The translations under genes and the position numbers were made by a program. This document shows, in pieces, positions 1 to 64,000 of a stretch of 64,000 bases of DNA; positions within the stretch are counted from its first letter, which is position 1; the number at the start of each line of letters is the position of its first letter. The DNA is from Endozoicomonas sp. 8E. Its GTDB lineage: Bacteria > Pseudomonadota > Gammaproteobacteria > Pseudomonadales > Endozoicomonadaceae. Under the pieces are notes generated by a model. It was not told the origin of the DNA and did no database searches. It worked only from the letters and a program-made list of their open reading frames with translations. The stretch is from the NCBI RefSeq assembly GCF_032883915.1, contig NZ_CP120717.1, forward strand, positions 4,533,697 to 4,597,696, given 5' to 3'.

Positions 1-1
1 A

Positions 2-2038
2 TACGACAGCGTTAAAGCCAGACCCGGCTCCAATATCAAGGGATCACTGCAGAGTTTCCGTAGCGATCTGGCTGAAGCACTGCAGCTACAAGAGGAATCT
101 CTGCCGTTTGTGGCAGAGCTGGTGGAAGTCAAGGCTGAAGAAAAAGCGTGGCGCGGAGCGATTGAACGTGCCATTGGCAGCCATCGTGAGCGGATCCTGG
201 TCCCTTCAGAGCATATGAAGGCGGCACTTCGCTGGATCAACAGTCGTCATAACCGAGTCCATGTTCGACTCCAGGATGCCAGGAAACCGGATACACAACC
301 CCGGTTTTATGACGATGGTTTTACCCGCAAACTCAACTTTAAAGACCATTCTCACCGGGAAGCACTGAAAATGCTTCTGGCCAGTATTGATCGCCATTGT
401 GTCGACTCACCGGACCAGTTAAAAATAACCCCCCACGCCATGACCCAACAGGGCTTGATGTCCGGCTCCGGCGGTCGCTATGAAAAGCAGGATCAACGCT
501 CCCTCCGTGAGAACTGGATGACCGGCTTTGACAACCGCGACCGTCTCGCCAGTCTGGAGACAGAAATTCAGACACTGCGGCAGGAAGAAAAGCTCTTCAA
601 TCAGAAATATACAAAAGCCGAGGGGCAGAAACAGGCAATACAACAAAAGCTGGACTTATTAAGCAGGCTATCAGAGATTAGCTTTGAAGAGATCAACCTG
701 CCGGAGTACGAACAGCAACTGAGCCACCTTAAGCAACAGCTGGCCACCCTTTTAGCACCCGATTCCGATGCCGCCAAAGCCAAGGTGGAGCTGGATCAGG
801 TCAGAGCGGCAATGACGGAAGTACAGGCACAAATAAGTGCGAAAAGGCAACAACTGGGCGCGCTGGACAATCAACTGAACGCTGCCGAGCAGAAAAAGAA
901 CAAAGCATTTTCGGCCATTGGTCCTGGCCTGACCAATGAGCAAATGGAGCTGGCAACAGGACGACTGCCTGATCTCTCTGCAGTTAACCCTGACGACCTG
1001 CCCGACCAGGAAAAAGACTCCCAGAACAAGTCAACGACCCGTATTAAGGAACTGCAGGAGACAATAAAGACCACCGAAGGAAAACTGATCCGGCAGATGA
1101 ACGAGGCCCAGAAACAGGATACCGGCGCCCTCAGTGAAGCGGGCACCGAGCTAATGGATATGCCTCAATACCTCGAACGACTGAAAGTTCTGACCGAAGA
1201 AGCCTTACCGGAAAAACAGAAGCGTTTTAAAAACTACCTTAACCAATCCTCTGATCAGGGTGTCACGCAGCTGCTGAATACTATTGATAACGAAGTCAGC
1301 CAGGTGGAAGAGCGCATTGAAGACCTGAACCGTACCCTGCAACGGGTGGATTTCAAGCCCGGGCAATATCTTCAGTTAAAACCCCAGCGCGTTGTCCATG
1401 AGAGTCTGCGTACTCTGGAGTCGGCCCGTCGCCATCTGCGGGCAGCCTCCCTGAAAGACGACGATGGTGAAAGCCATTACCAGGCCCTGGTGAATATGGT
1501 GAGTTTACTGCGGGAGGCCAGTGACAATCGCAGAACTCTGGGGGCTCGGGCACTGCTTGATCCCCGCTATCGACTGCAGTTCACGGTAGAAGTTTGCGAC
1601 CGTACGGATCACACCATTATTGAACGGCTTAAAGGGTCCCAGAGTGGCAGTGGCGGTGAAAAAGAAATCCTGGCCAGCTACATTCTGACCGCTTCCCTGA
1701 GCTATGCACTCTGTCCTGCGGGTGCAGCCCGCCCATTGTTTGGGACAATTGTCCTTGATGAGGCCTTCTCCAAAAGCTCCCAGGCAGTGGCGGGCAGAAT
1801 AATCTCTGCCCTCAATGAGTTTGGTCTTCACCCACTGTTTGTCACGCCAAATAAAGAGATTCGCCTGCTACGGGCACATACCCGGTCAGCCATTCTGGTG
1901 CACCGTAAAGGGATGAAAGCCACGCTGACGCCCATGCGTTGGGAAACCCTTGCCCAACACGCTGCCGAAAAGAGCCTGACCGCAACCCAATCACCTGTTG
2001 CCATGGATGAGCCAGCCAATCATGAAATCACCAGATGA
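2..2038 (+). CDS. jetC: Wadjet JetC (MukB/SMC-like ATPase), C-terminal part
   Basis: The open frame runs in from the left window edge, so the N-terminus is missing. What remains is a long charged coiled-coil region (roughly residues 170-450 of the visible part), then an ABC/SMC head lobe. The head has a signature-like SGSGGEKE and a Walker B IVLDEAF, followed by a D-loop-like FSKSS. This is the arrangement of MukB-like JetC (the SMC subunit of Wadjet, which with JetA and JetB extrudes plasmid DNA for cleavage by JetD). The gene overlaps jetD downstream, as in Wadjet operons. jetA and jetB would lie left of the window and cannot be seen. MksB or another SMC-like protein is the alternative, but the JetD neighbour argues for Wadjet. 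Confidence 0.85.
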   Translation, partial: YDSVKARPGSNIKGSLQSFRSDLAEALQLQEESLPFVAELVEVKAEEKAWRGAIERAIGSHRERILVPSEHMKAALRWINSRHNRVHVRLQDARKPDTQPRFYDDGFTRKLNFKDHSHREALKMLLASIDRHCVDSPDQLKITPHAMTQQGLMSGSGGRYEKQDQRSLRENWMTGFDNRDRLASLETEIQTLRQEEKLFNQKYTKAEGQKQAIQQKLDLLSRLSEISFEEINLPEYEQQLSHLKQQLATLLAPDSDAAKAKVELDQVRAAMTEVQAQISAKRQQLGALDNQLNAAEQKKNKAFSAIGPGLTNEQMELATGRLPDLSAVNPDDLPDQEKDSQNKSTTRIKELQETIKTTEGKLIRQMNEAQKQDTGALSEAGTELMDMPQYLERLKVLTEEALPEKQKRFKNYLNQSSDQGVTQLLNTIDNEVSQVEERIEDLNRTLQRVDFKPGQYLQLKPQRVVHESLRTLESARRHLRAASLKDDDGESHYQALVNMVSLLREASDNRRTLGARALLDPRYRLQFTVEVCDRTDHTIIERLKGSQSGSGGEKEILASYILTASLSYALCPAGAARPLFGTIVLDEAFSKSSQAVAGRIISALNEFGLHPLFVTPNKEIRLLRAHTRSAILVHRKGMKATLTPMRWETLAQHAAEKSLTATQSPVAMDEPANHEITR

Positions 2039-3170
2039 CATAGCTCGGGAGCTGGCCAGACAGTGGAATAACGCCAACATCAGGGAAACACGCCTGCTGA
2101 TGGCGGACAGCTGGCCCCTGAAAATCAGCATTGGCAGGCCCAGGTCACAGGTCATCAACCAGCAGCCAGACAAAATCAGGCAGCACTTTCAGCAATGGCG
2201 GCAAATAAACATCGGTGAGGTACAGTGGACTCCGGTTAACTATCGGGGAGCTGCCGCTTCTATTGAGGCTCCTGTCTACTGGGTGTTGTCAAAACCCAGT
2301 GAATGGATTGAAGCAAGCGGTTGTAAAAACAGCAAACATGAATATCAACAACTACTGACCATCATCAGTCAGGTAGACCCGATTTTTCATCCATACTTTG
2401 TACGCCAGAAACGCTGGCTGGCCAAACCGGCAGACGAAGTGATCAAAGCTGCAAAGCTGGCCCTGATCCTCACCCCTGGTTTTGCCCAGGGCGTGCCACT
2501 GCGCTCTCTCGGCGTGGCCAATACCGACACCAAATTTTTCGAGCGCAATCACCTGCTGATCCGGCAACTGCTGGATATCCGGTTTGATGGGCTGGCAAGC
2601 AGGCTGGGGCTTGAGGCGTTTCTTGATGCCCCGGACGACAGTCACCACTGGTTATTAGTCACAGACCTTGATGGAACACTGTTACCTTTCAAACAGCTTC
2701 GGGTCAGAGATCATGAACTCGTCACCACCCCTTTACCGGCAGACAAGATCCTGATCGTGGAAAATGAACAGTGCCTGCACCTGTTACCTGCGCTGTCCAA
2801 TACCATTGCCATCCTGGGCGCAGGCCTTAACCTGTCATGGTTGCAAGCAGCCTGGCTATCGTCGAAAGTCCTGGCTTACTGGGGTGATATGGACTCCTGG
2901 GGACTGACCATGCTGGCCAGGGCACGCAAATATCATCCAGAGCTTTCCGCACTTTTGATGAATCAGGCGCTGTTCAATCAATACCAGGAAAATAAAGCTG
3001 TTGCAGAGCCAAACCCATCGGTAAATGAAGACTGTACAGCACTGAAAGACGAAGAACAGGAATTCCTGACAGCTCTCAGACTCCATGAAAAAGGGAGACT
3101 TGAGCAGGAATTTTTACCTAAGGAAATTGTTCATAGGGCATTGTGTCAATGGCACTTGTCGATCCAGTAG
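2022..3170 (+). CDS. jetD: Wadjet JetD nuclease subunit (DUF3322-DUF2220)
   Basis: JetD is the toprim-like nuclease that cuts small circular DNA in the Wadjet anti-plasmid system. The N-terminal half has the DUF3322 look (SPDDIARELARQW start and a mid region rich in basic and aromatic residues). The C-terminal DUF2220 half shows ILIVENEQCLHLLPAL and the acidic YWGDMDSWGLTML motif, equivalent to the toprim DxD-type GDIDTHG. Starts at 1998 (TTG), 2007 or 2022 (ATG) are possible. I chose 2022 because it gives the usual MKSPDD beginning; it overlaps the end of jetC by 17 bases, so the two are probably translationally coupled. It appears full length at about 382 residues. Confidence 0.85.
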   Translation: MKSPDDIARELARQWNNANIRETRLLMADSWPLKISIGRPRSQVINQQPDKIRQHFQQWRQINIGEVQWTPVNYRGAAASIEAPVYWVLSKPSEWIEASGCKNSKHEYQQLLTIISQVDPIFHPYFVRQKRWLAKPADEVIKAAKLALILTPGFAQGVPLRSLGVANTDTKFFERNHLLIRQLLDIRFDGLASRLGLEAFLDAPDDSHHWLLVTDLDGTLLPFKQLRVRDHELVTTPLPADKILIVENEQCLHLLPALSNTIAILGAGLNLSWLQAAWLSSKVLAYWGDMDSWGLTMLARARKYHPELSALLMNQALFNQYQENKAVAEPNPSVNEDCTALKDEEQEFLTALRLHEKGRLEQEFLPKEIVHRALCQWHLSIQ

Positions 3171-3423
3171 AGGTTTGCATCCTCCTCAAGTCAATAACAC
3201 GAAAAAAAACCATGGTGCCAATTTTGTCAGGATTTTTGCTCCAGACAAGCCTGCACCCAGGCTTCGATTGCCTGGTCAGTAGCTGTCTGACTCTGCTCTT
3301 CATTGGCGAAGTCGCTGGATAATCAGCAGATTGTTCTACCTGCCGGAGTGTCTCGACGTTACTATTGTTCGTGGCGTATCTCTTAATCTTGAAAAACGCA
3401 GGTATTTCCGGACAAGTTCAGAT

Positions 3424-3681
3424 TTATTGATTATGCGGCTGTTTGCAATAGCTTAAAAAGCCCTTTTCCGAGTTTTCAAATCCAGCTTTTTTTGCGAGTT
3501 CCCAGGGTCTCTCACAGCTGTTTGTCCGCTTACACCAAAGATAGCCGGCAGAACCAATGCACCCGTGCTCATCCCGATCAGATCCAACCAAAGGTTGGAA
3601 ATCTTGTTCTTCCGGGCTGTTCGAACTGCAACCGGTAAGAAGAAAGGAGGAAATGAATAGACATGAAATTAGCTTTTTCAT
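3424..3681 (-). CDS. Small lipoprotein with a Cys-rich motif
   Basis: An 85-residue protein beginning MKKLISCLFISSFLLTGC, a textbook lipoprotein signal with lipobox LTGC, so it should be lipidated and attached to an envelope membrane. The mature part has a compact motif, GCIGSAGYLWCKRTNSC followed by RPWELAKKAGF. That motif resembles small bacterial lipoproteins with an SAGY.WC....C.RPWE pattern. Function is unknown. It is convergent to jetD with a 250-base gap and stands alone. Confidence 0.7.
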   Translation of the reverse strand: MKKLISCLFISSFLLTGCSSNSPEEQDFQPLVGSDRDEHGCIGSAGYLWCKRTNSCERPWELAKKAGFENSEKGFLSYCKQPHNQ

Positions 3682-3920
3682 AAAACAGACTCACATATCT
3701 TATGAGGTACTAAACCTAAAGTTTGACGAAACAATTATAGATCAACCCATTCCAAATCATCAGAGTGTATTATTCAGCTGAAGTTTCAGTGTCAGAGCAT
3801 AACGAAAGGGAAAGCCGCGCCCCTCAGGTGCGTCGGAAGAAGACTTTCAGAATGAAATTTACTCCAGTCACTTAATTAGGAGGCTATACTCGAAAGCTCA
3901 ATTCAATAAGGATGATGATA

Positions 3921-4790
3921 ATGCTTATTCATATACGGCCATATTTTATATTTGCAATTCTTACAACAGCTTTAGCTTTAAATGCAACAACAAAGGTTCA
4001 TGCAGGTGATTTTCGAATATTAAACCTGTATGAAATCAGGGTATTAATCCTAAGCTATCTTTCTGCTAAAGATCTTTTATCTCTAATGGAAGCGCTTAAT
4101 ATTGGGGTATATCAAAACGTTAGTATGCATATAAAAAATGATTTGTGCGATAAAGTTAATGCTTTAAATATTGACTATATTCCTCCTACGCTATGGCGTG
4201 AGTGCGAAGACCAGGAACAAGGCTGGCATGACTACAGAGCTTTTACATATTGGTTTATTGAGCATGAAGATGACTTTGATGATGAATTTTACTATCAAGA
4301 GATCAATGAACATATCAGGGGTGTACCAATGCCCGGAATGATTGAGTATAAACCTCTGGTGAGTGTCGCAATAGAAAACATAAAATTCGTTATTTCTTAT
4401 GTATGGATAGGTCCACGAGCTGACAACATATGGCATGTATTTGGTGAATTGATTGATGGTTCGGCCTTCTATTTTAATTCAGAATGTTGTTATACCGGCT
4501 TTACTGCATGGGGAGAAGGTTTAGTAAGGTTGGCACCAACCTGGAGTTGTTTAATACAAAACATGAGTGAGTCTGAAATCGAAAATTTTATTTCATCGTT
4601 AAATTTAGATGATGTTTCTAAAGATATTTTAACCCACTCAAGAACAGCAAAATCATCAGATTGCACAGAAGTATTTAGTTATTTTCTGCAAACTCTGATG
4701 TTTAAAGATGAGTACGAATCATACGAAGCGCAGATCAGATTTGAAGAACAGGAACTAGATTCAAAAAAACTACCATCCTATATAAACTAA
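3921..4790 (+). CDS. Secreted protein with F-box-like segment
   Basis: About 289 residues. The N-terminus (MLIHIRPYFIFAILTTALA...KVHAG) is a Sec signal peptide with probable cleavage after HAG. Directly after it comes ILNLYEIRVLILSYLSAKDL, which matches the F-box pattern (L..E....ILSYL...DLL.L) that docks eukaryotic Skp1. The rest is acidic and tryptophan/tyrosine rich with no motif I recognise. ATGs at 3912, 3915 and 3921 are possible; AAGGA at 3907-3911 is best spaced for 3921. Low GC compared with jetCD suggests acquisition. A host-directed role is inference only, since an F-box-like helix can arise in unrelated proteins. Confidence 0.65.
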   Translation: MLIHIRPYFIFAILTTALALNATTKVHAGDFRILNLYEIRVLILSYLSAKDLLSLMEALNIGVYQNVSMHIKNDLCDKVNALNIDYIPPTLWRECEDQEQGWHDYRAFTYWFIEHEDDFDDEFYYQEINEHIRGVPMPGMIEYKPLVSVAIENIKFVISYVWIGPRADNIWHVFGELIDGSAFYFNSECCYTGFTAWGEGLVRLAPTWSCLIQNMSESEIENFISSLNLDDVSKDILTHSRTAKSSDCTEVFSYFLQTLMFKDEYESYEAQIRFEEQELDSKKLPSYIN

Positions 4791-4964
4791 CATTAAAGCC
4801 CTGAAGTGGCTGGATCAATGGTGATGAAGAGGCTTTCACCGATCGAAGCAAGTTCTGAAAAGATTCATGATGAACTGAGTTAGCTGTCAGCTACCGCAAT
4901 TACGCTAATCCTTTCTCTGTTATTGGGAATCATGAATCAAAAAGAGACGACATTTATCCTGACA

Positions 4965-5876
4965 TCAGGGGTCAGAGTCAGAAAACAGATGCTTACTCAG
5001 CCCTTTATCAAGACCTTCATTATATAGATCAATACATTGGCGTGTCTGTGTAATCAAGGCTTCATCCTCTTCCTCACTTTGCCACTCGTCTCCGTCCTTT
5101 TGTTCAGAGCCTGGTTCTCCACACGACTCTGCAATAGAAGCAGGGTCAAGGAACCCTGAATAATACAATGTGGCTTCATAAGTGATAATTCCTTGTTCCC
5201 TGTTACTGAGCAGATGAGCCTTCCAATATTGTGGAGATTCGAATACAGGATCACAATCAGTATTTGAACATTCAAAACATCCACATTTTGGGCGCATTGC
5301 TCTGGCCCTATTATCTATTTCTGCAGCTGCAGCTGCAGCTTCGCCTTCATCATTGCTGAAACCAGGATTCACATCAAACTCATCACCAGAATCGTCAGGG
5401 CTACTGTCCGCTGCTGCCCCTTGGCTGCGTTCAATATTGGCTCGGCCCAGATAGTAATTTTTATCAGGGTTAAAATGAACTCTAAAATACTCAGTCAATA
5501 ATGGCAAAATAGATAAAAAGGAGGCGTTAATGATGGCACTCACAGCATAGGATTTTAAAGATTGGGGTTGTGGACCAACATCAACATCTAAAAGAGGGGT
5601 ATGAAAGCTGGCAGTCACAACCATAACTCCATCAACAGTCTGTTCGTCAAGTCCGCCATCGGATGAGTAGTGATCCCTGTTAAACGACCATACTCTAACC
5701 TCTTTTAGATTCAAAAGGTATCTCGGTAATGTTTCTTCTATAAAGACTCGGAGCATTTGAGAGAGTTGGAATGCTGTTAAAGGCAGTAAAGCATCATACC
5801 TGTCATCTCCAGAATACCCTATACGGGGCAATACCATTATACCTAAGATTGTCACTAACCGGATAAATCGCTTCAT
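4965..5876 (-). CDS. Secreted acidic protein, unknown function
   Basis: A 303-residue protein with a Sec signal peptide (MKRFIRLVTILGIMVLPRIGYSG). The first half is globular, with the hydrophobic stretch YAVSAIINASFLSILPLL. The middle is a low-complexity acidic and alanine-rich linker containing EAAAAAAEID, encoded by a GCAGCT-type microrepeat near 5325-5340. It is followed by a cysteine cluster (CGCFECSNTDCD) that could bind metal, and an acidic tail. No family is recognised. It is convergent with the preceding secreted-protein gene. It probably acts in the periplasm or outside the cell. Confidence 0.6.
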   Translation of the reverse strand: MKRFIRLVTILGIMVLPRIGYSGDDRYDALLPLTAFQLSQMLRVFIEETLPRYLLNLKEVRVWSFNRDHYSSDGGLDEQTVDGVMVVTASFHTPLLDVDVGPQPQSLKSYAVSAIINASFLSILPLLTEYFRVHFNPDKNYYLGRANIERSQGAAADSSPDDSGDEFDVNPGFSNDEGEAAAAAAEIDNRARAMRPKCGCFECSNTDCDPVFESPQYWKAHLLSNREQGIITYEATLYYSGFLDPASIAESCGEPGSEQKDGDEWQSEEEDEALITQTRQCIDLYNEGLDKGLSKHLFSDSDP

Positions 5877-6216
5877 GCGCTCAGACCTTTTTTCTTGATA
5901 AAGGTAATTTATATAACCAAAATCAAAAAAATCAATAATTCTATCGAATCTATGTTTGTGCTTATCGAGATGGGAAACGAAGCGGCTAATGAAAGCATTA
6001 GTAGCATGTCGTAATGTGCATCCATTATTCCGGTAAGGCTTTTAGGGACACATTGTCGTTTTGCTTGGTCAGACTTCCTTTCAAAATAATCCAGTGTCGG
6101 ATAGAAAAATCTGAGTATAACAGACTAACCTCGAAATATCGTATATATTCTCTCAATGTCTATATTCGTTATTCCAGAATATAGACTTACCATTCACTGA
6201 CACGAGCTTGTGTATT
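5877..6216. other. AT-rich intergenic region
   Basis: No coding region is supported here. It separates two divergent secreted-protein genes and is AT-rich, so it probably carries both promoters, but I see no clear operator or hairpin. Confidence 0.4.
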
Positions 6217-6768
6217 ATGTTCTCTACAAAAGTAGCTACCCTATCGCTTTTGTTTTTTGGCTGCTCTGCATTTTCCTCTGAGCCATTTTTCATGGGAGAA
6301 TGGCAAGGTCATCAAGAAAACACTGACTTTTTTTGTAATATATTATTTACATTTCAATCCAAACTTGAATATTCACAAGATCATTATTTTTACGTACCTT
6401 TATCGGAGGGTATTATTGTTGAAAAATTTCGCTCGGGCGACTACGGGCAATATTCTTTAATGATTTATGATAAAGCCAACAAAAAAATAATTGATTACCA
6501 GTATTATAAATTATGGTTTTATATAGACGCCATTGATCGAAAAGATAAAATCAGCACACAAAAAATACTGCTATTAACCGATTTGAATGACTCTAAAGAA
6601 TTTGATAATAAAGACTTACCTACAAAAGTTTTGACAGCAGCTTACAATTTAAATATTCAGCCGACAATTAATGAAACTTATTCTATTGGTATGATCGAGT
6701 ATAAAAATCGGATTTTTAAAAGCTGCACTGTAACGAAAAAAAATGATCCCTTTACAGATGAGCTTTAG
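6217..6768 (+). CDS. Secreted protein, unknown function
   Basis: About 183 residues starting MFSTKVATLSLLFFGCSAFSS, a signal peptide. The cysteine in FFGCSAFSS could be read as a weak lipobox. The mature protein begins EPFFMGEWQGHQENTDFFCN, reminiscent of small lipocalin-like or copy-resistance-like beta proteins, then a tyrosine-rich body and a C-terminal FKSCTVTKK. Two cysteines may form a disulfide. No family can be named. The ATG at 6217 was preferred over TTG at 6208 because it gives a standard signal peptide. Confidence 0.55.
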   Translation: MFSTKVATLSLLFFGCSAFSSEPFFMGEWQGHQENTDFFCNILFTFQSKLEYSQDHYFYVPLSEGIIVEKFRSGDYGQYSLMIYDKANKKIIDYQYYKLWFYIDAIDRKDKISTQKILLLTDLNDSKEFDNKDLPTKVLTAAYNLNIQPTINETYSIGMIEYKNRIFKSCTVTKKNDPFTDEL

Positions 6769-6788
6769 AATATATCATGCCGAACTAA

Positions 6789-6812
6789 GGGACTGCTCTG
6801 AAAGCGCAGTCC
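6789..6812. terminator. Possible bidirectional terminator hairpin
   Basis: GGACTGC and GCAGTCC form a perfect 7-bp stem with a short loop, placed between two convergent genes. There is no strong T-run on either side, so termination is inferred from position. Confidence 0.35.
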
Positions 6813-6841
6813 TCTGAGACTATTTATCAGATTAAGTTGTA

Positions 6842-7603
6842 TTAGTTGTTCTCGATACCACTTCGGCTAACTGCCCCTAAACCATCAATTTTTTTTGGTG
6901 CTGTCTTGCATGCAATAAAAGCAGGAATAGTGCTTTCCGGGTCATCTTTTATTGCTAATGACACCAAGCGATGCAAGCCATCCAGATGAACTAATCTTCC
7001 CTCAGCAAATTTAGGATCATCTATGATTTTTCCATAATCGTAACGACTATCGATGGGCTCTACTGTTAAAAAGATAGGCTTTTCAGCAGGGTCTTTTCCT
7101 AAATGATAATTTAGAGACCCTGAACATAACGGATTATTACGCTTATCTTGTTCAGTCCAAACTTTATAATTATTTGCTGCATCTTTAGCTGTTAATCCAC
7201 ACTCTGGAAGAAGGGTTTTTCGCTCACCATCATGTGTGTGCCCTGGCAATAATACTTTCATGGCTGTTTCAAATGGAAGTTCTGCGAATAACCAAACTCC
7301 ATGATTTGGTAAAACAATTTCCCTATGTGCCATCTTGATATAGCTTTTGGCAATCCAGTTAGTATCACCATATTGTCCATGCTCTTTTTCAAAATTATCC
7401 AGTACTTCCTGGAAGCTGACAATTTTTGCACTTCCATATAAGGAATCTTTTGAATTATTAGCTACTGAATATTCACTTATCGATTTATTTTCAGTCAGCC
7501 GAGTGGTGACCGGCATTTGCTTTTCGGTGCTATCTTTCTGCTTCAAAAAACTCGATTCGTGATAGCAATACCTACTCATTCCAGATAAACTTACTGCATC
7601 CAT
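6842..7603 (-). CDS. Cytoplasmic protein with HLDGLHR motif, unknown
   Basis: About 253 residues. The start at 7603 (MDAVSLSGMSRYC) has a good Shine-Dalgarno GGAG nine bases upstream, which is better than the ATG at 7621. There is no signal peptide, unlike the neighbours. The C-terminal part has EGRLVHLDGLHRLVSLAI, similar in shape to the ExxHR-type loop of ParB/sulfiredoxin-fold proteins (substrate or nucleotide binding). That is a resemblance, not an assignment. The N-terminus is Ser/Thr rich. Because it lies among secreted proteins and has a disordered N-terminus, an effector role is possible but unproven. Confidence 0.55.
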   Translation of the reverse strand: MDAVSLSGMSRYCYHESSFLKQKDSTEKQMPVTTRLTENKSISEYSVANNSKDSLYGSAKIVSFQEVLDNFEKEHGQYGDTNWIAKSYIKMAHREIVLPNHGVWLFAELPFETAMKVLLPGHTHDGERKTLLPECGLTAKDAANNYKVWTEQDKRNNPLCSGSLNYHLGKDPAEKPIFLTVEPIDSRYDYGKIIDDPKFAEGRLVHLDGLHRLVSLAIKDDPESTIPAFIACKTAPKKIDGLGAVSRSGIENN

Positions 7604-7802
7604 AATATATCTCCATTTCATTGTTTACTAATGGTTTAGAGGCAAAATATTCTCATTTGTTCCATAAACAACTGACAAGATTGTTACTGCAATTGACAGT
7701 AATGGTCTATCTGGTTTTTTTAAAAATATAAAGCCGCCTTCAGGGGCTGCCCCACAGCTGCAGCCTCATGGAAGGCATGTTATGCGTGACTGGAATAAAA
7801 AA

Positions 7803-8141
7803 CTAATAATAAAACAACCATTTATTAAGCCATCTAAGTATTTCAGAGTGAACATTGGAGGTGGTTGCAAGTTCTGCTTCTAAAAAGATTAAGTCATCCA
7901 GGTCTTGGAGGTCAGTTTGACTTGAAACCACAAAGTCAAGCATCGGAACTAAAAGGTCATGGGAGATTATATTTAAATATTCAATGAGACCATTTACGAA
8001 GGGAAATTGAACGATATGAAACAAATGAACATTTTTATAACCGTGCTTCATATAAATATCACGAATATCAGCCTTCCCTAAAATGCAAAGCACTGACAAT
8101 GTTGAGAACAGAATCAAATTACGTAGTGACCGACTGCACAT
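7803..8141 (-). CDS. Small secreted protein, unknown
   Basis: A 112-residue protein with a signal-peptide-like N-terminus (MCSRSLRNLILFSTLSVLCILGKA). The mature part is acidic and leucine rich (DLQDLDDLIFLEAELATT) and ends HSEILRWLNKWLFYY. No family is recognised. It stands alone, with AT-rich gaps on both sides. Confidence 0.45.
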   Translation of the reverse strand: MCSRSLRNLILFSTLSVLCILGKADIRDIYMKHGYKNVHLFHIVQFPFVNGLIEYLNIISHDLLVPMLDFVVSSQTDLQDLDDLIFLEAELATTSNVHSEILRWLNKWLFYY

Positions 8142-8428
8142 GAAAATTCTCTATTACAACTAATAATTAGGAATAACAATAGTCCAAATAAATAGGAATG
8201 ATTTTGCAACGCATATCAACTGTTTCAAGTTTGCGGTAGGTGCCACCAGAAACCCCACATCGAAACACTTTTTATGCTAAAACTGAGACTTATTTGTAGG
8301 CAAATAATATAATCGAAATTTATATGAAAACTTATTTAAAATGCATATTAGCAATAACGACCATGGCAAATACCTTATATATTCCCACAAGTTCAGCCAT
8401 AGAAGTGTTTAAAAAGGAAGGGCGTTTA

Positions 8429-8642
8429 CTAGCAGCCTGTCGGACTTAAGCGTCCGTAGCGAGGATTGCAAGAAATTGAGGATAAAAATCTCTGTTTCTG
8501 AGGAGAATAGCGAGCTATTTGACGAAGAAACAGGGATTTTTAGACCAATTTATTGCAACCGCACGACTGCATGGATGCAGGAGCTAGAGCAACGCAGGAG
8601 CAGTTGCCGTGTAGGACAGTCTTAAGTCCGACAGGCTGCTAG
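8429..8642. mobile_element. MITE with perfect terminal inverted repeats and TA duplication
   Basis: The element is 214 bp. Its ends CTAGCAGCCTGTCGGACTTA and the exact reverse complement are flanked by TA on both sides (8427-8428 and 8643-8644), as for IS630/Tc1-mariner-type insertions. There is no coding capacity. Subterminal sequences also pair (AAAATCTCTGTTTCT against AGAAACAGGGATTTTT), so the whole element can fold. It contains the structured 40-base module also seen in the group II intron at 29.1-31.2 kb. Confidence 0.8.
8564..8603 (+). repeat. Stem-loop module copy 1 (inside MITE)
   Basis: The sequence pattern is CGACTGCATGGATGCAGGAG followed by CTAGAGCAACGCAGGAGCAG. The inner CTGCAT/ATGCAG is self-complementary and the outer CGACTGC/GCAGTTG closes a Y-shaped fold. 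Related copies lie at 29356-29405, 29606-29653 and 29851-29899. Confidence 0.6.
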
Positions 8643-9131
8643 TACTGAGGGATGTACCCATTAGTCATGTACTGACTCCACGAGTGATGATGGCCGCGAT
8701 AACATACAATTTACCGGTAACACTGTCTGGTGCAATATTGGGTAGCTTTTTTGGTGGTCTCGGAGCCTGTTTCTTTCAAGATACTAATGTTTTTACTTCA
8801 TTACCTTCAGATGATTTTGGCATTCATGTCACTGATTGTGGACTATCTATTATTGCTACATCATCTGAGATTTCAGCTGCCCACTGCACATTGGATAGCG
8901 GAATATCAATTGGTTGGACACTGGGGGCGACTTTTGGAGCTGCGTTTGGTGCTTTTTCCATAGGTTTTATTTTTTCCAATATGATCCAGCGATATGGATT
9001 AGATGAGGCAATATTGCGGTTCACCCAGCCTTGGGCTCAAAATAGAAACACTGAATCTGAATAGGATATAAAGCCAGCTTATGAACGTCGTTCAGAAGGA
9101 AAACCAGCTAGAAGGTTTTGATTTTACTTTT

Positions 9132-9561
9132 TTATTTATTTTTTGCAGATGAAAAGAAGCTATTTTTGAAATACTCCTTTTCTTCTTTAGTCTTTTTTAA
9201 CTCTTCTTCAAGGCTATTAATTTCTTTATTTTTCTCCTCCAATTCACAAGATAATAATTGTATTTTTCTACCCCTTTCTTTAAGTTCTTTAGTTAATGTT
9301 TTAACTTCTTTTTCCAAGTCTTCCAAGTATTTTTTCTTTCTCTTGATAATGCGGGTGCTACTCTATTTTTTATTTTTCTTTAGTATATTCTTCTCTCTCT
9401 TCATCTGTTACTTTTCTTTTCTTAGCTTTTGCCGTTTCTGTGTCTACTTTCATTCCAAAACATTTAGACTCATCAGGGCGATCAACCATATAACCCTCTT
9501 GAGTTCCATAGTAAGGGGAGGAGGAAGAACTACAACTCGGTTTATCCACAACGTACTCCAA
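9132..9561 (-). pseudogene. Remnant of a lysine/glutamate-rich coiled-coil protein
   Basis: Two adjacent minus-strand frames encode KVTDEEREEYTKEK (9370-9561) and a heptad-rich coiled coil, LEKEVKTLTKELKERG to KEEKEYFKNS (9132-9326). Neither has a credible ATG start, and they are separated by stops and a frame change, so they look like one decayed gene. The plus-strand F/S/L-rich open frame over the same bases is an antisense shadow. Confidence 0.3.
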
Positions 9562-10444
9562 GGCTTAAAAACAATAATTTCCAGATTCGGAGTTTAGTTA
9601 GACGAATATTCTGACTTTATTGGAATTTACCACATAGAATTCATCTATTTACTTCCGGTTTAATGAATAGTTAGATGGCTGTATTCCAGATTCGTTCCTT
9701 TTCTAACAAAATAGTTAGAAATATTGACCATTTATGGAGCCTAATCAGATTTCAATTGAGAGATCAGCTTACAATCTTCCTGCTGATAATCATCAGTTTT
9801 GTTGTCCAGCTTACCGATAATGCGTACATTTTCAACAACACTGGTGCCCGGTAACTCTTGCTTAACTTCGATCCAGGTTAAAGACAGATGCTTTCTGTAA
9901 CCCTGAATGGATGGATAAAAGCTATAGAATAGTAAAGGTGAGATACCTATCAAGTGGTGAGCGCCCCTACGTCAGGGACAATGTTGATTGAAACACGTAA
10001 CGTGCAATCACTGCTTCTGTTCTTTTTATTAATCCTGAACTTTGCCTGTTGAAGCCTTAATGACAATGCTGATGCAACTTTTAAACTGGAATAGTATACA
10101 AGGCCAAATGCTCATATAAACCGGGCAACAATGCCCATCGGAACACCTACGACGGTTATGTGACCGGCTCGCAAATTTTGGACATACTCTTCTAAGAGCT
10201 TCTCAGAACTGGTTTTTATCGGACAGAGTGCTGATATAGATATTGGCAGCCACTCAACCGCTGGCAAAACAGAAAAAATTCGCTCACATCGTTAGCCAAC
10301 GCCAAACTCAGGGGCCGGACGATAGCGAAAAACTCTGAATTTTTTTGTTATGCACAGCTATTGAAGAGGCAAAACTTAAAATAACCCTTATGTGAAAATT
10401 CAGGTGCTAATATATCCAAATGCCAATCACAGAGCCTCATTTTT
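9562..10444. other. Gene-poor region with degenerate cassette-like sequence
   Basis: A weak 70-codon minus-strand frame (9741-9953) has no supporting feature. Bases of about 9965-10330 share blocks with the duplicated non-coding cassette at 39.3 and 45.1 kb (GGGACAATGTTGATT, AATGCTGATGCAACTTTTAA, ACTGG...AAATACTCATA-like). They look like a decayed copy outside the present array. Nothing else is supportable. Confidence 0.35.
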
Positions 10445-11635
10445 ATGGATATTATTGTAAAGCTAAAGTACATTGAATATGTTGTTTTTTTCATGCTTCT
10501 TTATTCTGTTAAAGCTCTGGCTTTAAACTGCCCTCATTGTTGCTACCCAATGAGTTTTACAATGGGGCGATTTGGATGCACAAACCCATTCTGCCCTATG
10601 TCCGTTCAGAATAGAATGGCTTTTCCTGTTGGAAATCTAGAACTCAATATTGAAACACGCGATTATAGTTTTTCTTGTAAAGGGGCAGGCTTACCAGCTC
10701 TGCATTCTTTGCGAGTCATTCCATTTCTGGCCCAGCAAACATCTGTTCAAGCGCAGATGTCAACAATACCCCAAATCACGCCTATCCCGCAAACGCCAGC
10801 AATCCCAAAAATGCCAGCAATCCCGCAAATGCCAGCAATCCCACAAATGCCAGCAATCCCACAAATGCCAGCAATCCCGCAAATGCCACCAATCGCGCAA
10901 GCCCTACCAATCCAACAAGCCCCACCAACCCTGCAAGTCCAGGAAGTCCCGCAAACTCAACAAATGGCTTTAGCCTCTACTGCTTCAAATCAACCTCCTG
11001 ATGAGACTACCCGATACATTGAGCCCGGTCAGCTTATGGCAACAGACCATTTGCAAACGCCAATCGTTAAACTAAGAAACACACTGGAAATACTGCTAAA
11101 AGATTTCGGAGTGAACCAGCGAAAACATACTGAGCTAAATTTCATCAGTGATTCCAGTTATTTTTTATTAAGGCGTTTCGCTGTGACTTGGGCCACTCTT
11201 TCCAGAAACAGGCAACTTACTAACAATCAGATATTGGCCAAACTCTGTGAAGAGCTAGGTTTTTGTGGTATTTGGCCTCCAGATATTACACCAGAACAAC
11301 CCGTTTTTGATAACTCTTTAGATACTTTGATGAATGCAGTCTTACAAAACAATCAAGTATTTATTGCATTTTATACAGAGAATAACCCATTCATTATGTT
11401 GAACATAAACGTTTTACAGAATACATTCGCTTCCTTGCCAGCCATACAAATTCATGGAATTGACCAGGAAAGAGGCTTTGACACGACCTTGTCTCTTGAT
11501 TCTCTAAGGCAGTTCCTATTTTACCTACTTCATGCAGGTAACCAAGAATTCCGTCACGTGTCCGTTTTAATGTTTAAAATAGTACACCGTTCGCGTGAGC
11601 CTAACATGGATAAATTACAAATTACCGAAAACTAA
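10445..11635 (+). CDS. Secreted protein with Cys4 ribbon and PAIPQM repeats
   Basis: A 396-residue protein. The N-terminus (residues 1-27, YVVFFMLLYSVKALA) is a signal peptide. The mature protein starts with CPHCCYPMSF...CTNPFCPM, a zinc-ribbon-like arrangement. A proline/glutamine-rich linker follows, containing about five tandem PAIPQM units (18-bp DNA repeats, about 10794-10892), and then QQ/PP-rich sequence. The C-terminal 200 residues look globular (LRNTLEILLKDFGVN; LCEELGFCGIWPPD; FDTTLSLDSLRQFLFYLLH), with several blocks resembling a cysteine-protease-like or papain-like C39 fold, though I cannot identify a catalytic triad. Function is unknown. The repeats could change length by slippage. 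Confidence 0.6.
   Translation: MDIIVKLKYIEYVVFFMLLYSVKALALNCPHCCYPMSFTMGRFGCTNPFCPMSVQNRMAFPVGNLELNIETRDYSFSCKGAGLPALHSLRVIPFLAQQTSVQAQMSTIPQITPIPQTPAIPKMPAIPQMPAIPQMPAIPQMPAIPQMPPIAQALPIQQAPPTLQVQEVPQTQQMALASTASNQPPDETTRYIEPGQLMATDHLQTPIVKLRNTLEILLKDFGVNQRKHTELNFISDSSYFLLRRFAVTWATLSRNRQLTNNQILAKLCEELGFCGIWPPDITPEQPVFDNSLDTLMNAVLQNNQVFIAFYTENNPFIMLNINVLQNTFASLPAIQIHGIDQERGFDTTLSLDSLRQFLFYLLHAGNQEFRHVSVLMFKIVHRSREPNMDKLQITEN
10794..10892 (+). repeat. 18-bp coding tandem repeat
   Basis: Near-identical copies of CCAGCAATCCCGCAAATG encode PAIPQM within the secreted protein. Copies differ by single silent changes (CCG/CCA), consistent with recent slippage. Confidence 0.75.
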
Positions 11636-11930
11636 TGTGGAAAAGAGCATAACATCAAATTCTGGGGCTGCTTTCTCTTCACATGAATGCCCTGTAGATT
11701 GAGAGCCTTGAAAATTCATAGGATGTAATAAGAACCTTTGTATTTGATAAGCAGGGGATTAATTTTCTTTAACAACTTAATATCGGACTGCTGTCAGATA
11801 TCAGGGGTTCTGTTATTACAGCCGTATGAATCACTGCTGGATAGTTGGATTTGAGTGTTCATTAAAACGGTAGAGATTGATTTTTTTTATGCCTATACTA
11901 GATACTCTGTTATAAAGAATTGGGAAAGGT

Positions 11931-12522
11931 ATGAAAGCCCTACTCGTAATAATTGCTTTTACAACACTCATACACAATAAAGCAATTAGTGCTTCTGAGT
12001 GTGACACTCCCATGCATGATACGTATGTTCCGAATCATTCAGAGTACCATTTCCAAAAAGATGAAGATAACAGTAAGTACCTGGCCAGTTGGTTTCGCAT
12101 ATTCTGGCGAGTGGATTTTTTCATCCTTCAAGGCACAACGACGGGCGCGTAGCCACAGCTACGCAACCAGAGTTGGAACGCAGAAGGGTGGAAAAAGCCG
12201 CCGTCCAGAATATGCGAAACCAACTGGTTAGGTACTTACATGTGCTGCTACATTTGACCGGAAAGATTTTGGCGTTACTGTGTCAGAACTATCATTTATA
12301 TTCTATACGTTTGATTGATTTACACATAGATATAACGCTCCCGTTAAAGTGGTTTTAAGTGCAGCTTTACTAGGAGGAATCGTTTATGTTTATGATACTT
12401 TATGGCTGTCAGCATATAGCTGTCTTATAGGCTCAATCGAAAATCAATTTGTAGTTGAGGCTGCAGGCGTTCTTCCCTTTATGCTCTTATCTGTATATCT
12501 TTATGATAAATGCATCAAATAA
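11931..12522 (+). pseudogene. Secreted/membrane protein gene broken by a second MITE and a stop
   Basis: The start MKALLVIIAFTTLIHNKAIS is a signal peptide and the reading continues to KDEDNS, where a 161-bp palindromic element enters. Deleting the element and one TA joins DEDNS to TCAATFDRKDFG in frame. The same frame then meets a TGA at 12316-12318 and would continue through APVKVVLSAALLGGIVYV (a membrane segment) to TAA at 12520-12522. So there are two lesions: an insertion and a nonsense codon. Confidence 0.5.
12076..12236. mobile_element. MITE, 161 bp, TA-flanked
   Basis: Inverted repeats start AGTACCTGGCCAGTTGGTTT and continue through CGCATATTCTGG, mirrored at the right end. TA lies on both sides (12074-12075, 12237-12238). 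It has no ORF of its own. The ends differ from the 8429-8642 element, so this is a different family with the same target preference. Confidence 0.65.
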
Positions 12523-12679
12523 AATCACATAGGTACAGCACTAATCGAAAACCCCTTGTAAATGTGGCTTAGACAACCTTTTTGATAAATTATTTTGCAT
12601 GATTTTTCTATGGCAGTCTCATATTACTGATATCTTTTTGCTTTAGACGATTGTCTAACAGTGGATCATGAGAAACAAG

Positions 12680-13293
12680 TTAAATGACCTCCGGCAGAGC
12701 CGGAGGCTTATTAGGTGACGCCCTCAAAGGGCTTTTATTGCGCCCAAGGGCGCGTGTCAAAACCAAGTTTCAGCTGATCTCGTGTTTCATCATTTTTCTC
12801 CTGATTTCGGATATATTCCCTAACCACATCTTCATCAAGACCTACTGTGCTGACGAAATACCCTCTTGCCCAGAAATGCTCACCAGAAAAATTCCTCTGC
12901 TTACCTTTGAAGTGTCTCGCAATAGCTATTGCGCATTTACCCTTCAAATAGCCAACAACATTGGAAACAGAGTATTTCGGCGGAATGCTAATGCAAATAT
13001 GAACGTGATCTCGCATCAAATGCCCTTCCACAATTTCACACCCTTTGCGACTGGCAAGATCGTGGAAAATGGCTCCCAGAAATTTTCTCAAGCTCCCATA
13101 AATAACCTTTTGCCTTTTTTTGGGAATAAAGACAATGTGATACTTACAATCCCATCGAGTATGAGTCAGACTTTTGTAGTCTGGCATAAGTTAAACCTCT
13201 TGGTTCTTGGCGGAACCTTTGAGGTTAGCTACCGAAGCCTCGGTATAACCTATGCGAGTCTCCCCGGCATAGCCGGGGGTTTACCTAATGATT
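12680..13293 (-). mobile_element. IS200/IS605-family (IS200-like) element
   Basis: A single transposase gene is bracketed by strong hairpins (CCTCCGGC/GCCGGAGG at 12688-12706; CCCCGGC/GCCGGGG at 13262-13279). Such subterminal hairpins are the usual end structures of IS200 elements, which lack inverted repeats and target duplications. Boundaries are approximate. Confidence 0.75.
12735..13187 (-). CDS. tnpA: IS200-type Y1 HUH transposase TnpA
   Basis: A 150-residue protein of normal length for IS200 TnpA. It shows the family start (SLTHTRWDCKYHIVFIPKKR), the HUH metal motif DHVHICISIPP, and the nucleophile region VREYIRNQ with tyrosine. It moves single-stranded DNA by peel-and-paste. The gene appears intact. 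The antisense 203-codon frame on the plus strand is a shadow. Confidence 0.9.
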   Translation of the reverse strand: MPDYKSLTHTRWDCKYHIVFIPKKRQKVIYGSLRKFLGAIFHDLASRKGCEIVEGHLMRDHVHICISIPPKYSVSNVVGYLKGKCAIAIARHFKGKQRNFSGEHFWARGYFVSTVGLDEDVVREYIRNQEKNDETRDQLKLGFDTRPWAQ

Positions 13294-13389
13294 AATTAAG
13301 TTGACGTTCATTATTTACTCGAAAAAAATAACACTCAGACAAGGGGCGAAGTACGCAGAATCTTGCCCCGCATAAGCGTTTTTGTATGG

Positions 13390-13572
13390 TTACTTGCATT
13401 GATGCTCTGCCTTGAATGGGTGGTTGTTTTCATAATCACAGACACATGTATCATAATTAAAGCTACCACCTGAATCCAGACAAGTATCTACTGTGGACTC
13501 CGAAAGGAAGTATAGTGCAACTATTGAAATCAAAACACCCAGGATCAAAGGTAGCGCCAAAACACCCAGCAC
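13390..13572 (-). CDS. Small membrane-anchored Cys-rich protein
   Basis: About 60 residues from a GTG start: one transmembrane helix (LALPLILGVLISIVALYFL) then CLDSGGSFNYDTCVCDYEN, a short motif with four cysteines seen after single TM anchors in small bacterial proteins. The frame stays open upstream without an ATG, so the true start is uncertain. attC-like sequence flanks it on the right (13629-13676), so it may be a distal, decayed integron cassette. Confidence 0.5.
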   Translation of the reverse strand: MLGVLALPLILGVLISIVALYFLSESTVDTCLDSGGSFNYDTCVCDYENNHPFKAEHQCK

Positions 13573-13628
13573 GATTTTGAATACTAGCTTGAAGTGGCGG
13601 TTAATATTGATTGCTCTCGTTTCCTGTG

Positions 13629-13676
13629 ACAGATAACCTCTTGCATAATGGGCTTATCCCGTTGATTTGCTTGTTA
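13629..13676 (-). other. attC-like site
   Basis: On the minus strand GCATAAC...GGGATAAGCCCA...GGTTATC has R'' and R' cores and an imperfect inner palindrome, as in a short attC. Flanking cassette ends do not match well, so it may be a relic. Confidence 0.4.
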
Positions 13677-13684
13677 TGCGGCGG

Positions 13685-14038
13685 TTAGCTGGGAAGCCTG
13701 GACAGAATGAGCTTTAAGGATTCTTTTATTTCCGCATTGTCAGCTTTCAACTCTACGTTGTCTGCTTTCAGTGCAGCAATCTCTCTGTCTTGACGATCAA
13801 AACGTTTCTCTTGCTGATCAAAACGTTTCTGTTGCTGATCAAAAAGTTTGTCTTGCTGATCAAAACGTTCCTCTTGTTGATCAAAACGTTTGCCTTGCTG
13901 ATCAAAACGTTTCTCTTGCTGATCGAATCTTTGGTGCATTTCACCACGGGTTTTACTGGCGTAGCTAACAATACCGGTTAGGGTGTCTCGAATATGGTCA
14001 AGCTCTGTTTCGGGCGGTTGTTCAGCGTTTAAGCTCAT
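13685..14038 (-). CDS. Heptad-repeat coiled-coil protein
   Basis: A 117-residue protein starting MSLNAEQPPETELDHIRDTL with a good ribosome binding site (AGGAGTAGAGC). The centre has seven RFDQQEK-type heptads encoded by 21-bp DNA repeats, then a second coiled coil (ALKADNVELKADNAEIKESL). It probably forms a long parallel helix bundle. Similar small proteins are often annotated as DUF or tail-fibre-like; no function is known. It is divergent from the small gene at 14106, with matching SD sequences on both. Confidence 0.6.
   Translation of the reverse strand: MSLNAEQPPETELDHIRDTLTGIVSYASKTRGEMHQRFDQQEKRFDQQGKRFDQQEERFDQQDKLFDQQQKRFDQQEKRFDRQDREIAALKADNVELKADNAEIKESLKLILSRLPS
13775..13945. repeat. 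21-bp tandem coding repeats
   Basis: Roughly seven to eight copies of a unit like TTGCTGATCAAAACGTTTCTC. They lie inside the coiled-coil gene and keep frame, so they are not a CRISPR array. Confidence 0.8.
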
Positions 14039-14105
14039 GCTCTACTCCTGACAGTTGAATGAGAGAGATAGCTTAGCACACATAATAAACCAGAGGAGTA
14101 GAACT

Positions 14106-14264
14106 ATGACTGACACTCCCTGCCCTAACGATTGTGTCGCAAAAGTAGCGATTAAAGCTGAGCCACTTATTAACGCAGTATCAGCGAAGCTCAGCACTTT
14201 TACGACAGCCTCTAACGGGCTCGGGTTCCTGATCGCTCCAGAACGTTTCTGTTTCAAACCATGA
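14106..14264 (+). CDS. Short protein, unknown
   Basis: A 52-residue frame (MTDTPCPNDCVAKVAIKAEP...) with an excellent Shine-Dalgarno, AGAGGAG, eight bases before the ATG. It is divergent from the coiled-coil gene. An opposing 71-codon frame on the minus strand has only a TTG start and no SD, so I favour this one. Function is unknown; it has two cysteines near the N-terminus and a mildly amphipathic helix. Confidence 0.4.
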   Translation: MTDTPCPNDCVAKVAIKAEPLINAVSAKLSTFTTASNGLGFLIAPERFCFKP

Positions 14265-14295
14265 GACCCACGGTAGGTCTACATGAGACGGATCG

Positions 14296-14628
14296 TTGCC
14301 AGAATTCCGATACCACCGAGTTGCTCCCCACCTCTGGCGTAGCGAATTTAGAAATGTTTTAGCTTTTTATTTGAGAAAGGGACTCATTTCCTACGACAAG
14401 ACCCTTCAGATACAGCATGAAGCTGAAACATTAATGGCTGGCAATGAATATGATATTAAGTCACTGGATGTGTTGTCACTAGTAAATCAAAGCAACTGCT
14501 TCGCATACGACTGTGAATATGTTTCTTTAGCAATAAATCTTGGAACAAAACTTTTCACCATGAATAAAAAAAAACTGATTTCTGAATTCCCTCTCATTGC
14601 AAAACCTATGCGTAATGTTGAGTTGTGA
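14296..14628 (+). pseudogene. VapC/FitB-like PIN toxin, 5'-truncated copy
   Basis: From APHLWRSEFRNVLAFYLRKG to the end this is a close copy of the complete VapC at 24173-24574. The N-terminal MIVVDTNVLVYLY, with the first catalytic aspartate, is absent, and no antitoxin precedes it. A Lys insertion (MNKKKLISE) also differs. It is probably dead, left by cassette loss, and followed by TACCTAACGAG, the stub of an attC. Confidence 0.75.
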
Positions 14629-14663
14629 GTACCTAACGAGCCTGTAGAAAAATCCAAAAAAAA

Positions 14664-14682
14664 AGCCGTAAAACTTACGGCT
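14664..14682 (-). terminator. Rho-independent terminator (minus strand)
   Basis: AGCCGTAAGTTTTACGGCT forms a stem followed on the minus strand by nine T residues. It sits at the end of the IS1182-like remnant. Confidence 0.6.
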
Positions 14683-14739
14683 CCTGTTATTAGCGAGTGC
14701 TGAACTTCAGGCTCCCGGTTAATTTATAATTTTTCAGCT

Positions 14740-15232
14740 CTGACTTATTACCAGTTTGAGAACCGTTCAGAACACTGCAGGCGCTTCTTCCGGGACAAGC
14801 TTCACACAAACACCGACCAAAGTCGTTTCAGCGCTTCTTTTTGATCTTCTCCATCCGCTTTAGTAGCTTCTAGCCGCCATAACCATGGATTTTCTTGAGA
14901 TTGTGCAAAGCGCACATCAATTGCCACTGGGCCTTGAACTTGGGCCGTCCTCAAAGCGTGAACCGGGTGAATCCCATCTCCTTCGTATGGCCGAAGGGCG
15001 GCTCGGCAATGGCAAGGCGTTTGCTGTAAATCCTTTTATCTGCCGGGCTGTCGATCTGGTCTCTCACCAGCTGCAGGGCATCGGGCTTCTTGTAGCCTTC
15101 CAGTTTGTAGTGGAACACTACTACGGAACGCGCCGAGGGTTGATCAGGTTTACGCAGGCACTGAGCTTTTAACGAGCAGACCCGGCAATGATGAAGATAG
15201 TTGATATGCCTAACGTTTTTTTGACTACTCAA
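14740..15232 (-). pseudogene. IS1182-like transposase, C-terminal remnant
   Basis: Minus-strand pieces encode HHCRVCSLKAQC, the cysteine motif near the end of IS1182-type DDE transposases, then RSVVVFHYKLEGYKKPDALQ and RIYSKRLAIAEPPFGH, with stops and frame breaks. A copy of the same segment lies at 17862-18358. A terminal-repeat-like CTGTAGAAAAATCC at 14641 matches, inverted, the right end near 19285. Confidence 0.65.
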
Positions 15233-15290
15233 ATATATGAACTATAAGTTACGAATTATTTTTAATTTTACATTGGCTAAGGTAAAAATA

Positions 15291-15548
15291 ATGAAAATCA
15301 ATCATTATCACTTTATATTTCTATTTTCTCAGATATTTTCTTCTTCGATACTTGTCGAGCCATTTCATGAGTTCTCTTTTGATAGTGCAACAGAATTTAA
15401 AAAAATTATTATTGATAGATTTTACGATCCATATATTAAAAACATAATGTGCTACTTAACAAGAATTGAAGATTCCTTGATTTTTAATATGGCGAATCCT
15501 TCTAATTCCAGTATTAGTCATAATACCAATTTCAGGGGTTGCGCCTAA
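15291..15548 (+). CDS. Small secreted protein, unknown
   Basis: From the ATG at 15291 (MKINHYHFIFLFSQIFSSSILVE) there is a signal peptide followed by about 60 residues rich in F, I and S. No family is recognised. Its end overlaps the upstream leader of the next secreted-protein gene, so the two may be one transcript. The upstream TTG/ATG at 15237 would bury the signal peptide and is less likely. Confidence 0.45.
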   Translation: MKINHYHFIFLFSQIFSSSILVEPFHEFSFDSATEFKKIIIDRFYDPYIKNIMCYLTRIEDSLIFNMANPSNSSISHNTNFRGCA

Positions 15549-15586
15549 CACGCAGTGATCTTCCAATACATCGGCCTGGTAAAGTA

Positions 15587-16105
15587 ATGAAAATACTCCA
15601 CAATCTGCTAATTTTATTAGTTTTTGGCTATGTACACTATGCCAGCGCAGTCTCTTTCCAGGGAAAAGTGCATGTTAATTTGCAAGTAGTTTTGCACATG
15701 GCAGCAATACCAACATTGTTAAGTATAAGGCCTCTGTTAGATATTCTTCCTGAATATATAGTTGATATGCACTTGCCAAACATGATGCCACACATAATGG
15801 GTCAGCTAGAACCACAAGTTAATACTATTATTCGTGAAAATCAGTTTCCTGAAACACCTCTATTGTCAGCAAATATAGTGAATGAAATTACACCACCAAT
15901 GATCTTGGGCGGAGCTGTTCATAACACTCAAACTAAACCGATAATATTACAAATAACATTTAGCTTTCACTTGTTAGTAATCGAAGACCATATAGTTCAA
16001 GTAGCATTGGATAAAGAGTTCATATCAGGCGTAAAAAAAGATTTAACTAAAGAGCTGAGTGCTTCTGAAATTGATGAGCAACTTGTTAAAAATAATGTTC
16101 GTTAA
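15587..16105 (+). CDS. Secreted protein, unknown
   Basis: About 172 residues starting MKILHNLLILLVFGYVHYASA, a clear signal peptide. The mature part alternates hydrophobic beta-like segments (VHVNLQVVLHMAAIPTLL; IILQITFSFHLLVIEDHIVQVAL) and ends in a charged helix. Low GC and an orphan sequence match the secreted genes at 4-12 kb. It lies 38 bases after the previous secreted gene. Confidence 0.5.
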   Translation: MKILHNLLILLVFGYVHYASAVSFQGKVHVNLQVVLHMAAIPTLLSIRPLLDILPEYIVDMHLPNMMPHIMGQLEPQVNTIIRENQFPETPLLSANIVNEITPPMILGGAVHNTQTKPIILQITFSFHLLVIEDHIVQVALDKEFISGVKKDLTKELSASEIDEQLVKNNVR

Positions 16106-16228
16106 TCGAAATTATTGGTAACTCAATCTCTATGAGGCACAGTGAGTCTGTAGAAAAAATATCTAAAGCTGTTCTCAACAAGAGAATCACTTTAATATTC
16201 ATTTAATCCTGTTTCAGTCATTCGCAAC

Positions 16229-16296
16229 TCTTCGGCTCTGCGAATACCTGGTAAGAGGACTTTCACCTCTCAAGTTAAGTGCCATGCTCGGCACAC
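16229..16296 (-). mobile_element. Group II intron, 5'-end fragment in an attC
   Basis: On the minus strand GTGTGCCGAGCATGGCACTT followed by GGTGAAAGTCC is the 5' end of a group II intron, nearly identical to the intron starting at 21522. Only about 68 bases remain. The 5' exon ends GGCGT, that is, the intron enters the attC R' core at GT|T. Confidence 0.65.
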
Positions 16297-16348
16297 ACGC
16301 CAAAACCAGGTACGCCGTAGGCGTCACCTGGATTTTTTTGTTAGCTGC
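16297..16348 (-). other. attC site of the Fic cassette
   Basis: On the minus strand GCAGCTAAC, AATCCAGGTGACGCC/GGCGTACCTGGTTTT and GGCGT make an imperfect palindrome with R'' and the beginning of R'. The Fic frame's stop codon lies inside it. Confidence 0.6.
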
Positions 16349-17705
16349 GTTCTCCATTTTTTCTGAATAGAATCTTTATCCATCATGTAGAAGAGCCACT
16401 CTTTACCGTGTTTCTTTTTTTCAAAAATATTTAGATCAACCAGTTCGTTTAGTACAGTTGAAGCAGTATTATACGAGCAACCAAGATTGTCTCTTACACT
16501 AGATGCTGTGAAGATACTTACTGTACCACTCTTTGCCACCTGAAACATTACTCTCTGTTTTTCTGATAGCTTTTTATAAAGTCCTGAAGACCAAATCCAT
16601 TGATTGAAACTTTCAATATCGTCTAACGCTTTTTTGTATACTTCTTTAAACTTGTTTATTGCTTTATGAATAATTCCACACTGATATTCGATAAAATATG
16701 TTAAGTCCATATCTTCCGTCTCAGTGTATAAATATGACATTCCATATTTTACAGGAACAGCATTTAGTAAAACACTTATTGCAATCTATCTGAATGCTGC
16801 ATAATCATTTTTGAACATGAACCAATAAAATAATGATCTGGCAACTCTTCCGCTTCCATCTCGAAATGGATGCTCAAAACCAATCGAAAAGTGCAATGAA
16901 ATTGCCTTGACTAGTGGATGAAGGTATTCTGAACTATCAGCATCATCATGACATTGATTTATCCAGTGGCATAAAAGTTTAAACCGTTTCTTTATCCCTT
17001 CGTGAGAAGGCGGTGTATGAACGGTTTCACCATCACTATCTACCACGACAACATCATCGGTTTCTCTAAATACACCTGGCGTATATTTATCATCATCAAT
17101 GTCACTGACACCAATCCTGTGCATGTCACATATCAAATCAATAGTCAGAGGCTCATTTCTATTGTCCCATGCAAATCTCATCATTTTATAGTTTCCAAGA
17201 ATCATTTTTTCATCTTATGTTCTTGGTTTTCTCTTTCTCTTGAGCATATCTTTTGCCACAAGAGTCGTTGTAGCTGCCCCTTCCAACTGGCTACTACTAA
17301 TTGCTTCATCTTCAATGAGATCATTTAGAAGATATTCAATATATTGCTCTTCCCCAACTTTGCTAATCATCCACTGTAGTGCAAGCTGTAGTTGCGTTCT
17401 GATCAGTGTGTGAGATCGTTTTTTGAATCGATGGCGTAAGCATTAGGCTACATAGTCCAGTTGGTTCACCCACAGGTAGCAAGTTCACATATTGGCTATT
17501 TCTAGACAGTTTTGTTAAAGACCATGCAATAGTTGCATCCAAGCCTTTCTTTACTCGATATCGGAATTCATCAAATGGTAAATAGCGACCTTTTCCATCT
17601 AAGGGCCTGTAAACTGAGATAATCTCCAAATTTCTCTGGGCTATTTTGAGAGATTTCCTGAAATATATTTGGATTTAGGCCTTTATTTGGTGGTGCCTTG
17701 AACAT
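16324..17705 (-). pseudogene. Fic-domain protein, multiply broken
   Basis: Fic proteins transfer AMP or similar groups. The pieces in order are MFKAPPNKGLNPNIFQEI (from 17705), RPLDGKGRYLPFDEFRYR (17.5-17.6 kb), IEYLLNDLIEDEAISSSQLE (inhibitory-helix region), the Fic core HPFRDGSGRVARSLFYWFMF near 16820-16870, and a C-terminal winged helix (16324-16740). Lesions are frame changes near 17630, 17400 and 16760 and a stop at about 17217 between KPRT and DEKMILGN. The core HPFxDGxGR is intact but cannot be made as one chain. It probably derives from a chromosomal Fic cassette. Confidence 0.75.
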
Positions 17706-17845
17706 GACATGTCTCAAAAAAGTGTGATATTGAGATATTCTAACTTAACAGTTCTAGTTTTTCTCAATTATGTCGTATTTTGAGATGTGGTGAGAGCAGT
17801 GCATATTCTGGCACCGCTTGAACACTGATTCTGCTAACTCTTGAA

Positions 17846-19285
17846 CACCTATTCTGGCTTATTACCAATCTGGGAACCGTTCAGAACACTGCAGGCGCTT
17901 CTGGCGGGGGAAGCTCGGCCAAAGTCGTTTCAGCGTTTCTTTTTGATCTTCTTCATCCGCTTTAGTAGCTTCTAGCCGCCATAACCATGGATTTTCTTGA
18001 GATTGTGCAAAGCGCACATCAATTGCCACTGGGCATTGAACTTGGGCCGTCCTCAAAGCGTGAACCGGGTGAGCTCCGTCTCCTGCACATGGCCGAAGGG
18101 AGGCTCGGTAATGGCGAGGCGTTTACTGTAAATCCGTTTACCTGCCGGACTGTCTATCCTGTCTTTCATCAGCTGCAGAGCATCAGGCTTCTTGTAGCCT
18201 CCCAGTTTGTAGCGGAACACTACGGAACGCGCCGAGGGTTGATCAGGTTTGCACAGGCACTGAGCTTTTGAGGGACAGACCCGGCAATGATTAAGATAGC
18301 CACAGAACTGATAGGCTGGTGTGTCGCCTACCATCACGTCCCTACTGCTAAGCCACATGGCCTTACCCGCCGGGCAAATGCAGGTTTCTTACTGTTTATC
18401 GAAGGCAAAATCTTTCAGGGTGAAGCGGCCTGAGGCGATAGGCTTGCCGTGTTTCTTAGCCAGGGCCGCCCGCTCCTTTTTGTGTTGAATCTTATAACGC
18501 CCGGCCTGATCAAAGTTCGGATCACGCTAACGAAACTTTGAGCCATTCGCAGTGTGCGTCAATCGCCTGAACCATGGGTATCAGAGTCGGTCGCTCAGCG
18601 CCGCTACCGTAGGCTTCCCCGTGTATAATCACCTGATGTTTACCATCAACACCGGCTACACTGCAGTAGCCTTGGATCACGCCTTTGGAGGTTTTCATTT
18701 TGCACTGTCGGGATCGGTGGCATTACCCTTTCTTTGTGGGTGCCACTCCACTCTTTCCCCGCATTGGACGGCATCTTGCGGCCATCAATGGCACAAACCT
18801 CTCCCTTCCGATAAGACCCAGTTGATCACACACCATTAGCACCTGCATAAACAGCTGGGTAATCGGTCCCTGCAAGCAGCTGATAAAGTCGGGTTCGTAA
18901 AGTGAGGCTGACTGTCGGCTGACAGTGCCATAAATACAATGTTCTCCCGGCAGGCTTTTTCAATTTTATGACTAGAGGTGATCCCCCGGGAATAGGCGAA
19001 CGACACAACCTTTAAAAGCATGGCTGGATTGTAGGCTAAACGACCGGTTTCATCATTGTTGTAATGCTCATGAAAGATCGAAGTGTCGATTTCATGATCT
19101 ACCAGGGAATTCAGCGTGTATTCAAAAGACCCCGACACCAGTTGTTCGGCAAGATTAACTGGTACTAAAAGATTCTGACTGGTGTCGTACGGTTTAAAGC
19201 GAGGCATAGTGCGGGTTTAAGTCTTCTCAGGAGCGTGAGCGCTATTTTATCAGACAACACCAGTCAGGAAGGGACTTTGAGGATT
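17846..19285 (-). pseudogene. IS1182-like transposase remnant
   Basis: The N-terminal part (18836-19207, MPRFKPYDTSQNLLVPVNLA) has the DUF772-type start with YNPAMLLKVVSFAYSRGITS. It is followed by frame breaks and C-terminal pieces with NHCRVCPSKAQC (18053-18358) and 17862-18056. The right terminal sequence GGATTTTTCTACAACCTC at 19268-19285 is the inverted counterpart of the end at 14637. The left end is missing. The element is not active as it stands. Confidence 0.7.
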
Positions 19286-19352
19286 TTTCTACAACCTCAA
19301 CGCTGACAGCAGCAGAGAGCGTAGCGATTCCGACTGACTGGCCTTGTTAAGC
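19286..19352 (-). other. attC site
   Basis: On the minus strand GCTTAACAAGGCCAGTCAGT...ACTGC...GTCAGCGTTGAG has R''-like CTTAAC, an imperfect stem and GCGTT. It closes the cassette carrying the 19.3-kb membrane gene. Confidence 0.6.
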
Positions 19353-19880
19353 TTTTTCTATCGTCATAGTATTTTTCTGCACAGACAAAACCAAAACATA
19401 GCCTAATATAACTGGAAGGGCGGCCCACTTAAAAACAGCAAGCCAAGAATGGATTAAAAATATATCATCCGAAAAAATTGCAGTATCTTCTAAAAAACGA
19501 AGTTCAATGGTGTTTTCAATGCAATCCAGTATTCCTGCCAGAAAAGCTAGGTATACAACCCAAGTATAAGAAAAGTGCTTGGACTTGTTGTTTTTGAAAA
19601 TAAGAAATGACAATAACGATGAAAAAAACAAGGAGTAAGATACGGCATAGATATAATCAGTAAATATCAATGATTTGAAATTATTTATTCCAGAATCCCC
19701 CCAATGTCTCACCAACTCGATACCATCCGCTTTATTAAAGGCCAGCTGTAAACCAATAACTTCAAACCCACTTTTACCATCAATAGATGGATTTACATAA
19801 AACATGACAATTGAAAACATAATGCATGTCGATATCAGTGAACATATTATTAGTATTTTGTTGTTCAGTTTATCTAACAT
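19347..19880 (-). CDS. Four-helix membrane protein (integron cassette)
   Basis: About 177 residues from the ATG at 19880 (MLDKLNNKILIICSLISTCI). There are four hydrophobic segments: LIICSLISTCIMFSIVMFYV, YAVSYSLFFSSLLSFLIF, WVVYLAFLAGILDCIENTI and WLAVFKWAALPVILGYVLVL. The GILDCIENTI element is reminiscent of small DUF-type integral membrane proteins with conserved acidic residues within a helix. The stop codon TAA is the TAAC of the attC R'' box. Upstream in-frame codons come from the adjacent group II intron and are not part of the gene. Confidence 0.65.
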   Translation of the reverse strand: MLDKLNNKILIICSLISTCIMFSIVMFYVNPSIDGKSGFEVIGLQLAFNKADGIELVRHWGDSGINNFKSLIFTDYIYAVSYSLFFSSLLSFLIFKNNKSKHFSYTWVVYLAFLAGILDCIENTIELRFLEDTAIFSDDIFLIHSWLAVFKWAALPVILGYVLVLSVQKNTMTIEKA

Positions 19881-20059
19881 ATTAAATCCTACTGTTATAA
19901 ACGTACGTAGCATAATCGGGATAGTGCAGAGCCTCACGACTCTGCTCCTCTCAAACCACGAGCCGTACAGATCACCTAGCATCGCGGTTCAAATCACTTT
20001 GTATTCATCCTGTTGCCAGCTCTGGCAACCCAAGGTTCTTGAAATATCTATTCGGCAAT

Positions 20060-21053
20060 GCTCGGGTTAACGCCGGACTACCACTCAATCGCCAAGGTTC
20101 ATGAGCTGATTTTTCCATATTCCATGCAAGGAATCGACTGACCACCAGACGTCTTAGCATTCGGTATCTTTTGTTGCCCCCATTGATTCAGGATATAACA
20201 TCGTAATTGTCGTCGAATCCATTTATCCAGATGCTGCAGAGGACTCAGTATTTCGGCAATATAGAAATACGCTTTGACTAGCAGGGATGGTGGAAAGTCT
20301 GATTTTCCAGGAGAAAAAACCAGCCCAACCAAGCAGGTATTTTCTTAGCTCTGTAAGGATCTGTAAGATCGAATAGCCTCTCTTTCGACGGCTCAGTTGT
20401 TTAACGGTCGCTTTCAGTTTGGCCCGCGCTTTATCACTGACTTTTATCTTCAGCTCCCGCCGACTTAATGTGAACCCGAGAAAAACTTCGTTCCCACGGG
20501 CGACCTACCGCGCTCTTTTGGGTATTCACTGTGAGCCGCAGGATTCTCCAATAGAGCGTTGCAAGCTTTTCATCACGCGTTCACCTGCTTCTTCATGGCG
20601 GATAGCCTGATGTGTATTCCGATGGGGACGGGACCCATAACTGTTGTTATGGAATTTGCCATTCCATTATTCTTGCATAATCTGGGCAATCCCTTGTTGT
20701 ATCAGTCGATCCAGAACGGTAGGGGTACCCAGCTTGCGTTTGCGTCCATCCGGTTTGGGGATTTCCACTCTCAGGACGGGTTTTGGGCGGTAGACTCCTT
20801 CCATCAACTGCTGCCGGTTTATCGGCCGGTGCTGTTTCAGAAAATGTGAAAGTTCGTCAACGGTCATACCATCGACGCCAGCAGCTCCCTTATTACATTG
20901 AACCTGTTTCAGTTCGCGTAGCAGATTATTCCTGTCCAGTATCCGCAACATCAAGGACGAACAAGGGTTGAATTTTGGTTCAATCGGGTCTCCCGATTTC
21001 GATTCACCCTCTGGAATCTCCCGAGACAACGACCCTTGTTTAACAGATGCCAT
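20060..21053 (-). pseudogene. Group II intron reverse transcriptase/maturase, broken
   Basis: The N-terminal piece (20667-21053) reads MLRILDRNNLLRELKQVQCN...KGAAGVDGMTVDELSHFL...RKLGTPTVLDRLIQQGIAQIMQE, RT blocks 0-1. An internal deletion removes the YxDD catalytic block. A frame-broken middle has KVSDKARAKLKATVKQLSRR, and a C-terminal piece (20099-20332) has LDKWIRRQLRCYILNQWG, the maturase thumb/X domain. No activity is expected. Confidence 0.75.
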
Positions 21054-21368
21054 CCGAAATCACTTCCCAAATGATTGCTCTCCAAGATTTGTTTCGGCCT
21101 TCAGTGGCAAGAGACCAGTTACTATGGCGTCTGCTGATTTCTACACCGCGATCATGCAGGATTGCTCTTGCATCAGTTGTTCCCTCAACGCAATGCAGAC
21201 CTCCCGAATTAAGACACTTAACTTTCCTCGCGTAGATGCCCAATTTATAAAACGTACCCCGATTGCAGATGGAGGGCTTAATGGTCACGTGCCCACTGGC
21301 CCCGAATACGTCACACCTCATATTGGGTTCCTGTTCGTCGCCCCGCGATTTTGCGTTGGGCTTCCTTC

Positions 21369-21410
21369 AGACCGGGTCGCGTAGACCGGGTCGCGTAGAC
21401 CGGGTCGCGT
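21369..21410. repeat. 14-bp tandem repeat, three copies
   Basis: Three perfect copies of AGACCGGGTCGCGT inside the degenerate intron, likely a slippage expansion. Confidence 0.7.
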
Positions 21411-21557
21411 AGACTCTGCCTCACGACAACGCCCTTGCCCTTTCACTAAGCTTCGGCTCTGCGAATACCTGGTAAGAGGACTTTCACCTTTCTAGTTAAG
21501 TTAAGTGCCATGCTCGGCACACACGCTTGGTTCAGCCGCGCAGCCGTGAGTGCTTAG

Positions 21558-21980
21558 TCAACAACACCTACCCCGCAATACATAAACGGGATATTTTAAA
21601 GATTCCGGCTTGATGTTCATCGGCAACAGCTGTTCCACGTCCGCGTCTTTCTCCAGGGCCGGTAGAATCGTCAACACATGCCTTAGCCACGCGTAAGGCT
21701 CATGCCCGTTGATTTTGGCGGTTTCCACCAGTGTGTACAGCGCTGCACTGCTGCGTGCACCAGCGATACTGTCTGAGAATAGCCAGCCTTTGCGCCCCAT
21801 CACGAAGGGTTTGATCGCCCGTTCTGATGCGTTGTTGTCAATGTCCACAAGGCTATTGTCCAGATAGCGCACAAGGTACGTCCACTGGTTCTGCATGCAG
21901 CGGACCGCCTCACCCAGCTTGCTTTTGGGGGTGACATTCAGCGCCTGTTTTTCCAGCCAAACCTTGATTTTATCCATCAC
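21558..21980 (-). pseudogene. IS66 transposase (TnpC) C-terminal fragment
   Basis: 140 codons match the end of IS66 TnpC: LGEAVRCMQNQWTYLVRYLD, DNNASERAIKPFVMGRKGW, GARSSAALYTLVETAKINGH, then the EPYAWLRHVLTILP tail. The catalytic N-terminal two-thirds and the tnpA/tnpB partners are missing. It abuts the R'' of the higBA cassette and has probably replaced the rest of that attC. Confidence 0.8.
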
Positions 21981-21989
21981 CGGACCGGG

Positions 21990-22415
21990 TTATGCCCCGT
22001 TGAAGAACACAGATGGCGAGATTTTGAAACGCTGTGAAAGTGCTTGAATATGATCCCTAGTAAGGTTTCTTGAACCATTAAGAATCATGGATACAAGACT
22101 TTTGCTGCCCAACTCATTTTTCAAGTCATCCGCTTTTAGCTGATACTGATCCATTATTGTTCTGAGGATCGCGACACCATCATCAAGTTTTTCAATTCTT
22201 TTATTAAATTCAGAAAAATGCTCTGACTCATCCTCCCATTTTTCGATTGAGACAGAAAGTACCTCAATCAGTGGAAGATATTTATCATAATCTTCAATGA
22301 GTTCATCCATTAACTCTAGAGCTTGTTCGTATTCAGCCTCATTATGAATACGCCCAACAAAACTAGCTTCAGAGAAGAAGTCTACAGCTTTTTGCTTTAG
22401 ATTTGAGAATCTCAT
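21990..22415 (-). CDS. higA: HigA-type antitoxin (XRE HTH)
   Basis: About 141 residues. The start MRFSNLKQKAVDFF at 22415 has AAGGAGG upstream and overlaps the higB stop by four bases (ATGA). The C-terminal half is a helix-turn-helix (LKNELGSKSLVSMILNGSRNLTRDHIQALSQRFKISPSVF), the usual HigA-2/YgjM layout with an N-terminal extension. The antitoxin should bind HigB and repress the operon. The stop codon is the TAA of the attC R'' box (GGGGCATAAC). Confidence 0.85.
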   Translation of the reverse strand: MRFSNLKQKAVDFFSEASFVGRIHNEAEYEQALELMDELIEDYDKYLPLIEVLSVSIEKWEDESEHFSEFNKRIEKLDDGVAILRTIMDQYQLKADDLKNELGSKSLVSMILNGSRNLTRDHIQALSQRFKISPSVFFNGA

Positions 22416-22744
22416 GAACCTGCCTCCTTTGCGTACTTCTTGCATAATTTGTCATATTCAGCGTGAGTGACAATATGTTTTACATACATGCCACTATCTC
22501 TGAACTCAATAAAAGCAATGAGTCGGAGGTTGTTGCCACCAATATCAATCACCCACCATTTATTTTTGTACCTGAAATTATCCAGGCTTGGAAAGAGTGA
22601 TTTCAGCTCGTCTGGGCTATGAAAATCACCATTTCTCAATGACTTATATGCAGCATCAATAGCAGCTGCATCATTTGGGTATTTTTTTGCAGCTTCGTTA
22701 AACGGTTTTCTTGAGATAACGTGCATAACAGCCCTTACGTTCAC
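22412..22744 (-). CDS. higB: HigB-type mRNA interferase toxin
   Basis: 110 residues of the HigB/YgjN RelE-like family: MHVISRKPFNEAAKKYPNDA, then DNFRYKNKWWVIDIGGNNLRLIAFIEF and YVKHIVTHAEYDKL with the terminal Lys-rich tail. It cleaves mRNA on ribosomes. It has normal length and reads intact. Toxin-first order with a 4-base overlap into higA is the standard arrangement. It is the first gene of a cassette that begins at the GTTTTGCCCC core near 22816. Confidence 0.85.
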   Translation of the reverse strand: MNVRAVMHVISRKPFNEAAKKYPNDAAAIDAAYKSLRNGDFHSPDELKSLFPSLDNFRYKNKWWVIDIGGNNLRLIAFIEFRDSGMYVKHIVTHAEYDKLCKKYAKEAGS

Positions 22745-22808
22745 TTATTGTGAACTTTAGCACGCCTTAAGAAGATTTATAAATTGTGAACTATGGTTTG
22801 AGGTTAGG

Positions 22809-22858
22809 GGCAAAACGCTTGGTTCAGGGGCGCCGTAGGCTTCACCTGGGATCACTTG
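22809..22858 (-). other. attC left half, split by IS91-like copy A
   Basis: GGCAAAACGCTTGG...CTTG on the plus strand. The other half (R'' of the vapBC cassette, TCAGGTGC) is displaced to 23860 by the insertion. Confidence 0.6.
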
Positions 22859-23859
22859 TTGAACCAAGCCGCTAACGTGGCAAAAAAATACCGTTCATCC
22901 CAGCCACCCCAGCATTGCCAATACTTCCTGATATCCGTACCACTCCGGCGCGGCTTATATAAGGAAGCAACATGGAACGTTCTGAGCAAATCCGGTTTGA
23001 CAAACTGTATCAAAAACACATCACCGCCCTGAAACTTCAGGGCAAAAGAAAATCAACCATTGATCTATACAGCAGGCCAATTCGGCGGCTGGCAACCTCC
23101 TTTGATCCTTGTCCTGACAGACTCAGCCCTGAGGATTTAAAAACCTGTTTTGCCGCCCTGGTGGAAAGCCATTCCTGGAGCACGGTCAAAACCAATCGTA
23201 ATGGCCTGCAGTTTTTCTGGAAACATGTTCTGGGCAAACACTGGGACTTTGTTGAAATCATCAAACCACCGACCGTCAAGCGACTGCCTGTTATCCTGAC
23301 GCCTGTAGAGATAGAACGACTGCTCAATACTGCACGGAAACTGCGCTATTACACCATTCTGTTGACACAGAAGAAGACTTCCTGTGGCTGGTACTGAAAC
23401 ATGTATTACCCAGGCGACTTCGACGATCGCGGGATTATGGATTTTTACACAGCAACGCAAAAAAACAATTATCTCTGGTGCAACTGGTTTTAAATGTGAT
23501 GGTGAAAGCAGTCGAACCCGTCATTCGCCCGAAATTCACATGCAGGCGTTGCGGTGAGTCTATGAAACACATTGCGTTCGGTTTCCTGAAACCGACCTGG
23601 GCTATTGCCACATACAAACACCGCCATTCACAAGCAAGGAGGAAATGTAAGCTCATCCAGACAGACTCGACATATCCAAGACTATCGTAATGCAGTGCTC
23701 TGGAGACATTCATCCTGAATAAATAGCGTTCTGCAAAAACGTTTTGATTCAAGGTCCGCCAGAAAAATAAACTTCAATGGACCTTACTTACCAGAATTCA
23801 ATCCGGGCTTGTGCAACAACAGGATAAGATTGCGGCTGGGCGTAATCTATCCTTATTCG
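22859..23859 (+). mobile_element. IS91-like element copy A (1,001-bp internally deleted form)
   Basis: Left end TTGAACCAAGCCGCTAACG, right end TATCCTTATTCG with the conserved AGGATA..GATTG hairpin. The middle is deleted, from after the recombinase N-domain to the transposase C-terminus. Copy D (40717-41717) has the same junction and the same length. It lies after CTTG of an attC. Confidence 0.75.
22972..23397 (+). pseudogene. Truncated IS91-associated tyrosine recombinase
   Basis: The first about 132 codons are the recombinase N-terminal SAM-like domain (MERSEQIRFDKLYQKHITAL), up to YYTILLT. The frame then crosses the deletion junction into QKKTSCGWY and stops. The catalytic domain is absent. 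Confidence 0.8.
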
Positions 23860-23933
23860 TCAGGTGCGCTGTTTGACTGGATAGCATTTTGCAACCATAA
23901 TGAAACCACTGTAACATTTTTGGGAAATACACA

Positions 23934-24176
23934 ATGCCAGCAATTACGGTTAAAAACATACCTGAAACTCTTTATAACAGGCTTAAAGAAGCAGCTTCTG
24001 CCCACCACAGAAGCATAAATAGTGAACTAATTCATTGCCTTGAACAAATGCTCCTGCCTAAACGGGTGAACCCTTCTGAGCACTTGCAACGTGCCCGGGA
24101 ACTACGCAAAGGAATTGATACAAACTTGGTTGATATTGAAGATATCCAAGATGCAATTAACGAAGGCAGAGCATGA
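23934..24176 (+). CDS. vapB: FitA/VapB-like Arc-type antitoxin
   Basis: 80 residues. The start MPAITVKNIPETLYNRLKEA is a ribbon-helix-helix DNA-binding domain of the FitA type (ITVKNIP...L..R......RS.N.E). The C-terminal helix (LVDIEDIQDAINEGRA) would wrap the toxin. It overlaps vapC by four bases (ATGA) and is translationally coupled. Unusually for this array it is on the plus strand, opposite to the cassette direction, so it must carry its own promoter upstream of 23934. Confidence 0.85.
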   Translation: MPAITVKNIPETLYNRLKEAASAHHRSINSELIHCLEQMLLPKRVNPSEHLQRARELRKGIDTNLVDIEDIQDAINEGRA

Positions 24177-24574
24177 TTGTTGTCGACACTAACGTACTTG
24201 TTTATCTGTACTTTCCAACGAAATATACCGCACATGCGGAAAAACTTCTTGAGATTGATCCGGTGTGGGTTGCTCCTCACCTCTGGCGTAGCGAATTTAG
24301 AAATGTTTTAGCCCTGTACTTAAGAAAGAAACTCATTACCTACGACAGGTCTCTTCAGATACAGAATGAAGCTGAAACAATAATGTTTGGCAATGAGTAC
24401 GACATTAAGTCTCTGAATGTATTATCACTTGTAAATCAGAGTAACTGCTCGGCATACGACTGTGAATATGTTTCTTTAGCTATGAATCTTGGAACAAAAC
24501 TGTTCACTATGGATAAAAAAGTGATTTCTGAATTTCCTCTCATCGCAGAACCTTTGCGTGATGTAGAGTTGTGA
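24173..24574 (+). CDS. vapC: VapC/FitB-like PIN-domain toxin
   Basis: 133 residues with PIN-domain acidic residues in MIVVDTNVLVYLY (first Asp), WRSEFRNVLALYL (Glu), and SAYDCEYVSLAMNLGTKLFTMDKKV (later Asp residues). PIN toxins are Mg-dependent ribonucleases. Complete and in operon with vapB. A truncated sister gene lies at 14296. Confidence 0.88.
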   Translation: MIVVDTNVLVYLYFPTKYTAHAEKLLEIDPVWVAPHLWRSEFRNVLALYLRKKLITYDRSLQIQNEAETIMFGNEYDIKSLNVLSLVNQSNCSAYDCEYVSLAMNLGTKLFTMDKKVISEFPLIAEPLRDVEL

Positions 24575-24576
24575 GC

Positions 24577-24658
24577 ACCTAACGCCTGCGTTTAGGGAGG
24601 GCGCCGCCGCAGGCGGCGTCCCAGCCAGCTTCCTGGCGACACCATGTGCTTGTTAGCT
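24577..24658 (-). other. attC site
   Basis: ACCTAACGCCTGCG...GGCGCCGCCGCAGGCGGCGTC...GCTTGTTAGCTG, a long VCR-like attC. R'' on the minus strand (CAGCTAAC) belongs to the GNAT cassette; R' (GTTAGGTGC) starts the vapBC cassette and matches its R'' at 23860 apart from one base. Confidence 0.8.
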
Positions 24659-25117
24659 GAACTTTTCCATTACGAAGTACCGGAGTTTTTCACCACGGAT
24701 CTCAACAATTTGCTCTTCGCTTACTTGAAAACCAAGCCTTTCATAGAAGGGACGAGCAGTAATACTTACCTCCGAATAAAACCGTTCAATTTCACGAGAT
24801 TTACCTACTTTTAGGACATACTCCATTAAACTACGACCTACCCCTTTACCTTGATACCTGTGATGACAAAAGAAGTGATCAATTAAGCCATTTTCTTGAA
24901 GGTCGGTATAGCCAACTATCTCCCCATCAATCTCGGCTACAAATGGTGATATCGAGTTCATTTTTTGTTTCCAAACCCCGGGATCGAAACTATCAGGAGC
25001 CCATGCTTCAACTTGCGCCTGAGAGTAATCCTGAATATTCACATTACGAATCGTGTTGTAATGGATTTCCCATAGATCATTTGCATCTGAATTTTTGTAT
25101 TTTCGGATTTGTATCAT
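24653..25117 (-). CDS. GNAT family N-acetyltransferase
   Basis: 154 residues. MIQIRKYKNSDANDLWEIHY start, acetyl-CoA loop HHRYQGKGVGRSLMEYVLKVG (Q/RxxGxG/A), and C-terminal VSITARPFYERLGFQVSEEQ. This is the PhnO/ElaA-like small-molecule or protein acetyltransferase layout. The substrate is unknown. No antitoxin-like partner is present, so a TA role is unlikely. The stop codon TAA lies in the R'' box. Confidence 0.85.
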   Translation of the reverse strand: MIQIRKYKNSDANDLWEIHYNTIRNVNIQDYSQAQVEAWAPDSFDPGVWKQKMNSISPFVAEIDGEIVGYTDLQENGLIDHFFCHHRYQGKGVGRSLMEYVLKVGKSREIERFYSEVSITARPFYERLGFQVSEEQIVEIRGEKLRYFVMEKFS

Positions 25118-25131
25118 GCTGATTATTGTAC

Positions 25132-25274
25132 CATTCAGCTAATGCCGTCGGCAGGGTCAGCTTACCTTGTGCGCGTTTTGCGCGAAAATTGGAGCGCAGC
25201 GACCCGCGCAAAACGTGCACAAGGAAAGCTGCCCTGCGGAGGGCCAGAGGCCCGGAGTGAATTGCCCCCACTGT
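25132..25274 (-). other. Degenerate long attC
   Basis: CAGCTAATGCC... through a large inverted repeat (TTGTGCGCGTTTTGCGCG / CGCGCAAAACGTGCACAA) to GGCCCGGAGTGAATTGCCC. The R' core reads ATTAGCTGAA, with the invariant G|TT mutated to ATT, but the following bases still pair with the GNAT R''. It has been invaded by the intron remnant that follows. Confidence 0.5.
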
Positions 25275-26079
25275 GTCATGATTGATGGGCAATGCTACCC
25301 GACACGGGTGGGTATGTATGCCACAAGGCGGTCCATTTTCACCGCTGCTGTCGAATGTACTTCTTGATGACCTGTACAAGGAACTGGAATACCGGGGTCA
25401 CGGTTTCGCAAGATACTGCGATGACTTCGTGATATTGGTTCACAGCCAACGGGCAGGGGAAAGGGTGATGGTAAGTATCACCCGATACCTTGAGCGTCGA
25501 CTGAAACTGACAATCAACCTGACCAAAAGCAAGGTGGTGAAATCCACTGAGGTCGAGTTCCTGAGTTTTACCTTCACAGGGAAGAGAATCCGCTGGTCAC
25601 AGAAAAGCCTGCTTCGCTTTAAGCGGACAATCATCAAACTCACCAGCCGCAGCTGGGGAGTCTCGATGGGCTACCGCCTGCGAAAGCTTGCCGAATATAT
25701 CCGGGGCTGGATGGGTTATTTCAGAATAACCGAATATTACCGTCCTATACCGCTGCTGGATCAATGGATACGTCGGCGCATCCGTTGCTGTTTTATTAAG
25801 CAGTGGCGCAAGCCGAAAACCCGTTATCGAAATTTAGTCAAGTTAGGCGTTGATCATATCAAGGCCGCTTCGATTGCAGCCTGCAGCAAAGGGTATTATC
25901 GGTTGAGCAAAACCTTTGCAACACAGCAGGCACTCAACGACAGTTATCTTGCAAATATTGGGCTTGTTTCCCTGAAAGAGTTATGGATCAGGTTTCACTA
26001 TCCTCGGTGAACCGCCCGGTGCGGACCCGCATGCCGGGTGCTGTGGGGAGGGCTGGAGAAAGACCAGTCCTTACCCGAT
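25275..26079 (+). mobile_element. 5'-truncated group II intron
   Basis: It starts abruptly at ATGATTGATGGGCAATGCTA, which is internal in the intron at 29103-31175, and keeps the whole 3' region with domain V/VI-like sequence (GAACCGCCCGGTGCGGACCC...) ending TTACCCGAT. The 3' flank TTATCAGTACC is the R'' of the next cassette. Confidence 0.75.
25282..26010 (+). pseudogene. Group II intron RT/maturase C-terminal fragment
   Basis: It carries FARYCDDFVILVHSQRAGERV (RT active-site block YxDD), the thumb region (SRSWGVSMGYRLRKLAEYIR) and the maturase end (IPLLDQWIRRRIRCCFIKQW ... LWIRFHYPR). The N-terminal RT blocks are missing, so it is inactive. It is about 90 percent similar, by eye, to the copy at 29991-31106. 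Confidence 0.85.
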
Positions 26080-26103
26080 TTATCAGTACCGTTGGCACTG
26101 TGC

Positions 26104-26808
26104 TTAACTGACTCGGCAACGTTTACTCGGTTTATAATTATCCGTACCAGGAAAAAAGCCTTTTTCTTTTATTGCAGGTATGTGTTCTAAAAATGATATT
26201 AACTTCCCATTCTCGTCTATTATTTGACAGGCAAAAACCTTGCTCCCTTTTGATTCATATTGATAATACGCTGATATAAAAAGTACTGGCTTGCCGTCTA
26301 CTCTTAGAGCAAATGGATATAAATTGGTTCTCGTGTTCGGAGACAGTGTTGATTCCGATCTTTCTTGATACAAAAGTTCATCTATTTTTTCTATCACCGC
26401 CCAATAACTAACATGATATAGGTTTTTATTAGGGTTTATAGTCGTGCTATTTTCATAAATGAGGCAACTTTCACTTGGCTTATTTTTATTATTAAATATT
26501 GGCTTTATATTTTTTCTAAGTTCAATAATATTGCCTGATGAATTAATTTTCACACATGTATATTCATAACTATTGGCATAATTCAATTTACTTTTGAATA
26601 GAAAAGCTGTGATTAGATCTTTTTTGTCGTTTGTAAATCCATAGCTCAAACCGAATAGTTCATAGCCTACATCATCTGATTCGACTTCACTTTTACCTAT
26701 TTGATGAAGTACTTCTACATGAACATCGTAGTAATCAAATCTGTAAAGCTCTCCAGCATGCAGACTTAAAGAGAGATTATATAATATTATTAATTTTATA
26801 ATTTTCAT
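26104..26808 (-). CDS. Secreted protein in an integron cassette, unknown
   Basis: 234 residues with signal peptide MKIIKLIILYNLSLSLHAGE. The mature protein is beta-rich, with repeated Tyr/Asn segments (YELFGLSYGFTND; HVSYWAVIEKIDELLYQE; LRVDGKPVLFISAYYQYE) and three cysteines. No family is recognised. The cassette starts at GTTATCAGTACC (26863) and its R'' at 26080-26090 pairs with it, which proves the unit despite the intron remnant between. Confidence 0.6.
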   Translation of the reverse strand: MKIIKLIILYNLSLSLHAGELYRFDYYDVHVEVLHQIGKSEVESDDVGYELFGLSYGFTNDKKDLITAFLFKSKLNYANSYEYTCVKINSSGNIIELRKNIKPIFNNKNKPSESCLIYENSTTINPNKNLYHVSYWAVIEKIDELLYQERSESTLSPNTRTNLYPFALRVDGKPVLFISAYYQYESKGSKVFACQIIDENGKLISFLEHIPAIKEKGFFPGTDNYKPSKRCRVS

Positions 26809-26856
26809 GATCGGTACTCATAACAATATTAATTTTGTACTTTGCATGACAGGTAC

Positions 26857-26926
26857 TGATAACGCCAAGCTGTGGGGCGCCGCGCAGCGGCGTCCCAGCC
26901 CCTTTAGGGGCGACACCAGCGCCTTG
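26857..26926 (-). other. attC left part, split by IS91-like copy B
   Basis: TGATAACGCCAAGCTGTGGG...GGCGACACCAGCGCCTTG. R'' of this attC (GCGCATAAC of the hic cassette) is displaced to 28365 by the element. Confidence 0.75.
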
Positions 26927-28364
26927 TTGAACCAAGCCGCTAACGCGGCAAAAAAATACCGTTCATCCCAGCCACCCCGGCATTGCCAATACTTCCTGAT
27001 ATCCGCACCACTCCGGCGCGGCTTATATAAGGAAGCAACATGGAACGTTCTGAGCAAATCCGGTTTGACAAACTGTATCAAAAACACATCACCACCCTGA
27101 AGCTTCAGGGCAAAAGAAAATCAACCATTGATCTATACAGCAGGCCGCTGCGGCGGCTGGCAACCTTCTTTGATCGTTGTCCTGACAGACTCAGCCCTGA
27201 GGATTTAAAAACCTATTTTGCCGCCCTGGTGGAAAGCCATTCCTGGAGCACGGTCAAAACCGATCGTAATGGCCTGCAGTTTTTCTGGAAACATGTTCTG
27301 GGCAAACACTGGGACTTTGTTGAAATCATCAAACCACCGACCGTCAAGCGACTGCCCGTTATCCTGACGCCTGCAGAGGTAGAACGACTGCTTAATACTG
27401 CACGGAAACTACGCTATTACACCATTCTGTTGACACTTTACGGCATGGGCTTAAGGCTGGCCGAAGGCCTGAACCTGACCATTGCCGACATTGATTCCGA
27501 ACTCATGAGAGTCCATTTGCGCATACACTTTGTCGTGCCAGGTGGCGGCATCAATACCCGACGAAAAGAGTGGCGCAAACTCACAGGCAACTACCTGTTC
27601 AATGGCAAGAACCTGGCCATGGTCTTTCGAGCCAAACTCCTTCGCGCCCTGGACGAACAGGAACTACTATCTCCGAGCCTGAAAACAAGGCTGCCCATAG
27701 AGTGGGTCGTCAATTGCAAACGGGTAGGCAAAGGATTACCAGCACTTGAATATCTATCCCGCTATCTGTACCGAGGCGTGATCAGTGACACCAATATCCT
27801 GGCCAGCAAACGAGGAAAGGTGACCTTTTCTTACCTCAACAGTGAAACCGGCAAAAAGGAGAAGCGAACCCTGCCAGGAGAAGACTTCCTGTGGCTGGTA
27901 CTGAAACATGTATTACCCAGACGACTTCGACGATCGCGGGATTACGGATTTTTACGCAGCAACGCAAAAAAACAATTATCACTGGTGCAACTGGTTTTAA
28001 ACGTGATGGTGAAAGCAGTCGAACCTGTCATTCGCCCGAAATTCACATGCAGGCATGGTGAGTCTATGAAACACATTGCGTTCAGTTTCGTGAAACCGAC
28101 CTGAGTATTGCCACAGCAACAAACACCGCCATTCACAAGCAAGGAGGAAATGTAAGCTCAGCCAGACAGATCCGTCATATCCAAGACTACCGTAATGCAG
28201 TGGTCTGGAGACACTCATCCTGAATAAATAGCGTTCAGAAAAAACGTTTTGATTCAAGGTCCGCCAGAAAAGTAAACTTCAATAGACCTTTCTTACCAGA
28301 ATTCAACCCGGGCTTGTGCAACAACAGGATAAGATTGCGGCTGGGCGCAATCTATCCTTATTCG
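26927..28364 (+). mobile_element. IS91-like element copy B (internal deletion, ORF fusion)
   Basis: Standard left and right ends around a fused recombinase-transposase frame. It inserts after CTTG of an attC, and TTATGCGC follows on the right. Length is 1,438 bp against about 2,324 for the full element. Confidence 0.8.
27040..28104 (+). pseudogene. Tyrosine recombinase-IS91 transposase fusion frame
   Basis: 354 codons. Residues 1-165 are the recombinase N-domain and the first part of the catalytic domain (YGMGLRLAEGLNLTIADIDS with the first Arg). At MRVHLR|IHFVVPGGGIN the frame enters the HUH transposase just inside the HxH motif. The recombinase HxxR/Tyr and the transposase zinc domain and first HUH His are lost, so neither enzyme should work. 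The fusion is exactly in frame. Confidence 0.8.
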
Positions 28365-28376
28365 TTATGCGCTGAT

Positions 28377-28709
28377 TTATATGCGAGAAGCCTGAACTAA
28401 TGCCTGTGAAACCCATTGGTTGATGCTTTGACCGCTAACCTGAGCTGCTGTAGCAATGGTTGCATGAAGCTCTGGTGGAATGCGTAGCATCAATTTTCCT
28501 GAGTATGGTTTCTGGGGTTCTTTGCCAACAGCAGCACAAGTTTCGAGATAATCTTCGACAGCTTCGTGAAAGGCATCCTTGAGTTCTGTGACAGACTCAC
28601 CATGAAAACCAACTCGATCTTTGATGCCTGCAATATGACCAATAAAGCATTCATCATCGTCGCTATATTCAATACTGGCTGCATAACCTTGGTATGTCAT
28701 CGTATTCAT
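28377..28709 (-). CDS. hicB: HicB-type antitoxin
   Basis: 110 residues. The N-terminal HicB partial RNase-H-like fold (YQGYAASIEYSDDDECFIGH, then GESVTELKDAFHEAVEDYLE) is followed by a ribbon-helix-helix (GKLMLRIPPELHATIATAAQ...SINQWVSQAL). It neutralises HicA and represses the operon. It overlaps the hicA end by four bases. The toxin upstream is broken, so this may now be an orphan antitoxin. Confidence 0.88.
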   Translation of the reverse strand: MNTMTYQGYAASIEYSDDDECFIGHIAGIKDRVGFHGESVTELKDAFHEAVEDYLETCAAVGKEPQKPYSGKLMLRIPPELHATIATAAQVSGQSINQWVSQALVQASRI

Positions 28710-28960
28710 GGTTTAACTCCAATTCTGTTTAGAAAATCTCGTGCATCTTTCACCTGGTACGGCTTTGCCTCTTTTTTCGGGTGGGGCCTATGAAAAGTTC
28801 CAATTTCTCAATCTTTATGGAATCTTACGCGCGATCCTCGTCCCTCGATAACTTCAGCGCCGACAGCAATAAAGAGAGCTTCTATTGCTTTCCATTCCAG
28901 TTGTTTTGGAGCTGGATCTTTGTATATCGCAATGAGAGTTTTTCGGTGTTTAGCATTCAT
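28706..28960 (-). pseudogene. hicA: HicA-type toxin with an in-frame TGA
   Basis: The minus-strand frame reads MNAKHRKTLIAIYKDPAPKQ, WKAIEALFIAVGAEVIEGRG, SRVRFHKD, then TGA (28808-28810), and continues EIGTFHRPHPKKEAKPYQVK to RIGVKP. This is HicA with the conserved GxGSRVRF and the HRPHP box containing the catalytic histidine. The stop precedes that histidine, so the toxin should be dead unless the TGA is suppressed. Confidence 0.8.
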
Positions 28961-29025
28961 AGAAGATACTATAGATGATAGTATCAAAAATTGGTATCAC
29001 TATTTTGGTTTGTATGTTGATAAGC

Positions 29026-29102
29026 GCATAACGCTGAAGCTCAGCCGCCGCCGAAGGCAGTCGGGTGGAGGGCAAAGCCCGGAACGAACTGGAGCGACTT
29101 GT
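29026..29102 (-). other. attC left part, split by the group II intron
   Basis: GCATAACGCTGAAGCTCAGC...GAACTGGAGCGACTTGT. The remaining TAGGCGC is at 31176. Rejoined, it reads CTTGTTAGGCGC, the R'' of the DUF4160/DUF2442 cassette. Confidence 0.8.
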
Positions 29103-29355
29103 GTACGCCCGACGTGGGCATGAACTTATGGGGTGAAAGTCCCCTATGGGTAAACCAGCATCGGATCTTGCGCCCAATAAGCCAACCGATGATAACCATT
29201 AGCCGACGGCAAGTGCAATTCCGCGAGGAATTGTGCGGAGGAAGCCTGAGCGCAAAAGTGCGAGCCGACGGACAGAAACTGTATACAAGGCCGAGTCTTG
29301 TGGGCGAGTGAGCACAAGATCACAAAGCCCTCTGGTTTGAGAGATACGGTAAATG

Positions 29356-29405
29356 CAGCGGTCGCCTGCATGGATGCAGGTGAGGAGCGTGAGCAGGACG
29401 CGGAA
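29356..29405 (+). repeat. Stem-loop module copy 2 (intron RNA region)
   Basis: GCGGTCGCCTGCATGGATGC then AGGTGAGGAGCGTGAGCAGG and ACGCGG; inner CCTGCAT/ATGCAGG stem. It lies in the non-coding ribozyme part of the intron. Confidence 0.55.
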
Positions 29406-29605
29406 GCTTTGTGTACTGACAGTTCATGCTCTTATTCGGGGAGGTCTGCCCAACCGGCGACCGTGAATAATATCCAGTTTGACCACTGGTTCAACAGGTC
29501 TGGCATTCTGGCTTCATCAACCGGAATGAGCGAACTCGATGAAACACGGTAGCGCATTCAGGAGTAATCCTGTCTGTGTTTGGGTAGAAGTCAGCAGACG
29601 TCATA

Positions 29606-29653
29606 CGACTGCATGGATGCAGGAGCTAGAGTAACGCAGGAGCAGTTACCGCG
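29606..29653 (+). repeat. Stem-loop module copy 3 (intron RNA region)
   Basis: Almost the same as the copy in the MITE at 8564: CGACTGCATGGATGCAGGAG, CTAGAGTAACGCAGGAGCAG. Confidence 0.65.
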
Positions 29654-29796
29654 TAGCTGTTCGACAGAAGTCATTAACTGACCGAAAGTCGTCAGCGAAG
29701 GACTGAACACCGAAGACAAAGAGGAGACTGATTCCCTCGGAACAGTGCAGCCGAACGGCGAAACACTGTATCTGGCGACAGAATCTTTAACCAGCT

Positions 29797-31106
29797 TTGA
29801 ACCACAATCTACTAAGTTATGCACTGGAACCTGCCAACTTACTGAAGGCATGCGACTGCAAGGATGCAGGAGGTAGGGCGAAGCAGGAGCCAGAGCCGAG
29901 AAACAGGTCAGAAGCAACAAGGGTGCTCCCGGCATTGATGGAGTCACCATTGAGGCCTACCCTGACTTTGCTAAACAGCATTGGCCTTCAGTGCGCCAAG
30001 CCTTACTGGATGGAACATATAAACCGTCTCCGGTACTTCGGGCCGTCATTGAGAAACCCGATGGAGGAGAAAGGTTGCCTGGAATTCCTACCGTTCAGGA
30101 TAGGGTCATACAACAGGCCATAGTGCAGGTGTTAACCCCTATCTTTGATCCCGGATTTTCAAACAGCAGCTTTGGTTACAGACCGGGAAGATCTGCACAA
30201 GATGCCGTGCAACAGGTTAAACGCTATATCAAACAGGGGTTGCATCAGGCGGTTGACGTTGATCTGAGTAAATTCTTTGATACCGTCAGCCATGATGTCC
30301 TTATGTCGAGAGTCTCTCGCAAGATTAACGACAAGTGCCTATTAAAACTGATAGGCCGCTACCTTCGTGCTGGCGTCATGATTGATGGGCAATGCTACCC
30401 GACTCGGGTAGGTATGCCACAAGGCGGCCCTCTTTCGCCGCTACTGTCAAATGTACTTCTCGACGATCTGGACAAGGAACTGGAATACCGGGGTCATTGC
30501 TTCGCACGTTACTGTGATGATTTTGTGATACTCGTTGGCAGTCAACGATCAGGGGAGCGAGTGATGGATAGCATTACCCGTTACCTTGAACGAAGGCTGA
30601 AATTAACGGTAAATCCGACCAAAAGCAAGGTGGTGAAAGCCACCAAAGCAGAGTTCCTGAGTTTCACCTTTACAGGTAAGAAAATCCGGTGGACAGAGAA
30701 GAGCCTGCGCTGTTTCAGGCGGCAAGTCCTTAAACTCACCAGCCGCAGCTGGGGTGTATCAATGGGCTACCGTTTGCGAAAGCTTACCGAATATATCAGG
30801 GGCTGGATGGGTTATTTCAGAATAACCGAATATTACCGTCCTATACCGCTACTGGATCAATGGATACGTCGGCGTATCCGCTGCTGTTTTATCAAGCAGT
30901 GGCGTAAACCGAAAACCCGCTATCGAAATTTGGTCAGGTTGGGCGTTGATCACATCAAAGCCGCCGGGATCGCAATCAGTAGCAAAGGGTATTACCGGTT
31001 AAGCAAAACCTTTGCAACACAGCAGGCACTCAACGACAGTCACCTCGCAAAACTTGGGCTTGTTTCGCTGAAAGACTTATGGATTAGGTTTCACTATCCT
31101 CGGTGA
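29797..31106 (+). pseudogene. Group II intron reverse transcriptase/maturase, N-terminus interrupted
   Basis: The body (from about 29905) is an intact RT: NKGAPGIDGVTIEAYPDF, GIPTVQDRVIQQAIVQVL, SSFGYRPGRSAQDAVQQVK, VDVDLSKFFDTVSHDVLM, YCDDFVILVGSQ (catalytic Asp pair), then the maturase X domain ending LWIRFHYPR. The N-terminal LLSYALEPANLLKA is separated from QVRSNKG by a 49-base insert (29851-29899) that brings a TAG and a frame change. A protein could start only at internal GTG 29991, lacking RT block 0. Confidence 0.8.
29851..29899 (+). repeat. Stem-loop module copy 4 (inside RT gene)
   Basis: TGCGACTGCAAGGATGCAGG followed by AGGTAGGGCGAAGCAGGAGC. It sits between codons for NLLKA and QVRSNKG and interrupts the reverse transcriptase. 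Confidence 0.6.
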
Positions 31107-31200
31107 ACCGCCCGGTGCGGACCCGCATGCCGGGTGGTGTGGGGAGAGCTGGAGAAAGACCAGCTCTTACCCGATTAGGCGCGATTGGCACTTGGGGTTT

Positions 31201-31446
31201 TTAGTGAACACCGAGCAAGAGACCTTTAACGCTCAAATCTTCATCAAGATCAGGCCAATGAATACCATCACCTTCGCCAAGCAACTCCCAGTTGCTTAGC
31301 TGTTGTTTGGTTCCATTTGAAAGAGATGGAAACCAAGAAATAGGTACGAGTATAACCCTACCATCAACCAAGCTAACAATTAACTCAGATTCAGAAAATT
31401 TCACATCCTGAGCCAAGGGGTGGGCTTCAACCTTTAAAGTATTCAT
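31201..31446 (-). CDS. DUF2442 protein (partner of DUF4160)
   Basis: 81 residues, typical of DUF2442: VKFSESELIVSLVDGRVILV, PISWFPSLSNGTKQQLSNWE, GIHWPDLDEDLSVKGLLLG. It overlaps the upstream DUF4160 gene by 20 bases. The pair is widespread next to mobile DNA and is usually regarded as a toxin-antitoxin-like module, with DUF2442 as the probable regulator or antitoxin. Mode of action is unknown to me. Confidence 0.85.
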   Translation of the reverse strand: MNTLKVEAHPLAQDVKFSESELIVSLVDGRVILVPISWFPSLSNGTKQQLSNWELLGEGDGIHWPDLDEDLSVKGLLLGVH

Positions 31447-31678
31447 TCCATGCCTCCAAGAATTGATTTCGATTTTTCTCTACATGCTTTTGAAGCTCTC
31501 TGATCTCTTTAGCAGAGAATCTTGTTGAGCTTGCAAGCATGACAGGCTTTAACCAGAACTTCGCGAGAGCTTTGTCTCGTTGAATATGAATATGGGCAGG
31601 TTCTCCATTCTCATTAGAGTAAAAGAAAAACCTGTATGGCCCGATTCTTAAAATAGTTGGCAATCTGAGCACTCCCAT
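31427..31678 (-). CDS. DUF4160 protein (putative toxin partner)
   Basis: 83 residues: MGVLRLPTILRIGPYRFFFY, SNENGEPAHIHIQRDKALAK, the conserved F.S.E..EPAH+H. signature of DUF4160, and a basic C-terminal helix (LQKHVEKNRNQFLEAWNEYF). Translationally coupled to DUF2442. The cassette begins at CATTAGGCGC near 31787 and its R'' is the TAGGCGC split off by the intron. Confidence 0.85.
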   Translation of the reverse strand: MGVLRLPTILRIGPYRFFFYSNENGEPAHIHIQRDKALAKFWLKPVMLASSTRFSAKEIRELQKHVEKNRNQFLEAWNEYFKG

Positions 31679-31781
31679 AGATAGATCATTTAGATAATAA
31701 GTTATTGATATTCATCTGGAATCATATAACTATGAGTCATAAGATAGCTGATTAGTTCAATTTTGACGATGTTTGTTTAGC

Positions 31782-31860
31782 GCCTAATGCCTGCGTGTGG
31801 GGTGCCGCCACAAGCGGCATCCCAGGCAGCTTGCTGCCGACACAACGCTTTTGTTAGGTT
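31782..31860 (-). other. attC site (R' core mutated)
   Basis: GCGCCTAATGCCTGCGTGTG...CCCAGGCAGCTTGCTGCCGA...TTTTGTTAGG. The expected CCTAAC reads CCTAAT, changing the G|TT cleavage triplet, so recombination here is probably impaired. Confidence 0.7.
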
Positions 31861-32060
31861 TTCGATTATTTGAATGCCCCGGTGGATGCCCACCGAGGAC
31901 TCGGAGTTAGAGTAAACCGATTTCGTGAAGGTCCATTATGCAGGCGGATACCGACATAATGATTCTATCCACACTGACGTTTACTCTGATTGCGATGAGC
32001 ATTTTCATGGCTGTCACCATTTCAATGCATTTTGGATGTCCTTTTTATTTTATTTTCATG
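31861..32060 (+). other. Cassette remnant with a possible short membrane peptide
   Basis: A frame from ATG 31938 encodes MQADTDIMILSTLTFTLIAM and further hydrophobic residues to PFYFIFM, then runs into the intron remnant. It has one to two TM segments and no recognisable family. It may be the 5' part of a lost cassette gene or may not be coding. Confidence 0.3.
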
Positions 32061-32119
32061 CGGCCCCGCATGCCGGTGTGGTTTGGGAAGGGCTGGAGAA
32101 AGACCAGTCCGTACCCGAT
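32061..32119 (+). mobile_element. Group II intron 3'-end remnant
   Basis: CCCGCATGCCGGTGTGG, GGGCTGGAGAAAGACCAGTC and TACCCGAT are the last about 60 bases of the intron family seen at 26.0 and 31.1 kb. The next bases TTAAGTATC are the R'' of the following cassette. Confidence 0.7.
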
Positions 32120-32127
32120 TTAAGTAT

Positions 32128-32421
32128 CTATTTTGGCACCGGGTATAAAGCCTCGTACCTAAGCACAATACAGCTTCCGGTAAGATCCTCTAAAACTGCT
32201 TTTGTTGAACCAGATTCGTAAATTGCTTTACCAGCTAGTTCACCCATATATTTATAGTCTTTGCAAGTAGTTTCACGAATTGCATTGCATGATTTATTTG
32301 GAAACATCATCATCTGCATTAATGTTCCGTCACATGAGTTATTGATGCCAGGGGCAACATTGACAGCTGCATAACCCCAAGTACCATCACGATATTTTTT
32401 TACATTAAGCCCAATGTACAA
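32128..32421 (-). pseudogene. Cassette gene of unknown function, 5'-truncated
   Basis: The open frame reads GLNVKKYRDGTWGYAAVNVA, PNKSCNAIRETTCKDYKYMG, DLTGSCIVLRYEALYPVPK. It enters directly from the IS91-like right-end remnant without an ATG, so the N-terminus was deleted. Four cysteines suggest an exported protein that lost its signal peptide. Confidence 0.5.
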
Positions 32422-32516
32422 AAGTAAACTTCAATAGACCTTCCTCACCAGAATTCAACCCGGGCTTGTGCAACAACAGGATAAGATTGCGGCTGGGCGC
32501 AATCTATCCTTATTCG
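32420..32516 (+). mobile_element. Solo right end of the IS91-like element
   Basis: AAAAGTAAACTTCAATAGAC through the AGGATAAGATTG hairpin to TATCCTTATTCG, identical to the right ends of copies A-E, with no left end or coding region. The following TTATGTTGC is the R'' of the higBA-2 cassette, so it too was inserted at TTG|TT. Confidence 0.85.
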
Positions 32517-32816
32517 TTATGTTGCGGCTTGTGGCACAAAGCTTATTTTTACTTTGTAGCCAATAGCTTTTGCATAGTCTTCTATCGTAGAAAGCTTGGG
32601 AGAAGTTTTTGAATTAACATTCTCCAGCCGTGAAATATTACTTTTTTGTGTATGTAAGATCTCGGCTAATTCTTCTTGGGTTAGCCCTGCCTCTTTACGT
32701 AGTGCAATAAGTTGCTTGCGTAATTCGTAAGCAAGCTCTAACTCTTCGTACTCTGCTCTCACTTTTGGGTTATCAAGAGCCTTTTTCTTAAAATTTGAAA
32801 ATGTTGGCCTAGTCAT
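32517..32816 (-). CDS. XRE-family antitoxin (HigA-like)
   Basis: 99 residues with helix-turn-helix LIALRKEAGLTQEELAEILH TQKSNISRLE (written as two parts of one motif) and C-terminal LSTIEDYAKAIGYKVKISFV, as in antitoxins paired with Gp49/HigB toxins. It overlaps the toxin by four bases (ATGA) and probably autorepresses. The stop TAA is supplied by the R'' box at the edge of the IS remnant. Confidence 0.88.
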   Translation of the reverse strand: MTRPTFSNFKKKALDNPKVRAEYEELELAYELRKQLIALRKEAGLTQEELAEILHTQKSNISRLENVNSKTSPKLSTIEDYAKAIGYKVKISFVPQAAT

Positions 32817-33136
32817 TTTTTGATCTCCTTCATCCGCTTTCTGGCAAGTATCAGCTCCTTATTTGGCGTTTTCTGTGTTTTCTTGATAAAGGAGTTGAGA
32901 ATAATAATTTCTTGTCCTTTAACCTGACAAAACAGAGAACGACCTATACCTTCTTTGCCTTTAGCCCTGATTTCGAAGAGACCATCGCCCATCGGAGCTG
33001 TATATGGCTTACCTAATGCTGGGCCATATTCTTCAATCATTTCAGCTATATGGATGAAATTAGCCAAGATTCCTTCAGGAAATCTTAGAGTCTCTTCTTC
33101 TACCTTCTTGCTGTAAAACGTTATTAGCCACTTCAT
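32813..33136 (-). CDS. RelE/HigB-like toxin (phage Gp49/DUF891 family)
   Basis: 107 residues: MKWLITFYSKKVEEETLRFP, the core MGDGLFEIRAKGKEGIGRSL and QEIIILNSFIKKTQKTPNKE, followed by a basic tail LARKRMKEIKK. This is the DUF891/HigB-1 type ribosome-dependent RNase pattern (W/LFELR......RI.Y, ..LLH.F.KK..KTP..E). Complete and toxin-first. Cassette starts at GTTATGTTGC near 33219. Confidence 0.88.
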   Translation of the reverse strand: MKWLITFYSKKVEEETLRFPEGILANFIHIAEMIEEYGPALGKPYTAPMGDGLFEIRAKGKEGIGRSLFCQVKGQEIIILNSFIKKTQKTPNKELILARKRMKEIKK

Positions 33137-33212
33137 ATCACCAAGGTTATCATAAAAGATAACTTTTGCAAGAATGTATTTACCTGAGATTTATGACATA
33201 TTTGTTGCTGCA

Positions 33213-33282
33213 ACATAACGCCATGCTGTGGGGCGCCACACAGCGGCGTCCCAGCCCCTACAGGGGCGACACCAGCAACTTG
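33213..33282 (-). other. attC left part, split by IS91-like copy C
   Basis: ACATAACGCCATGCTGTGGG...GGCGACACCAGCAACTTG. R'' of the GIY-YIG cassette (GCAAGGTTTAAC) lies 4 kb away at 37344. Confidence 0.75.
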
Positions 33283-33395
33283 TTGAACCAAGCCGCTAAC
33301 GCGGCAAAAAAATACCGTTCATCCCAGCCAACCCAACATTGCCAATACTTCCTGATATCCGTACCACTCCGGCGCGGCTTATATAAGGAAGCAAC

Positions 33396-34297
33396 ATGGA
33401 ACGTTCTGAGCAAGTCCGGTTTGACAAACTGTATCAAAAACACATCACCACCCTGAAGCTTCAGGGCAAAAGAAAATCAACCATTGATCTATACAGCAGG
33501 CCACTGCGGCGGCTGGCAACCTTCTTTGATCGTTGTCCTGACGACTCAGCCCTGAGGATTTAAAAACCTATTTTGCCGCCCTGGTGGAAAGCCATTCCTG
33601 GAGCACGGTCAAAACCGATCGTAATGGCCTGCAGTTTTTCTGGAAACATGTTCTGGGCAAACACTGGGACTTTGTTGAAATCATCAAACCACCGACCGTC
33701 AAGCGACTGCCCGTTATCCTGACGCCTGCAGAGGTAGAACGACTGCTTAATACTGTACGGAAACTACGCTATTACACCATTCTGTTGACACTTTACAGCA
33801 TGGGCTTAAGGCTGGCCGAAGGCCTGAACCTGACCATTGCCGACATTGATTCCGAACTCATGAGAGTCCATTTGCGCAACTGCAAAGGCGGCAAGGATCG
33901 CTATGTTGATCTTCCCAGTCGAACACTTAAGGCCCTGCGCCGCTATTGGGCCACTCACCGAAACCCAAAGTTTCTTTTTCCTGAAGGCCAGAGCGCACAG
34001 CAACGGCACCGAGCGACTCAGCCCATGAGCCGTTCCTGCACCCAGAAAGCCATGAGACAGCTGGTTGAAGAATGCAGGATTAATAAAAAGGTCAGCCCTC
34101 ACAGTTTACGACACAGCTTTGCCACGCACCTTCTTGAACAGGGTTTAAGTCTCAGGGCTATTCAGACGCTGCTCGGGCACATGTGCCCAAAAACCACCGC
34201 TATCCATACCCAGTTAACAGAAACCGCCCAACTTAATACCAGGAAAGTGATGAATCATCTGATCAATGAACTCAAGCTGAAAGGAGATGATCAATGA
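33396..34297 (+). pseudogene. IS91-associated tyrosine recombinase, frameshifted (copy C)
   Basis: Same protein as 45618-46520 but one base is missing near 33541 (CTGACGACTCAG instead of CTGACAGACTCAG), shifting the frame after about 48 codons. The downstream part, with the catalytic RHRHY residues, remains open from 33584. The stop overlaps the transposase start (ATGA). Confidence 0.85.
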
Positions 34298-35313
34298 AGC
34301 TTTCCGATATAGCAGCGCAATACGGTGATCGGTTTCTGGAAAAATACAGTCAATGTCTTTTACCTGGCCATATCAAAGCACTGCAAGCGATACAGCACTG
34401 TCGAACGTCGGCAGCCGGTATGACCTTGCTGGAATGCAACAGCTGCGGGACACGGGATCAAAAGCTCATGTCCTGCGGGCATCGCCACTGCAAACGCTGC
34501 CAGAACACCGATACCAGCGAGTGGCTGCAGCGGCAAAGACAAAAACTACTGCCCGTTGAATACTTTATGGTGACCTTCACCTTGCCAGCGCAACTTCGAA
34601 ACCTGGCGTGGCAACATCAACGACAGGTGTACGATTTACTGTTCAGAACGGCAGCTGACACCCTAAAAGAATTCGGCAGCAATTCCAAAAAACTGGATGC
34701 AGGCCTGGGAATGACCGGCGTCCTGCACACTCATAGCCGACGACTGGATTACCATCCCCATATACACTTTGTCGTTCCAGGTGGCGGCATCAATACCCGA
34801 CGAAAAGAGTGGCGCAAACTCACAGGCAACTACCTGTTCAATGGCAAGAACCTGGCCATGGTCTTTCGAGCCAAACTCCTTCGCGCCCTGGACGAACAGG
34901 GACTACTATCTCCGAGCCTGAAAACAAGGCTGCCCAAAGAGTGGATCGTCAATTGCAAACGGGTAGGCAAAGGATTACCAGCACTTGAATATCTATCCCG
35001 CTATCTGTACCGAGGCGTGATCAGTGACAACAATATCCTGGCCAGCAAACGAGGAAAGGTGACCTTTTCTTACCTCAACAGTGAAACCGGCAAAAAGGAG
35101 AAGCGGACCCTGCCAGGAGAAGACTTCCTGTGGCTGGTACTGAAACATGTATTACCCAGACGACTTCGACGATCGCGGGATTACGGATTTTTACACAGCA
35201 ATGCAAAAAAACAATTATCACTGGTACAACTGGTTTTAAATGTGATGGTGAAAGCAGTCGAACCTGTCATTCGCCCGAAATTCACATGCAGGCATTGCGG
35301 TGAGTCTATGAAA

Positions 35314-37044
35314 CCGCCTTTCACCACCCCTATCAGGAATACATGGACTCGTAAAAAATGCCTAAAATTTGAATGATCGTCCACTGCCTTTCCTTCAAGC
35401 CAACCACATGTTTCTCCTGATTATTGACCGTTAATACACTAAGCCCCTGGAAACAGAAAAATACCCATCTCGCTGTTGGGTTCTGGCAGGGCTTTTTTTT
35501 CTGGTCTGGAAATACACGACTTTGCTTTTTCAGTTCCTGCCTGATTCTGTGCTGGATAGCAGCATAGACCATCAGGCATAGAGTCATCACCATTAACAGG
35601 GCTTCAATACGTTCCGCTTTCTTCAGATAGAGCGAAGAGACCAGAAAGTCCGGGCTCTTCAGGAACCGAAAGCCGCCTTCAACTTTTTGTTGCGACTTGT
35701 AGATAGACAGCAGCTCAGAGGCATTCAAACTATTTTTATCCAGTTCATTGGTGCTTAGGATAAAACAACCCAGTGAGGCCTGTGCATGCTCCCTTTTCTC
35801 GCAGGAAACAAAGCATTCAGCCTGCACAAAGTACTCGAAGTGATCAGGCTTGCTATCCGGCGATGGTCTTCCTTTGCCCGAATAGCGGGGTTTACAGATA
35901 ACCTCAGGCTCTGTTTCGCTTTGGCAAAGTTTCGATTGTTTCTGCCACAAGGCAAAAGCCTTCAATGCATCGTCCCGGCACAGAAAGGCCTTTTTGTGCA
36001 GTTTTTCCAGATCACGGGCCTCTTTCAGCGACTGCTTTTGCATCTTTCGGGTCAGTGTTTTCAGTTCACTAAGCCCGCGCTTTTTGTTGAGAAACAGGAA
36101 CCATCGTTGTTCAACCCCTCCATAGCAGGAAGGCACTTCAGCTGAGTAGTAATCTTCATAGCCTTCAACAGGCTCCAGCGACATGGTTGGCGCTTTGCAG
36201 ACCAGCTCCTTTGCCTTCTTGATGTTCAGGGGCACCCGGGAGATAAACAGCTGCTTTTGCTCATCAAGCGACTGAAGGGTTTCTGTAACATACATGGCAG
36301 CATCAGCAACCAGATAGCGGCTATTCAAAGCGGCCTTAAAACATGACAAATGATTTTTGATAATTTCCTGAAAACAGGTTTTGTCGTTTACATTACCACT
36401 GGCAGGGGCCATAAACACAGGGATGCCCGCCTCATTTTCAGTCATTAACTGCAAGACCACCTGATTCAGTTCAGGCCGGTGATCACGGCTGTAACCTTGG
36501 CAGATATGGATACAGTTCAAGTCGTCTGGATTGTCATGACTGTTATAGACTCCATCCACATGAAAGCTGGTGCCATCCAGATTTAATGCCTTGCAAGGAA
36601 GTTTCAGATGATTGACGACCTTGACGGCCAGATTGAGATACAAGTCGCTAACACCAGCGTCGTACAAACTGTCGAGAGCCCGACCAAGTACCTTGTCGTT
36701 CAAGTGTTCGGCCTGTATATCTTCCCCGATAAGGCGGTCAATCGGCTTATCCTCAAAAAACTCAGGGAGCATGTACAGAGTTTGCCTCGTAAAGCCCAAG
36801 CCATTGATGATCATTGCGACTACAGCTTGCCCAATAGTGACATTACGAACATCGGAGTCATTTGTGATACGGGCATCAATGTATTCGGCTATCTTTAACT
36901 CCCGACACATAGCGGCAACCAAGCCAAGGTGGTTGAGGTTCTTAGACTGGTATTGAGCTGTAGGCATGTTGGTGCACCTGAATGTCTGTTTATTTCTTTG
37001 ACAACAGATTTTAGGCAAATATCAATCGGGGTGGTGAAAGGCAG
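35314..37044 (-). mobile_element. IS1634-like insertion sequence (IS4 superfamily)
   Basis: 1,731 bp with inverted repeats CCGCCTTTCACCACCCC / GGGGTGGTGAAAGGCAG and a 6-bp direct repeat ATGAAA at 35308-35313 and 37045-37050. It is inserted in the transposase of IS91-like copy C; the empty-site sequence is seen in the other copies (CTATGAAACACATTGCG). Confidence 0.9.
35333..36967 (-). CDS. IS1634-family DDE transposase
   Basis: About 544 residues from the ATG at 36967 (MPTAQYQSKNLNHLGLVAAM). The N-terminal DUF4277 domain (IGQAVVAMIINGLGFTRQTL) is followed by an RNase H fold with LNLDGTSFHVDGVY (first Asp region), LVADAAMYV, and the late ...YKSQQKVEGGFRFLKSP element with the Glu (Y-x2-R..E..F signature of IS4/IS1634). 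It reads intact, so this IS may be active. The upstream TTG frame to 37018 is not needed. Confidence 0.9.
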   Translation of the reverse strand: MPTAQYQSKNLNHLGLVAAMCRELKIAEYIDARITNDSDVRNVTIGQAVVAMIINGLGFTRQTLYMLPEFFEDKPIDRLIGEDIQAEHLNDKVLGRALDSLYDAGVSDLYLNLAVKVVNHLKLPCKALNLDGTSFHVDGVYNSHDNPDDLNCIHICQGYSRDHRPELNQVVLQLMTENEAGIPVFMAPASGNVNDKTCFQEIIKNHLSCFKAALNSRYLVADAAMYVTETLQSLDEQKQLFISRVPLNIKKAKELVCKAPTMSLEPVEGYEDYYSAEVPSCYGGVEQRWFLFLNKKRGLSELKTLTRKMQKQSLKEARDLEKLHKKAFLCRDDALKAFALWQKQSKLCQSETEPEVICKPRYSGKGRPSPDSKPDHFEYFVQAECFVSCEKREHAQASLGCFILSTNELDKNSLNASELLSIYKSQQKVEGGFRFLKSPDFLVSSLYLKKAERIEALLMVMTLCLMVYAAIQHRIRQELKKQSRVFPDQKKKPCQNPTARWVFFCFQGLSVLTVNNQEKHVVGLKERQWTIIQILGIFYESMYS

Positions 37045-37358
37045 ATGAAACACATTGCGTTCAGTTTCGTGAAACCGACCTGAGTATTGCCACAGCAACA
37101 AACACCGCCATTCACAAGCAAGGAGGAAATGTAAGCTCAGCCAGACAGATCCGTCATATCCAAGACTATCGTAATGCAGTGGTCTGGAGACACTCATCCT
37201 GAATAAATAGCGTTCAGAAAAAACGTTTTGATTCAAGGTCCGCCAGAAAAGTAAACTTCAATAGACCTTTCTTACCAGAATTCAACCCGGGCTTGTGCAA
37301 CAACAGGATAAGATTGCGGCTGGGCGCAATCTATCCTTATTCGTTAAACCTTGCGCCA

Positions 37359-39065
37359 TTAAACGAATTCTACATCTAACCAATAATGTTCTGATAGAAT
37401 CCTACCATGCCTCCATCCTAACGAAACCATCCCCTTTGTGAAGGCCTGTTTCTGATATGAAACAGTAATGGAATTTTCGGAAGCCCAGCTCTCGAAAGAC
37501 TTGAACATATCACTCTTAGTAATCTTGCCACCCTTCCTAGAGCAAATAATCTCAGCCGAGAAGCTTTTCAGATGGTCTTTTAGACGGCATTTATTTAGAG
37601 CCTCTTCAATGCTCAGCCCTCTTGAGAGGAAGTTTTTAAAGCTAGTCCTTTCGATACCATATTCCTTAGCAAATTGGGAAACACTTTCATAGACAACACC
37701 ATCATAGACAATGCTTATCTTTGATTTGATACCAGATTTATATCCATCATTCTTAGCCTTCCATTTGCATTTATCAGAGCAATAAATATGAACTCGCCTT
37801 TTTCGAGTAAATTCAACACCACAGATTTTACAGGTGCCCGTCCTCCATTCTTCAAGCGCTTCGTCTAAGGATAAACCATTACTCAACCTGCCTCGCAATG
37901 TAGTCGCTGACAGACCAAAAGAAGCTGCCAAATCACTTTGGTCTCGATAGATAACGCCTCTGAAGACAATTGAGTGATCTGCCGGCCGGTCGACCGCCTC
38001 CTCTATAGACATGCCTGCCCTGATTCGTTGACGCACCGTAATAGGCGACCTTCCATTATTGCGAGCAAGATCAGCAACGCTCTTAAAATCCTGACCTTTA
38101 TATGAAATAAGACTGGAATCAAGCGCACCAAGGCTACCTCCCACAATCGAGTTTAATCCGTTCGGGTAAGCCGTCCCCTCTTCTTCTATAAATGTTTTTT
38201 CAATCTGCTTTAAGTCCTTATTGCAGAATGCAAAAAACAGCTCTTCAACCTTAAATGACTCCGCTCCATTTTCCCGAATTGCCCTCTTTAATGGAGAGGC
38301 CGCCTCCGCCTGGTTCGCCTCGGATATATGGCTGGCCCACCTTTCCCTAACAGTACGAGTAGTAATACCTATATAGGAAAGCTTTGTTACACTATCGGTT
38401 AACCGATAAAGCCATCCACCTCTGTCAACGATAGTCTTTTTACCGTATACAATTTCTTCAAGTGCAATATCATCAAGAGCCCCACCAGACCTTAAGTTAG
38501 CGATCCTGACATTTAAGGTCGCTCTTGAAAAAGGAGAAGAATCCAGTACCGAATCGATAAAGCTTTTTTGCGATTCGAAATGCTCCCCTCTAAAAACGAT
38601 ACCGTTGCTCTCATTCTTGGGAGTAACTAGCGCTTGCTCAAGTGTCATCCCGCCCTTCATCCGTTTCCTAACCGAAGTCGTTGATATTCCATAAACAGAA
38701 CAAGCTTCTTTTACAGAAGAGTAAGAGCTGCCTTCAATCACAACGGAATCTTTACTATTGCGAACAAACCTCTTATCCACTGGCATAAGCGCCTGCTCTA
38801 CAGACAATCCATTTTTTATCCTCTCACAGTAGACCGTTCGGCTGACATCAAAATACTCACATGCTTCAGTAATTGTCGAAAATTCCATTCCATCGACACA
38901 AAGGGGTTTACTACGTCCACTATATGGTGCTGATAAAGCCTCTTCAGTGCTCATTCCCTTCGCGACTCGAGAGCGATAAACATAACTTGGAATGTTAAAT
39001 GCGTCGCAAGCGCTTTCCACGCTGCGGTAAAGCTTCCCACAAACTAATAATTCTTTTCTTGCCAT
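37359..39065 (-). CDS. GIY-YIG nuclease-like protein with seven DNA-binding-like repeats
   Basis: 568 residues, in a cassette. Three complete repeats at about residues 5-45, 55-95 and 105-150 share the pattern V.G..Y.S+.EAC..+.+S...V..R+..G+S.EEAL, with a divergent fourth at 155-205. A GIY-YIG core follows at about 215-300 (GWLYRLTDSVTKLSYIGITT, VRERWASHI, then a Glu-rich part EKTFIEEEGT). Two more repeats (FKSVADLARNNGRSPITVRQ; YRDQSDLAASFGLSATTLRG) come next, then a C2-C2 zinc motif CKICGVEF/CSDKCKWKAK, a seventh repeat (YESVSQFAKEYGIERTSFKN), and a C-terminal domain. The repeats look like small helix-turn-helix units, as in homing endonuclease NUMOD modules. Target and role are unknown; a site-specific nuclease is inferred. 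Confidence 0.75.
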   Translation of the reverse strand: MARKELLVCGKLYRSVESACDAFNIPSYVYRSRVAKGMSTEEALSAPYSGRSKPLCVDGMEFSTITEACEYFDVSRTVYCERIKNGLSVEQALMPVDKRFVRNSKDSVVIEGSSYSSVKEACSVYGISTTSVRKRMKGGMTLEQALVTPKNESNGIVFRGEHFESQKSFIDSVLDSSPFSRATLNVRIANLRSGGALDDIALEEIVYGKKTIVDRGGWLYRLTDSVTKLSYIGITTRTVRERWASHISEANQAEAASPLKRAIRENGAESFKVEELFFAFCNKDLKQIEKTFIEEEGTAYPNGLNSIVGGSLGALDSSLISYKGQDFKSVADLARNNGRSPITVRQRIRAGMSIEEAVDRPADHSIVFRGVIYRDQSDLAASFGLSATTLRGRLSNGLSLDEALEEWRTGTCKICGVEFTRKRRVHIYCSDKCKWKAKNDGYKSGIKSKISIVYDGVVYESVSQFAKEYGIERTSFKNFLSRGLSIEEALNKCRLKDHLKSFSAEIICSRKGGKITKSDMFKSFESWASENSITVSYQKQAFTKGMVSLGWRHGRILSEHYWLDVEFV

Positions 39066-39235
39066 TTCTTGCGACTACCCACAGCGCTTACTAAATTTCG
39101 TACTTAAGATATCAAAAATTGTGCAAGAAAACGTCACCTTCAAATAAAAAGTAGGCATCTGCTCCTACATTACTCTACGAACCTCCAGAGCTGGAAACTA
39201 GAGTTTCGACGGTTAGGCTATGGGTAAAGCTGGAC

Positions 39236-39298
39236 TTTAACGCTGGCAGCAAGGGTGGCGAACGCAGTGAGCCATCCCATTGCCTGTATTTGTTAGCC
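39236..39298 (-). other. attC site
   Basis: TTTAACGCTGGCAGCAAGGG...GAGCCATCCCATTGCCTGTA...TTTGTTAGCC. R' (GTTAAA) begins the GIY-YIG cassette and matches its R'' at 37344. Very similar to the site at 45012-45075. Confidence 0.75.
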
Positions 39299-39660
39299 CG
39301 GCAGCCCTGCCGCCTGGGACAATGTTGATTATTGCAGAGGAGCTTCAGTAAAACCTGCACCTGCTGCACCGATTGAAGTGCATAAAAGTTACCGCTGGAA
39401 AACTTGCAGGCAACCCCAATGCTGATACAACTTTTAACTGGTTTAGTGCGCCGGACCAAATACTCATAAACACCGTGAACCCACGCTGACATGCCCAGCA
39501 AGACACCGCAGATTTTTCATCGACTGACAGAGAATCTACAGACATGCATTACTGAGAATCACTCAGAACTGGAATTGACCAGACTGGTTGCTGGCGTAGA
39601 TTTTAGTTCGTGATTCATCGATTGGAAAAATAGAAAAAACTTTCATACTGCTGCCGGCTA
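39299..39660 (-). repeat. Duplicated cassette, copy 2 (66-codon ORF or non-coding)
   Basis: Nearly identical to 45076-45438. The only frame is 39345-39545 on the minus strand (MSVDSLSVDEKSAVSCWACQ, RGFTVFMSIWSGALNQLKVV, ending NRCSRCRFY). The two copies differ by only a few bases, one of which changes G to A in this peptide (SALGLP / SALALP). The peptide is not recognised, and the cassette may act through DNA or RNA instead. Confidence 0.6.
39345..39545 (-). CDS. Possible 66-residue cassette peptide (copy 2)
   Basis: A short frame in a duplicated cassette with five cysteines and a hydrophobic middle (TVFMSIWSGALNQLKVVSAL). There is no family match. It is kept here because the frame is conserved in both copies, but these are recent duplicates, so conservation is weak evidence. 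Confidence 0.3.
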   Translation of the reverse strand: MSVDSLSVDEKSAVSCWACQRGFTVFMSIWSGALNQLKVVSALGLPASFPAVTFMHFNRCSRCRFY

Positions 39661-39665
39661 ACGCT

Positions 39666-40649
39666 TCAATCAGCTGCCGCGTTAGCGGTCTGCTGCATTG
39701 ACTTGGTAGCACTCTCAGCCTGTAGTTTTTCCCTCACCACTGATTGTGCATATATGAACCCTTTTCCATACCATTCTTCGTAGTTTGAAGAAATCGGGTA
39801 CTTTCCATAGACATCAGTAAAGTCATCCCACCAAGGGTTTTCAAATGAGGGTCTTGACAGTACAGATTCAGGAAAAACCCTACCAGAGAGTAGTTTTTTA
39901 AATACCACTGGCTCTAGTATACGGCCACCACATTTTAAGCTGTGATCATTTTTCTTAAGCTTTCTTATTAATTTATAAAGGCCATATATCTGGCGGCGCC
40001 CACCACCGCCAACATGACTACTAACATGCCAAGTTCTTTGTAATATCTTGTATTTAAAATCCGATAGTTCTAGCAGGATAAAAACCTCCCCGACTTCGGA
40101 GTTATTCATGATGAAATAGATTCTATTTGGGTTTTCTTTCTCTATCTCCGAATAATATTCAAGAGGGTCAAAGTTTGTTTGTTCTGGATTGTTATAGGGC
40201 GTTCCTTGACCGTGAATTAACCAGTTCTTACTTATTCCAAACGTATTACAGAAATGGGCAATAAACTCAAATGAAGGCTCCTCTTCCGCATTGAACACCC
40301 TCTCAAGCTCACCGATTTTATGTAGCTTCATTAGTTGAGCAAGCTTTGCAATCGTGAACGGAGAATACAAGTTTCCTTCATTCATTAGCTCTAGTGATTT
40401 TCTAAATCTAGAGGCGACTAACTCAACTTCAGTAGGCTTTTTGACATCAGGTTCAGCGTCTACGATTTTTTGATAGTCACTTTCAACTACAATTTCTTTT
40501 TTATTTGATTTAGATGACTTAATCGAAAGCCCTATCAGCGTCAAAATAGCTGTAATCGCAACAATAAATGGCTCAAACCCTGGCTCGAAAGCAAGCCATA
40601 ATAGAGAAGCTATCAATACGATGGTGTTTAATACAATTGCGATATTCAT
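39666..40649 (-). CDS. Membrane-anchored protein with HTH-like domain
   Basis: 327 residues. Two N-terminal TM helices (IVLNTIVLIASLLWLAF; FIVAITAILTLIGLSI) precede a cytoplasmic part whose residues 90-150 resemble an XRE-type helix-turn-helix (YSPFTIAKLAQLMKLHKIGE, then FGISKNWLIHGQGTPY). The long C-terminal domain (RIYFIMNNSEVGEVFILLEL; GRRQIYGLYKLIRKLKKND) is not recognised. The end TANAAAD overlaps the attC core (CCGCTAACGCGG), so the C-terminus is partly encoded by the recombination site. A sensor or defence role is conceivable but not shown. Confidence 0.6.
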   Translation of the reverse strand: MNIAIVLNTIVLIASLLWLAFEPGFEPFIVAITAILTLIGLSIKSSKSNKKEIVVESDYQKIVDAEPDVKKPTEVELVASRFRKSLELMNEGNLYSPFTIAKLAQLMKLHKIGELERVFNAEEEPSFEFIAHFCNTFGISKNWLIHGQGTPYNNPEQTNFDPLEYYSEIEKENPNRIYFIMNNSEVGEVFILLELSDFKYKILQRTWHVSSHVGGGGRRQIYGLYKLIRKLKKNDHSLKCGGRILEPVVFKKLLSGRVFPESVLSRPSFENPWWDDFTDVYGKYPISSNYEEWYGKGFIYAQSVVREKLQAESATKSMQQTANAAAD

Positions 40650-40666
40650 CCTTGCTCCATACTGAG

Positions 40667-40716
40667 TGCTAACGCCCCCTTAAGCCGCACGCCTGCGTGT
40701 CGGCTTGAAGGATTTG
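40667..40716 (-). other. attC left part, split by IS91-like copy D
   Basis: TGCTAACGCCCCCTTAAGCC...GGCTTGAAGGATTTG. R'' of the brnTA cassette (GCAGCATAAC) is displaced to 41718. Confidence 0.65.
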
Positions 40717-41717
40717 TTGAACCAAGCCGCTAACGCGGCAAAAAAATACCGTTCATCCCAGCCACCCCAGCATTGCCAATACTTCCTGATATCCGTACCA
40801 CTCCGGCGCGGCTTATATAAGGAAGCAACATGGAACGTTCTGAGCAAATCCGGTTTGACAAACTGTATCAAAAACACATCACCGCCCTGAAACTTCAGGG
40901 CAAAAGAAAATCAACCATTGATCTATACAGCAGGCCAATTCGGCGGCTGGCAACCTCCTTTGATCCTTGTCCTGACAGACTCAGCCCTGAGGATTTAAAA
41001 ACCTGTTTTGCCGCCCTGGTGGAAAGCCATTCCTGGAGCACGGTCAAAACCGATCGTAATGGCCTGCAGTTTTTCTGGAAACATGTTCTGGGCAAACACT
41101 GGGACTTTGTTGAAATCATCAAACCACCGACCGTCAAGCGACTGCCTGTTATCCTGACGCCTGTAGAGATAGAACGACTGCTCAATACTGCACGGAAACT
41201 GCGCTATTACACCATTCTGTTGACACAGGAGAAGACTTCCTGTGGCTGGTACTGAAACATGTATTACCCAGGCGACTTCGACGATCGCGGGATTATGGAT
41301 TTTTACACAGCAACGCAAAAAAACAATTATCACTGGTGCAACTGGTTTTAAATGTGATGGTGAAAGCAGTCGAACCGGTCATTCGCCCGAAATTCACATG
41401 CAGGCGTTGCGGTGAGTCTATGAAACACATTGCGTTCGGTTTCCTGAAACCGACCTGAGCTATTGCCACATACAAACACCGCCATTCACAAGCAAGGAGG
41501 AAATGTAAGCTCAGCCAGACAGATCCGTCATATCCAAGACTACCGTAATGCAGTGGTCTGGAGACACTCATCCTGAATAAATAGCGTTCAGAAAAAACGT
41601 TTTGATTCAAGGTCCGCCAGAAAAGTAAACTTCAATAGACCTTTCTTACCAGAATTCAACCCGGGCTTGTGCAACAACAGGATAAGATTGCGGCTGGGCG
41701 CAATCTATCCTTATTCG
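40717..41717 (+). mobile_element. IS91-like element copy D (1,001-bp deleted form)
   Basis: Same length and same deletion junction (GTTGACACA|GGAGAAGACTTC) as copy A, with only a few base differences. Two insertions in different attC sites with one junction imply that the deleted form moved, or was copied with a cassette. Confidence 0.8.
40830..41255 (+). pseudogene. Truncated tyrosine recombinase (copy D)
   Basis: Residues 1-132 of the recombinase N-domain, then the deletion junction and QEKTSCGWY. Differs from copy A at only a couple of residues (NRNGL/DRNGL, QKK/QEK). Non-functional. Confidence 0.8.
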
Positions 41718-41730
41718 TTATGCTGCGCTC

Positions 41731-41961
41731 TCATCTGCGGGTTTGATCTAATTTTTCAGCCATCCATGTTTTTACTATTGCTTGACGAGTGACTCCAAGC
41801 CTGGCTGCTTCTTTATCAAGGGCATTGATCATCCATATTGGAAAGTCAATATTGACACGCTTTGTATCAAGATCAGGACGATGCCCCTTGTCCCACTGAA
41901 CCACATCATCAATTAGCTCACTGCCTTCATCAAAGGCTTTGTCGAAATCTTCAGTTTTCAT
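41731..41961 (-). CDS. brnA: BrnA-type antitoxin
   Basis: 76 residues from MKTEDFDKAFDEGSELIDDV. The C-terminal half is a ribbon-helix-helix (KRVNIDFPIWMINALDKEAA, RLGVTRQAIVKTWMAEKLDQ). It follows and overlaps brnT by 11 bases, the normal brnTA order. It binds BrnT and represses the operon. A longer 146-codon frame through brnT is an out-of-frame artefact. Confidence 0.88.
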   Translation of the reverse strand: MKTEDFDKAFDEGSELIDDVVQWDKGHRPDLDTKRVNIDFPIWMINALDKEAARLGVTRQAIVKTWMAEKLDQTRR

Positions 41962-42208
41962 AGCAAGTAATCTCCTTTGTTCTCGAACGGCGAACTGAAA
42001 TAATTCTGATGTTATCTCCTCGTAGTGTATAAACTGCTGTCCAGTGTTTACCTTTATACCTTGCAACCACGAGGAATCGCTCTTCTCCCTCAAGACTTGC
42101 AGGAAAGACGATTTTTGACTCATCCTCCCATAAGTTTTGAGCTTCATCGAAGTCAATACCATGTTTGTCAAAATTAGTCATACTTTTATTCGAATCATAT
42201 TCAAACAC
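41951..42208 (-). CDS. brnT: BrnT-type ribonuclease toxin (DUF497)
   Basis: 85 residues with the DUF497 pattern: MFEYDSNKSMTNFDKHGIDF (K..N..KHG+.F), EAQNLWEDESKIVF, EERFLVVARYKGKHWTAVYT, IRIISVRRSRTKE. BrnT is a RelE-fold RNase. It is intact and forms a cassette that starts at GTTATGCTGC (42284). Confidence 0.9.
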   Translation of the reverse strand: MFEYDSNKSMTNFDKHGIDFDEAQNLWEDESKIVFPASLEGEERFLVVARYKGKHWTAVYTLRGDNIRIISVRRSRTKEITCYEN

Positions 42209-42277
42209 TTAATTTTGACACCTATAAATGCAGCAATTAGGTGTCAATTATATGCCATTTTGATGATAGGTATAGCA

Positions 42278-42343
42278 GCATAACGCCGCCAGCTGGGGCC
42301 GGAGCACGCAGTGCGGAGGTCCCTCTGGCTGGCTTTGTTATGC
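42278..42343 (-). other. attC site
   Basis: GCATAACGCCGCCAGCTGGG...CCCTCTGGCTGGCTTTGTTATGC. R' belongs to brnTA; R'' (GCATAAC) to the dapD-like cassette. Confidence 0.85.
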
Positions 42344-42347
42344 ATTG

Positions 42348-43241
42348 CTAGTCGTTGCTATGTAGATTTGAATTAAGGCCTCCCCAGCGAGAGGAGTCAG
42401 TAGGTATAGCTTCTACGGCTCCTGTTTGGCTATTTCGCCGAAATAAGAGTCCCGATTCTCCAGAAAGCTCACGTGCTGAGACGACGCTGCCATCAGGAGC
42501 TTTTACTTTAGTTCCAGCAGTAACATATAAGCCGGCTTCTACAATACACTCATCTCCAAGTGATATACCAATACCGGCATTGGCGCCAAGGAGGCTCCTT
42601 TCTCCAATCGAGTTGACTTGCTTTCCTCCTCCAGACAAGGTGCCCATGATTGATGCTCCGGCCCCAACATCTGAGTTTTTACCAACAATAACCCCTGGAG
42701 TTACTCGGCCTTCAATCATAGACTCGCCTAAAGTACCCGCATTAAAATTTACAAAACCCTCATGCATTACCGTAGTACCTGGTGATAGGTGAGCTCCCAG
42801 TCGGACTCTGTCAGCATCCGCTATTCGGACTCCTTGCGGGACTACATAATCAGTCATTCTTGGGAATTTATCTATTGAAGGAACGCCTAATTGATAGTCT
42901 TCATTTACAATCAGTTCCCGGAGTTCTTCAACTTTTGATGGAAACACTGGTCCAGCTGTTGTCCACGCGATATTGGGTAAAAGTCCAAATATACCTTCTA
43001 GGTTAATTTCATTTGGACGAACTTCGCATTCAGATAACAAATGTAATCTTAGATATGCGTCTTCTGTTGATAGAGGCGTTGAGGAATATGATTCGAGCTC
43101 CACTTCGACAAAGTCACTCCTAATAATTCCAACTTTCTGAGCTAGGCAACTTCTTTCAATCCGCCTATTGCTTTTTGGAAACCATGTATCGATGGTGTTT
43201 CCTGTCTCGCAATCTATATATCTATGACCGATTCGTTTCAT
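42348..43241 (-). CDS. DapD-like tetrahydrodipicolinate N-succinyltransferase
   Basis: 297 residues. From FPRMTDYVVPQGVRIADADR onward it has a left-handed parallel beta-helix of hexapeptide repeats (RLGAHLSPGTTVMHEGFVNF, GASIMGTLSGGGKQVNSIGE, LLGANAGIGISLGDECIVEA) matching the DapD type found in actinobacteria and some proteobacteria. DapD makes N-succinyl-2-amino-6-oxopimelate in lysine/diaminopimelate synthesis. The glycine-rich loop and MHEGFVN substrate loop are intact. The N-terminal about 130 residues are as in the family. A housekeeping-type enzyme in a cassette is unusual. Next to it is a LysE exporter cassette. Confidence 0.85.
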   Translation of the reverse strand: MKRIGHRYIDCETGNTIDTWFPKSNRRIERSCLAQKVGIIRSDFVEVELESYSSTPLSTEDAYLRLHLLSECEVRPNEINLEGIFGLLPNIAWTTAGPVFPSKVEELRELIVNEDYQLGVPSIDKFPRMTDYVVPQGVRIADADRVRLGAHLSPGTTVMHEGFVNFNAGTLGESMIEGRVTPGVIVGKNSDVGAGASIMGTLSGGGKQVNSIGERSLLGANAGIGISLGDECIVEAGLYVTAGTKVKAPDGSVVSARELSGESGLLFRRNSQTGAVEAIPTDSSRWGGLNSNLHSND

Positions 43242-43264
43242 TTTACGTCTCGTTGCTTAATGGA

Positions 43265-43329
43265 TGCATAACGCCCAGCTTTTCGGAAAAACGGCTCCAT
43301 CGTTTTTTCCGCAAAGCTGGGCGTTATGC
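43265..43329 (-). other. attC site
   Basis: GCATAACGCCCAGCTTTTCG...AAAGCTGGGCGTTATGC, a nearly perfect palindrome with both cores. R' begins the dapD cassette and R'' ends the LysE cassette. Confidence 0.85.
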
Positions 43330-43338
43330 GCTTACGCT

Positions 43339-43968
43339 TTACGATCGATTTGTCACTGATAGAAAAGTACCAGCAGTTATAAATACACCGCCAGTTAAAC
43401 GATTGAAAAGCTTTGCGCGACCATTTTTGAAGATCCAGTTTGAAGATTTTGTACCTAGATAGCCGTATATAAGTAGCCAAGATAACTCAAGAACGATGAA
43501 CGTCGATGCAAAAATGATGTACTGAAGCATGAGCGGCGCACTGGAATCGATGAACTGTGGAAATAGTGCACTGAAAAATAATATAGCCTTAGGGTTGCTT
43601 GCGCCCACAATGAAGCCACTTAAAAAGTGAGAAATGCATCCTGTTTGTGTGGTTGATGCATTTTGATGAGATTCAAATTTTTCTTGTTTGGACAGCAGAG
43701 CGTTTATACCAAGATAAATTAAATAAGCTGCACCAGTCCATTTGATAGAGTTGAATGCAAGTTCTGAGCTTGTAATTAAAACGCCTAACCCAGCAAATGA
43801 TAGAGTCAAAATTCCCGTGATTGCGGTAAGACTACCAACTGCTGTGAAAAATGATTGTTTGATCCCGTTTGTTACACCTTTTGATAAGCAAAGCAGGGAG
43901 CTTGGCCCCGGTGATGCAGTAAGAATCAATACAGCAATAAGGTAGTAAACCCAAGTTTCTAAAGTCAT
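43339..43968 (-). CDS. LysE/RhtB family amino-acid exporter
   Basis: 209 residues with six TM helices. The N-terminal motif is MTLETWVYYLIAVLILTASPGPSSLLCLSKG (here quoted as a family signature with the conserved PGP), GxxxG-type helix 2-3 and the central GFIVGASNPKAILFFSALFP (conserved NPK). It exports lysine, threonine/homoserine or similar small solutes; the substrate is not deducible. The cassette starts at GTTATGCGC (44027). Confidence 0.88.
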   Translation of the reverse strand: MTLETWVYYLIAVLILTASPGPSSLLCLSKGVTNGIKQSFFTAVGSLTAITGILTLSFAGLGVLITSSELAFNSIKWTGAAYLIYLGINALLSKQEKFESHQNASTTQTGCISHFLSGFIVGASNPKAILFFSALFPQFIDSSAPLMLQYIIFASTFIVLELSWLLIYGYLGTKSSNWIFKNGRAKLFNRLTGGVFITAGTFLSVTNRS

Positions 43969-44020
43969 GAGAGATTCCTTTCTTCAAGGTTTGGCTAAAA
44001 AGAGAATTTCTGAGATTTGC

Positions 44021-44098
44021 GCATAACGCCTGGTTCAGCCGCGCCGCCGACGGGTGGAGGGGCGCAGCCCCGGAACGAACTGGAACCATTCGTTACAT
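44021..44098 (-). other. attC site
   Basis: GCATAACGCCTGGTTCAGCC...CGGAACGAACTGGAACCATT...CGTTACAT. R' belongs to the LysE cassette; R'' (ATGTAAC) to tacAT. Confidence 0.8.
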
Positions 44099-44108
44099 TT
44101 GCGGTTGG

Positions 44109-44642
44109 CTACGAACCAAAAAGCTGGGCTACTGTTTTCATGGGCAGGAACATGCGAACCCTACCATTATGTTCACACAGAACTTCAAACCCATATTTTG
44201 CATAAAACTTCTCTGCGGCATCTGTTAAGCAGTCAACAATAATGGCGTATGCACGCATATGAGAGTTGATTTCCCATAGGTACTTTAAGGCATTTATGAG
44301 ACAGATTTTGCCCAGCCCCTCACCATGAAATTCTCGATGAACCGCAAGCTGTGCGATCAAAAATACAGGAATAGGGTATCGTGGAAGTTTTTTTGCTAAA
44401 GCTTTAGGTAAGGTATCACGGCAGATAGAGCTTGGTGTGATGCTGTAAAATGCACAGATTGGTATTTTTTGATTTGGCAAAGGATTTGATGCAGGCAGAA
44501 CCATTGTGCGACTGATACCAGCCTGCATATGTTTTGCAGCTTCAGTCTGGATGAACAAATTAAGTTCAGTTTCACCACAATCAAATGATGCTCTATCGTG
44601 GATACCTTTACCGAGTTCCACAAACTCCTTTGACCAGCTCAC
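44109..44642 (-). CDS. tacT: TacT-like GNAT toxin
   Basis: 177 residues of the TacT/AtaT group: FDCGETELNLFIQTEAAKHM, the beta-strand ICAFYSITPSSICRDTLP, acetyl-CoA loop LAVHREFHGEGLGKICLINA, and terminal AEKFYAKYGFEVLCEH with the catalytic tyrosine. Such toxins acetylate aminoacyl-tRNA. It lies directly after the DUF1778 antitoxin with a 4-base overlap, which identifies it as a TA toxin rather than a metabolic acetyltransferase. Confidence 0.9.
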   Translation of the reverse strand: MSWSKEFVELGKGIHDRASFDCGETELNLFIQTEAAKHMQAGISRTMVLPASNPLPNQKIPICAFYSITPSSICRDTLPKALAKKLPRYPIPVFLIAQLAVHREFHGEGLGKICLINALKYLWEINSHMRAYAIIVDCLTDAAEKFYAKYGFEVLCEHNGRVRMFLPMKTVAQLFGS

Positions 44643-44908
44643 TTGACACCTTTCTCCTCGGTAAATGCTAAGGCATCTAGCAACGCTTTATTTGGAGCCT
44701 TTGCCTTTTCGCAGGCCTCTGTAAAGCGATCAAACACATCGTTTTCGACTGTAATGCTCTCATACTCAGAAATGACCTGAGTAGAGTCTTCATCCATGAG
44801 CCTGACAACGTATTCGGTCAAACTCTTCAGCCCTAGTAAGGCTGAAGCCTTTTCTGCTTTAGCCTTGATTTCCTCATCAAGCCTTAGGTCTAATCGTGCA
44901 GTAGCCAT
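44639..44908 (-). CDS. tacA: TacA-like DUF1778 antitoxin
   Basis: 89 residues: MATARLDLRLDEEIKAKAEK start, ribbon-helix-helix with ALLGLKSLTEYVVRLMDEDS, and a C-terminal toxin-binding tail (VFDRFTEACEKAKAPNKALL). Antitoxin-first order and 4-base overlap with the toxin. It represses the tac promoter together with the toxin. Confidence 0.9.
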   Translation of the reverse strand: MATARLDLRLDEEIKAKAEKASALLGLKSLTEYVVRLMDEDSTQVISEYESITVENDVFDRFTEACEKAKAPNKALLDALAFTEEKGVK

Positions 44909-45011
44909 TTTCCACTCTCCATTTGTACAGATATCTTCCGTATAGGCAGAGTTTAGACCTGAGAGTTCCTATAAGCAAGATGTACGGATAAATAACGGAT
45001 TATTTGAGCGA

Positions 45012-45075
45012 ATGTAACGCTGACAGCAAGGGTGGCGAACACAGTGAGCCATCCCTTTGCCTGTATTTGTTAGCC
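45012..45075 (-). other. attC site
   Basis: ATGTAACGCTGACAGCAAGG...GAGCCATCCCTTTGCCTGTA...TTTGTTAGCC. R' starts the tacAT cassette. Confidence 0.75.
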
Positions 45076-45438
45076 CGGCAGCCCTGCCGCCTGGGACAAT
45101 GTTGATTATTGCAGAGGAGCTTCAGTAAAACCTGCACCTGCTACACCGATTGAAGTGCATAAAAGTTACCGCTGGAAAACTTGCAGGCAACGCCAATGCT
45201 GATACAACTTTTAACTGGTTTAGTGCGCCGGACCAAATACTCATAAACACCGTGAACCCACGCTGACATGCCCAACAAGACACCGCAGATTTTTCATCGA
45301 CTGACAGAGAATCTACAGACATGCATTACTGAGAATTACTCAGAACTGGAATTGACCAGACTGGTTGCTGGCGTAGATTTTGGTTCGTGACTCATCCATT
45401 GGAAAAATAGAAAAAACTTTCATACTGCTGCCGGCTAA
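45076..45438 (-). repeat. Duplicated cassette, copy 1 (66-codon ORF or non-coding)
   Basis: Near-identical to 39299-39660, about 360 bp. Contains the minus-strand frame 45122-45322. The cassette is bounded by GTTAGCC cores that pair on both sides, so it is a genuine cassette present twice. Confidence 0.6.
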
Positions 45439-45504
45439 CGCCTGCGTGTGGGGCGCCGCCGCAAGCGGCGTCCCAGGCAGCTCGCTGCCGACACAATGCA
45501 CTTG
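45433..45504 (-). other. attC left part, split by IS91-like copy E
   Basis: GGCTAACGCCTGCGTGTGGG...GCCGACACAATGCACTTG. R'' of the next cassette (GCGCATAAC) is moved to 47828. Confidence 0.8.
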
Positions 45505-45617
45505 TTGAACCAAGCCGCTAACGCGGCAAAAAAATACCGTTCATCCCAGCCACCCCGGCATTGCCAATACTTCCTGATATCCGCACCACTCCGGCGCGGC
45601 TTATATAAGGAAGCAAC

Positions 45618-46520
45618 ATGGAACGTTCTGAGCAAATCCGGTTTGACAAACTGTATCAAAAACACATCACCACCCTGAAGCTTCAGGGCAAAAGAAAATC
45701 AACCATTGATCTATACAGCAGGCCGCTGCGGCGGCTGGCAACCTTCTTTGATCATTGTCCTGACAGACTCAGCCCTGAGGATTTAAAAACCTATTTTGCC
45801 GCCCTGGTGGAAAGCCATTCCTGGAGCACGGTCAAAACCGATCGTAATGGCCTGCAGTTTTTCTGGAAACATGTTCTGGGCAAACACTGGGACTTTGTTG
45901 AAATCATCAAACCACCGACCGTCAAGCGACTGCCCGTTATCCTGACGCCTGCAGAGGTAGAACGACTGCTTAATACTGCACGGAAACTACGCTATTACAC
46001 CATTCTGTTGACACTTTACAGCATGGGCTTAAGGCTGGCCGAAGGCCTGAACCTGACCATTGCCGACATTGATTCCGAACTCATGAGAGTCCATTTGCGC
46101 AACTGCAAAGGCGGCAAGGATCGCTATGTTGATCTTCCCAGTCGAACACTTAAGGCCCTGCGCCGCTATTGGGCCACTCACCGAAACCCAAAGTTTCTTT
46201 TTCCTGAAGGCCAGAGCGCACAGCAACGGCACCGGGCGACTCAGCCCATGAGCCGTTCCTGCACCCAGAAAGCCATGAGACAGCTGGTTGAAGAATGCAG
46301 GATTAATAAAAAGGTCAGCCCTCACAGTTTACGACACAGCTTTGCCACGCACCTTCTTGAACAGGGTTTAAGTCTCAGGGCTATTCAGACGCTGCTCGGG
46401 CACATGTGCCCAAAAACCACCGCTATCTATACCCAGTTAACAGAAACCGCCCAACTTAATACCAGGAAAGTGATGAATCATCTGATCAATGAACTCAAGC
46501 TGAAAGGAGATGATCAATGA
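45618..46520 (+). CDS. IS91-associated tyrosine recombinase
   Basis: 300 residues, XerC/D-like. SAM-like N-domain (MERSEQIRFDKLYQKHITTL ... KTYFAALVESHSWSTVKTDR), catalytic domain with R in YSMGLRLAEGLNL, K in NCKGGKDRYVDLP, HxxR in [18 protein letters not shown] in LLGHMCPKTTAIYTQL and the terminal tyrosine. The only complete copy in the window. SD AAGGA precedes the ATG. The stop overlaps the transposase ATG. In this IS group it accompanies the HUH transposase; its role is not established. Confidence 0.88.
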   Translation: MERSEQIRFDKLYQKHITTLKLQGKRKSTIDLYSRPLRRLATFFDHCPDRLSPEDLKTYFAALVESHSWSTVKTDRNGLQFFWKHVLGKHWDFVEIIKPPTVKRLPVILTPAEVERLLNTARKLRYYTILLTLYSMGLRLAEGLNLTIADIDSELMRVHLRNCKGGKDRYVDLPSRTLKALRRYWATHRNPKFLFPEGQSAQQRHRATQPMSRSCTQKAMRQLVEECRINKKVSPHSLRHSFATHLLEQGLSLRAIQTLLGHMCPKTTAIYTQLTETAQLNTRKVMNHLINELKLKGDDQ

Positions 46521-47568
46521 AGCTTTCCGATATAGCAGCGCAATACGGTGATCGGTTTCTGGAAAAATACAGTCAATGTCTTTTACCTGGCCATATCAAA
46601 GCACTGCAAGCGATACAGCACTGTCGAACGTCGGCAGCCGGTATGACCTTGCTGGAATGCAACAGCTGCCGGACACGGGATCAAAAGCCCATGTCCTGCG
46701 GGCATCGCCACTGCAACCGCTGCCAGAACACCGATACCAGCGAGTGGCTGCAGCGGCAAAGACAAAAACTACTGCCCGTTGAATACTTTATGGTGACCTT
46801 CACCTTGCCAGCGCAACTTCGAAACCTGGCGTGGCAACATCAACGACAGGTGTACGATTTACTGTTCAGAACGGCAGCTGACACCCTAAAAGAATTCGGC
46901 AGCAATTCCAAAAAACTGGATGCAGGCCTGGGAATGACCGGCGTCCTGCACACTCATAGCCGACGACTGGATTACCATCCCCATATACACTTTGTCGTGC
47001 CAGGTGGCGGCATCAATACCCGACGAAAAGAGTGGCGCAAACTCACAGGCAACTACCTGTTCAATGGCAAGAACCTGGCCATGGTCTTTCGAGCCAAACT
47101 CCTTCGCGCCCTGGACGAACAGGGACTACTATCTCCGAGCCTGAAAACAAGGCTGCCCAAAGAGTGGGTCGTCAATTGCAAACGGGTAGGCAAAGGATTA
47201 CCAGCACTTGAATATCTATCCCGCTATCTGTACCGAGGCGTGATCAGTGACAACAATATCCTGGCCAGCAAACGAGGAAAGGTGACCTTTTCTTACCTCA
47301 ACAGTGAAACCGGCAAAAAGGAGAAGCGAACCCTGCCAGGAGAAGACTTCCTGTGGCTGGTACTGAAACATGTATTACCCAGACGACTTCGACGATCGCG
47401 GGATTACGGATTTTTACACAGCAACGCAAAAAACAATTATCACTGGTGCAACTGGTTTTAAACGTGATGGTGAAAGCAGTCGAACCTGTCATTCGCCCGA
47501 AATTCACATGCAGGCATTGCGGTGAGTCTATGAAACACATTGCGTTCAGTTTCCTGAAACCGACCTGA
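46517..47568 (+). pseudogene. IS91-family HUH transposase, late frameshift (copy E)
   Basis: Zinc-binding N-domain (CNSCRTRDQKPMSCGHRHCN; one Cys-region Gly changed to Arg), HUH motif DYHPHIHFVVPGGG, Y2 region EYLSRYLYRGVIS. One A is lost in an A-run near 47427, so the frame ends at 47461 (NNYHWCNWF) instead of reading QLSLVQLVLNVM...KHIAFSFLKPT to 47568. The core residues are retained; activity is uncertain. Confidence 0.8.
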
Positions 47569-47945
47569 GTATTGCCACAGCAACAAACACCGCCATTCAC
47601 AAGCAAGGAGGAAATGTAAGCTCAGCCAGACAGATCCGTCATATCCAAGACTACCGTAATGCAGTGGTCTGGAGACACTCATCCTGAATAAATAGCGTTC
47701 AGAAAAAACGTTTTGATTCAAGGTCCGCCAGAAAAGTAAACTTCAATAGATCTTTCTTACCAGAATTCAACCCGGGCTTGTGCAACAACAGGATAGATTG
47801 CGGCTGGGCGCAATCTATCCTTATTCGTTATGCGCGGCATGGAGGGTTACGATACCCAGCGAAGTGCTGGATTGATATAATAAGTTCAACCGAGAGAAAT
47901 TTTAGATTTGAGCTAGTGCTAGTAAGTTCTCTTTTATTATGATTT

Positions 47946-48398
47946 TTATTCATCATGATCTGGATACTTTATACCTGTGTACGCTGATGCAACTAATACT
48001 CCTGAAATCAATCCATATGGAACTGTGATCCACCCTATCAAAATTGTACTCCCAATATATAAAAACCAAAATTTTTGGATTTCAAAAGTATCACCTAGAA
48101 AAGAATTATAAAGAGTAAAGATGAACCATGTTGGCAAATGACTTAACAAGCCTACAATCGCTCCTGATTTACAACTACTTGAAACCACTTTATTTGCATC
48201 GATTGAAATCAGCTCATGACATATTAAACAAGATGATAAAAACGTACATATAGGAGCAATAAAGAAAATTGAATCAAAGTCATTTTGATTGATGGGAAAA
48301 CTAACGGGAATTTTGTCCATAACATAGTGGGTAATCATGAATGAGCTTACACCCCAAAATAAAGATATAAATAATATATAATTTGTTTTTGCACTCAT
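47946..48398 (-). CDS. Four-TM membrane protein (cassette), unknown
   Basis: 150 residues with hydrophobic segments YILFISLFWGVSSFMITHYV, FIAPICTFLSSCLICHELI, GAIVGLLSHLPTWFIFTLYN and YIGSTILIGWITVPYGLISG. No recognised family. The cassette starts at GTTATGCGC (48435) and its R'' (GCGCATAAC) lies at the edge of IS copy E. Confidence 0.65.
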   Translation of the reverse strand: MSAKTNYILFISLFWGVSSFMITHYVMDKIPVSFPINQNDFDSIFFIAPICTFLSSCLICHELISIDANKVVSSSCKSGAIVGLLSHLPTWFIFTLYNSFLGDTFEIQKFWFLYIGSTILIGWITVPYGLISGVLVASAYTGIKYPDHDE

Positions 48399-48428
48399 AA
48401 GCTACTCATGATTATTTTTTTACTAAGC

Positions 48429-48506
48429 GCATAACGCCTGCGTGTGGGGCGCCGCCGCAGGCGGCGTCCCAGCCAGCTTGCTGGCGACACCACGCACTTG
48501 TTATGC
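48429..48506 (-). other. attC site
   Basis: GCATAACGCCTGCGTGTGGG...GGCGACACCACGCACTTGTTATGC, classical VCR-like attC. Its R'' closes the two-gene cassette. Confidence 0.9.
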
Positions 48507-49040
48507 CTCGGTTAGTTGTGAACTTGATGCTCTTCCTACCCAAATTTTGTGCCCACTGTTTTCTGGCAAGATAGCAGACTCTACTAAGCCTTTAAGTAAA
48601 GCAACTCTTGTGTGTCCTTCAACCAAATGAAAATTAGAGCCAATGGTATAGACAGAGTTGCTAAATATGACGGGAGGTTCTACCCATGTGCTATTCTCTT
48701 TCCAGTGCTCTATTACTTGAGGACGAACATCAATGCAATTCCAGCCTTTAGAGACAAACTGTAGTGTTCTTTGTGAAACACCCTGAAACCAAGTAGAAAA
48801 ACCCGGATAGAAACTACTGCCCGTTATTTCTGTAGCAGGAATTTCTTCTAAGCTCCATTCAATCACTGATAGATCTAAGTCCGCATACTGATCTTGAAAA
48901 TCGATATTTCGACCATGATCTGAATAGACCTGTTTTAAAATAGTTAAAGGAGTATTCGGAAGCTTTTCTTGAAGAAAAGCAATATCAATACAGCGAGTAT
49001 CTTTATTGTGAGGAACATCCATTAAATCATAGAATTTCAC
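48501..49040 (-). CDS. ParB/sulfiredoxin-fold-like protein (cassette)
   Basis: 179 residues. SNSVYTIGSNFHLVEGHTRV followed by ALLKGLVE resembles the ParB-N/sulfiredoxin loop (EGHxR..A), which binds nucleotides. The rest (VIEWSLEEIPATEITGSSFY; STWFQGVSQRTLQFVSKGWN) is not recognised. The stop TAA comes from the R'' box. It shares the cassette with the membrane protein gene at 49095; there is no attC between them. Confidence 0.55.
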   Translation of the reverse strand: MKFYDLMDVPHNKDTRCIDIAFLQEKLPNTPLTILKQVYSDHGRNIDFQDQYADLDLSVIEWSLEEIPATEITGSSFYPGFSTWFQGVSQRTLQFVSKGWNCIDVRPQVIEHWKENSTWVEPPVIFSNSVYTIGSNFHLVEGHTRVALLKGLVESAILPENSGHKIWVGRASSSQLTEA

Positions 49041-49094
49041 AGAACAACCTTAAGCTTATAACTTATACATTTAACTTTTGAGAATTATACCTTT

Positions 49095-49469
49095 TTATTT
49101 TGTTTTGCTCCCAGGTTTTGAAATTACGTAATGTGAAATAAGCCCACCACCCAGACCAGAACTTGCCATTAAGATTATTTGAAAGAATGTTTCAATTACA
49201 TTTACATCTTCTCCGGCAGCTAATGACTCCATTAGAAAATTTAAAATGTAGTACTTACCCAAAACGGCAATAGCTGCACCAAAGTAAATTACCAAAGCCC
49301 CTTGCTCTAGGTGATTAAAGTTGAACTTAAAGATAAAAAACATCACAGTGATATAACCAATAAGCCAAAGCATTGTTATGGGCATTTTGGGAAATATCAA
49401 ACACAAAGGGATGCTTAAAATTGTAAATAAAATCACTTTAGCTGGTGTACGAAGATCTTTATTATTCAT
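49095..49469 (-). CDS. Membrane protein (cassette), unknown
   Basis: 124 residues, four TM segments (VILFTILSIPLCLIFPKMPI; MLWLIGYITVMFFIF; ALVIYFGAAIAVLGKYYILN; FQIILMASSGLGGGLISHYV). First gene of a two-gene cassette that starts at GTTATGCCTC (49513), which pairs with the R'' after the next gene. No family is recognised. Confidence 0.65.
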   Translation of the reverse strand: MNNKDLRTPAKVILFTILSIPLCLIFPKMPITMLWLIGYITVMFFIFKFNFNHLEQGALVIYFGAAIAVLGKYYILNFLMESLAAGEDVNVIETFFQIILMASSGLGGGLISHYVISKPGSKTK

Positions 49470-49506
49470 GATATTCCTATAAATAAAACACGATCCTGGT
49501 TAAGAG

Positions 49507-49567
49507 GCATAACGCACGTGTCACGGGGAGGAGCGCAGCGACGATCCCGTGGACACACTTGTTAACC
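49507..49567 (-). other. attC site
   Basis: GCATAACGCACGTGTCACGG...CGATCCCGTGGACACACTTGTTAACC. R'' CTGGTTAAC ends the ATPase cassette; R' GTTATGCC starts the two-gene cassette. Confidence 0.85.
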
Positions 49568-50104
49568 AGACACAGCCTTTAAAATGAACTGAAGCCTATT
49601 TTTAACAGTATCCAGTGGCATTTCCGTAACACTGTAACCAAATTTTAAATAGCAACTTACCATAACTTGATACGTATTTACAGCCTCACTAAATGTTTGC
49701 TTTCTTTCGCTGTCATTTTGATAAATTGATTCCCAAGGGGGGAACATAAACACTTCTTTTGAATGCCTAATCTCAGAACAACTTTTTTCTAATGCTTTTG
49801 GTATTTCCAACCCTTCCAACTGCCTATACCCATACACATCGACAATTGATCTATCCAGAAAGATTAAACTCTCAGTAGTTTTTGTTGCTTTTAGGGCTTC
49901 ATTTTCCAATCTTTCCATTTCATCAGCAAACCGACACTTATCTCTCCAAGGTAAGCATTCTGAATTCTCTTTTTTTTCCTCTTGAATAACCTTCCTACCA
50001 ACTTCTTCTTTTACATTGAATCCTTTCAATTTTAATTGTTCAAGTAAGCTTGTCTTTCCAGCTCCCGGGCCTCCTGAAAAAATTATATGATTCTTGAGAT
50101 GCAT
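49562..50104 (-). CDS. AAA ATPase/kinase (NadR-like P-loop)
   Basis: 180 residues. P-loop HIIFSGGPGAGKTSLLEQLK at the N-terminus, EEVGRKVIQEEKKEN, Walker-B-like SLIFLDRSIVDVYGYRQLEG. This fits the AAA_28/NadR-type small P-loop family, thought to phosphorylate nucleosides or nicotinamide riboside-like substrates. No second domain. The TAA stop lies in R''. The cassette is second from attI, so it may be expressed from the integron promoter. Confidence 0.8.
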   Translation of the reverse strand: MHLKNHIIFSGGPGAGKTSLLEQLKLKGFNVKEEVGRKVIQEEKKENSECLPWRDKCRFADEMERLENEALKATKTTESLIFLDRSIVDVYGYRQLEGLEIPKALEKSCSEIRHSKEVFMFPPWESIYQNDSERKQTFSEAVNTYQVMVSCYLKFGYSVTEMPLDTVKNRLQFILKAVSG

Positions 50105-50119
50105 AAGTTATATTCGTCT

Positions 50120-50193
50120 GGTTAACGCCCACATGTGGGGCGCCGTAGGCGTCCCAGCCAGCTTGCTGGCGACACCATGTGCTTGTTATAAGC
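50120..50193 (-). other. attC of the first cassette
   Basis: GGTTAACGCCCACATGTGGG...GGCGACACCATGTGCTTGTTATAAGCC. R'' on the minus strand, GGCTTATAAC, is exactly complementary to GTTATAAGCC at 50724-50733, which fixes the attI/cassette boundary. Confidence 0.9.
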
Positions 50194-50710
50194 CGGTTTT
50201 CCCGTAAACAACAGTATTTGATAATTTACCGGATGGAAGTCGGCGCTCGTTTATGAATGTTGCTTCGAGTTGATAGCCATTTCTCTCTGCAACAGAACGA
50301 CTTTTTTTGTTACATTCAGCTGCTCTGATTTCTATGCGTTTTGCCCCAAGCTCTTTGAATGAATAGGTCTCAAGAACTTTTAGAGCTTCTGTGACAAAGC
50401 CTTTACCTGATTTTGAATTTCTCAGCCAATAGCCAATTTCGAAAAATGGTACATTTTTGTCTCTTATTATCAAGCCAATTGCACCAAGTAGGTCATCGCT
50501 GGATTTTTCAATGATAAAAAATCTTAGCTCACCATTAAATGATTCATAGTTTGTTATTGCATGTTTCATATTTTCTTCAGGGTGAGATAAGCCATTTTGA
50601 ACCCATGGCAAATATACGCTTAGACTCTCTTCACTTTCATTTATAGCATCATGAACTTTAGATACTAACTCCATAGAAGGAGGGGATAACTTAATTCTAT
50701 CAGTTTCCAC
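50186..50710 (-). CDS. RimJ/RimL-type GNAT acetyltransferase (first cassette)
   Basis: About 174 residues from GTG 50710 (VETDRIKLSPPSMELVSKVH) with AAGGA upstream. Motifs: ESLSVYLPWVQNGLSHPEEN (typical RimL), FFEIGYWLRNSKSGKGFVTE (acetyl-CoA loop), LGAKRIEIRAAECNKKSRSV AERNGY (family helix, quoted in two parts). It resembles ribosomal-protein Ser/Ala acetyltransferases. The frame stays open to ATG 50782, which lies in attI, so an attI-initiated protein with 24 extra residues is possible. Confidence 0.85.
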   Translation of the reverse strand: METDRIKLSPPSMELVSKVHDAINESEESLSVYLPWVQNGLSHPEENMKHAITNYESFNGELRFFIIEKSSDDLLGAIGLIIRDKNVPFFEIGYWLRNSKSGKGFVTEALKVLETYSFKELGAKRIEIRAAECNKKSRSVAERNGYQLEATFINERRLPSGKLSNTVVYGKTGL

Positions 50711-50732
50711 GAATTTTCCTTGAGGCTTATAA

Positions 50733-50900
50733 CAGCTATTAGAACTCAAGCGAGTGATATCAGATATTACACTCACACGCATTATACCCCCCCAAATCAG
50801 GGAAAATTAACTCACTAGAGATATATCCCGTTTTTTCAATCTGTCAAAAAGTCATTAATTATCAACAGACTATGAGTCTATTCTACCTACCGTCCAGAAT
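50733..50900 (-). other. attI site and integron leader
   Basis: The recombination point lies at 50732/50733 (G|TTATAAGCC on the minus strand). The bases from there to intI contain no gene. The cassette promoter (Pc) should lie here or in intI, but I cannot point to a convincing -35/-10 pair. The extent is approximate. Confidence 0.65.
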
Positions 50901-50945
50901 AGGCCGCTAGTGAGTTATTTGCATTTTTGGTATTTTCTTCAATAA

Positions 50946-50965
50946 TACTGTACAAAATAACAGTT
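50946..50965 (+). promoter_or_regulatory. LexA box of intI
   Basis: TACTGTACAAAATAACAGTT matches the CTGT-N8-ACAG SOS operator exactly and ends 12 bases before the intI ATG. SOS control of integron integrases is well established, so this copy was probably LexA-regulated. Confidence 0.85.
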
Positions 50966-51377
50966 GTTGAGTTTACCATGCCATCTCCTTTTATGACTGA
51001 AGTACGCAACACCCTCAGAGTGAGGCGCTATAGCTATAAAACTGAACAGTCGTATTGTTATTGGATCAAGTACTTCATTCGTTATCAAAACATGAAACAT
51101 CCAAAGAATTTAGGGCCTGATCATGTCAGACAATTTTTGACTTATCTTGCCGTTCAGCGTCGGGTTGCTACTTCAACACAAAACCAGGCATTGAATGCTC
51201 TGAACTTTTTATACAAACAAGTTTTAGGCAGAACCCTGGGCGATGTCAGCAACCTGGTCAGAGCAAAGAAGCCCACAAGGATTCCTGTGGTGTTTGAAAG
51301 GCATGAAATAAATGCAATTTTCACAGTGATCAGCCGCTACTAAAAATCTAACATAATCTGTAATTATGTAGACTTAT

Positions 51378-52542
51378 CTACGCCGTCGACATGGATGCAC
51401 GACGAATCGTGTCTGACTCCACTCTTGCGTAGGGTTTAGGGTCGAGCTGTAACCTGTCTCGACCATAATTATCAAGGTTAAAACTCGCACTGTAATCCCT
51501 ATCATGCAGAGTTTTACATTTTGGACACCGCCACTCACGATCAGACAGAGTAAGATTGTCATTTACGTAGTCGCAAGTATGAACCGCACACTTCTTCGAG
51601 CTGGGAAAGAACCGATCTGCAATCACAACCTGACATCCTCGCAGCTCTGCCTTGTATTCAACCAGTTCTCTCAGCTTACCGAAACCTGCGTCACTGATTG
51701 CTCTTGCCAGTTTGCGGTTTTTTACCATGCCTTTGACATTCAGATTTTCGAGGGTGATTATTTTGAATCTTGACGTCAGATAATCACTTACCTCATGTAG
51801 TACGGCTGTTCGCTGGTTACTTATCCGGTAATGCAGTTTGGCAACCGCTCGCTTGGCTTTCACATAGCGGTTGCTTCCCTTTGTTTTGCAGCTTAACGCC
51901 CTCTGTTTCCTGTTAAGGCGTTTCAGAGAGCCTTTCAGTTTCTGATTAGCAGCAAAGGTTTTGCCATTCGAACAAATAGCTAAATCTTTGATGCCAAAAT
52001 CAACGCCTACAGACTCATTGCTTTGTGCTTTTGGGTCGTAATCCTGAGTGTCTACCAAAATAGAAGCGAAATACTTTCCGGCTCGCTTAGTGATCGTCAC
52101 CTGACAGGGTGTTCCTGTGAACCTCAGTTTCTGGCGCATCTTGATGCGGGTTTTCAATTTCTCAATGCGAAGTGTTCTGCCATCAACATCGAACTTGGGT
52201 TTTTCTCTGAGAGAAAAACTGTCGTGTAGTCCTCGCTTCTTGAATCTTGGATAACCTGCTTTTTCTCCTTTCTTCACCCGACGGAAGAAGTGAGTAAAGG
52301 CGTCATGAAGATCGTCGATTGTATTCCTGGTGACACGTTGGCTGACTTCGGCATACCAGGGAAACTCAAGCCTGAGTTCTTGGTATTTTTCATTGGCAGC
52401 CTTCTTTGACCATTTAACGCCTTCTTGATTGAAATGGGCTAACAGTTGATTGAACGCATGACGACGAGAACCACAAGCCCTATCAAGATAATCGGCTTGT
52501 TGTTTTGTCGGTCTGAGTTCAATCTTGTGAGCTAACAACATC
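51378..52542 (-). CDS. tnpB: TnpB RNA-guided nuclease (IS607-associated)
   Basis: About 388 residues from the ATG at 52542 (MLLAHKIELRPTKQQADYLD). HTH/N-domain, then a split RuvC domain: VGVDFGIKDLAICSNGKTFA (first Asp), IITLENLNVKGMVKNRKLAR (Glu), a zinc ribbon KKCAVHTCDYVN/WRCPKCKTLHDRD (four Cys, last Asp in HDRD). All catalytic residues are present, so it may be active. It is the Cas12 ancestor family; it cleaves DNA guided by RNA from the element's own end. The frame upstream of 52542 overlaps tnpA and is not part of it. Confidence 0.9.
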
Positions 52543-52552
52543 TCGCAAAGTC

Positions 52553-52837
52553 TCAAGCATTTTTTCGTATAACCTGAGTTCGCCAACCTTCTATAGAACA
52601 GTAGGCTTCCAGTAACTCTTGCTGCCTGTCTAAGTCTGGCTTTTGGTCGTGACTGGATACTCTGCAATAGCAAAGCGTAGGCGCAGCTTCGTTACTGTAG
52701 CCCATCAATTCAGACACGTCGTAGTAACAAGTTCCAACTTTGGTCTTTCTGGCAGGAAGCAGCTCACCTGTGCTTTCCGATTTTCGTAGTGTTATTGGGT
52801 CTGTACCATGTAAACGAGCTGCCTCACCTATCTTCAC
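52553..52837 (-). pseudogene. IS607 TnpA serine recombinase, C-terminally truncated
   Basis: 94 codons: MerR-like HTH start [20 protein letters not shown], then the serine recombinase core beginning TLCYCRVSSHDQKPDLDRQQ with the catalytic Ser in RVSS. It should continue for about 100 more residues (arginine-rich active-site helices) but stops after WRTQVIRKNA and runs into the tnpB start. The element is therefore probably immobile by itself, though TnpB remains. Confidence 0.85.
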
Positions 52838-53514
52838 TAATCACTTATCCATGCTCGAGATTTTATAAGATAGTTTTAGATTATAATAGATTTCTGCGAA
52901 CTGTTTTTAACCCTACACACAAGTTACCGGTTCAACTGATGTATGGCTCCGGGCTGCGGCTAATGGAGTGCCTTCGTCTGCGTATAAAGGATATTGACTT
53001 CAACCGTAAGGCTATTCTTGTTCGCAGTGGTAAAGGCAATAAAGACCGGGTAACTGTCTTGCCTGACCCACTTATTCCTGGGCTAAAAGCCCGAATAAGC
53101 GAGGTTCGTTTTCTCCATACTATGGATAAAGAAGCCGGTTTTGGTGAAGTATGGATGCCGGATTCTCTTGCAAAAAAATACCCATCTGAAGCAAAAAGCC
53201 TGCATTGGCAGTATTTATTTTGTTCTCACAAACGTTCAACTGACCCCAGAGATGGCCGCGAGCGACGCCATCATATTGATAACAGCACTTTGCAAAGAGC
53301 GGTAAAACGAGCCATTAAGCTATCCGGTATAGAAAAGAAAGGAAGCTGCCATACTTTCCGACATTCTTTTGCTACTCATTTGCTGGATGATGGTTACGAT
53401 ATTCGAACTGTTCAGGAGCTTCTTGGCCACAAAGACCTCAAGACAACCCAGATCTACACTCATGTGCTAAATCGTGGTGGTCATGCAGTAAAGAGCCCTC
53501 TGTGCAAAATATAA

Positions 53515-53811
53515 CTGGCACGCTACCGCCCGGGGAGTTCCCCGAGACTGCTGAAGAGCGCTTATCCCTTTGGCTCAATAGCTTCCTGACTGCCTGAGTG
53601 AATAGATTCTATTGAGCGACATTGTGCCAGTATTCTCTATTGAAGGGTAGGTAGTAGTGCTTATTTATGGCTGTCTTATATTTTTCGTGATCCATTCATC
53701 ACGGCTATACGTAGAAAAAGACATAACAACATATTGGCTGGCAGGCATGATAAGGAACGAAGTTACATGGGTTACCGGGGTGGCAACTGGTGCAGGCAGA
53801 GTCAATACATT
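53515..53811. other. Intergenic region
   Basis: GCCCGGGGAGTTCCCCGAGACTGC just after intI (53526-53550) can form a GC-rich hairpin. Beyond that I see no gene; short frames overlapping the next gene's leader have no family signal. Confidence 0.35.
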
Positions 53812-54330
53812 ATGGTTAAAGAAAGCAAGCGTTTATTAGTCCTTAACGCCGTGTTATTTCAGCTGGTTTGGTTTATTGCTGTGCAAGGTAACAACCTGTA
53901 TGCGCTCTTGGCATTACTCTTCTTGCTTTTTGTGCACTTCACGCTAATGAAACCCGATGCACAAGAGTTACGATTGATCTTTTTCGTGCCAGCCGTTGGT
54001 ATCTTCGCTGACACTTTAATTATGAATGCAGGATGGATTGCATATCAGCGTACTGATCATTTTCTTATTCCAATCTGGCTATGCGTTTTGTGGGTTGCGT
54101 TCGCAACTACTCTTAAACATTCGATGAGTTGGGTATTTAAGACCTTCTGGTTACCTCCATTGGTGGGCTTACTGGTTGTGCCATTCAGTTATTGGGCAGG
54201 CATTAAATTATCAGGGGCTCAGCTTTTGATCCCCATGGAGAGGCTATTGCTGCTGGAAGGCCTGATCTGGGCTGTTTTATTGACTCTGATTGGCTATACA
54301 AAAAGAAAACAGGAACAATCCTTATGCTAG
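53812..54330 (+). CDS. DUF2878 membrane protein
   Basis: About 172 residues from the ATG at 53812 (MVKESKRLLVLNAVLFQLVW). Five to six TM helices (FQLVWFIAVQGNNLYALLAL; LIFFVPAVGIFADTLIMNAG; LCVLWVAFATTLKHSMSWVF; LVGLLVVPFSYWAGIKLSGA), matching DUF2878 with its G.F.DT.....G/W motif. In related marine gammaproteobacteria this family occurs beside DUF3833 and lipid-modification genes. The stop overlaps the next gene start by about seven bases, so an operon is likely. A longer frame to 53734 is not needed. Confidence 0.85.
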   Translation: MVKESKRLLVLNAVLFQLVWFIAVQGNNLYALLALLFLLFVHFTLMKPDAQELRLIFFVPAVGIFADTLIMNAGWIAYQRTDHFLIPIWLCVLWVAFATTLKHSMSWVFKTFWLPPLVGLLVVPFSYWAGIKLSGAQLLIPMERLLLLEGLIWAVLLTLIGYTKRKQEQSLC

Positions 54331-55073
54331 CGTCTTTAACCCCAAAATCGATCATGATGTTCAGCCCGGCTCTACTACTCTCTCCGCTCACTCAAGCAGA
54401 TCATCCGGCAATTATCGGGTATGCATATCATTTGGGAACACAACAACTGGCATACACTGAAGAGCACAGATTCCCGGACTCCCTGTCTCATCATGTTGTT
54501 TATAAAGAGACTGACGGAAGTATTTTCGCCAACAAAACCATCGACTACAGCGATAGCTTTATTGCCCCTGATATCATCCAGACAAATCAGCGTAATGGAG
54601 AACTGATCAAAACCGAGTTCGTGGACGGTGCAGTCAAAGTTTCTTACAGAGCAAGCTTCGGTGCAGACACTCAACTATCAGACATCACCTTATCACCTGA
54701 CCTGGTAATCGATGCCGGCTTCGATCATTACATTCGTTTAAACTGGGACGAACTTTTAGCAGAAAAAGAAACAGTGATTCAATACCTGATACCAAGCCAC
54801 CAACGGGAAATCGATCTCCGCATAAAAACAGTTGAATGCAAGAAAGACCTGAAAGAGACTCATATTTGCTTCAATATTGCCCCAGACAGCTGGTTATACC
54901 GCATGCTCTCGTCGTCACTTACACTCAGCTATGACAAGCAAAGTCAAAAGCTGATGATTTTCTCTGGCCGCTCTAATATCAGCGGTAAGAATGGTGATTA
55001 TCAGGACGTCACTATTCGCTATCAATTCCATACACCTATTAAAAACCAAGAGATTAGTTATGTTGCGAATTAG
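54324..55073 (+). CDS. Secreted/periplasmic protein of the DUF2878-DUF3833 operon
   Basis: 249 residues; N-terminal signal-like MLASLTPKSIMMFSPALLLSPLTQADHPAIIG (leader plus first mature residues, given as separate parts). The mature protein is beta-rich (RFPDSLSHHVVYKETDGSIF; ATTIDYS-like; DLVIDAGFDHYIRLNWDELL; SGRSNISGKNGDYQDVTIRY). A family of similar periplasmic beta proteins sits between these two genes elsewhere, but I cannot name it. Overlaps the DUF3833 gene by 14 bases. Confidence 0.75.
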   Translation: MLASLTPKSIMMFSPALLLSPLTQADHPAIIGYAYHLGTQQLAYTEEHRFPDSLSHHVVYKETDGSIFANKTIDYSDSFIAPDIIQTNQRNGELIKTEFVDGAVKVSYRASFGADTQLSDITLSPDLVIDAGFDHYIRLNWDELLAEKETVIQYLIPSHQREIDLRIKTVECKKDLKETHICFNIAPDSWLYRMLSSSLTLSYDKQSQKLMIFSGRSNISGKNGDYQDVTIRYQFHTPIKNQEISYVAN

Positions 55074-55602
55074 CGCCCTACTGATGGTTCTGTTTTTATT
55101 TGGCTGCAGCTCCGTCGATATCAGTCAATATCAAGATAACCAACCCACTCTCTCATTACCGGAGTTTTTCAATGGTCCTCTGACAGCCCATGGGATTCTG
55201 AAGAATCGAAGCGGCGAGGTAATACGCTACTTTAACGCCACCATGACAGGGAGCTGGGACGAAGAGGGGATTGGCACTCTGGATGAGGATTTTATTTTTG
55301 ACGACGGTGAAAAACAAAAACGTATCTGGACATTCACTCCGGATGGCAAAGGCAGCTACCTGGCCAGTGCAGGAGATGTTAAAGAAGCCGTGCCTGTGAA
55401 AACATCTGGCAATGCCTTATTTATGGCGTATGTACTGAACATCCTCTACAAGGGTAAACCTCTCGAAGTGTCAATAGACGACAAAATGTACCTGGTCAGC
55501 GATAAAGTCATCATCAATGAATCCATCATGACCAAGTTCGGTATCGACTTGGGCTATATTACTCTGACGATCATCAAAGACGGGAATGATACCGGCAGCT
55601 GA
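55060..55602 (+). CDS. DUF3833 lipoprotein
   Basis: About 180 residues from the ATG at 55060 (MLRISALLMVLFLFGCSSVD, lipobox LFGC). The body is the DUF3833 pattern: PEFFNGPLTAHGILKNRSGE, GSWDEEGIGTLDEDFIFDDG, RIWTFTPDGKGSYLASAGDV, MYLVSDKVIINESIMTKFGI. An outer- or inner-membrane lipoprotein; function not established. In several bacteria it is adjacent to lipid-modification genes. Confidence 0.9.
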   Translation: MLRISALLMVLFLFGCSSVDISQYQDNQPTLSLPEFFNGPLTAHGILKNRSGEVIRYFNATMTGSWDEEGIGTLDEDFIFDDGEKQKRIWTFTPDGKGSYLASAGDVKEAVPVKTSGNALFMAYVLNILYKGKPLEVSIDDKMYLVSDKVIINESIMTKFGIDLGYITLTIIKDGNDTGS

Positions 55603-55726
55603 AGATAGTTTCCGTTTGGGCATTCGGTCTATGCAGTAGTTTCATCTGCTTTATTATCTATTCGCGAAAGATATTCAAAGCTGGTGTGGGGCTTCTGTAC
55701 TGATAGGAGTACTCTGTAATGCACTA

Positions 55727-58700
55727 ATGAGTTTATCCTGAAAGATTGAACTCACAGAGAACTCAGGGCTCCTTTGACCAGCAGCTTTACAATCACTGCA
55801 TTCAGCGTAACCAATGGATTGACACCAAAAGAAATGCCAAGGTTTGGCTGGTTATCCCGCGTAACAAAACCAACATCGGAGACCAGCTCACGAGGTTCAA
55901 ATATGAAGAAATCAAAGATATTGGTCGTTTCAGGACAGTCTGGATAAGTCAACTTCGGTATAACGTTCTGTTTTATATCGTTAACGAATCTGGCGTCATG
56001 ACCACACCAGTAGATAAGCTCTCTAACAGCCTGTGACAGCAACCCATTCTCATCCATGGACTGCCCTATGGACTCTTCTGTGAATTGAGGAAACGCCTTG
56101 TGAAACAGGGTAGCCAGAATTGCCTTTATTTTATGCTCATGATTGACTGTGGACTCCCTATTGCCAGAGTCGAACTGTTTTTGAAAACAGAGAGCATATT
56201 GCAATACCAGCCCCTGGGCATTTTTTGCCAGTTCTGAAAAGGCCACCTTGGCCCGATCCTCTGACTTTTCAAAATCAAGAAATTTCTGACACCTGCTGGA
56301 GAAAAAATAATCTTCACCCAGCTCATTCATACTTTTCGTATCTCCGGAATCCCGCATGCCAATGGGACCTACATTGGGATGTTCTGAGGCTTTTTTCCAC
56401 TGGAGCATCCTCCCCTCGCTAGAAGCATCCACATAAGACGAAAGCACATGGTGCTTCCGGTTCGTCACAGAATCATGGTCAGCCGCCATTAACTCTGGGG
56501 CATATAATCCGCAACTGAATAAAACACCGCAATCATGGGCATACTTATAGAGTCCCTCGAAAATCTGATCCGCCTTTGTTACTGGATCAAGAACGTAAGG
56601 GTATAAATGATAAGGCGCATCTTTGGTTGATTTCAGATGCAGAGAATAACCTGTCTTGCCATCAATGTAGCGACACTTTTCCTCCAGTTTGGTCTTTATG
56701 GTGGGAGGTATTAATCTCGTCAGGTCAGTCTGCACATTTTCCCAGCAATAACTGCCGACTACTTCAGGTATCGAACTTTTCAAGCCATGCTGGCTGGCTA
56801 TGGTTGCCATCAGGCTGGTTTTATTACCCTCTTTAGCCAGTTCTTCAGGCTTTTCCGTATCACTGAGAAATTTCAAATAATCCCAGCCGCCATCCGTTCG
56901 CTGAATGACCAGCGTTCGCCCGCACACCTCGATAGATTTGCCCATCAATGATGCTGTCGGGGGAGGGGCAGTCCACTGCTGCGGATTGTCCAGTTTTTGC
57001 CAATCATTATCAAACTGATTTCCCTGTGGTTGATAATCTTTATCAAGTGATAACAGTAACTGCCAAATGTTAGGACTTCCCACAATATTGAGGGGATAAG
57101 CAGTTCTGCAAAACAAGGCTTCCCGCTGTTTTGCACAATCAGGATTGTTTAACCAGGTATTTAGCACATGGATTCGATGGCCTGGAGGAGCAAGCCGCAG
57201 AAATGATTCAATGATGTCAAAATGTAAGTTAGTGACGCCAGTGGTGTACGTTACAAGTTGAGAATATGCATATGATCCTGGTGGTGTTGCCGATGCCTCA
57301 TTGCCCGGGTCCGGCCACAGGTCCGGACGGTAACTTTTCAGCCTGGTTGTAAACGTTGCCTCAACCTCACGGTAGCGCGATTCCGATCGAACCCATGACA
57401 GGCCATCCAGCAAAAGCCAGTCCATGAATTTCCTGAAATCATCAGGATGGGTGAGGCCATTGCAGCATTTGACCTGACTGATAAGGGTGTTCCATGTCTC
57501 ACTATACTGGACATCTTCCTGTAAAAGACCTGCACTGTTTGCCAAAATAGTATCATTAATTCCCTTAAAAATTTTTGCTGCCCACAAGCTTATATCTCTC
57601 AGATCCAAATATTTCCCATGATACGCCCATAACCCATTTTCCGATCCATAACTCCCCTTATGGCAAATGGACATCTGTTCCATGACAAGATGGATAAATG
57701 GCAGCTCATCCTTCTCTGAATACAGGTGTTCCTCGTGCATCTGCATTCCAAATTGGTCGGGCAAGGTCCATAAAAACGGAGCTATTCGATTGACTGTATT
57801 GACAAACAATCGTTCATTGGTCAAACCAGCCTCTTTGGCCATAAGAAAAGGAGATTTATTAAGATTAACCGATGCGTCTTTAAACGCCTGTCTGGAGATG
57901 GTAACACCCATTTCAGTCAATAATTCGGAGCATTGGTGAAGTCCTCCCAATACAGCAATCATTGCAATCAGCTTCTGTTCTTCCTGACAAAATGAAACAA
58001 TAAGTTTGCGGGCTTCTTTTTGTGATTGTTGTGCAATAGCTTCAATAACAAACACCATTATTATGTTTTTTTTGTATCTGTGAATCTCTCTTCTATTAGT
58101 AAATCGGTGGTATCGAAATTGATGCTCATTCAAGTCTCTGATTATGTTTCTGCTATTGCATCCACGGCGGAGGTAATTAAAGAAAATCATTAACCTGGCC
58201 AATGAAACCTTTGGTATTGATTGTGCAATTACTTCCTGAAATAACATACCATCAATGGATCGGGAATTTAGAATCTCCTCGGAAAGAAGTTCAAAGCGAG
58301 AGTCCGGATCAGAAAAAACACCCTTGACAAATAACAGGTCCGGGCAATGATCTTCGCAGTTATCGACCAGCTTTCTCATCGTATCAAAAGGGAGGTATAC
58401 GGTAGTTTCAAGGTCAAAATCAAGACCGCTGGATAGAGGATTGATGGGGAACCCTTGCTCAATAATATAGGTAAGTACTTTCAGATTGTTTTTTTCGACC
58501 CCGGCCCAAATAGCAATATCCCGTGCTATTTTTTGAACATCAACCGCTATTTTTTTCCTTGATTCGATACCGCTTGTAATTTCCGATTTATACCTGCTAA
58601 CGATGTAAGTATCATTATCAAAATATTCTTTAACCTCTCTTTTCAGCTCATTAACTTTATCCATTAGACTGATATTGACATGTAATTTATCAAATTGTTG

Positions 58701-59206
58701 GAAAAGTTTCTCAAATTCTTCTTTTATACATTCTTCTTTATCATGTTCTGAAGTCAGTAATTCCAGCAACTTTGTTTGCTCTGGCTGACCATGACCAGAG
58801 CTGGGGGCTACTTTCTGGTTGCCTTCGGCCCCAACTTCTATATCGATATTTTTCGGACTGTAAAGTGTGGAATGACTGACACTGTAGTCGGTAAGATCAG
58901 GTGAGTTGTCAACACGTTGAAATCGGGGCCCAGATACTCCGGTGTTGCCAGATACAACATTGGCAGGATTGAGGTATATCTCTTTGCCTTCAGTGGATCT
59001 TACTGTCAGCGATTTATAGTTCCCTGTTCCTTCACTATCACTGACCTCAGAAATTAAGCCAGATCCGGTCATGGTATTGGTATTTTTACCTGTTACATCC
59101 ATATATGCGCACCCTTATCAAAATGTTCTTTTTACCTTTTGACAATGAGAACGAAAAAAAATTCCAATTCCCGGGCCACAACGGACAATTGCGGTAAATC
59201 CAGTGA
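55727..59206 (-). repeat. Tandem duplication unit 1 (effector gene and flanks)
   Basis: Downstream flank GATGAGTTTATCCTGAAA...ACTCAC (about 55727 and 59205) and upstream flank ATATGCGCACCCTTATCAAA (59103 and 62589) occur in both units, so the gene and its promoter region were copied together (about 3.48 kb). Confidence 0.85.
55752..59102 (-). CDS. Large effector-like protein, paralog 1
   Basis: 1,116 residues with no signal peptide. N-terminal Ser/Thr/Asn-rich region MDVTGKNTNTMTGSGLISEV of the kind used as secretion signals by type III effectors. Helical middle (TYIIEQGFPINPLSSGLDFD; VIEAIAQQSQKEARKLIVSF). C-terminal third with TLVIQRTDGGWDYLKFLSDT, a strand-loop element that could be part of a kinase-like or nucleotide-binding fold, and GLYAPELMAADHDSVTNRKH. 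No catalytic motif can be assigned. Probably a secreted effector; this is inference. Confidence 0.6.
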   Translation of the reverse strand: MDVTGKNTNTMTGSGLISEVSDSEGTGNYKSLTVRSTEGKEIYLNPANVVSGNTGVSGPRFQRVDNSPDLTDYSVSHSTLYSPKNIDIEVGAEGNQKVAPSSGHGQPEQTKLLELLTSEHDKEECIKEEFEKLFQQFDKLHVNISLMDKVNELKREVKEYFDNDTYIVSRYKSEITSGIESRKKIAVDVQKIARDIAIWAGVEKNNLKVLTYIIEQGFPINPLSSGLDFDLETTVYLPFDTMRKLVDNCEDHCPDLLFVKGVFSDPDSRFELLSEEILNSRSIDGMLFQEVIAQSIPKVSLARLMIFFNYLRRGCNSRNIIRDLNEHQFRYHRFTNRREIHRYKKNIIMVFVIEAIAQQSQKEARKLIVSFCQEEQKLIAMIAVLGGLHQCSELLTEMGVTISRQAFKDASVNLNKSPFLMAKEAGLTNERLFVNTVNRIAPFLWTLPDQFGMQMHEEHLYSEKDELPFIHLVMEQMSICHKGSYGSENGLWAYHGKYLDLRDISLWAAKIFKGINDTILANSAGLLQEDVQYSETWNTLISQVKCCNGLTHPDDFRKFMDWLLLDGLSWVRSESRYREVEATFTTRLKSYRPDLWPDPGNEASATPPGSYAYSQLVTYTTGVTNLHFDIIESFLRLAPPGHRIHVLNTWLNNPDCAKQREALFCRTAYPLNIVGSPNIWQLLLSLDKDYQPQGNQFDNDWQKLDNPQQWTAPPPTASLMGKSIEVCGRTLVIQRTDGGWDYLKFLSDTEKPEELAKEGNKTSLMATIASQHGLKSSIPEVVGSYCWENVQTDLTRLIPPTIKTKLEEKCRYIDGKTGYSLHLKSTKDAPYHLYPYVLDPVTKADQIFEGLYKYAHDCGVLFSCGLYAPELMAADHDSVTNRKHHVLSSYVDASSEGRMLQWKKASEHPNVGPIGMRDSGDTKSMNELGEDYFFSSRCQKFLDFEKSEDRAKVAFSELAKNAQGLVLQYALCFQKQFDSGNRESTVNHEHKIKAILATLFHKAFPQFTEESIGQSMDENGLLSQAVRELIYWCGHDARFVNDIKQNVIPKLTYPDCPETTNIFDFFIFEPRELVSDVGFVTRDNQPNLGISFGVNPLVTLNAVIVKLLVKGALSSL

Positions 59207-59231
59207 TGAGTTTATCCTGAAAAGATTAAAC

Positions 59232-62200
59232 TCACAGAGAGGTCAGAGCGCCCCTGGCCAGTAGCTTTACAAGCACTGCATTCAACGTAACCAATGGATT
59301 GACACCGAAAGAAACGCCAAGGTTTGGCTGGTTATCCCGTGTAACAAAACCAACGCCGGGGACCAGCTCACGAGGTTCCAATGTGCAATAATCAAAGATA
59401 TTGGTCGTTTCTGGACAGTCTGGGTAGGTCATCTTCGGTATAACATTCTGTTTAATATCGTTAACGAATCTGGCGTCATGACTACACCAGTAGACAATCT
59501 CTCTAACAGCCTGTGACAGCAGCCCATCTTCGTCCATGGCCTGAACCGCGCGCTCTTCTGTGAATCGGGGAAACGCCTTGTGAAACAGAGTAGCCAGAAT
59601 GGCCTTTATTTTATGCTCATGATTGACTGTGGATTCCCTATTGCCAGAGTCGAACTGTTTTTGAAAACAGAGAGCATATTGCAATACCAGCCCCTGGGCA
59701 TTTTTTGCCAGTTCAGAAAAGGCTACCTTGGCTCGATCCTCTGATTTTTCAAAATCAAGAAATTTCTGACATCTGCCGGAAAAAAAATAATCTTCACCCA
59801 GCTCATACATACTTTTCGTATCACCGGAGTCCCGCATGCCTACGGGACCCACATTGGGATGTTCTGAGGCTTTTTTCCACTGAAGCATCCTCCCCTCGCT
59901 AGAGGCATTCACATAAGACGAAAGCACATGGTGCTTTCGGTTCGTCACAGAATCATGATCAGCCGCCATTACCGCAGGAGCATATAATCCGCAACTGAAT
60001 AAAACACCGCAATCATGGGCATACTTACAGAGTCCCTCGAAAATCTGATCCGCCTTTGTTACTGGATCAAGTAAATAAGGGTATAAATGATAAGGCGCAT
60101 CTTTGGTTGATTTCAGATGAAGACAATAACCTGTCTTGCCATCAATGTAGCAACACTTTTCCTCCAGTTTTGCCTTTATGGTGGGAGATATTAATGTCTT
60201 CAGATCAGTCTGCACATTTTCCCAGCGATATCTGCCGACCACTTCAGGAATTGAGCTTTTCAAGCCATGCTGGCTGGCTATGGTTGCCATCAGGCTGATT
60301 TTATTACCCTCTTTTGCCAGTTCTTCCGGTTTTTCTGTATCGCTGAGAAATTTCAGATAATCCCAGCCACCGTCCGTTCTCTGAATGACCAGCGTTCGCC
60401 CGCACACCTCGATAGATTGACCCATCAATGATGCTGTCGGGGGAGGGTCTGACCACTGCTGCGGATTGTCCAGTTTTTGCCAATCATTATCAAACTGATT
60501 TTCCTGTGGCTGATAATCCTTATCCAGTGATAACAACACCTGCCAAATGTTAGGACTTCCCATAGTATTGAGGGGATGAACAGATCTGCAAAACAGGGTT
60601 TCCCGCTGCTTTGCGCAATCAGGATTGTTTAACCAGTTATTTAGCACATAAATTCGATGGCCTGGAGGGGCAAGCCGTAGAAATGATTCAATGAAGTTAA
60701 AATGTAAGTTAGTGACACGATTGCTATATGTTTCAAGTTGATCACATAATGTCGGTGATGTTGTCGAATCCTCACTACCCGGGTCCGGCCACAAGTCCGG
60801 CCGGTAACTTTTCAGTCTGGTTGTAAAAGCTGCCTCTTTCTCACGGTATTTCGATTCCCCTCGTACCCATGACAGACCATCCATCAAAAGCCATTCCACG
60901 AATTTCTTGAAATCATCGGAACGGGCCAGCCCATTGCAGCATTTAACCTGGCTGATCAGGATGTTCCATGTCTCACTATAGCGGGCATCTTCCTGTAAAA
61001 GACCTGCACTGTTTGTCAAAGTAGCATCACTCATTCCCTTAAAAATTTTTGCTGCCCACAGGCTAACATCTCCCGGAACCAATGTTGCTCCATGCTTCGG
61101 CGCTAAACCATTTTTCGATTCATAACTCCCCTCCTGACAAATCGACAATTGATCCATGACAAGATGAATAAACGACAGCGATTTTTTATCTAAAAGCCAG
61201 TGTTCCTGGTGCAGATATAGCCCGAATTTATTGGGCAAGGACCATAAAAACGGAGCTATTCGATTCACTGTATTGGCAAACAGTCGTTCATTCGTCAGAC
61301 CCGCCTCTTTAGCCATAAGAAAAGGAGAATTTTCAAGATTAACCGAGGCTTTTTTAAACGCCTGCCTGGAGACGGTAATACCCATTTCAGTCAATAGTTC
61401 GGAGCATTGGTGCAGTCCTCCCAAAAGTGCAATCATTGCAATCATCTGCTGCTCATCCTGATAAAATGATCCAATAAGATTACAGACTTCTTCCTGTGCT
61501 TCTTTTTGTGATTGTTGAGCCATAGCTTCCAAAACAAATACCATTATTATGCTTTTACTGTATCTTTCCATCCTGTGACGATTGGCAATGCGGTGATTTT
61601 CGAAGCTATGCCTATTAAGGTCTTTAATCATGTCTCTGGCATTACATTTACGACGAAGGTAGTTAAAAAAAATCATTAACCTTCTAAATGAAACTGTTGG
61701 TATTGATTGTGCGATTGCCTGCTGAAATAATTCATCTTTAATGTATCTGGAAGTTAAAATCTCCTCGGAAAGAACGTCAAAGCGAGGATCAGCATCAGCA
61801 AAAATACCCTTGACAAATAACAGGTCCGGAAAGTCTGGTTTGCAGTTATCTACCAGCTTTCTCATCGTGTCAAAAGGAAGGTATACAGTAGACTCAGAAT
61901 CAAGATCAATACGGCCAGCTTTCCTTTCGATAGGAACCCCTTGTTCAATAATATAGGTGAGCACTTTCAGATTGTCTTTTTCAACCCCCGCCCAAATAGC
62001 GATATCCCGTACTATTTTTTTAATATTATCCGCTATTTTTTTTCTTGATTGAGCACCATTTATACTTTCAAATTCTTTCCCTGTGTAGCTGTAAGTACCC
62101 GTATCAATGTATTCCTTAATCTCTTTTTTCAGCTCATTGACTTTATCCATTAAACTGATACCGACATGTAATTTATCAATTTGTTGGACAAGTTTCTCTA

Positions 62201-62588
62201 ATTCTTCTTTTACACATTGTTCTCTAACATTTTCTGAAGTAAGTAATTCCAGCAACTTTTTTTGCTCTACCTGACCGTGGCCAGAACTGGGGGCTACTTT
62301 CTGGTTGCCTTCTGCCCCACCTTCTATACCGATGGTTTTCGGACTGTAAAGTCTGGAATGGCTGACATTGCAGTCGGTAAGAGTAAACGAACTGTCTAGC
62401 CGTTGAAATCGGGTTCCAGATACTCCGATGTTGCCAGATACAACATTGGCAGGATTGAAGAGTCTCTCCTTGCCTTCGGTGGATCTTACCGACAGCGATT
62501 TATAATTCCCTATTCCTTCACTATCACTGGCTTTGGAAATTAGGCCAGATCCGGTCATGGTATTGGTATTTTTGCCTGTTACATCCAT
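59232..62588 (-). CDS. Large effector-like protein, paralog 2
   Basis: 1,118 residues, strongly similar along the whole length to paralog 1. Divergence concentrates in the N-terminal 200 residues (for example ERLFNPANVVSGNIGVSGTR instead of EIYLNPANVVSGN) and in the 590-620 loop. The C-terminal third is almost identical, which suggests gene conversion or functional constraint. Upstream is a copy of the same promoter region. Same caveats on function as for paralog 1. Confidence 0.6.
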   Translation of the reverse strand: MDVTGKNTNTMTGSGLISKASDSEGIGNYKSLSVRSTEGKERLFNPANVVSGNIGVSGTRFQRLDSSFTLTDCNVSHSRLYSPKTIGIEGGAEGNQKVAPSSGHGQVEQKKLLELLTSENVREQCVKEELEKLVQQIDKLHVGISLMDKVNELKKEIKEYIDTGTYSYTGKEFESINGAQSRKKIADNIKKIVRDIAIWAGVEKDNLKVLTYIIEQGVPIERKAGRIDLDSESTVYLPFDTMRKLVDNCKPDFPDLLFVKGIFADADPRFDVLSEEILTSRYIKDELFQQAIAQSIPTVSFRRLMIFFNYLRRKCNARDMIKDLNRHSFENHRIANRHRMERYSKSIIMVFVLEAMAQQSQKEAQEEVCNLIGSFYQDEQQMIAMIALLGGLHQCSELLTEMGITVSRQAFKKASVNLENSPFLMAKEAGLTNERLFANTVNRIAPFLWSLPNKFGLYLHQEHWLLDKKSLSFIHLVMDQLSICQEGSYESKNGLAPKHGATLVPGDVSLWAAKIFKGMSDATLTNSAGLLQEDARYSETWNILISQVKCCNGLARSDDFKKFVEWLLMDGLSWVRGESKYREKEAAFTTRLKSYRPDLWPDPGSEDSTTSPTLCDQLETYSNRVTNLHFNFIESFLRLAPPGHRIYVLNNWLNNPDCAKQRETLFCRSVHPLNTMGSPNIWQVLLSLDKDYQPQENQFDNDWQKLDNPQQWSDPPPTASLMGQSIEVCGRTLVIQRTDGGWDYLKFLSDTEKPEELAKEGNKISLMATIASQHGLKSSIPEVVGRYRWENVQTDLKTLISPTIKAKLEEKCCYIDGKTGYCLHLKSTKDAPYHLYPYLLDPVTKADQIFEGLCKYAHDCGVLFSCGLYAPAVMAADHDSVTNRKHHVLSSYVNASSEGRMLQWKKASEHPNVGPVGMRDSGDTKSMYELGEDYFFSGRCQKFLDFEKSEDRAKVAFSELAKNAQGLVLQYALCFQKQFDSGNRESTVNHEHKIKAILATLFHKAFPRFTEERAVQAMDEDGLLSQAVREIVYWCSHDARFVNDIKQNVIPKMTYPDCPETTNIFDYCTLEPRELVPGVGFVTRDNQPNLGVSFGVNPLVTLNAVLVKLLARGALTSL

Positions 62589-62789
62589 ATATGCGCACCC
62601 TTATCAAAATGTCCTTTTTACCTTTTGACAATGAGAACGAAAAAAAATTCCAATTCCCGAGCCGCAACCGACAATTGCGATATAACCCCTGCTTGAGTCT
62701 TCCATCTGTCAAATACTTTTCCATTTCATTATCTGTTCAAGAAAAGCATTCAAAGCTAGTATGGGTCCACTAATCTGAGGACTTAGAAC

Positions 62790-63629
62790 ATGAGCGAACA
62801 AGACAAATACGCCCCTCCGGCGGTCTGGACCTGGGACGATGAATCCGGCGGACAGTTTGCCAATATCAATCGCCCGGTATCAGGTAAAACACACGATAAA
62901 AAACTGCCCAAGGGAGAGCATCCTTTCCAGCTGTACTCACTAGCCACTCCCAACGGAGTAAAAGTCACTATCATGTTCGAAGAGTTGTTAGAGAAAGGCA
63001 TTGATAACGCCGAATATGATGCTTATCCAATCAAGATCATGGAAGGAGAGCAATTCGGTAGCGGGTTTGTCGATATCAACCCCAATTCGAAGATTCCGGC
63101 ATTGATCGATAACAGTGGCGAGAAACCGGTTCGTATTTTTGAATCCGGTGCCATTCTGGTTCACCTGGCAGAAAAGTTTGGCGAATTTTTGCCGCAAAAA
63201 GAGGGCCGTGCAGAAGTCATGTCCTGGCTATTCTGGCAGATGGGCAGTGCACCTTTTTTAGGTGGAGGCTTTGGCCATTTTTATGCCTATGCACCCGAGA
63301 AATTTGAATACCCGATTAATCGTTACACCATGGAAGTAAAACGCCAGCTGGACGTACTGGATAAACAACTAGCGAAAAACAATTATATCGCAGGCAATGA
63401 ATACTCCATCGCCGATATCGCTATCTGGCCCTGGTACGGTACTTTGGTCTTGGGTCATCTATACAACGCGGCAGAGTTTTTGAGTGTGGACTCTTATAAA
63501 AATGTTAAACGCTGGGCAGAACAGATGGCTTCACGACCCGCAGTTGAACGCGGCAAGATGGTCAACAGAACCTGGGGAGAACCCGAGGAACAGTTGCCTG
63601 AACGACATGATAAGACTGACTTCAAATAA
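62790..63629 (+). CDS. yghU: Glutathione S-transferase, YghU-type
   Basis: 279 residues. N-terminal extension MSEQDKYAPPAVWTWDDESG, thioredoxin-like GST N-domain (FQLYSLATPNGVKVTIMFEE; glutathione-contact SKIPALIDNSG and RIFESGAILVHLAEKFG), and all-helical C-domain (WLFWQMGSAPFLGGGFGHFY; EYSIADIAIWPWYGTLVLGH). This is the YghU/YfcG-like disulfide-bond oxidoreductase group. Start ATG 62790 with GAGG 11-14 bases upstream. Divergent from the effector pair. Confidence 0.92.
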   Translation: MSEQDKYAPPAVWTWDDESGGQFANINRPVSGKTHDKKLPKGEHPFQLYSLATPNGVKVTIMFEELLEKGIDNAEYDAYPIKIMEGEQFGSGFVDINPNSKIPALIDNSGEKPVRIFESGAILVHLAEKFGEFLPQKEGRAEVMSWLFWQMGSAPFLGGGFGHFYAYAPEKFEYPINRYTMEVKRQLDVLDKQLAKNNYIAGNEYSIADIAIWPWYGTLVLGHLYNAAEFLSVDSYKNVKRWAEQMASRPAVERGKMVNRTWGEPEEQLPERHDKTDFK

Positions 63630-64000
63630 TTGAGAGCTGTCTGGTAATTAATAAATTCAGCAAGTTGAGGACGATCTTATATTTTTCACTCTCTCAGTCC
63701 CAAATACACTCTCAGACAGGAGCGTGGATACGGGCCAAAACATAGAGAAGATATGAAGGTTAAGGTGCAGTCAAAGATTCTGCTTCAGGTGGATATGACC
63801 AGTGGCATGACAAAGTCAGTCCTGCGCACGACAGACCTACACTGAGTCGTTCTGAAGTGGGAGCTAAAGCAGAATCTATGCTGCATGATAATCCACCTGT
63901 AAGGTAGTGGCTACAAACTTTTGTATAACTAGCCCATTTTCAAGACACCTTTTTTGTCCAATGTGACAAATGATTTTATGATCGCTTCATTTTCTAAAAG
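63630..64000. other. Intergenic/edge region
   Basis: No open frame has recognisable coding character up to the window edge. I see no RNA gene or repeat here. Confidence 0.4.

What the first reader, a model, noticed from the sequence alone, without database searches (positions are those of the whole stretch)
37359..39065. Cassette protein with a GIY-YIG nuclease inside an array of seven DNA-binding-like repeats
Seven about 42-residue units (V.G..Y.S...A...GIS..TVR.R+..G+S.EEAL pattern) surround a GIY-YIG core and a C2-C2 zinc motif. The repeats differ in the loop and second-helix residues, as expected if each contacts a different DNA segment. Homing endonucleases use one or two such NUMOD-type units, so a row of seven on a cassette is unusual and could be a programmable-looking specificity array, a homing nuclease for cassettes, or a defence nuclease.
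Basis: partly seen in the sequence, partly recalled or inferred. Interest (0 to 1): 0.78.

Follow-up and report, generated by a model that had tools for sequence, protein, structure and literature searches.

The report
Multi-unit DNA-reading nuclease in integron
A bacterium carries, as one item in its gene-capture array, a DNA-cutting enzyme of the phage homing-endonuclease type with six or seven DNA-reading units instead of the usual one to three, most likely to cut one long, specific sequence in foreign DNA; what it cuts is not known.

Summary
Window 37359..39065 (-) is an intact 568-aa ORF: three helix-turn-helix (HTH) units, a divergent fourth, a GIY-YIG domain with its catalytic positions kept, two units, a C2-C2 zinc motif, one unit and a tail. 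A unit profile without this protein's rows scores 32-45 bits on six units; the best of 500 shuffles is 5.2. The units match Pfam I-TevI_DNA-bd and are modelled as beta-beta-HTH-helix, pLDDT 90. The gene follows an attC-like site, downstream of a broken integron integrase.

It is an enlarged form of a known kind: GIY-YIG homing-type endonuclease with I-TevI-like HTH units. A unit just before GIY-YIG is kept in four relatives; two of them have more units behind. Similar arrays occur elsewhere, notably Vpf497 of Vibrio phage VfO3K6 (7 units, borderline T5orf172 end), believed an adherence protein. Units are mutually diverged (23-42% identity), so nothing points to programmability. Most likely it cuts a long fixed site in phage or plasmid DNA; a captured selfish homing nuclease is the main rival. 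Target and activity are untested.

The parts
37359..39065 (-). 568-aa ORF, GIY-YIG nuclease with HTH unit array (P0001)
   Evidence: single copy in the genome
38922..39050 (-). unit 1 (residues 6-48)
   Evidence: 39.7 bits with leave-out profile
38778..38903 (-). unit 2 (residues 55-96)
   Evidence: 34.1 bits
38613..38744 (-). unit 3 (residues 108-151)
   Evidence: 44.6 bits; best HTH_psq stretch lies here
38451..38603 (-). unit 4, divergent with insertion (residues about 155-205), directly before GIY-YIG
   Evidence: aligned with the pre-GIY unit of four relatives; not detected by the profile
38142..38417 (-). GIY-YIG nuclease domain (residues 217-308; Pfam stretch 217-298)
   Evidence: PF01541 5.1e-8; invariant Y220 Y231 R242 H246 E289 N305
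37980..38108 (-). unit 5 (residues 320-362)
   Evidence: 43.5 bits; modelled at pLDDT about 90
37842..37970 (-). unit 6 (residues 366-408)
   Evidence: 32.4 bits; modelled
37767..37832 (-). zinc motif CX2C-X13-CX3C (C412, C415, C429, C433)
37584..37712 (-). unit 7 (residues 452-494)
   Evidence: 40.3 bits; with the stretch before it, best match of PF20987 I-TevI_DNA-bd (438-473)
37386..37568 (-). C-terminal region, weakly like the Pox_D5 / phage primase C-terminal region
   Evidence: PF03288 E 0.02, below cut-off; phrog_1156 E 0.0034
39235..39298 (-). attC-like site of the cassette upstream; start of this cassette at about 39240
   Evidence: read
33213..33284 (-). attC-like site that may be the remainder of this cassette's own attC, separated from it by the IS91-type element
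   Evidence: read; that both halves belong together is inferred
33285..37342 (+). IS91-type element with tyrosine recombinase, itself interrupted by a DDE transposase gene (35333-37018, -); abuts the GTTAAAC core after the gene
   Evidence: family assigned on another copy (45618-47461)
50927..53514 (+). integron integrase gene, interrupted by a TnpB gene (51378-52673, -)
   Evidence: TIGR02249 on both pieces, searched apart: 125.3 and 314.5 bits

Best explanation
It is a site-specific DNA endonuclease of the GIY-YIG homing-endonuclease line, enlarged for long-site recognition and carried as an integron cassette. The core is [HTH unit]-[GIY-YIG]; three units stand in front of it, and three units with a zinc motif and a tail behind. 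By analogy with I-TevI, the HTH units would lie along the DNA as beads on a string, each touching a short stretch, and place the weakly selective GIY-YIG domain at its cut. The host would gain by cutting one long, fixed sequence in an incoming phage, plasmid or satellite. Shown here: the architecture, intact catalytic positions, HTH-type fold prediction, cassette location. Inferred: DNA binding, number of base pairs read, cleavage, the role against foreign DNA, expression.
For: GIY-YIG and I-TevI_DNA-bd above Pfam gathering; TIGR01453 group I intron endonuclease 1.6e-10, though below its cut-off; catalytic positions invariant with four relatives; two-unit model at mean pLDDT 89.7, beta-beta-helix-helix-helix twice; an annotated phage GIY-YIG endonuclease with units on both sides, next to thymidylate synthase; cassette placement. 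Precedent for one-protein sequence-specific immunity by a T5orf172/GIY-YIG nuclease fused to a captured DNA-binding domain: ICP1 Gp88/Odn (PMC8263062, passages read).
Against: No relative examined has a target that I know of. PADLOC gave only weak matches to a 'homing endonuclease' and a 'mad1' model. The structure search of the two-unit model gave no significant match (best E 0.92; I-TevI 1i3j at rank 33, E 3.7), although HTH regulators fill most of the 50 rows shown. The full-length model has pLDDT under 35 across GIY-YIG (single sequence). No second copy or allele was found to show selection. The integron is heavily broken by insertions, so expression is doubtful.
Confidence: 0.5

Rival explanations
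1. A selfish homing endonuclease that was captured as a cassette: it cuts an allele in a phage or other element and is copied in by repair; the integron is only its present address and the host gains nothing.
For: The GIY-YIG relatives with units that I examined lie on a phage, plasmids or a short contig; HEases with NUMODs are mostly in mobile elements (PMC1564403, passages); BcepSaruman_236 adjoins thymidylate synthase.
Against: Cassettes already move by IntI and attC, so homing adds little here (inference); no occupied and empty allele pair was found; the idea that the Cereibacter relative splits a recombinase gene failed, as both flanking pieces match the resolvase N-terminal domain from its start.
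Confidence: 0.27
2. A decaying, unexpressed passenger: once a nuclease, now without function.
For: The array is broken by IS91-type elements, a DDE element and TnpB, the integrase gene is interrupted and one attC half of this cassette seems displaced; no array-level copy in 9 same-genus genomes.
Against: 568 codons open; catalytic and zinc residues and six units intact.
Confidence: 0.15
3. A DNA-binding regulator or structural protein in which the GIY-YIG domain is inactive or secondary.
For: Arrays of 6-11 units without a recognised nuclease exist (Alteromonas P0003, Butyrivibrio P0005/P0006, Streptococcus L023).
Against: The catalytic positions are kept here.
Confidence: 0.06

Closest known systems
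I-TevI and NUMOD-bearing GIY-YIG homing endonucleases
   Same: GIY-YIG domain, zinc motif and HTH unit; PF01541 and PF20987 both pass
   Different: I-TevI has one HTH module and one zinc finger behind an N-terminal GIY-YIG domain (PMC2988022 and PMC1564403, passages); here six or seven units on both sides
BcepSaruman_236 (phage GIY-YIG endonuclease, 357 aa)
   Same: unit before GIY-YIG and two units after it
   Different: three units, different N-terminal region, no integron
Vpf497 of Vibrio phage VfO3K6 (f237 ORF8)
   Same: seven unit matches, 37% identity over 142 residues, and a C-terminal stretch at the edge of T5orf172 (19.3 bits, cut-off 20)
   Different: nuclease-like domain at the end and of another GIY-YIG subfamily; filamentous phage, not a cassette
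Clostridial arrays: Lachnospiraceae MAG L065 and Eubacterium ramulus L099/L147
   Same: six units in a row
   Different: end domain of L065 resembles DUF2726 (E 4e-4, below cut-off), which I take as PD-(D/E)XK-like (recalled), not GIY-YIG
ICP1 Gp88/Odn
   Same: GIY-YIG-superfamily nuclease aimed by a fused DNA-binding domain (PMC8263062, passages)
   Different: one RepA_N-like domain, phage-borne

Membership tests
GIY-YIG nuclease superfamily | GIY-YIG fold by curated profile | tested here: met
   PF01541 33.6 bits, cut-off 22.6
GIY-YIG nuclease superfamily | catalytic Tyr/Tyr/Arg/Glu/Asn in place | tested here: met
   invariant in A2: Y220, Y231, R242, E289, N305; correspondence to I-TevI recalled
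GIY-YIG nuclease superfamily | DNA cleavage | not testable with these tools
   bench assay needed
GIY-YIG homing endonuclease (orthodox HEase) | NUMOD / I-TevI-type DNA-binding units joined to GIY-YIG | tested here: met
   PF20987 33.1 bits, cut-off 27
GIY-YIG homing endonuclease (orthodox HEase) | units C-terminal to the nuclease | tested here: inconclusive
   three units are C-terminal, four (one inferred) N-terminal
GIY-YIG homing endonuclease (orthodox HEase) | gene lies in or beside its own cut site (intron or intergenic homing) | tested here: inconclusive
   cut site unknown; the gene lies in an integron cassette; at gathering threshold Rfam found only group II introns, elsewhere in the window
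Integron gene cassette | flanked by attC sites near an integron integrase | tested here: met
   attC-like site at 39235-39298; own attC apparently split by an IS (read by eye with a folding check); TIGR02249
Integron gene cassette | excision by IntI | not testable with these tools
   bench assay needed
Known anti-phage defence systems (PADLOC) | strong match to a defence model | tested here: not met
   two matches; best 24.1 bits to 'HEase', over 35 residues

The most novel reading that the evidence does not exclude
Tandem I-TevI-type HTH units form a general, repeat-by-repeat DNA-reading scaffold, a counterpart in spirit of TALE arrays, that has been joined at least three times to different nuclease ends (GIY-YIG inside the array here, T5orf172-like in Vpf497, possibly PD-(D/E)XK in clostridial proteins); in this integron it acts as a one-protein, fixed-target immune nuclease reading several tens of base pairs.
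Probability: 0.15. Interest if true: 0.75.

Novelty: new variant of a known kind. Interest (0 to 1): 0.47.

Why it matters
If each unit reads its own short DNA stretch, arrays of natural length 3-11 would allow a test of whether I-TevI-type HTH units are modular and additive in specificity, which one-unit enzymes cannot show. It would also give integron cassettes a sequence-aimed nuclease. And it suggests that the product of orf8, long used as a marker of pandemic V. [quoted passage not shown]

Tried and rejected
Degenerate-peptide scans with P0001 found no relative in genome contigs (37 stretches, 0 relatives) or viral contigs (2 stretches, 0). tblastn found 57 phage and 12 plasmid records, none covering 80% of the query; I looked at 6 of the 12 plasmid and 1 of the 57 phage records first and at 5 phage and 2 plasmid records later. 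PDB sequence searches: none for P0001 or the GIY part; the unit profile A1 gave 9 matches at E 0.0012 to 1, best a designed toroid, I-TevI 1i3j at 0.58, so not decisive. Structure searches gave no significant match (17 matches, best E 1.5; 130 matches, best E 0.92, 50 shown).

Rejected: recent duplication or shuffling of units. Rejected: GIY-YIG gene splitting a recombinase in Cereibacter. Rejected as evidence of relatives: most pattern-scan hits, since only 6 of 25 viral and 2 of 58 genome stretches hold an ORF with two or more units above 8 bits; I take the rest as chance. Pfam names such as PVL_ORF50, HTH_psq and DUF2525 and the PHROG name 'Panton-Valentine leukocicin' are read here as HTH-unit matches under misleading names (inference).

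Full report
What is there. Window 37359..39065 on the minus strand is an open reading frame of 568 codons, the only copy in the 7,377,917-bp genome (a second match there is a weak GIY-only one). In order: units at residues 6-48, 55-96 and 108-151; a divergent unit at about 155-205; GIY-YIG at 217-308; units at 320-362 and 366-408; a CX2C-X13-CX3C motif at 412-433; a unit at 452-494; and a tail to 568. Self-comparison: the best 36-residue BLOSUM62 score is 81, against a maximum of 27 in 10 shuffles, the shuffles being sampled at every third offset in one direction. The stronger control is a profile from 78 unit rows of other proteins, after dropping the 24 rows that are P0001 itself: 32.4-44.6 bits on six units, against a best of 5.2 bits in 500 shuffles. 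Those 78 rows had been collected with a P0001-seeded profile, so the test is not fully independent. The fourth unit is not detected that way; it is claimed only from its alignment with the unit that precedes GIY-YIG in Tolypothrix, Calothrix, Cereibacter and BcepSaruman proteins. So 'seven' is six clear units and one inferred.

What the units are. Pfam I-TevI_DNA-bd passes its cut-off (33.1 bits, cut-off 27). HTH_psq and PVL_ORF50 also pass, and many HTH families match the same stretches below cut-off. The two-unit model from 18 aligned segments (window plus loci of the DNA search) has mean pLDDT 89.7 and gives twice beta-beta-helix-helix-helix; the single-sequence model of the whole protein gives the same pattern for all six clear units, at about 51-80 by ten-residue block, but leaves GIY-YIG below 35. 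Foldseek against the PDB gave nothing significant. For the two-unit model, HTH regulators (MerR, HigA, HipB, RacA, BldC) fill most of the 50 rows shown and I-TevI 1i3j is at rank 33, E 3.7. The HTH reading rests on the profiles and the predicted topology, not on the structure search.

Catalysis. Y220, Y231, G233, R242, H246, E289 and N305 are invariant in the five-row alignment A2. Cleavage was not testable.

Where it sits. An integron integrase gene, interrupted by a TnpB gene, lies at 50927-53514 (TIGR02249: 125.3 and 314.5 bits for the two pieces, searched apart). Sites of attC form lie at about 24.6, 26.9, 31.8, 33.2, 39.2, 40.7, 45.4, 48.4 and 50.1 kb (repeat families D18 and D19, and reading). 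The gene follows the attC-like site at 39235-39298 and reads away from the integrase; nine bases after its stop comes a GTTTAAC core at which an IS91-type element stands, and an attC-like remainder lies at the other end of that element. That the two halves belong to one attC is inferred. Of six other minus-strand neighbours scanned, a LysE-type transporter, a GNAT protein and an AAA protein were recognised and three had no Pfam match at 1e-4; not every neighbouring ORF was scanned.

How unusual. With P0001 as query, 2 of 369 genomes drawn from its class match at 1e-7 (itself and one other). With the two-unit profile A1, 1 of 369 match at 1e-8, itself. With the unit-GIY profile A2, 5 of 398 genomes of the phylum match at 1e-12, itself included. 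Of 57 near genomes, itself included, 15 match P0001 at 1e-3, the other 14 over the GIY part only. In the class of Eubacterium ramulus, 2 of 291 match the A3 profile at 1e-12, itself included. Such arrays are rare but widely spread. Units above 8 bits per protein: Alteromonas plasmid 11; Butyrivibrio pCY360 six ORFs with 3-8; Vpf497 7; Streptococcus equinus 6; Lachnospiraceae MAG and Eubacterium ramulus 6 each; Lactobacillus crispatus 5; Sporosarcina 3; six IMG/VR ORFs 2 each; P0001 6 (the seventh not counted); BcepSaruman 3; Cereibacter 3, one of them at 8 bits; Tolypothrix and Calothrix 2. The G777 protein (498 aa) has one unit at 16 bits and three stretches at 2-4 bits, which I read by eye in part as diverged units.

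Working reading. The four relatives in A2 share one unit directly before GIY-YIG; BcepSaruman and Cereibacter also have units behind it, Tolypothrix and Calothrix do not. Units 1-3 resemble each other (35%) and units 5-7 resemble each other (30-42%) a little more than across the two sets (23-33%), so the two flanks may have grown separately. Variation is high at positions 27 and 32 of the putative recognition helix and low at core positions, as would be expected if units read different sequences, but other positions vary as much. By analogy with I-TevI (zinc finger, HTH, recognition site over more than two helical turns; passage in PMC2988022), I expect a long, fixed target. I put cutting of foreign DNA for the host's benefit first because integron cassettes already have a way to move, and because a GIY-YIG-superfamily nuclease aimed by a borrowed DNA-binding domain is known to give sequence-specific immunity (Odn, PMC8263062, passages). 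The evidence that separates this from a captured selfish homing enzyme is thin.

Literature. A cassette with a GIY-YIG domain is on record in an Aeromonas integron (orf6; PMC10609294, passages), so a GIY-YIG cassette as such is not new. Searches for NUMOD/GIY-YIG/repeats (6 papers), integron with GIY-YIG (7), homing endonuclease with integron and attC (3), I-TevI/HTH/NUMOD1/tandem (5) and homing endonuclease/GIY-YIG/antiphage/interference (73, of which 10 listed) showed no title or abstract opening that describes an array of this kind. I read passages only, of PMC1564403, PMC10609294, PMC3878053, PMC2988022 and PMC8263062; of PMC2631806 only the abstract and outline. Most subscription papers are not covered.

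A by-product. Vpf497 of Vibrio phage VfO3K6 (100% in the best segment of four IMG/VR contigs) matches P0001 at 37% over 142 residues, E 3e-24 for the pair, has seven unit matches and ends in a stretch at the edge of T5orf172 (19.3 bits, cut-off 20, E 0.0017) and MUG113 (18.9, cut-off 22.3); in the scan of the whole protein neither was listed at 0.01. That Vpf497 is the f237 ORF8 of the epidemiology papers rests on the matching record AY196694 named f237 and on recall. [quoted passage not shown] The sequence speaks for a DNA-binding protein.

Noticed in passing
window 22818-47838; copies also near 3.33-3.35 Mb of the genome: An IS91-type element with a tyrosine recombinase seems to insert at attC: 8 of 8 left ends found in the genome are preceded by TTGTT, 7 of them by a clear attC-like sequence (L128 is less clear, by eye), and of 13 matches of the right-end pattern, which itself asked for GTYR, 11 are followed by GTTA, one by GTCA and one (L135) is an internal repeat.
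   Followed up: partly
L017 2287-3780 (Vibrio phage VfO3K6 vpf497): Seven HTH unit matches plus a T5orf172-like end in the pandemic marker ORF8, which the literature calls a putative adherence protein.
   Followed up: partly
L018 5290-13995 (Butyrivibrio proteoclasticus pCY360): Six ORFs made largely of such HTH units lie in a row downstream of cas12a, with an IS200/IS605 element among them.
   Followed up: no
L065 189-1595, L147 529-2013: Six-unit arrays with an end domain shared by both; in L065 it resembles DUF2726 below cut-off, with a RFDF..EYDG.QHF pattern that looks like PD-(D/E)XK.
   Followed up: partly
L117 877-3570 (Calothrix plasmid): 897-aa protein with zinc-type repeats, two HTH units, GIY-YIG and about five repeats of another ~80-residue module: a mixed array (modules other than the units counted by eye).
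   Followed up: no
window 55752-62588: Two large neighbouring paralogous ORFs of 1116 and 1118 aa on the minus strand, 76-90% alike in DNA in the four 300-base blocks listed.
   Followed up: no
window 21096-21388 and 29217-29609: Group II intron domains, two copies.
   Followed up: no
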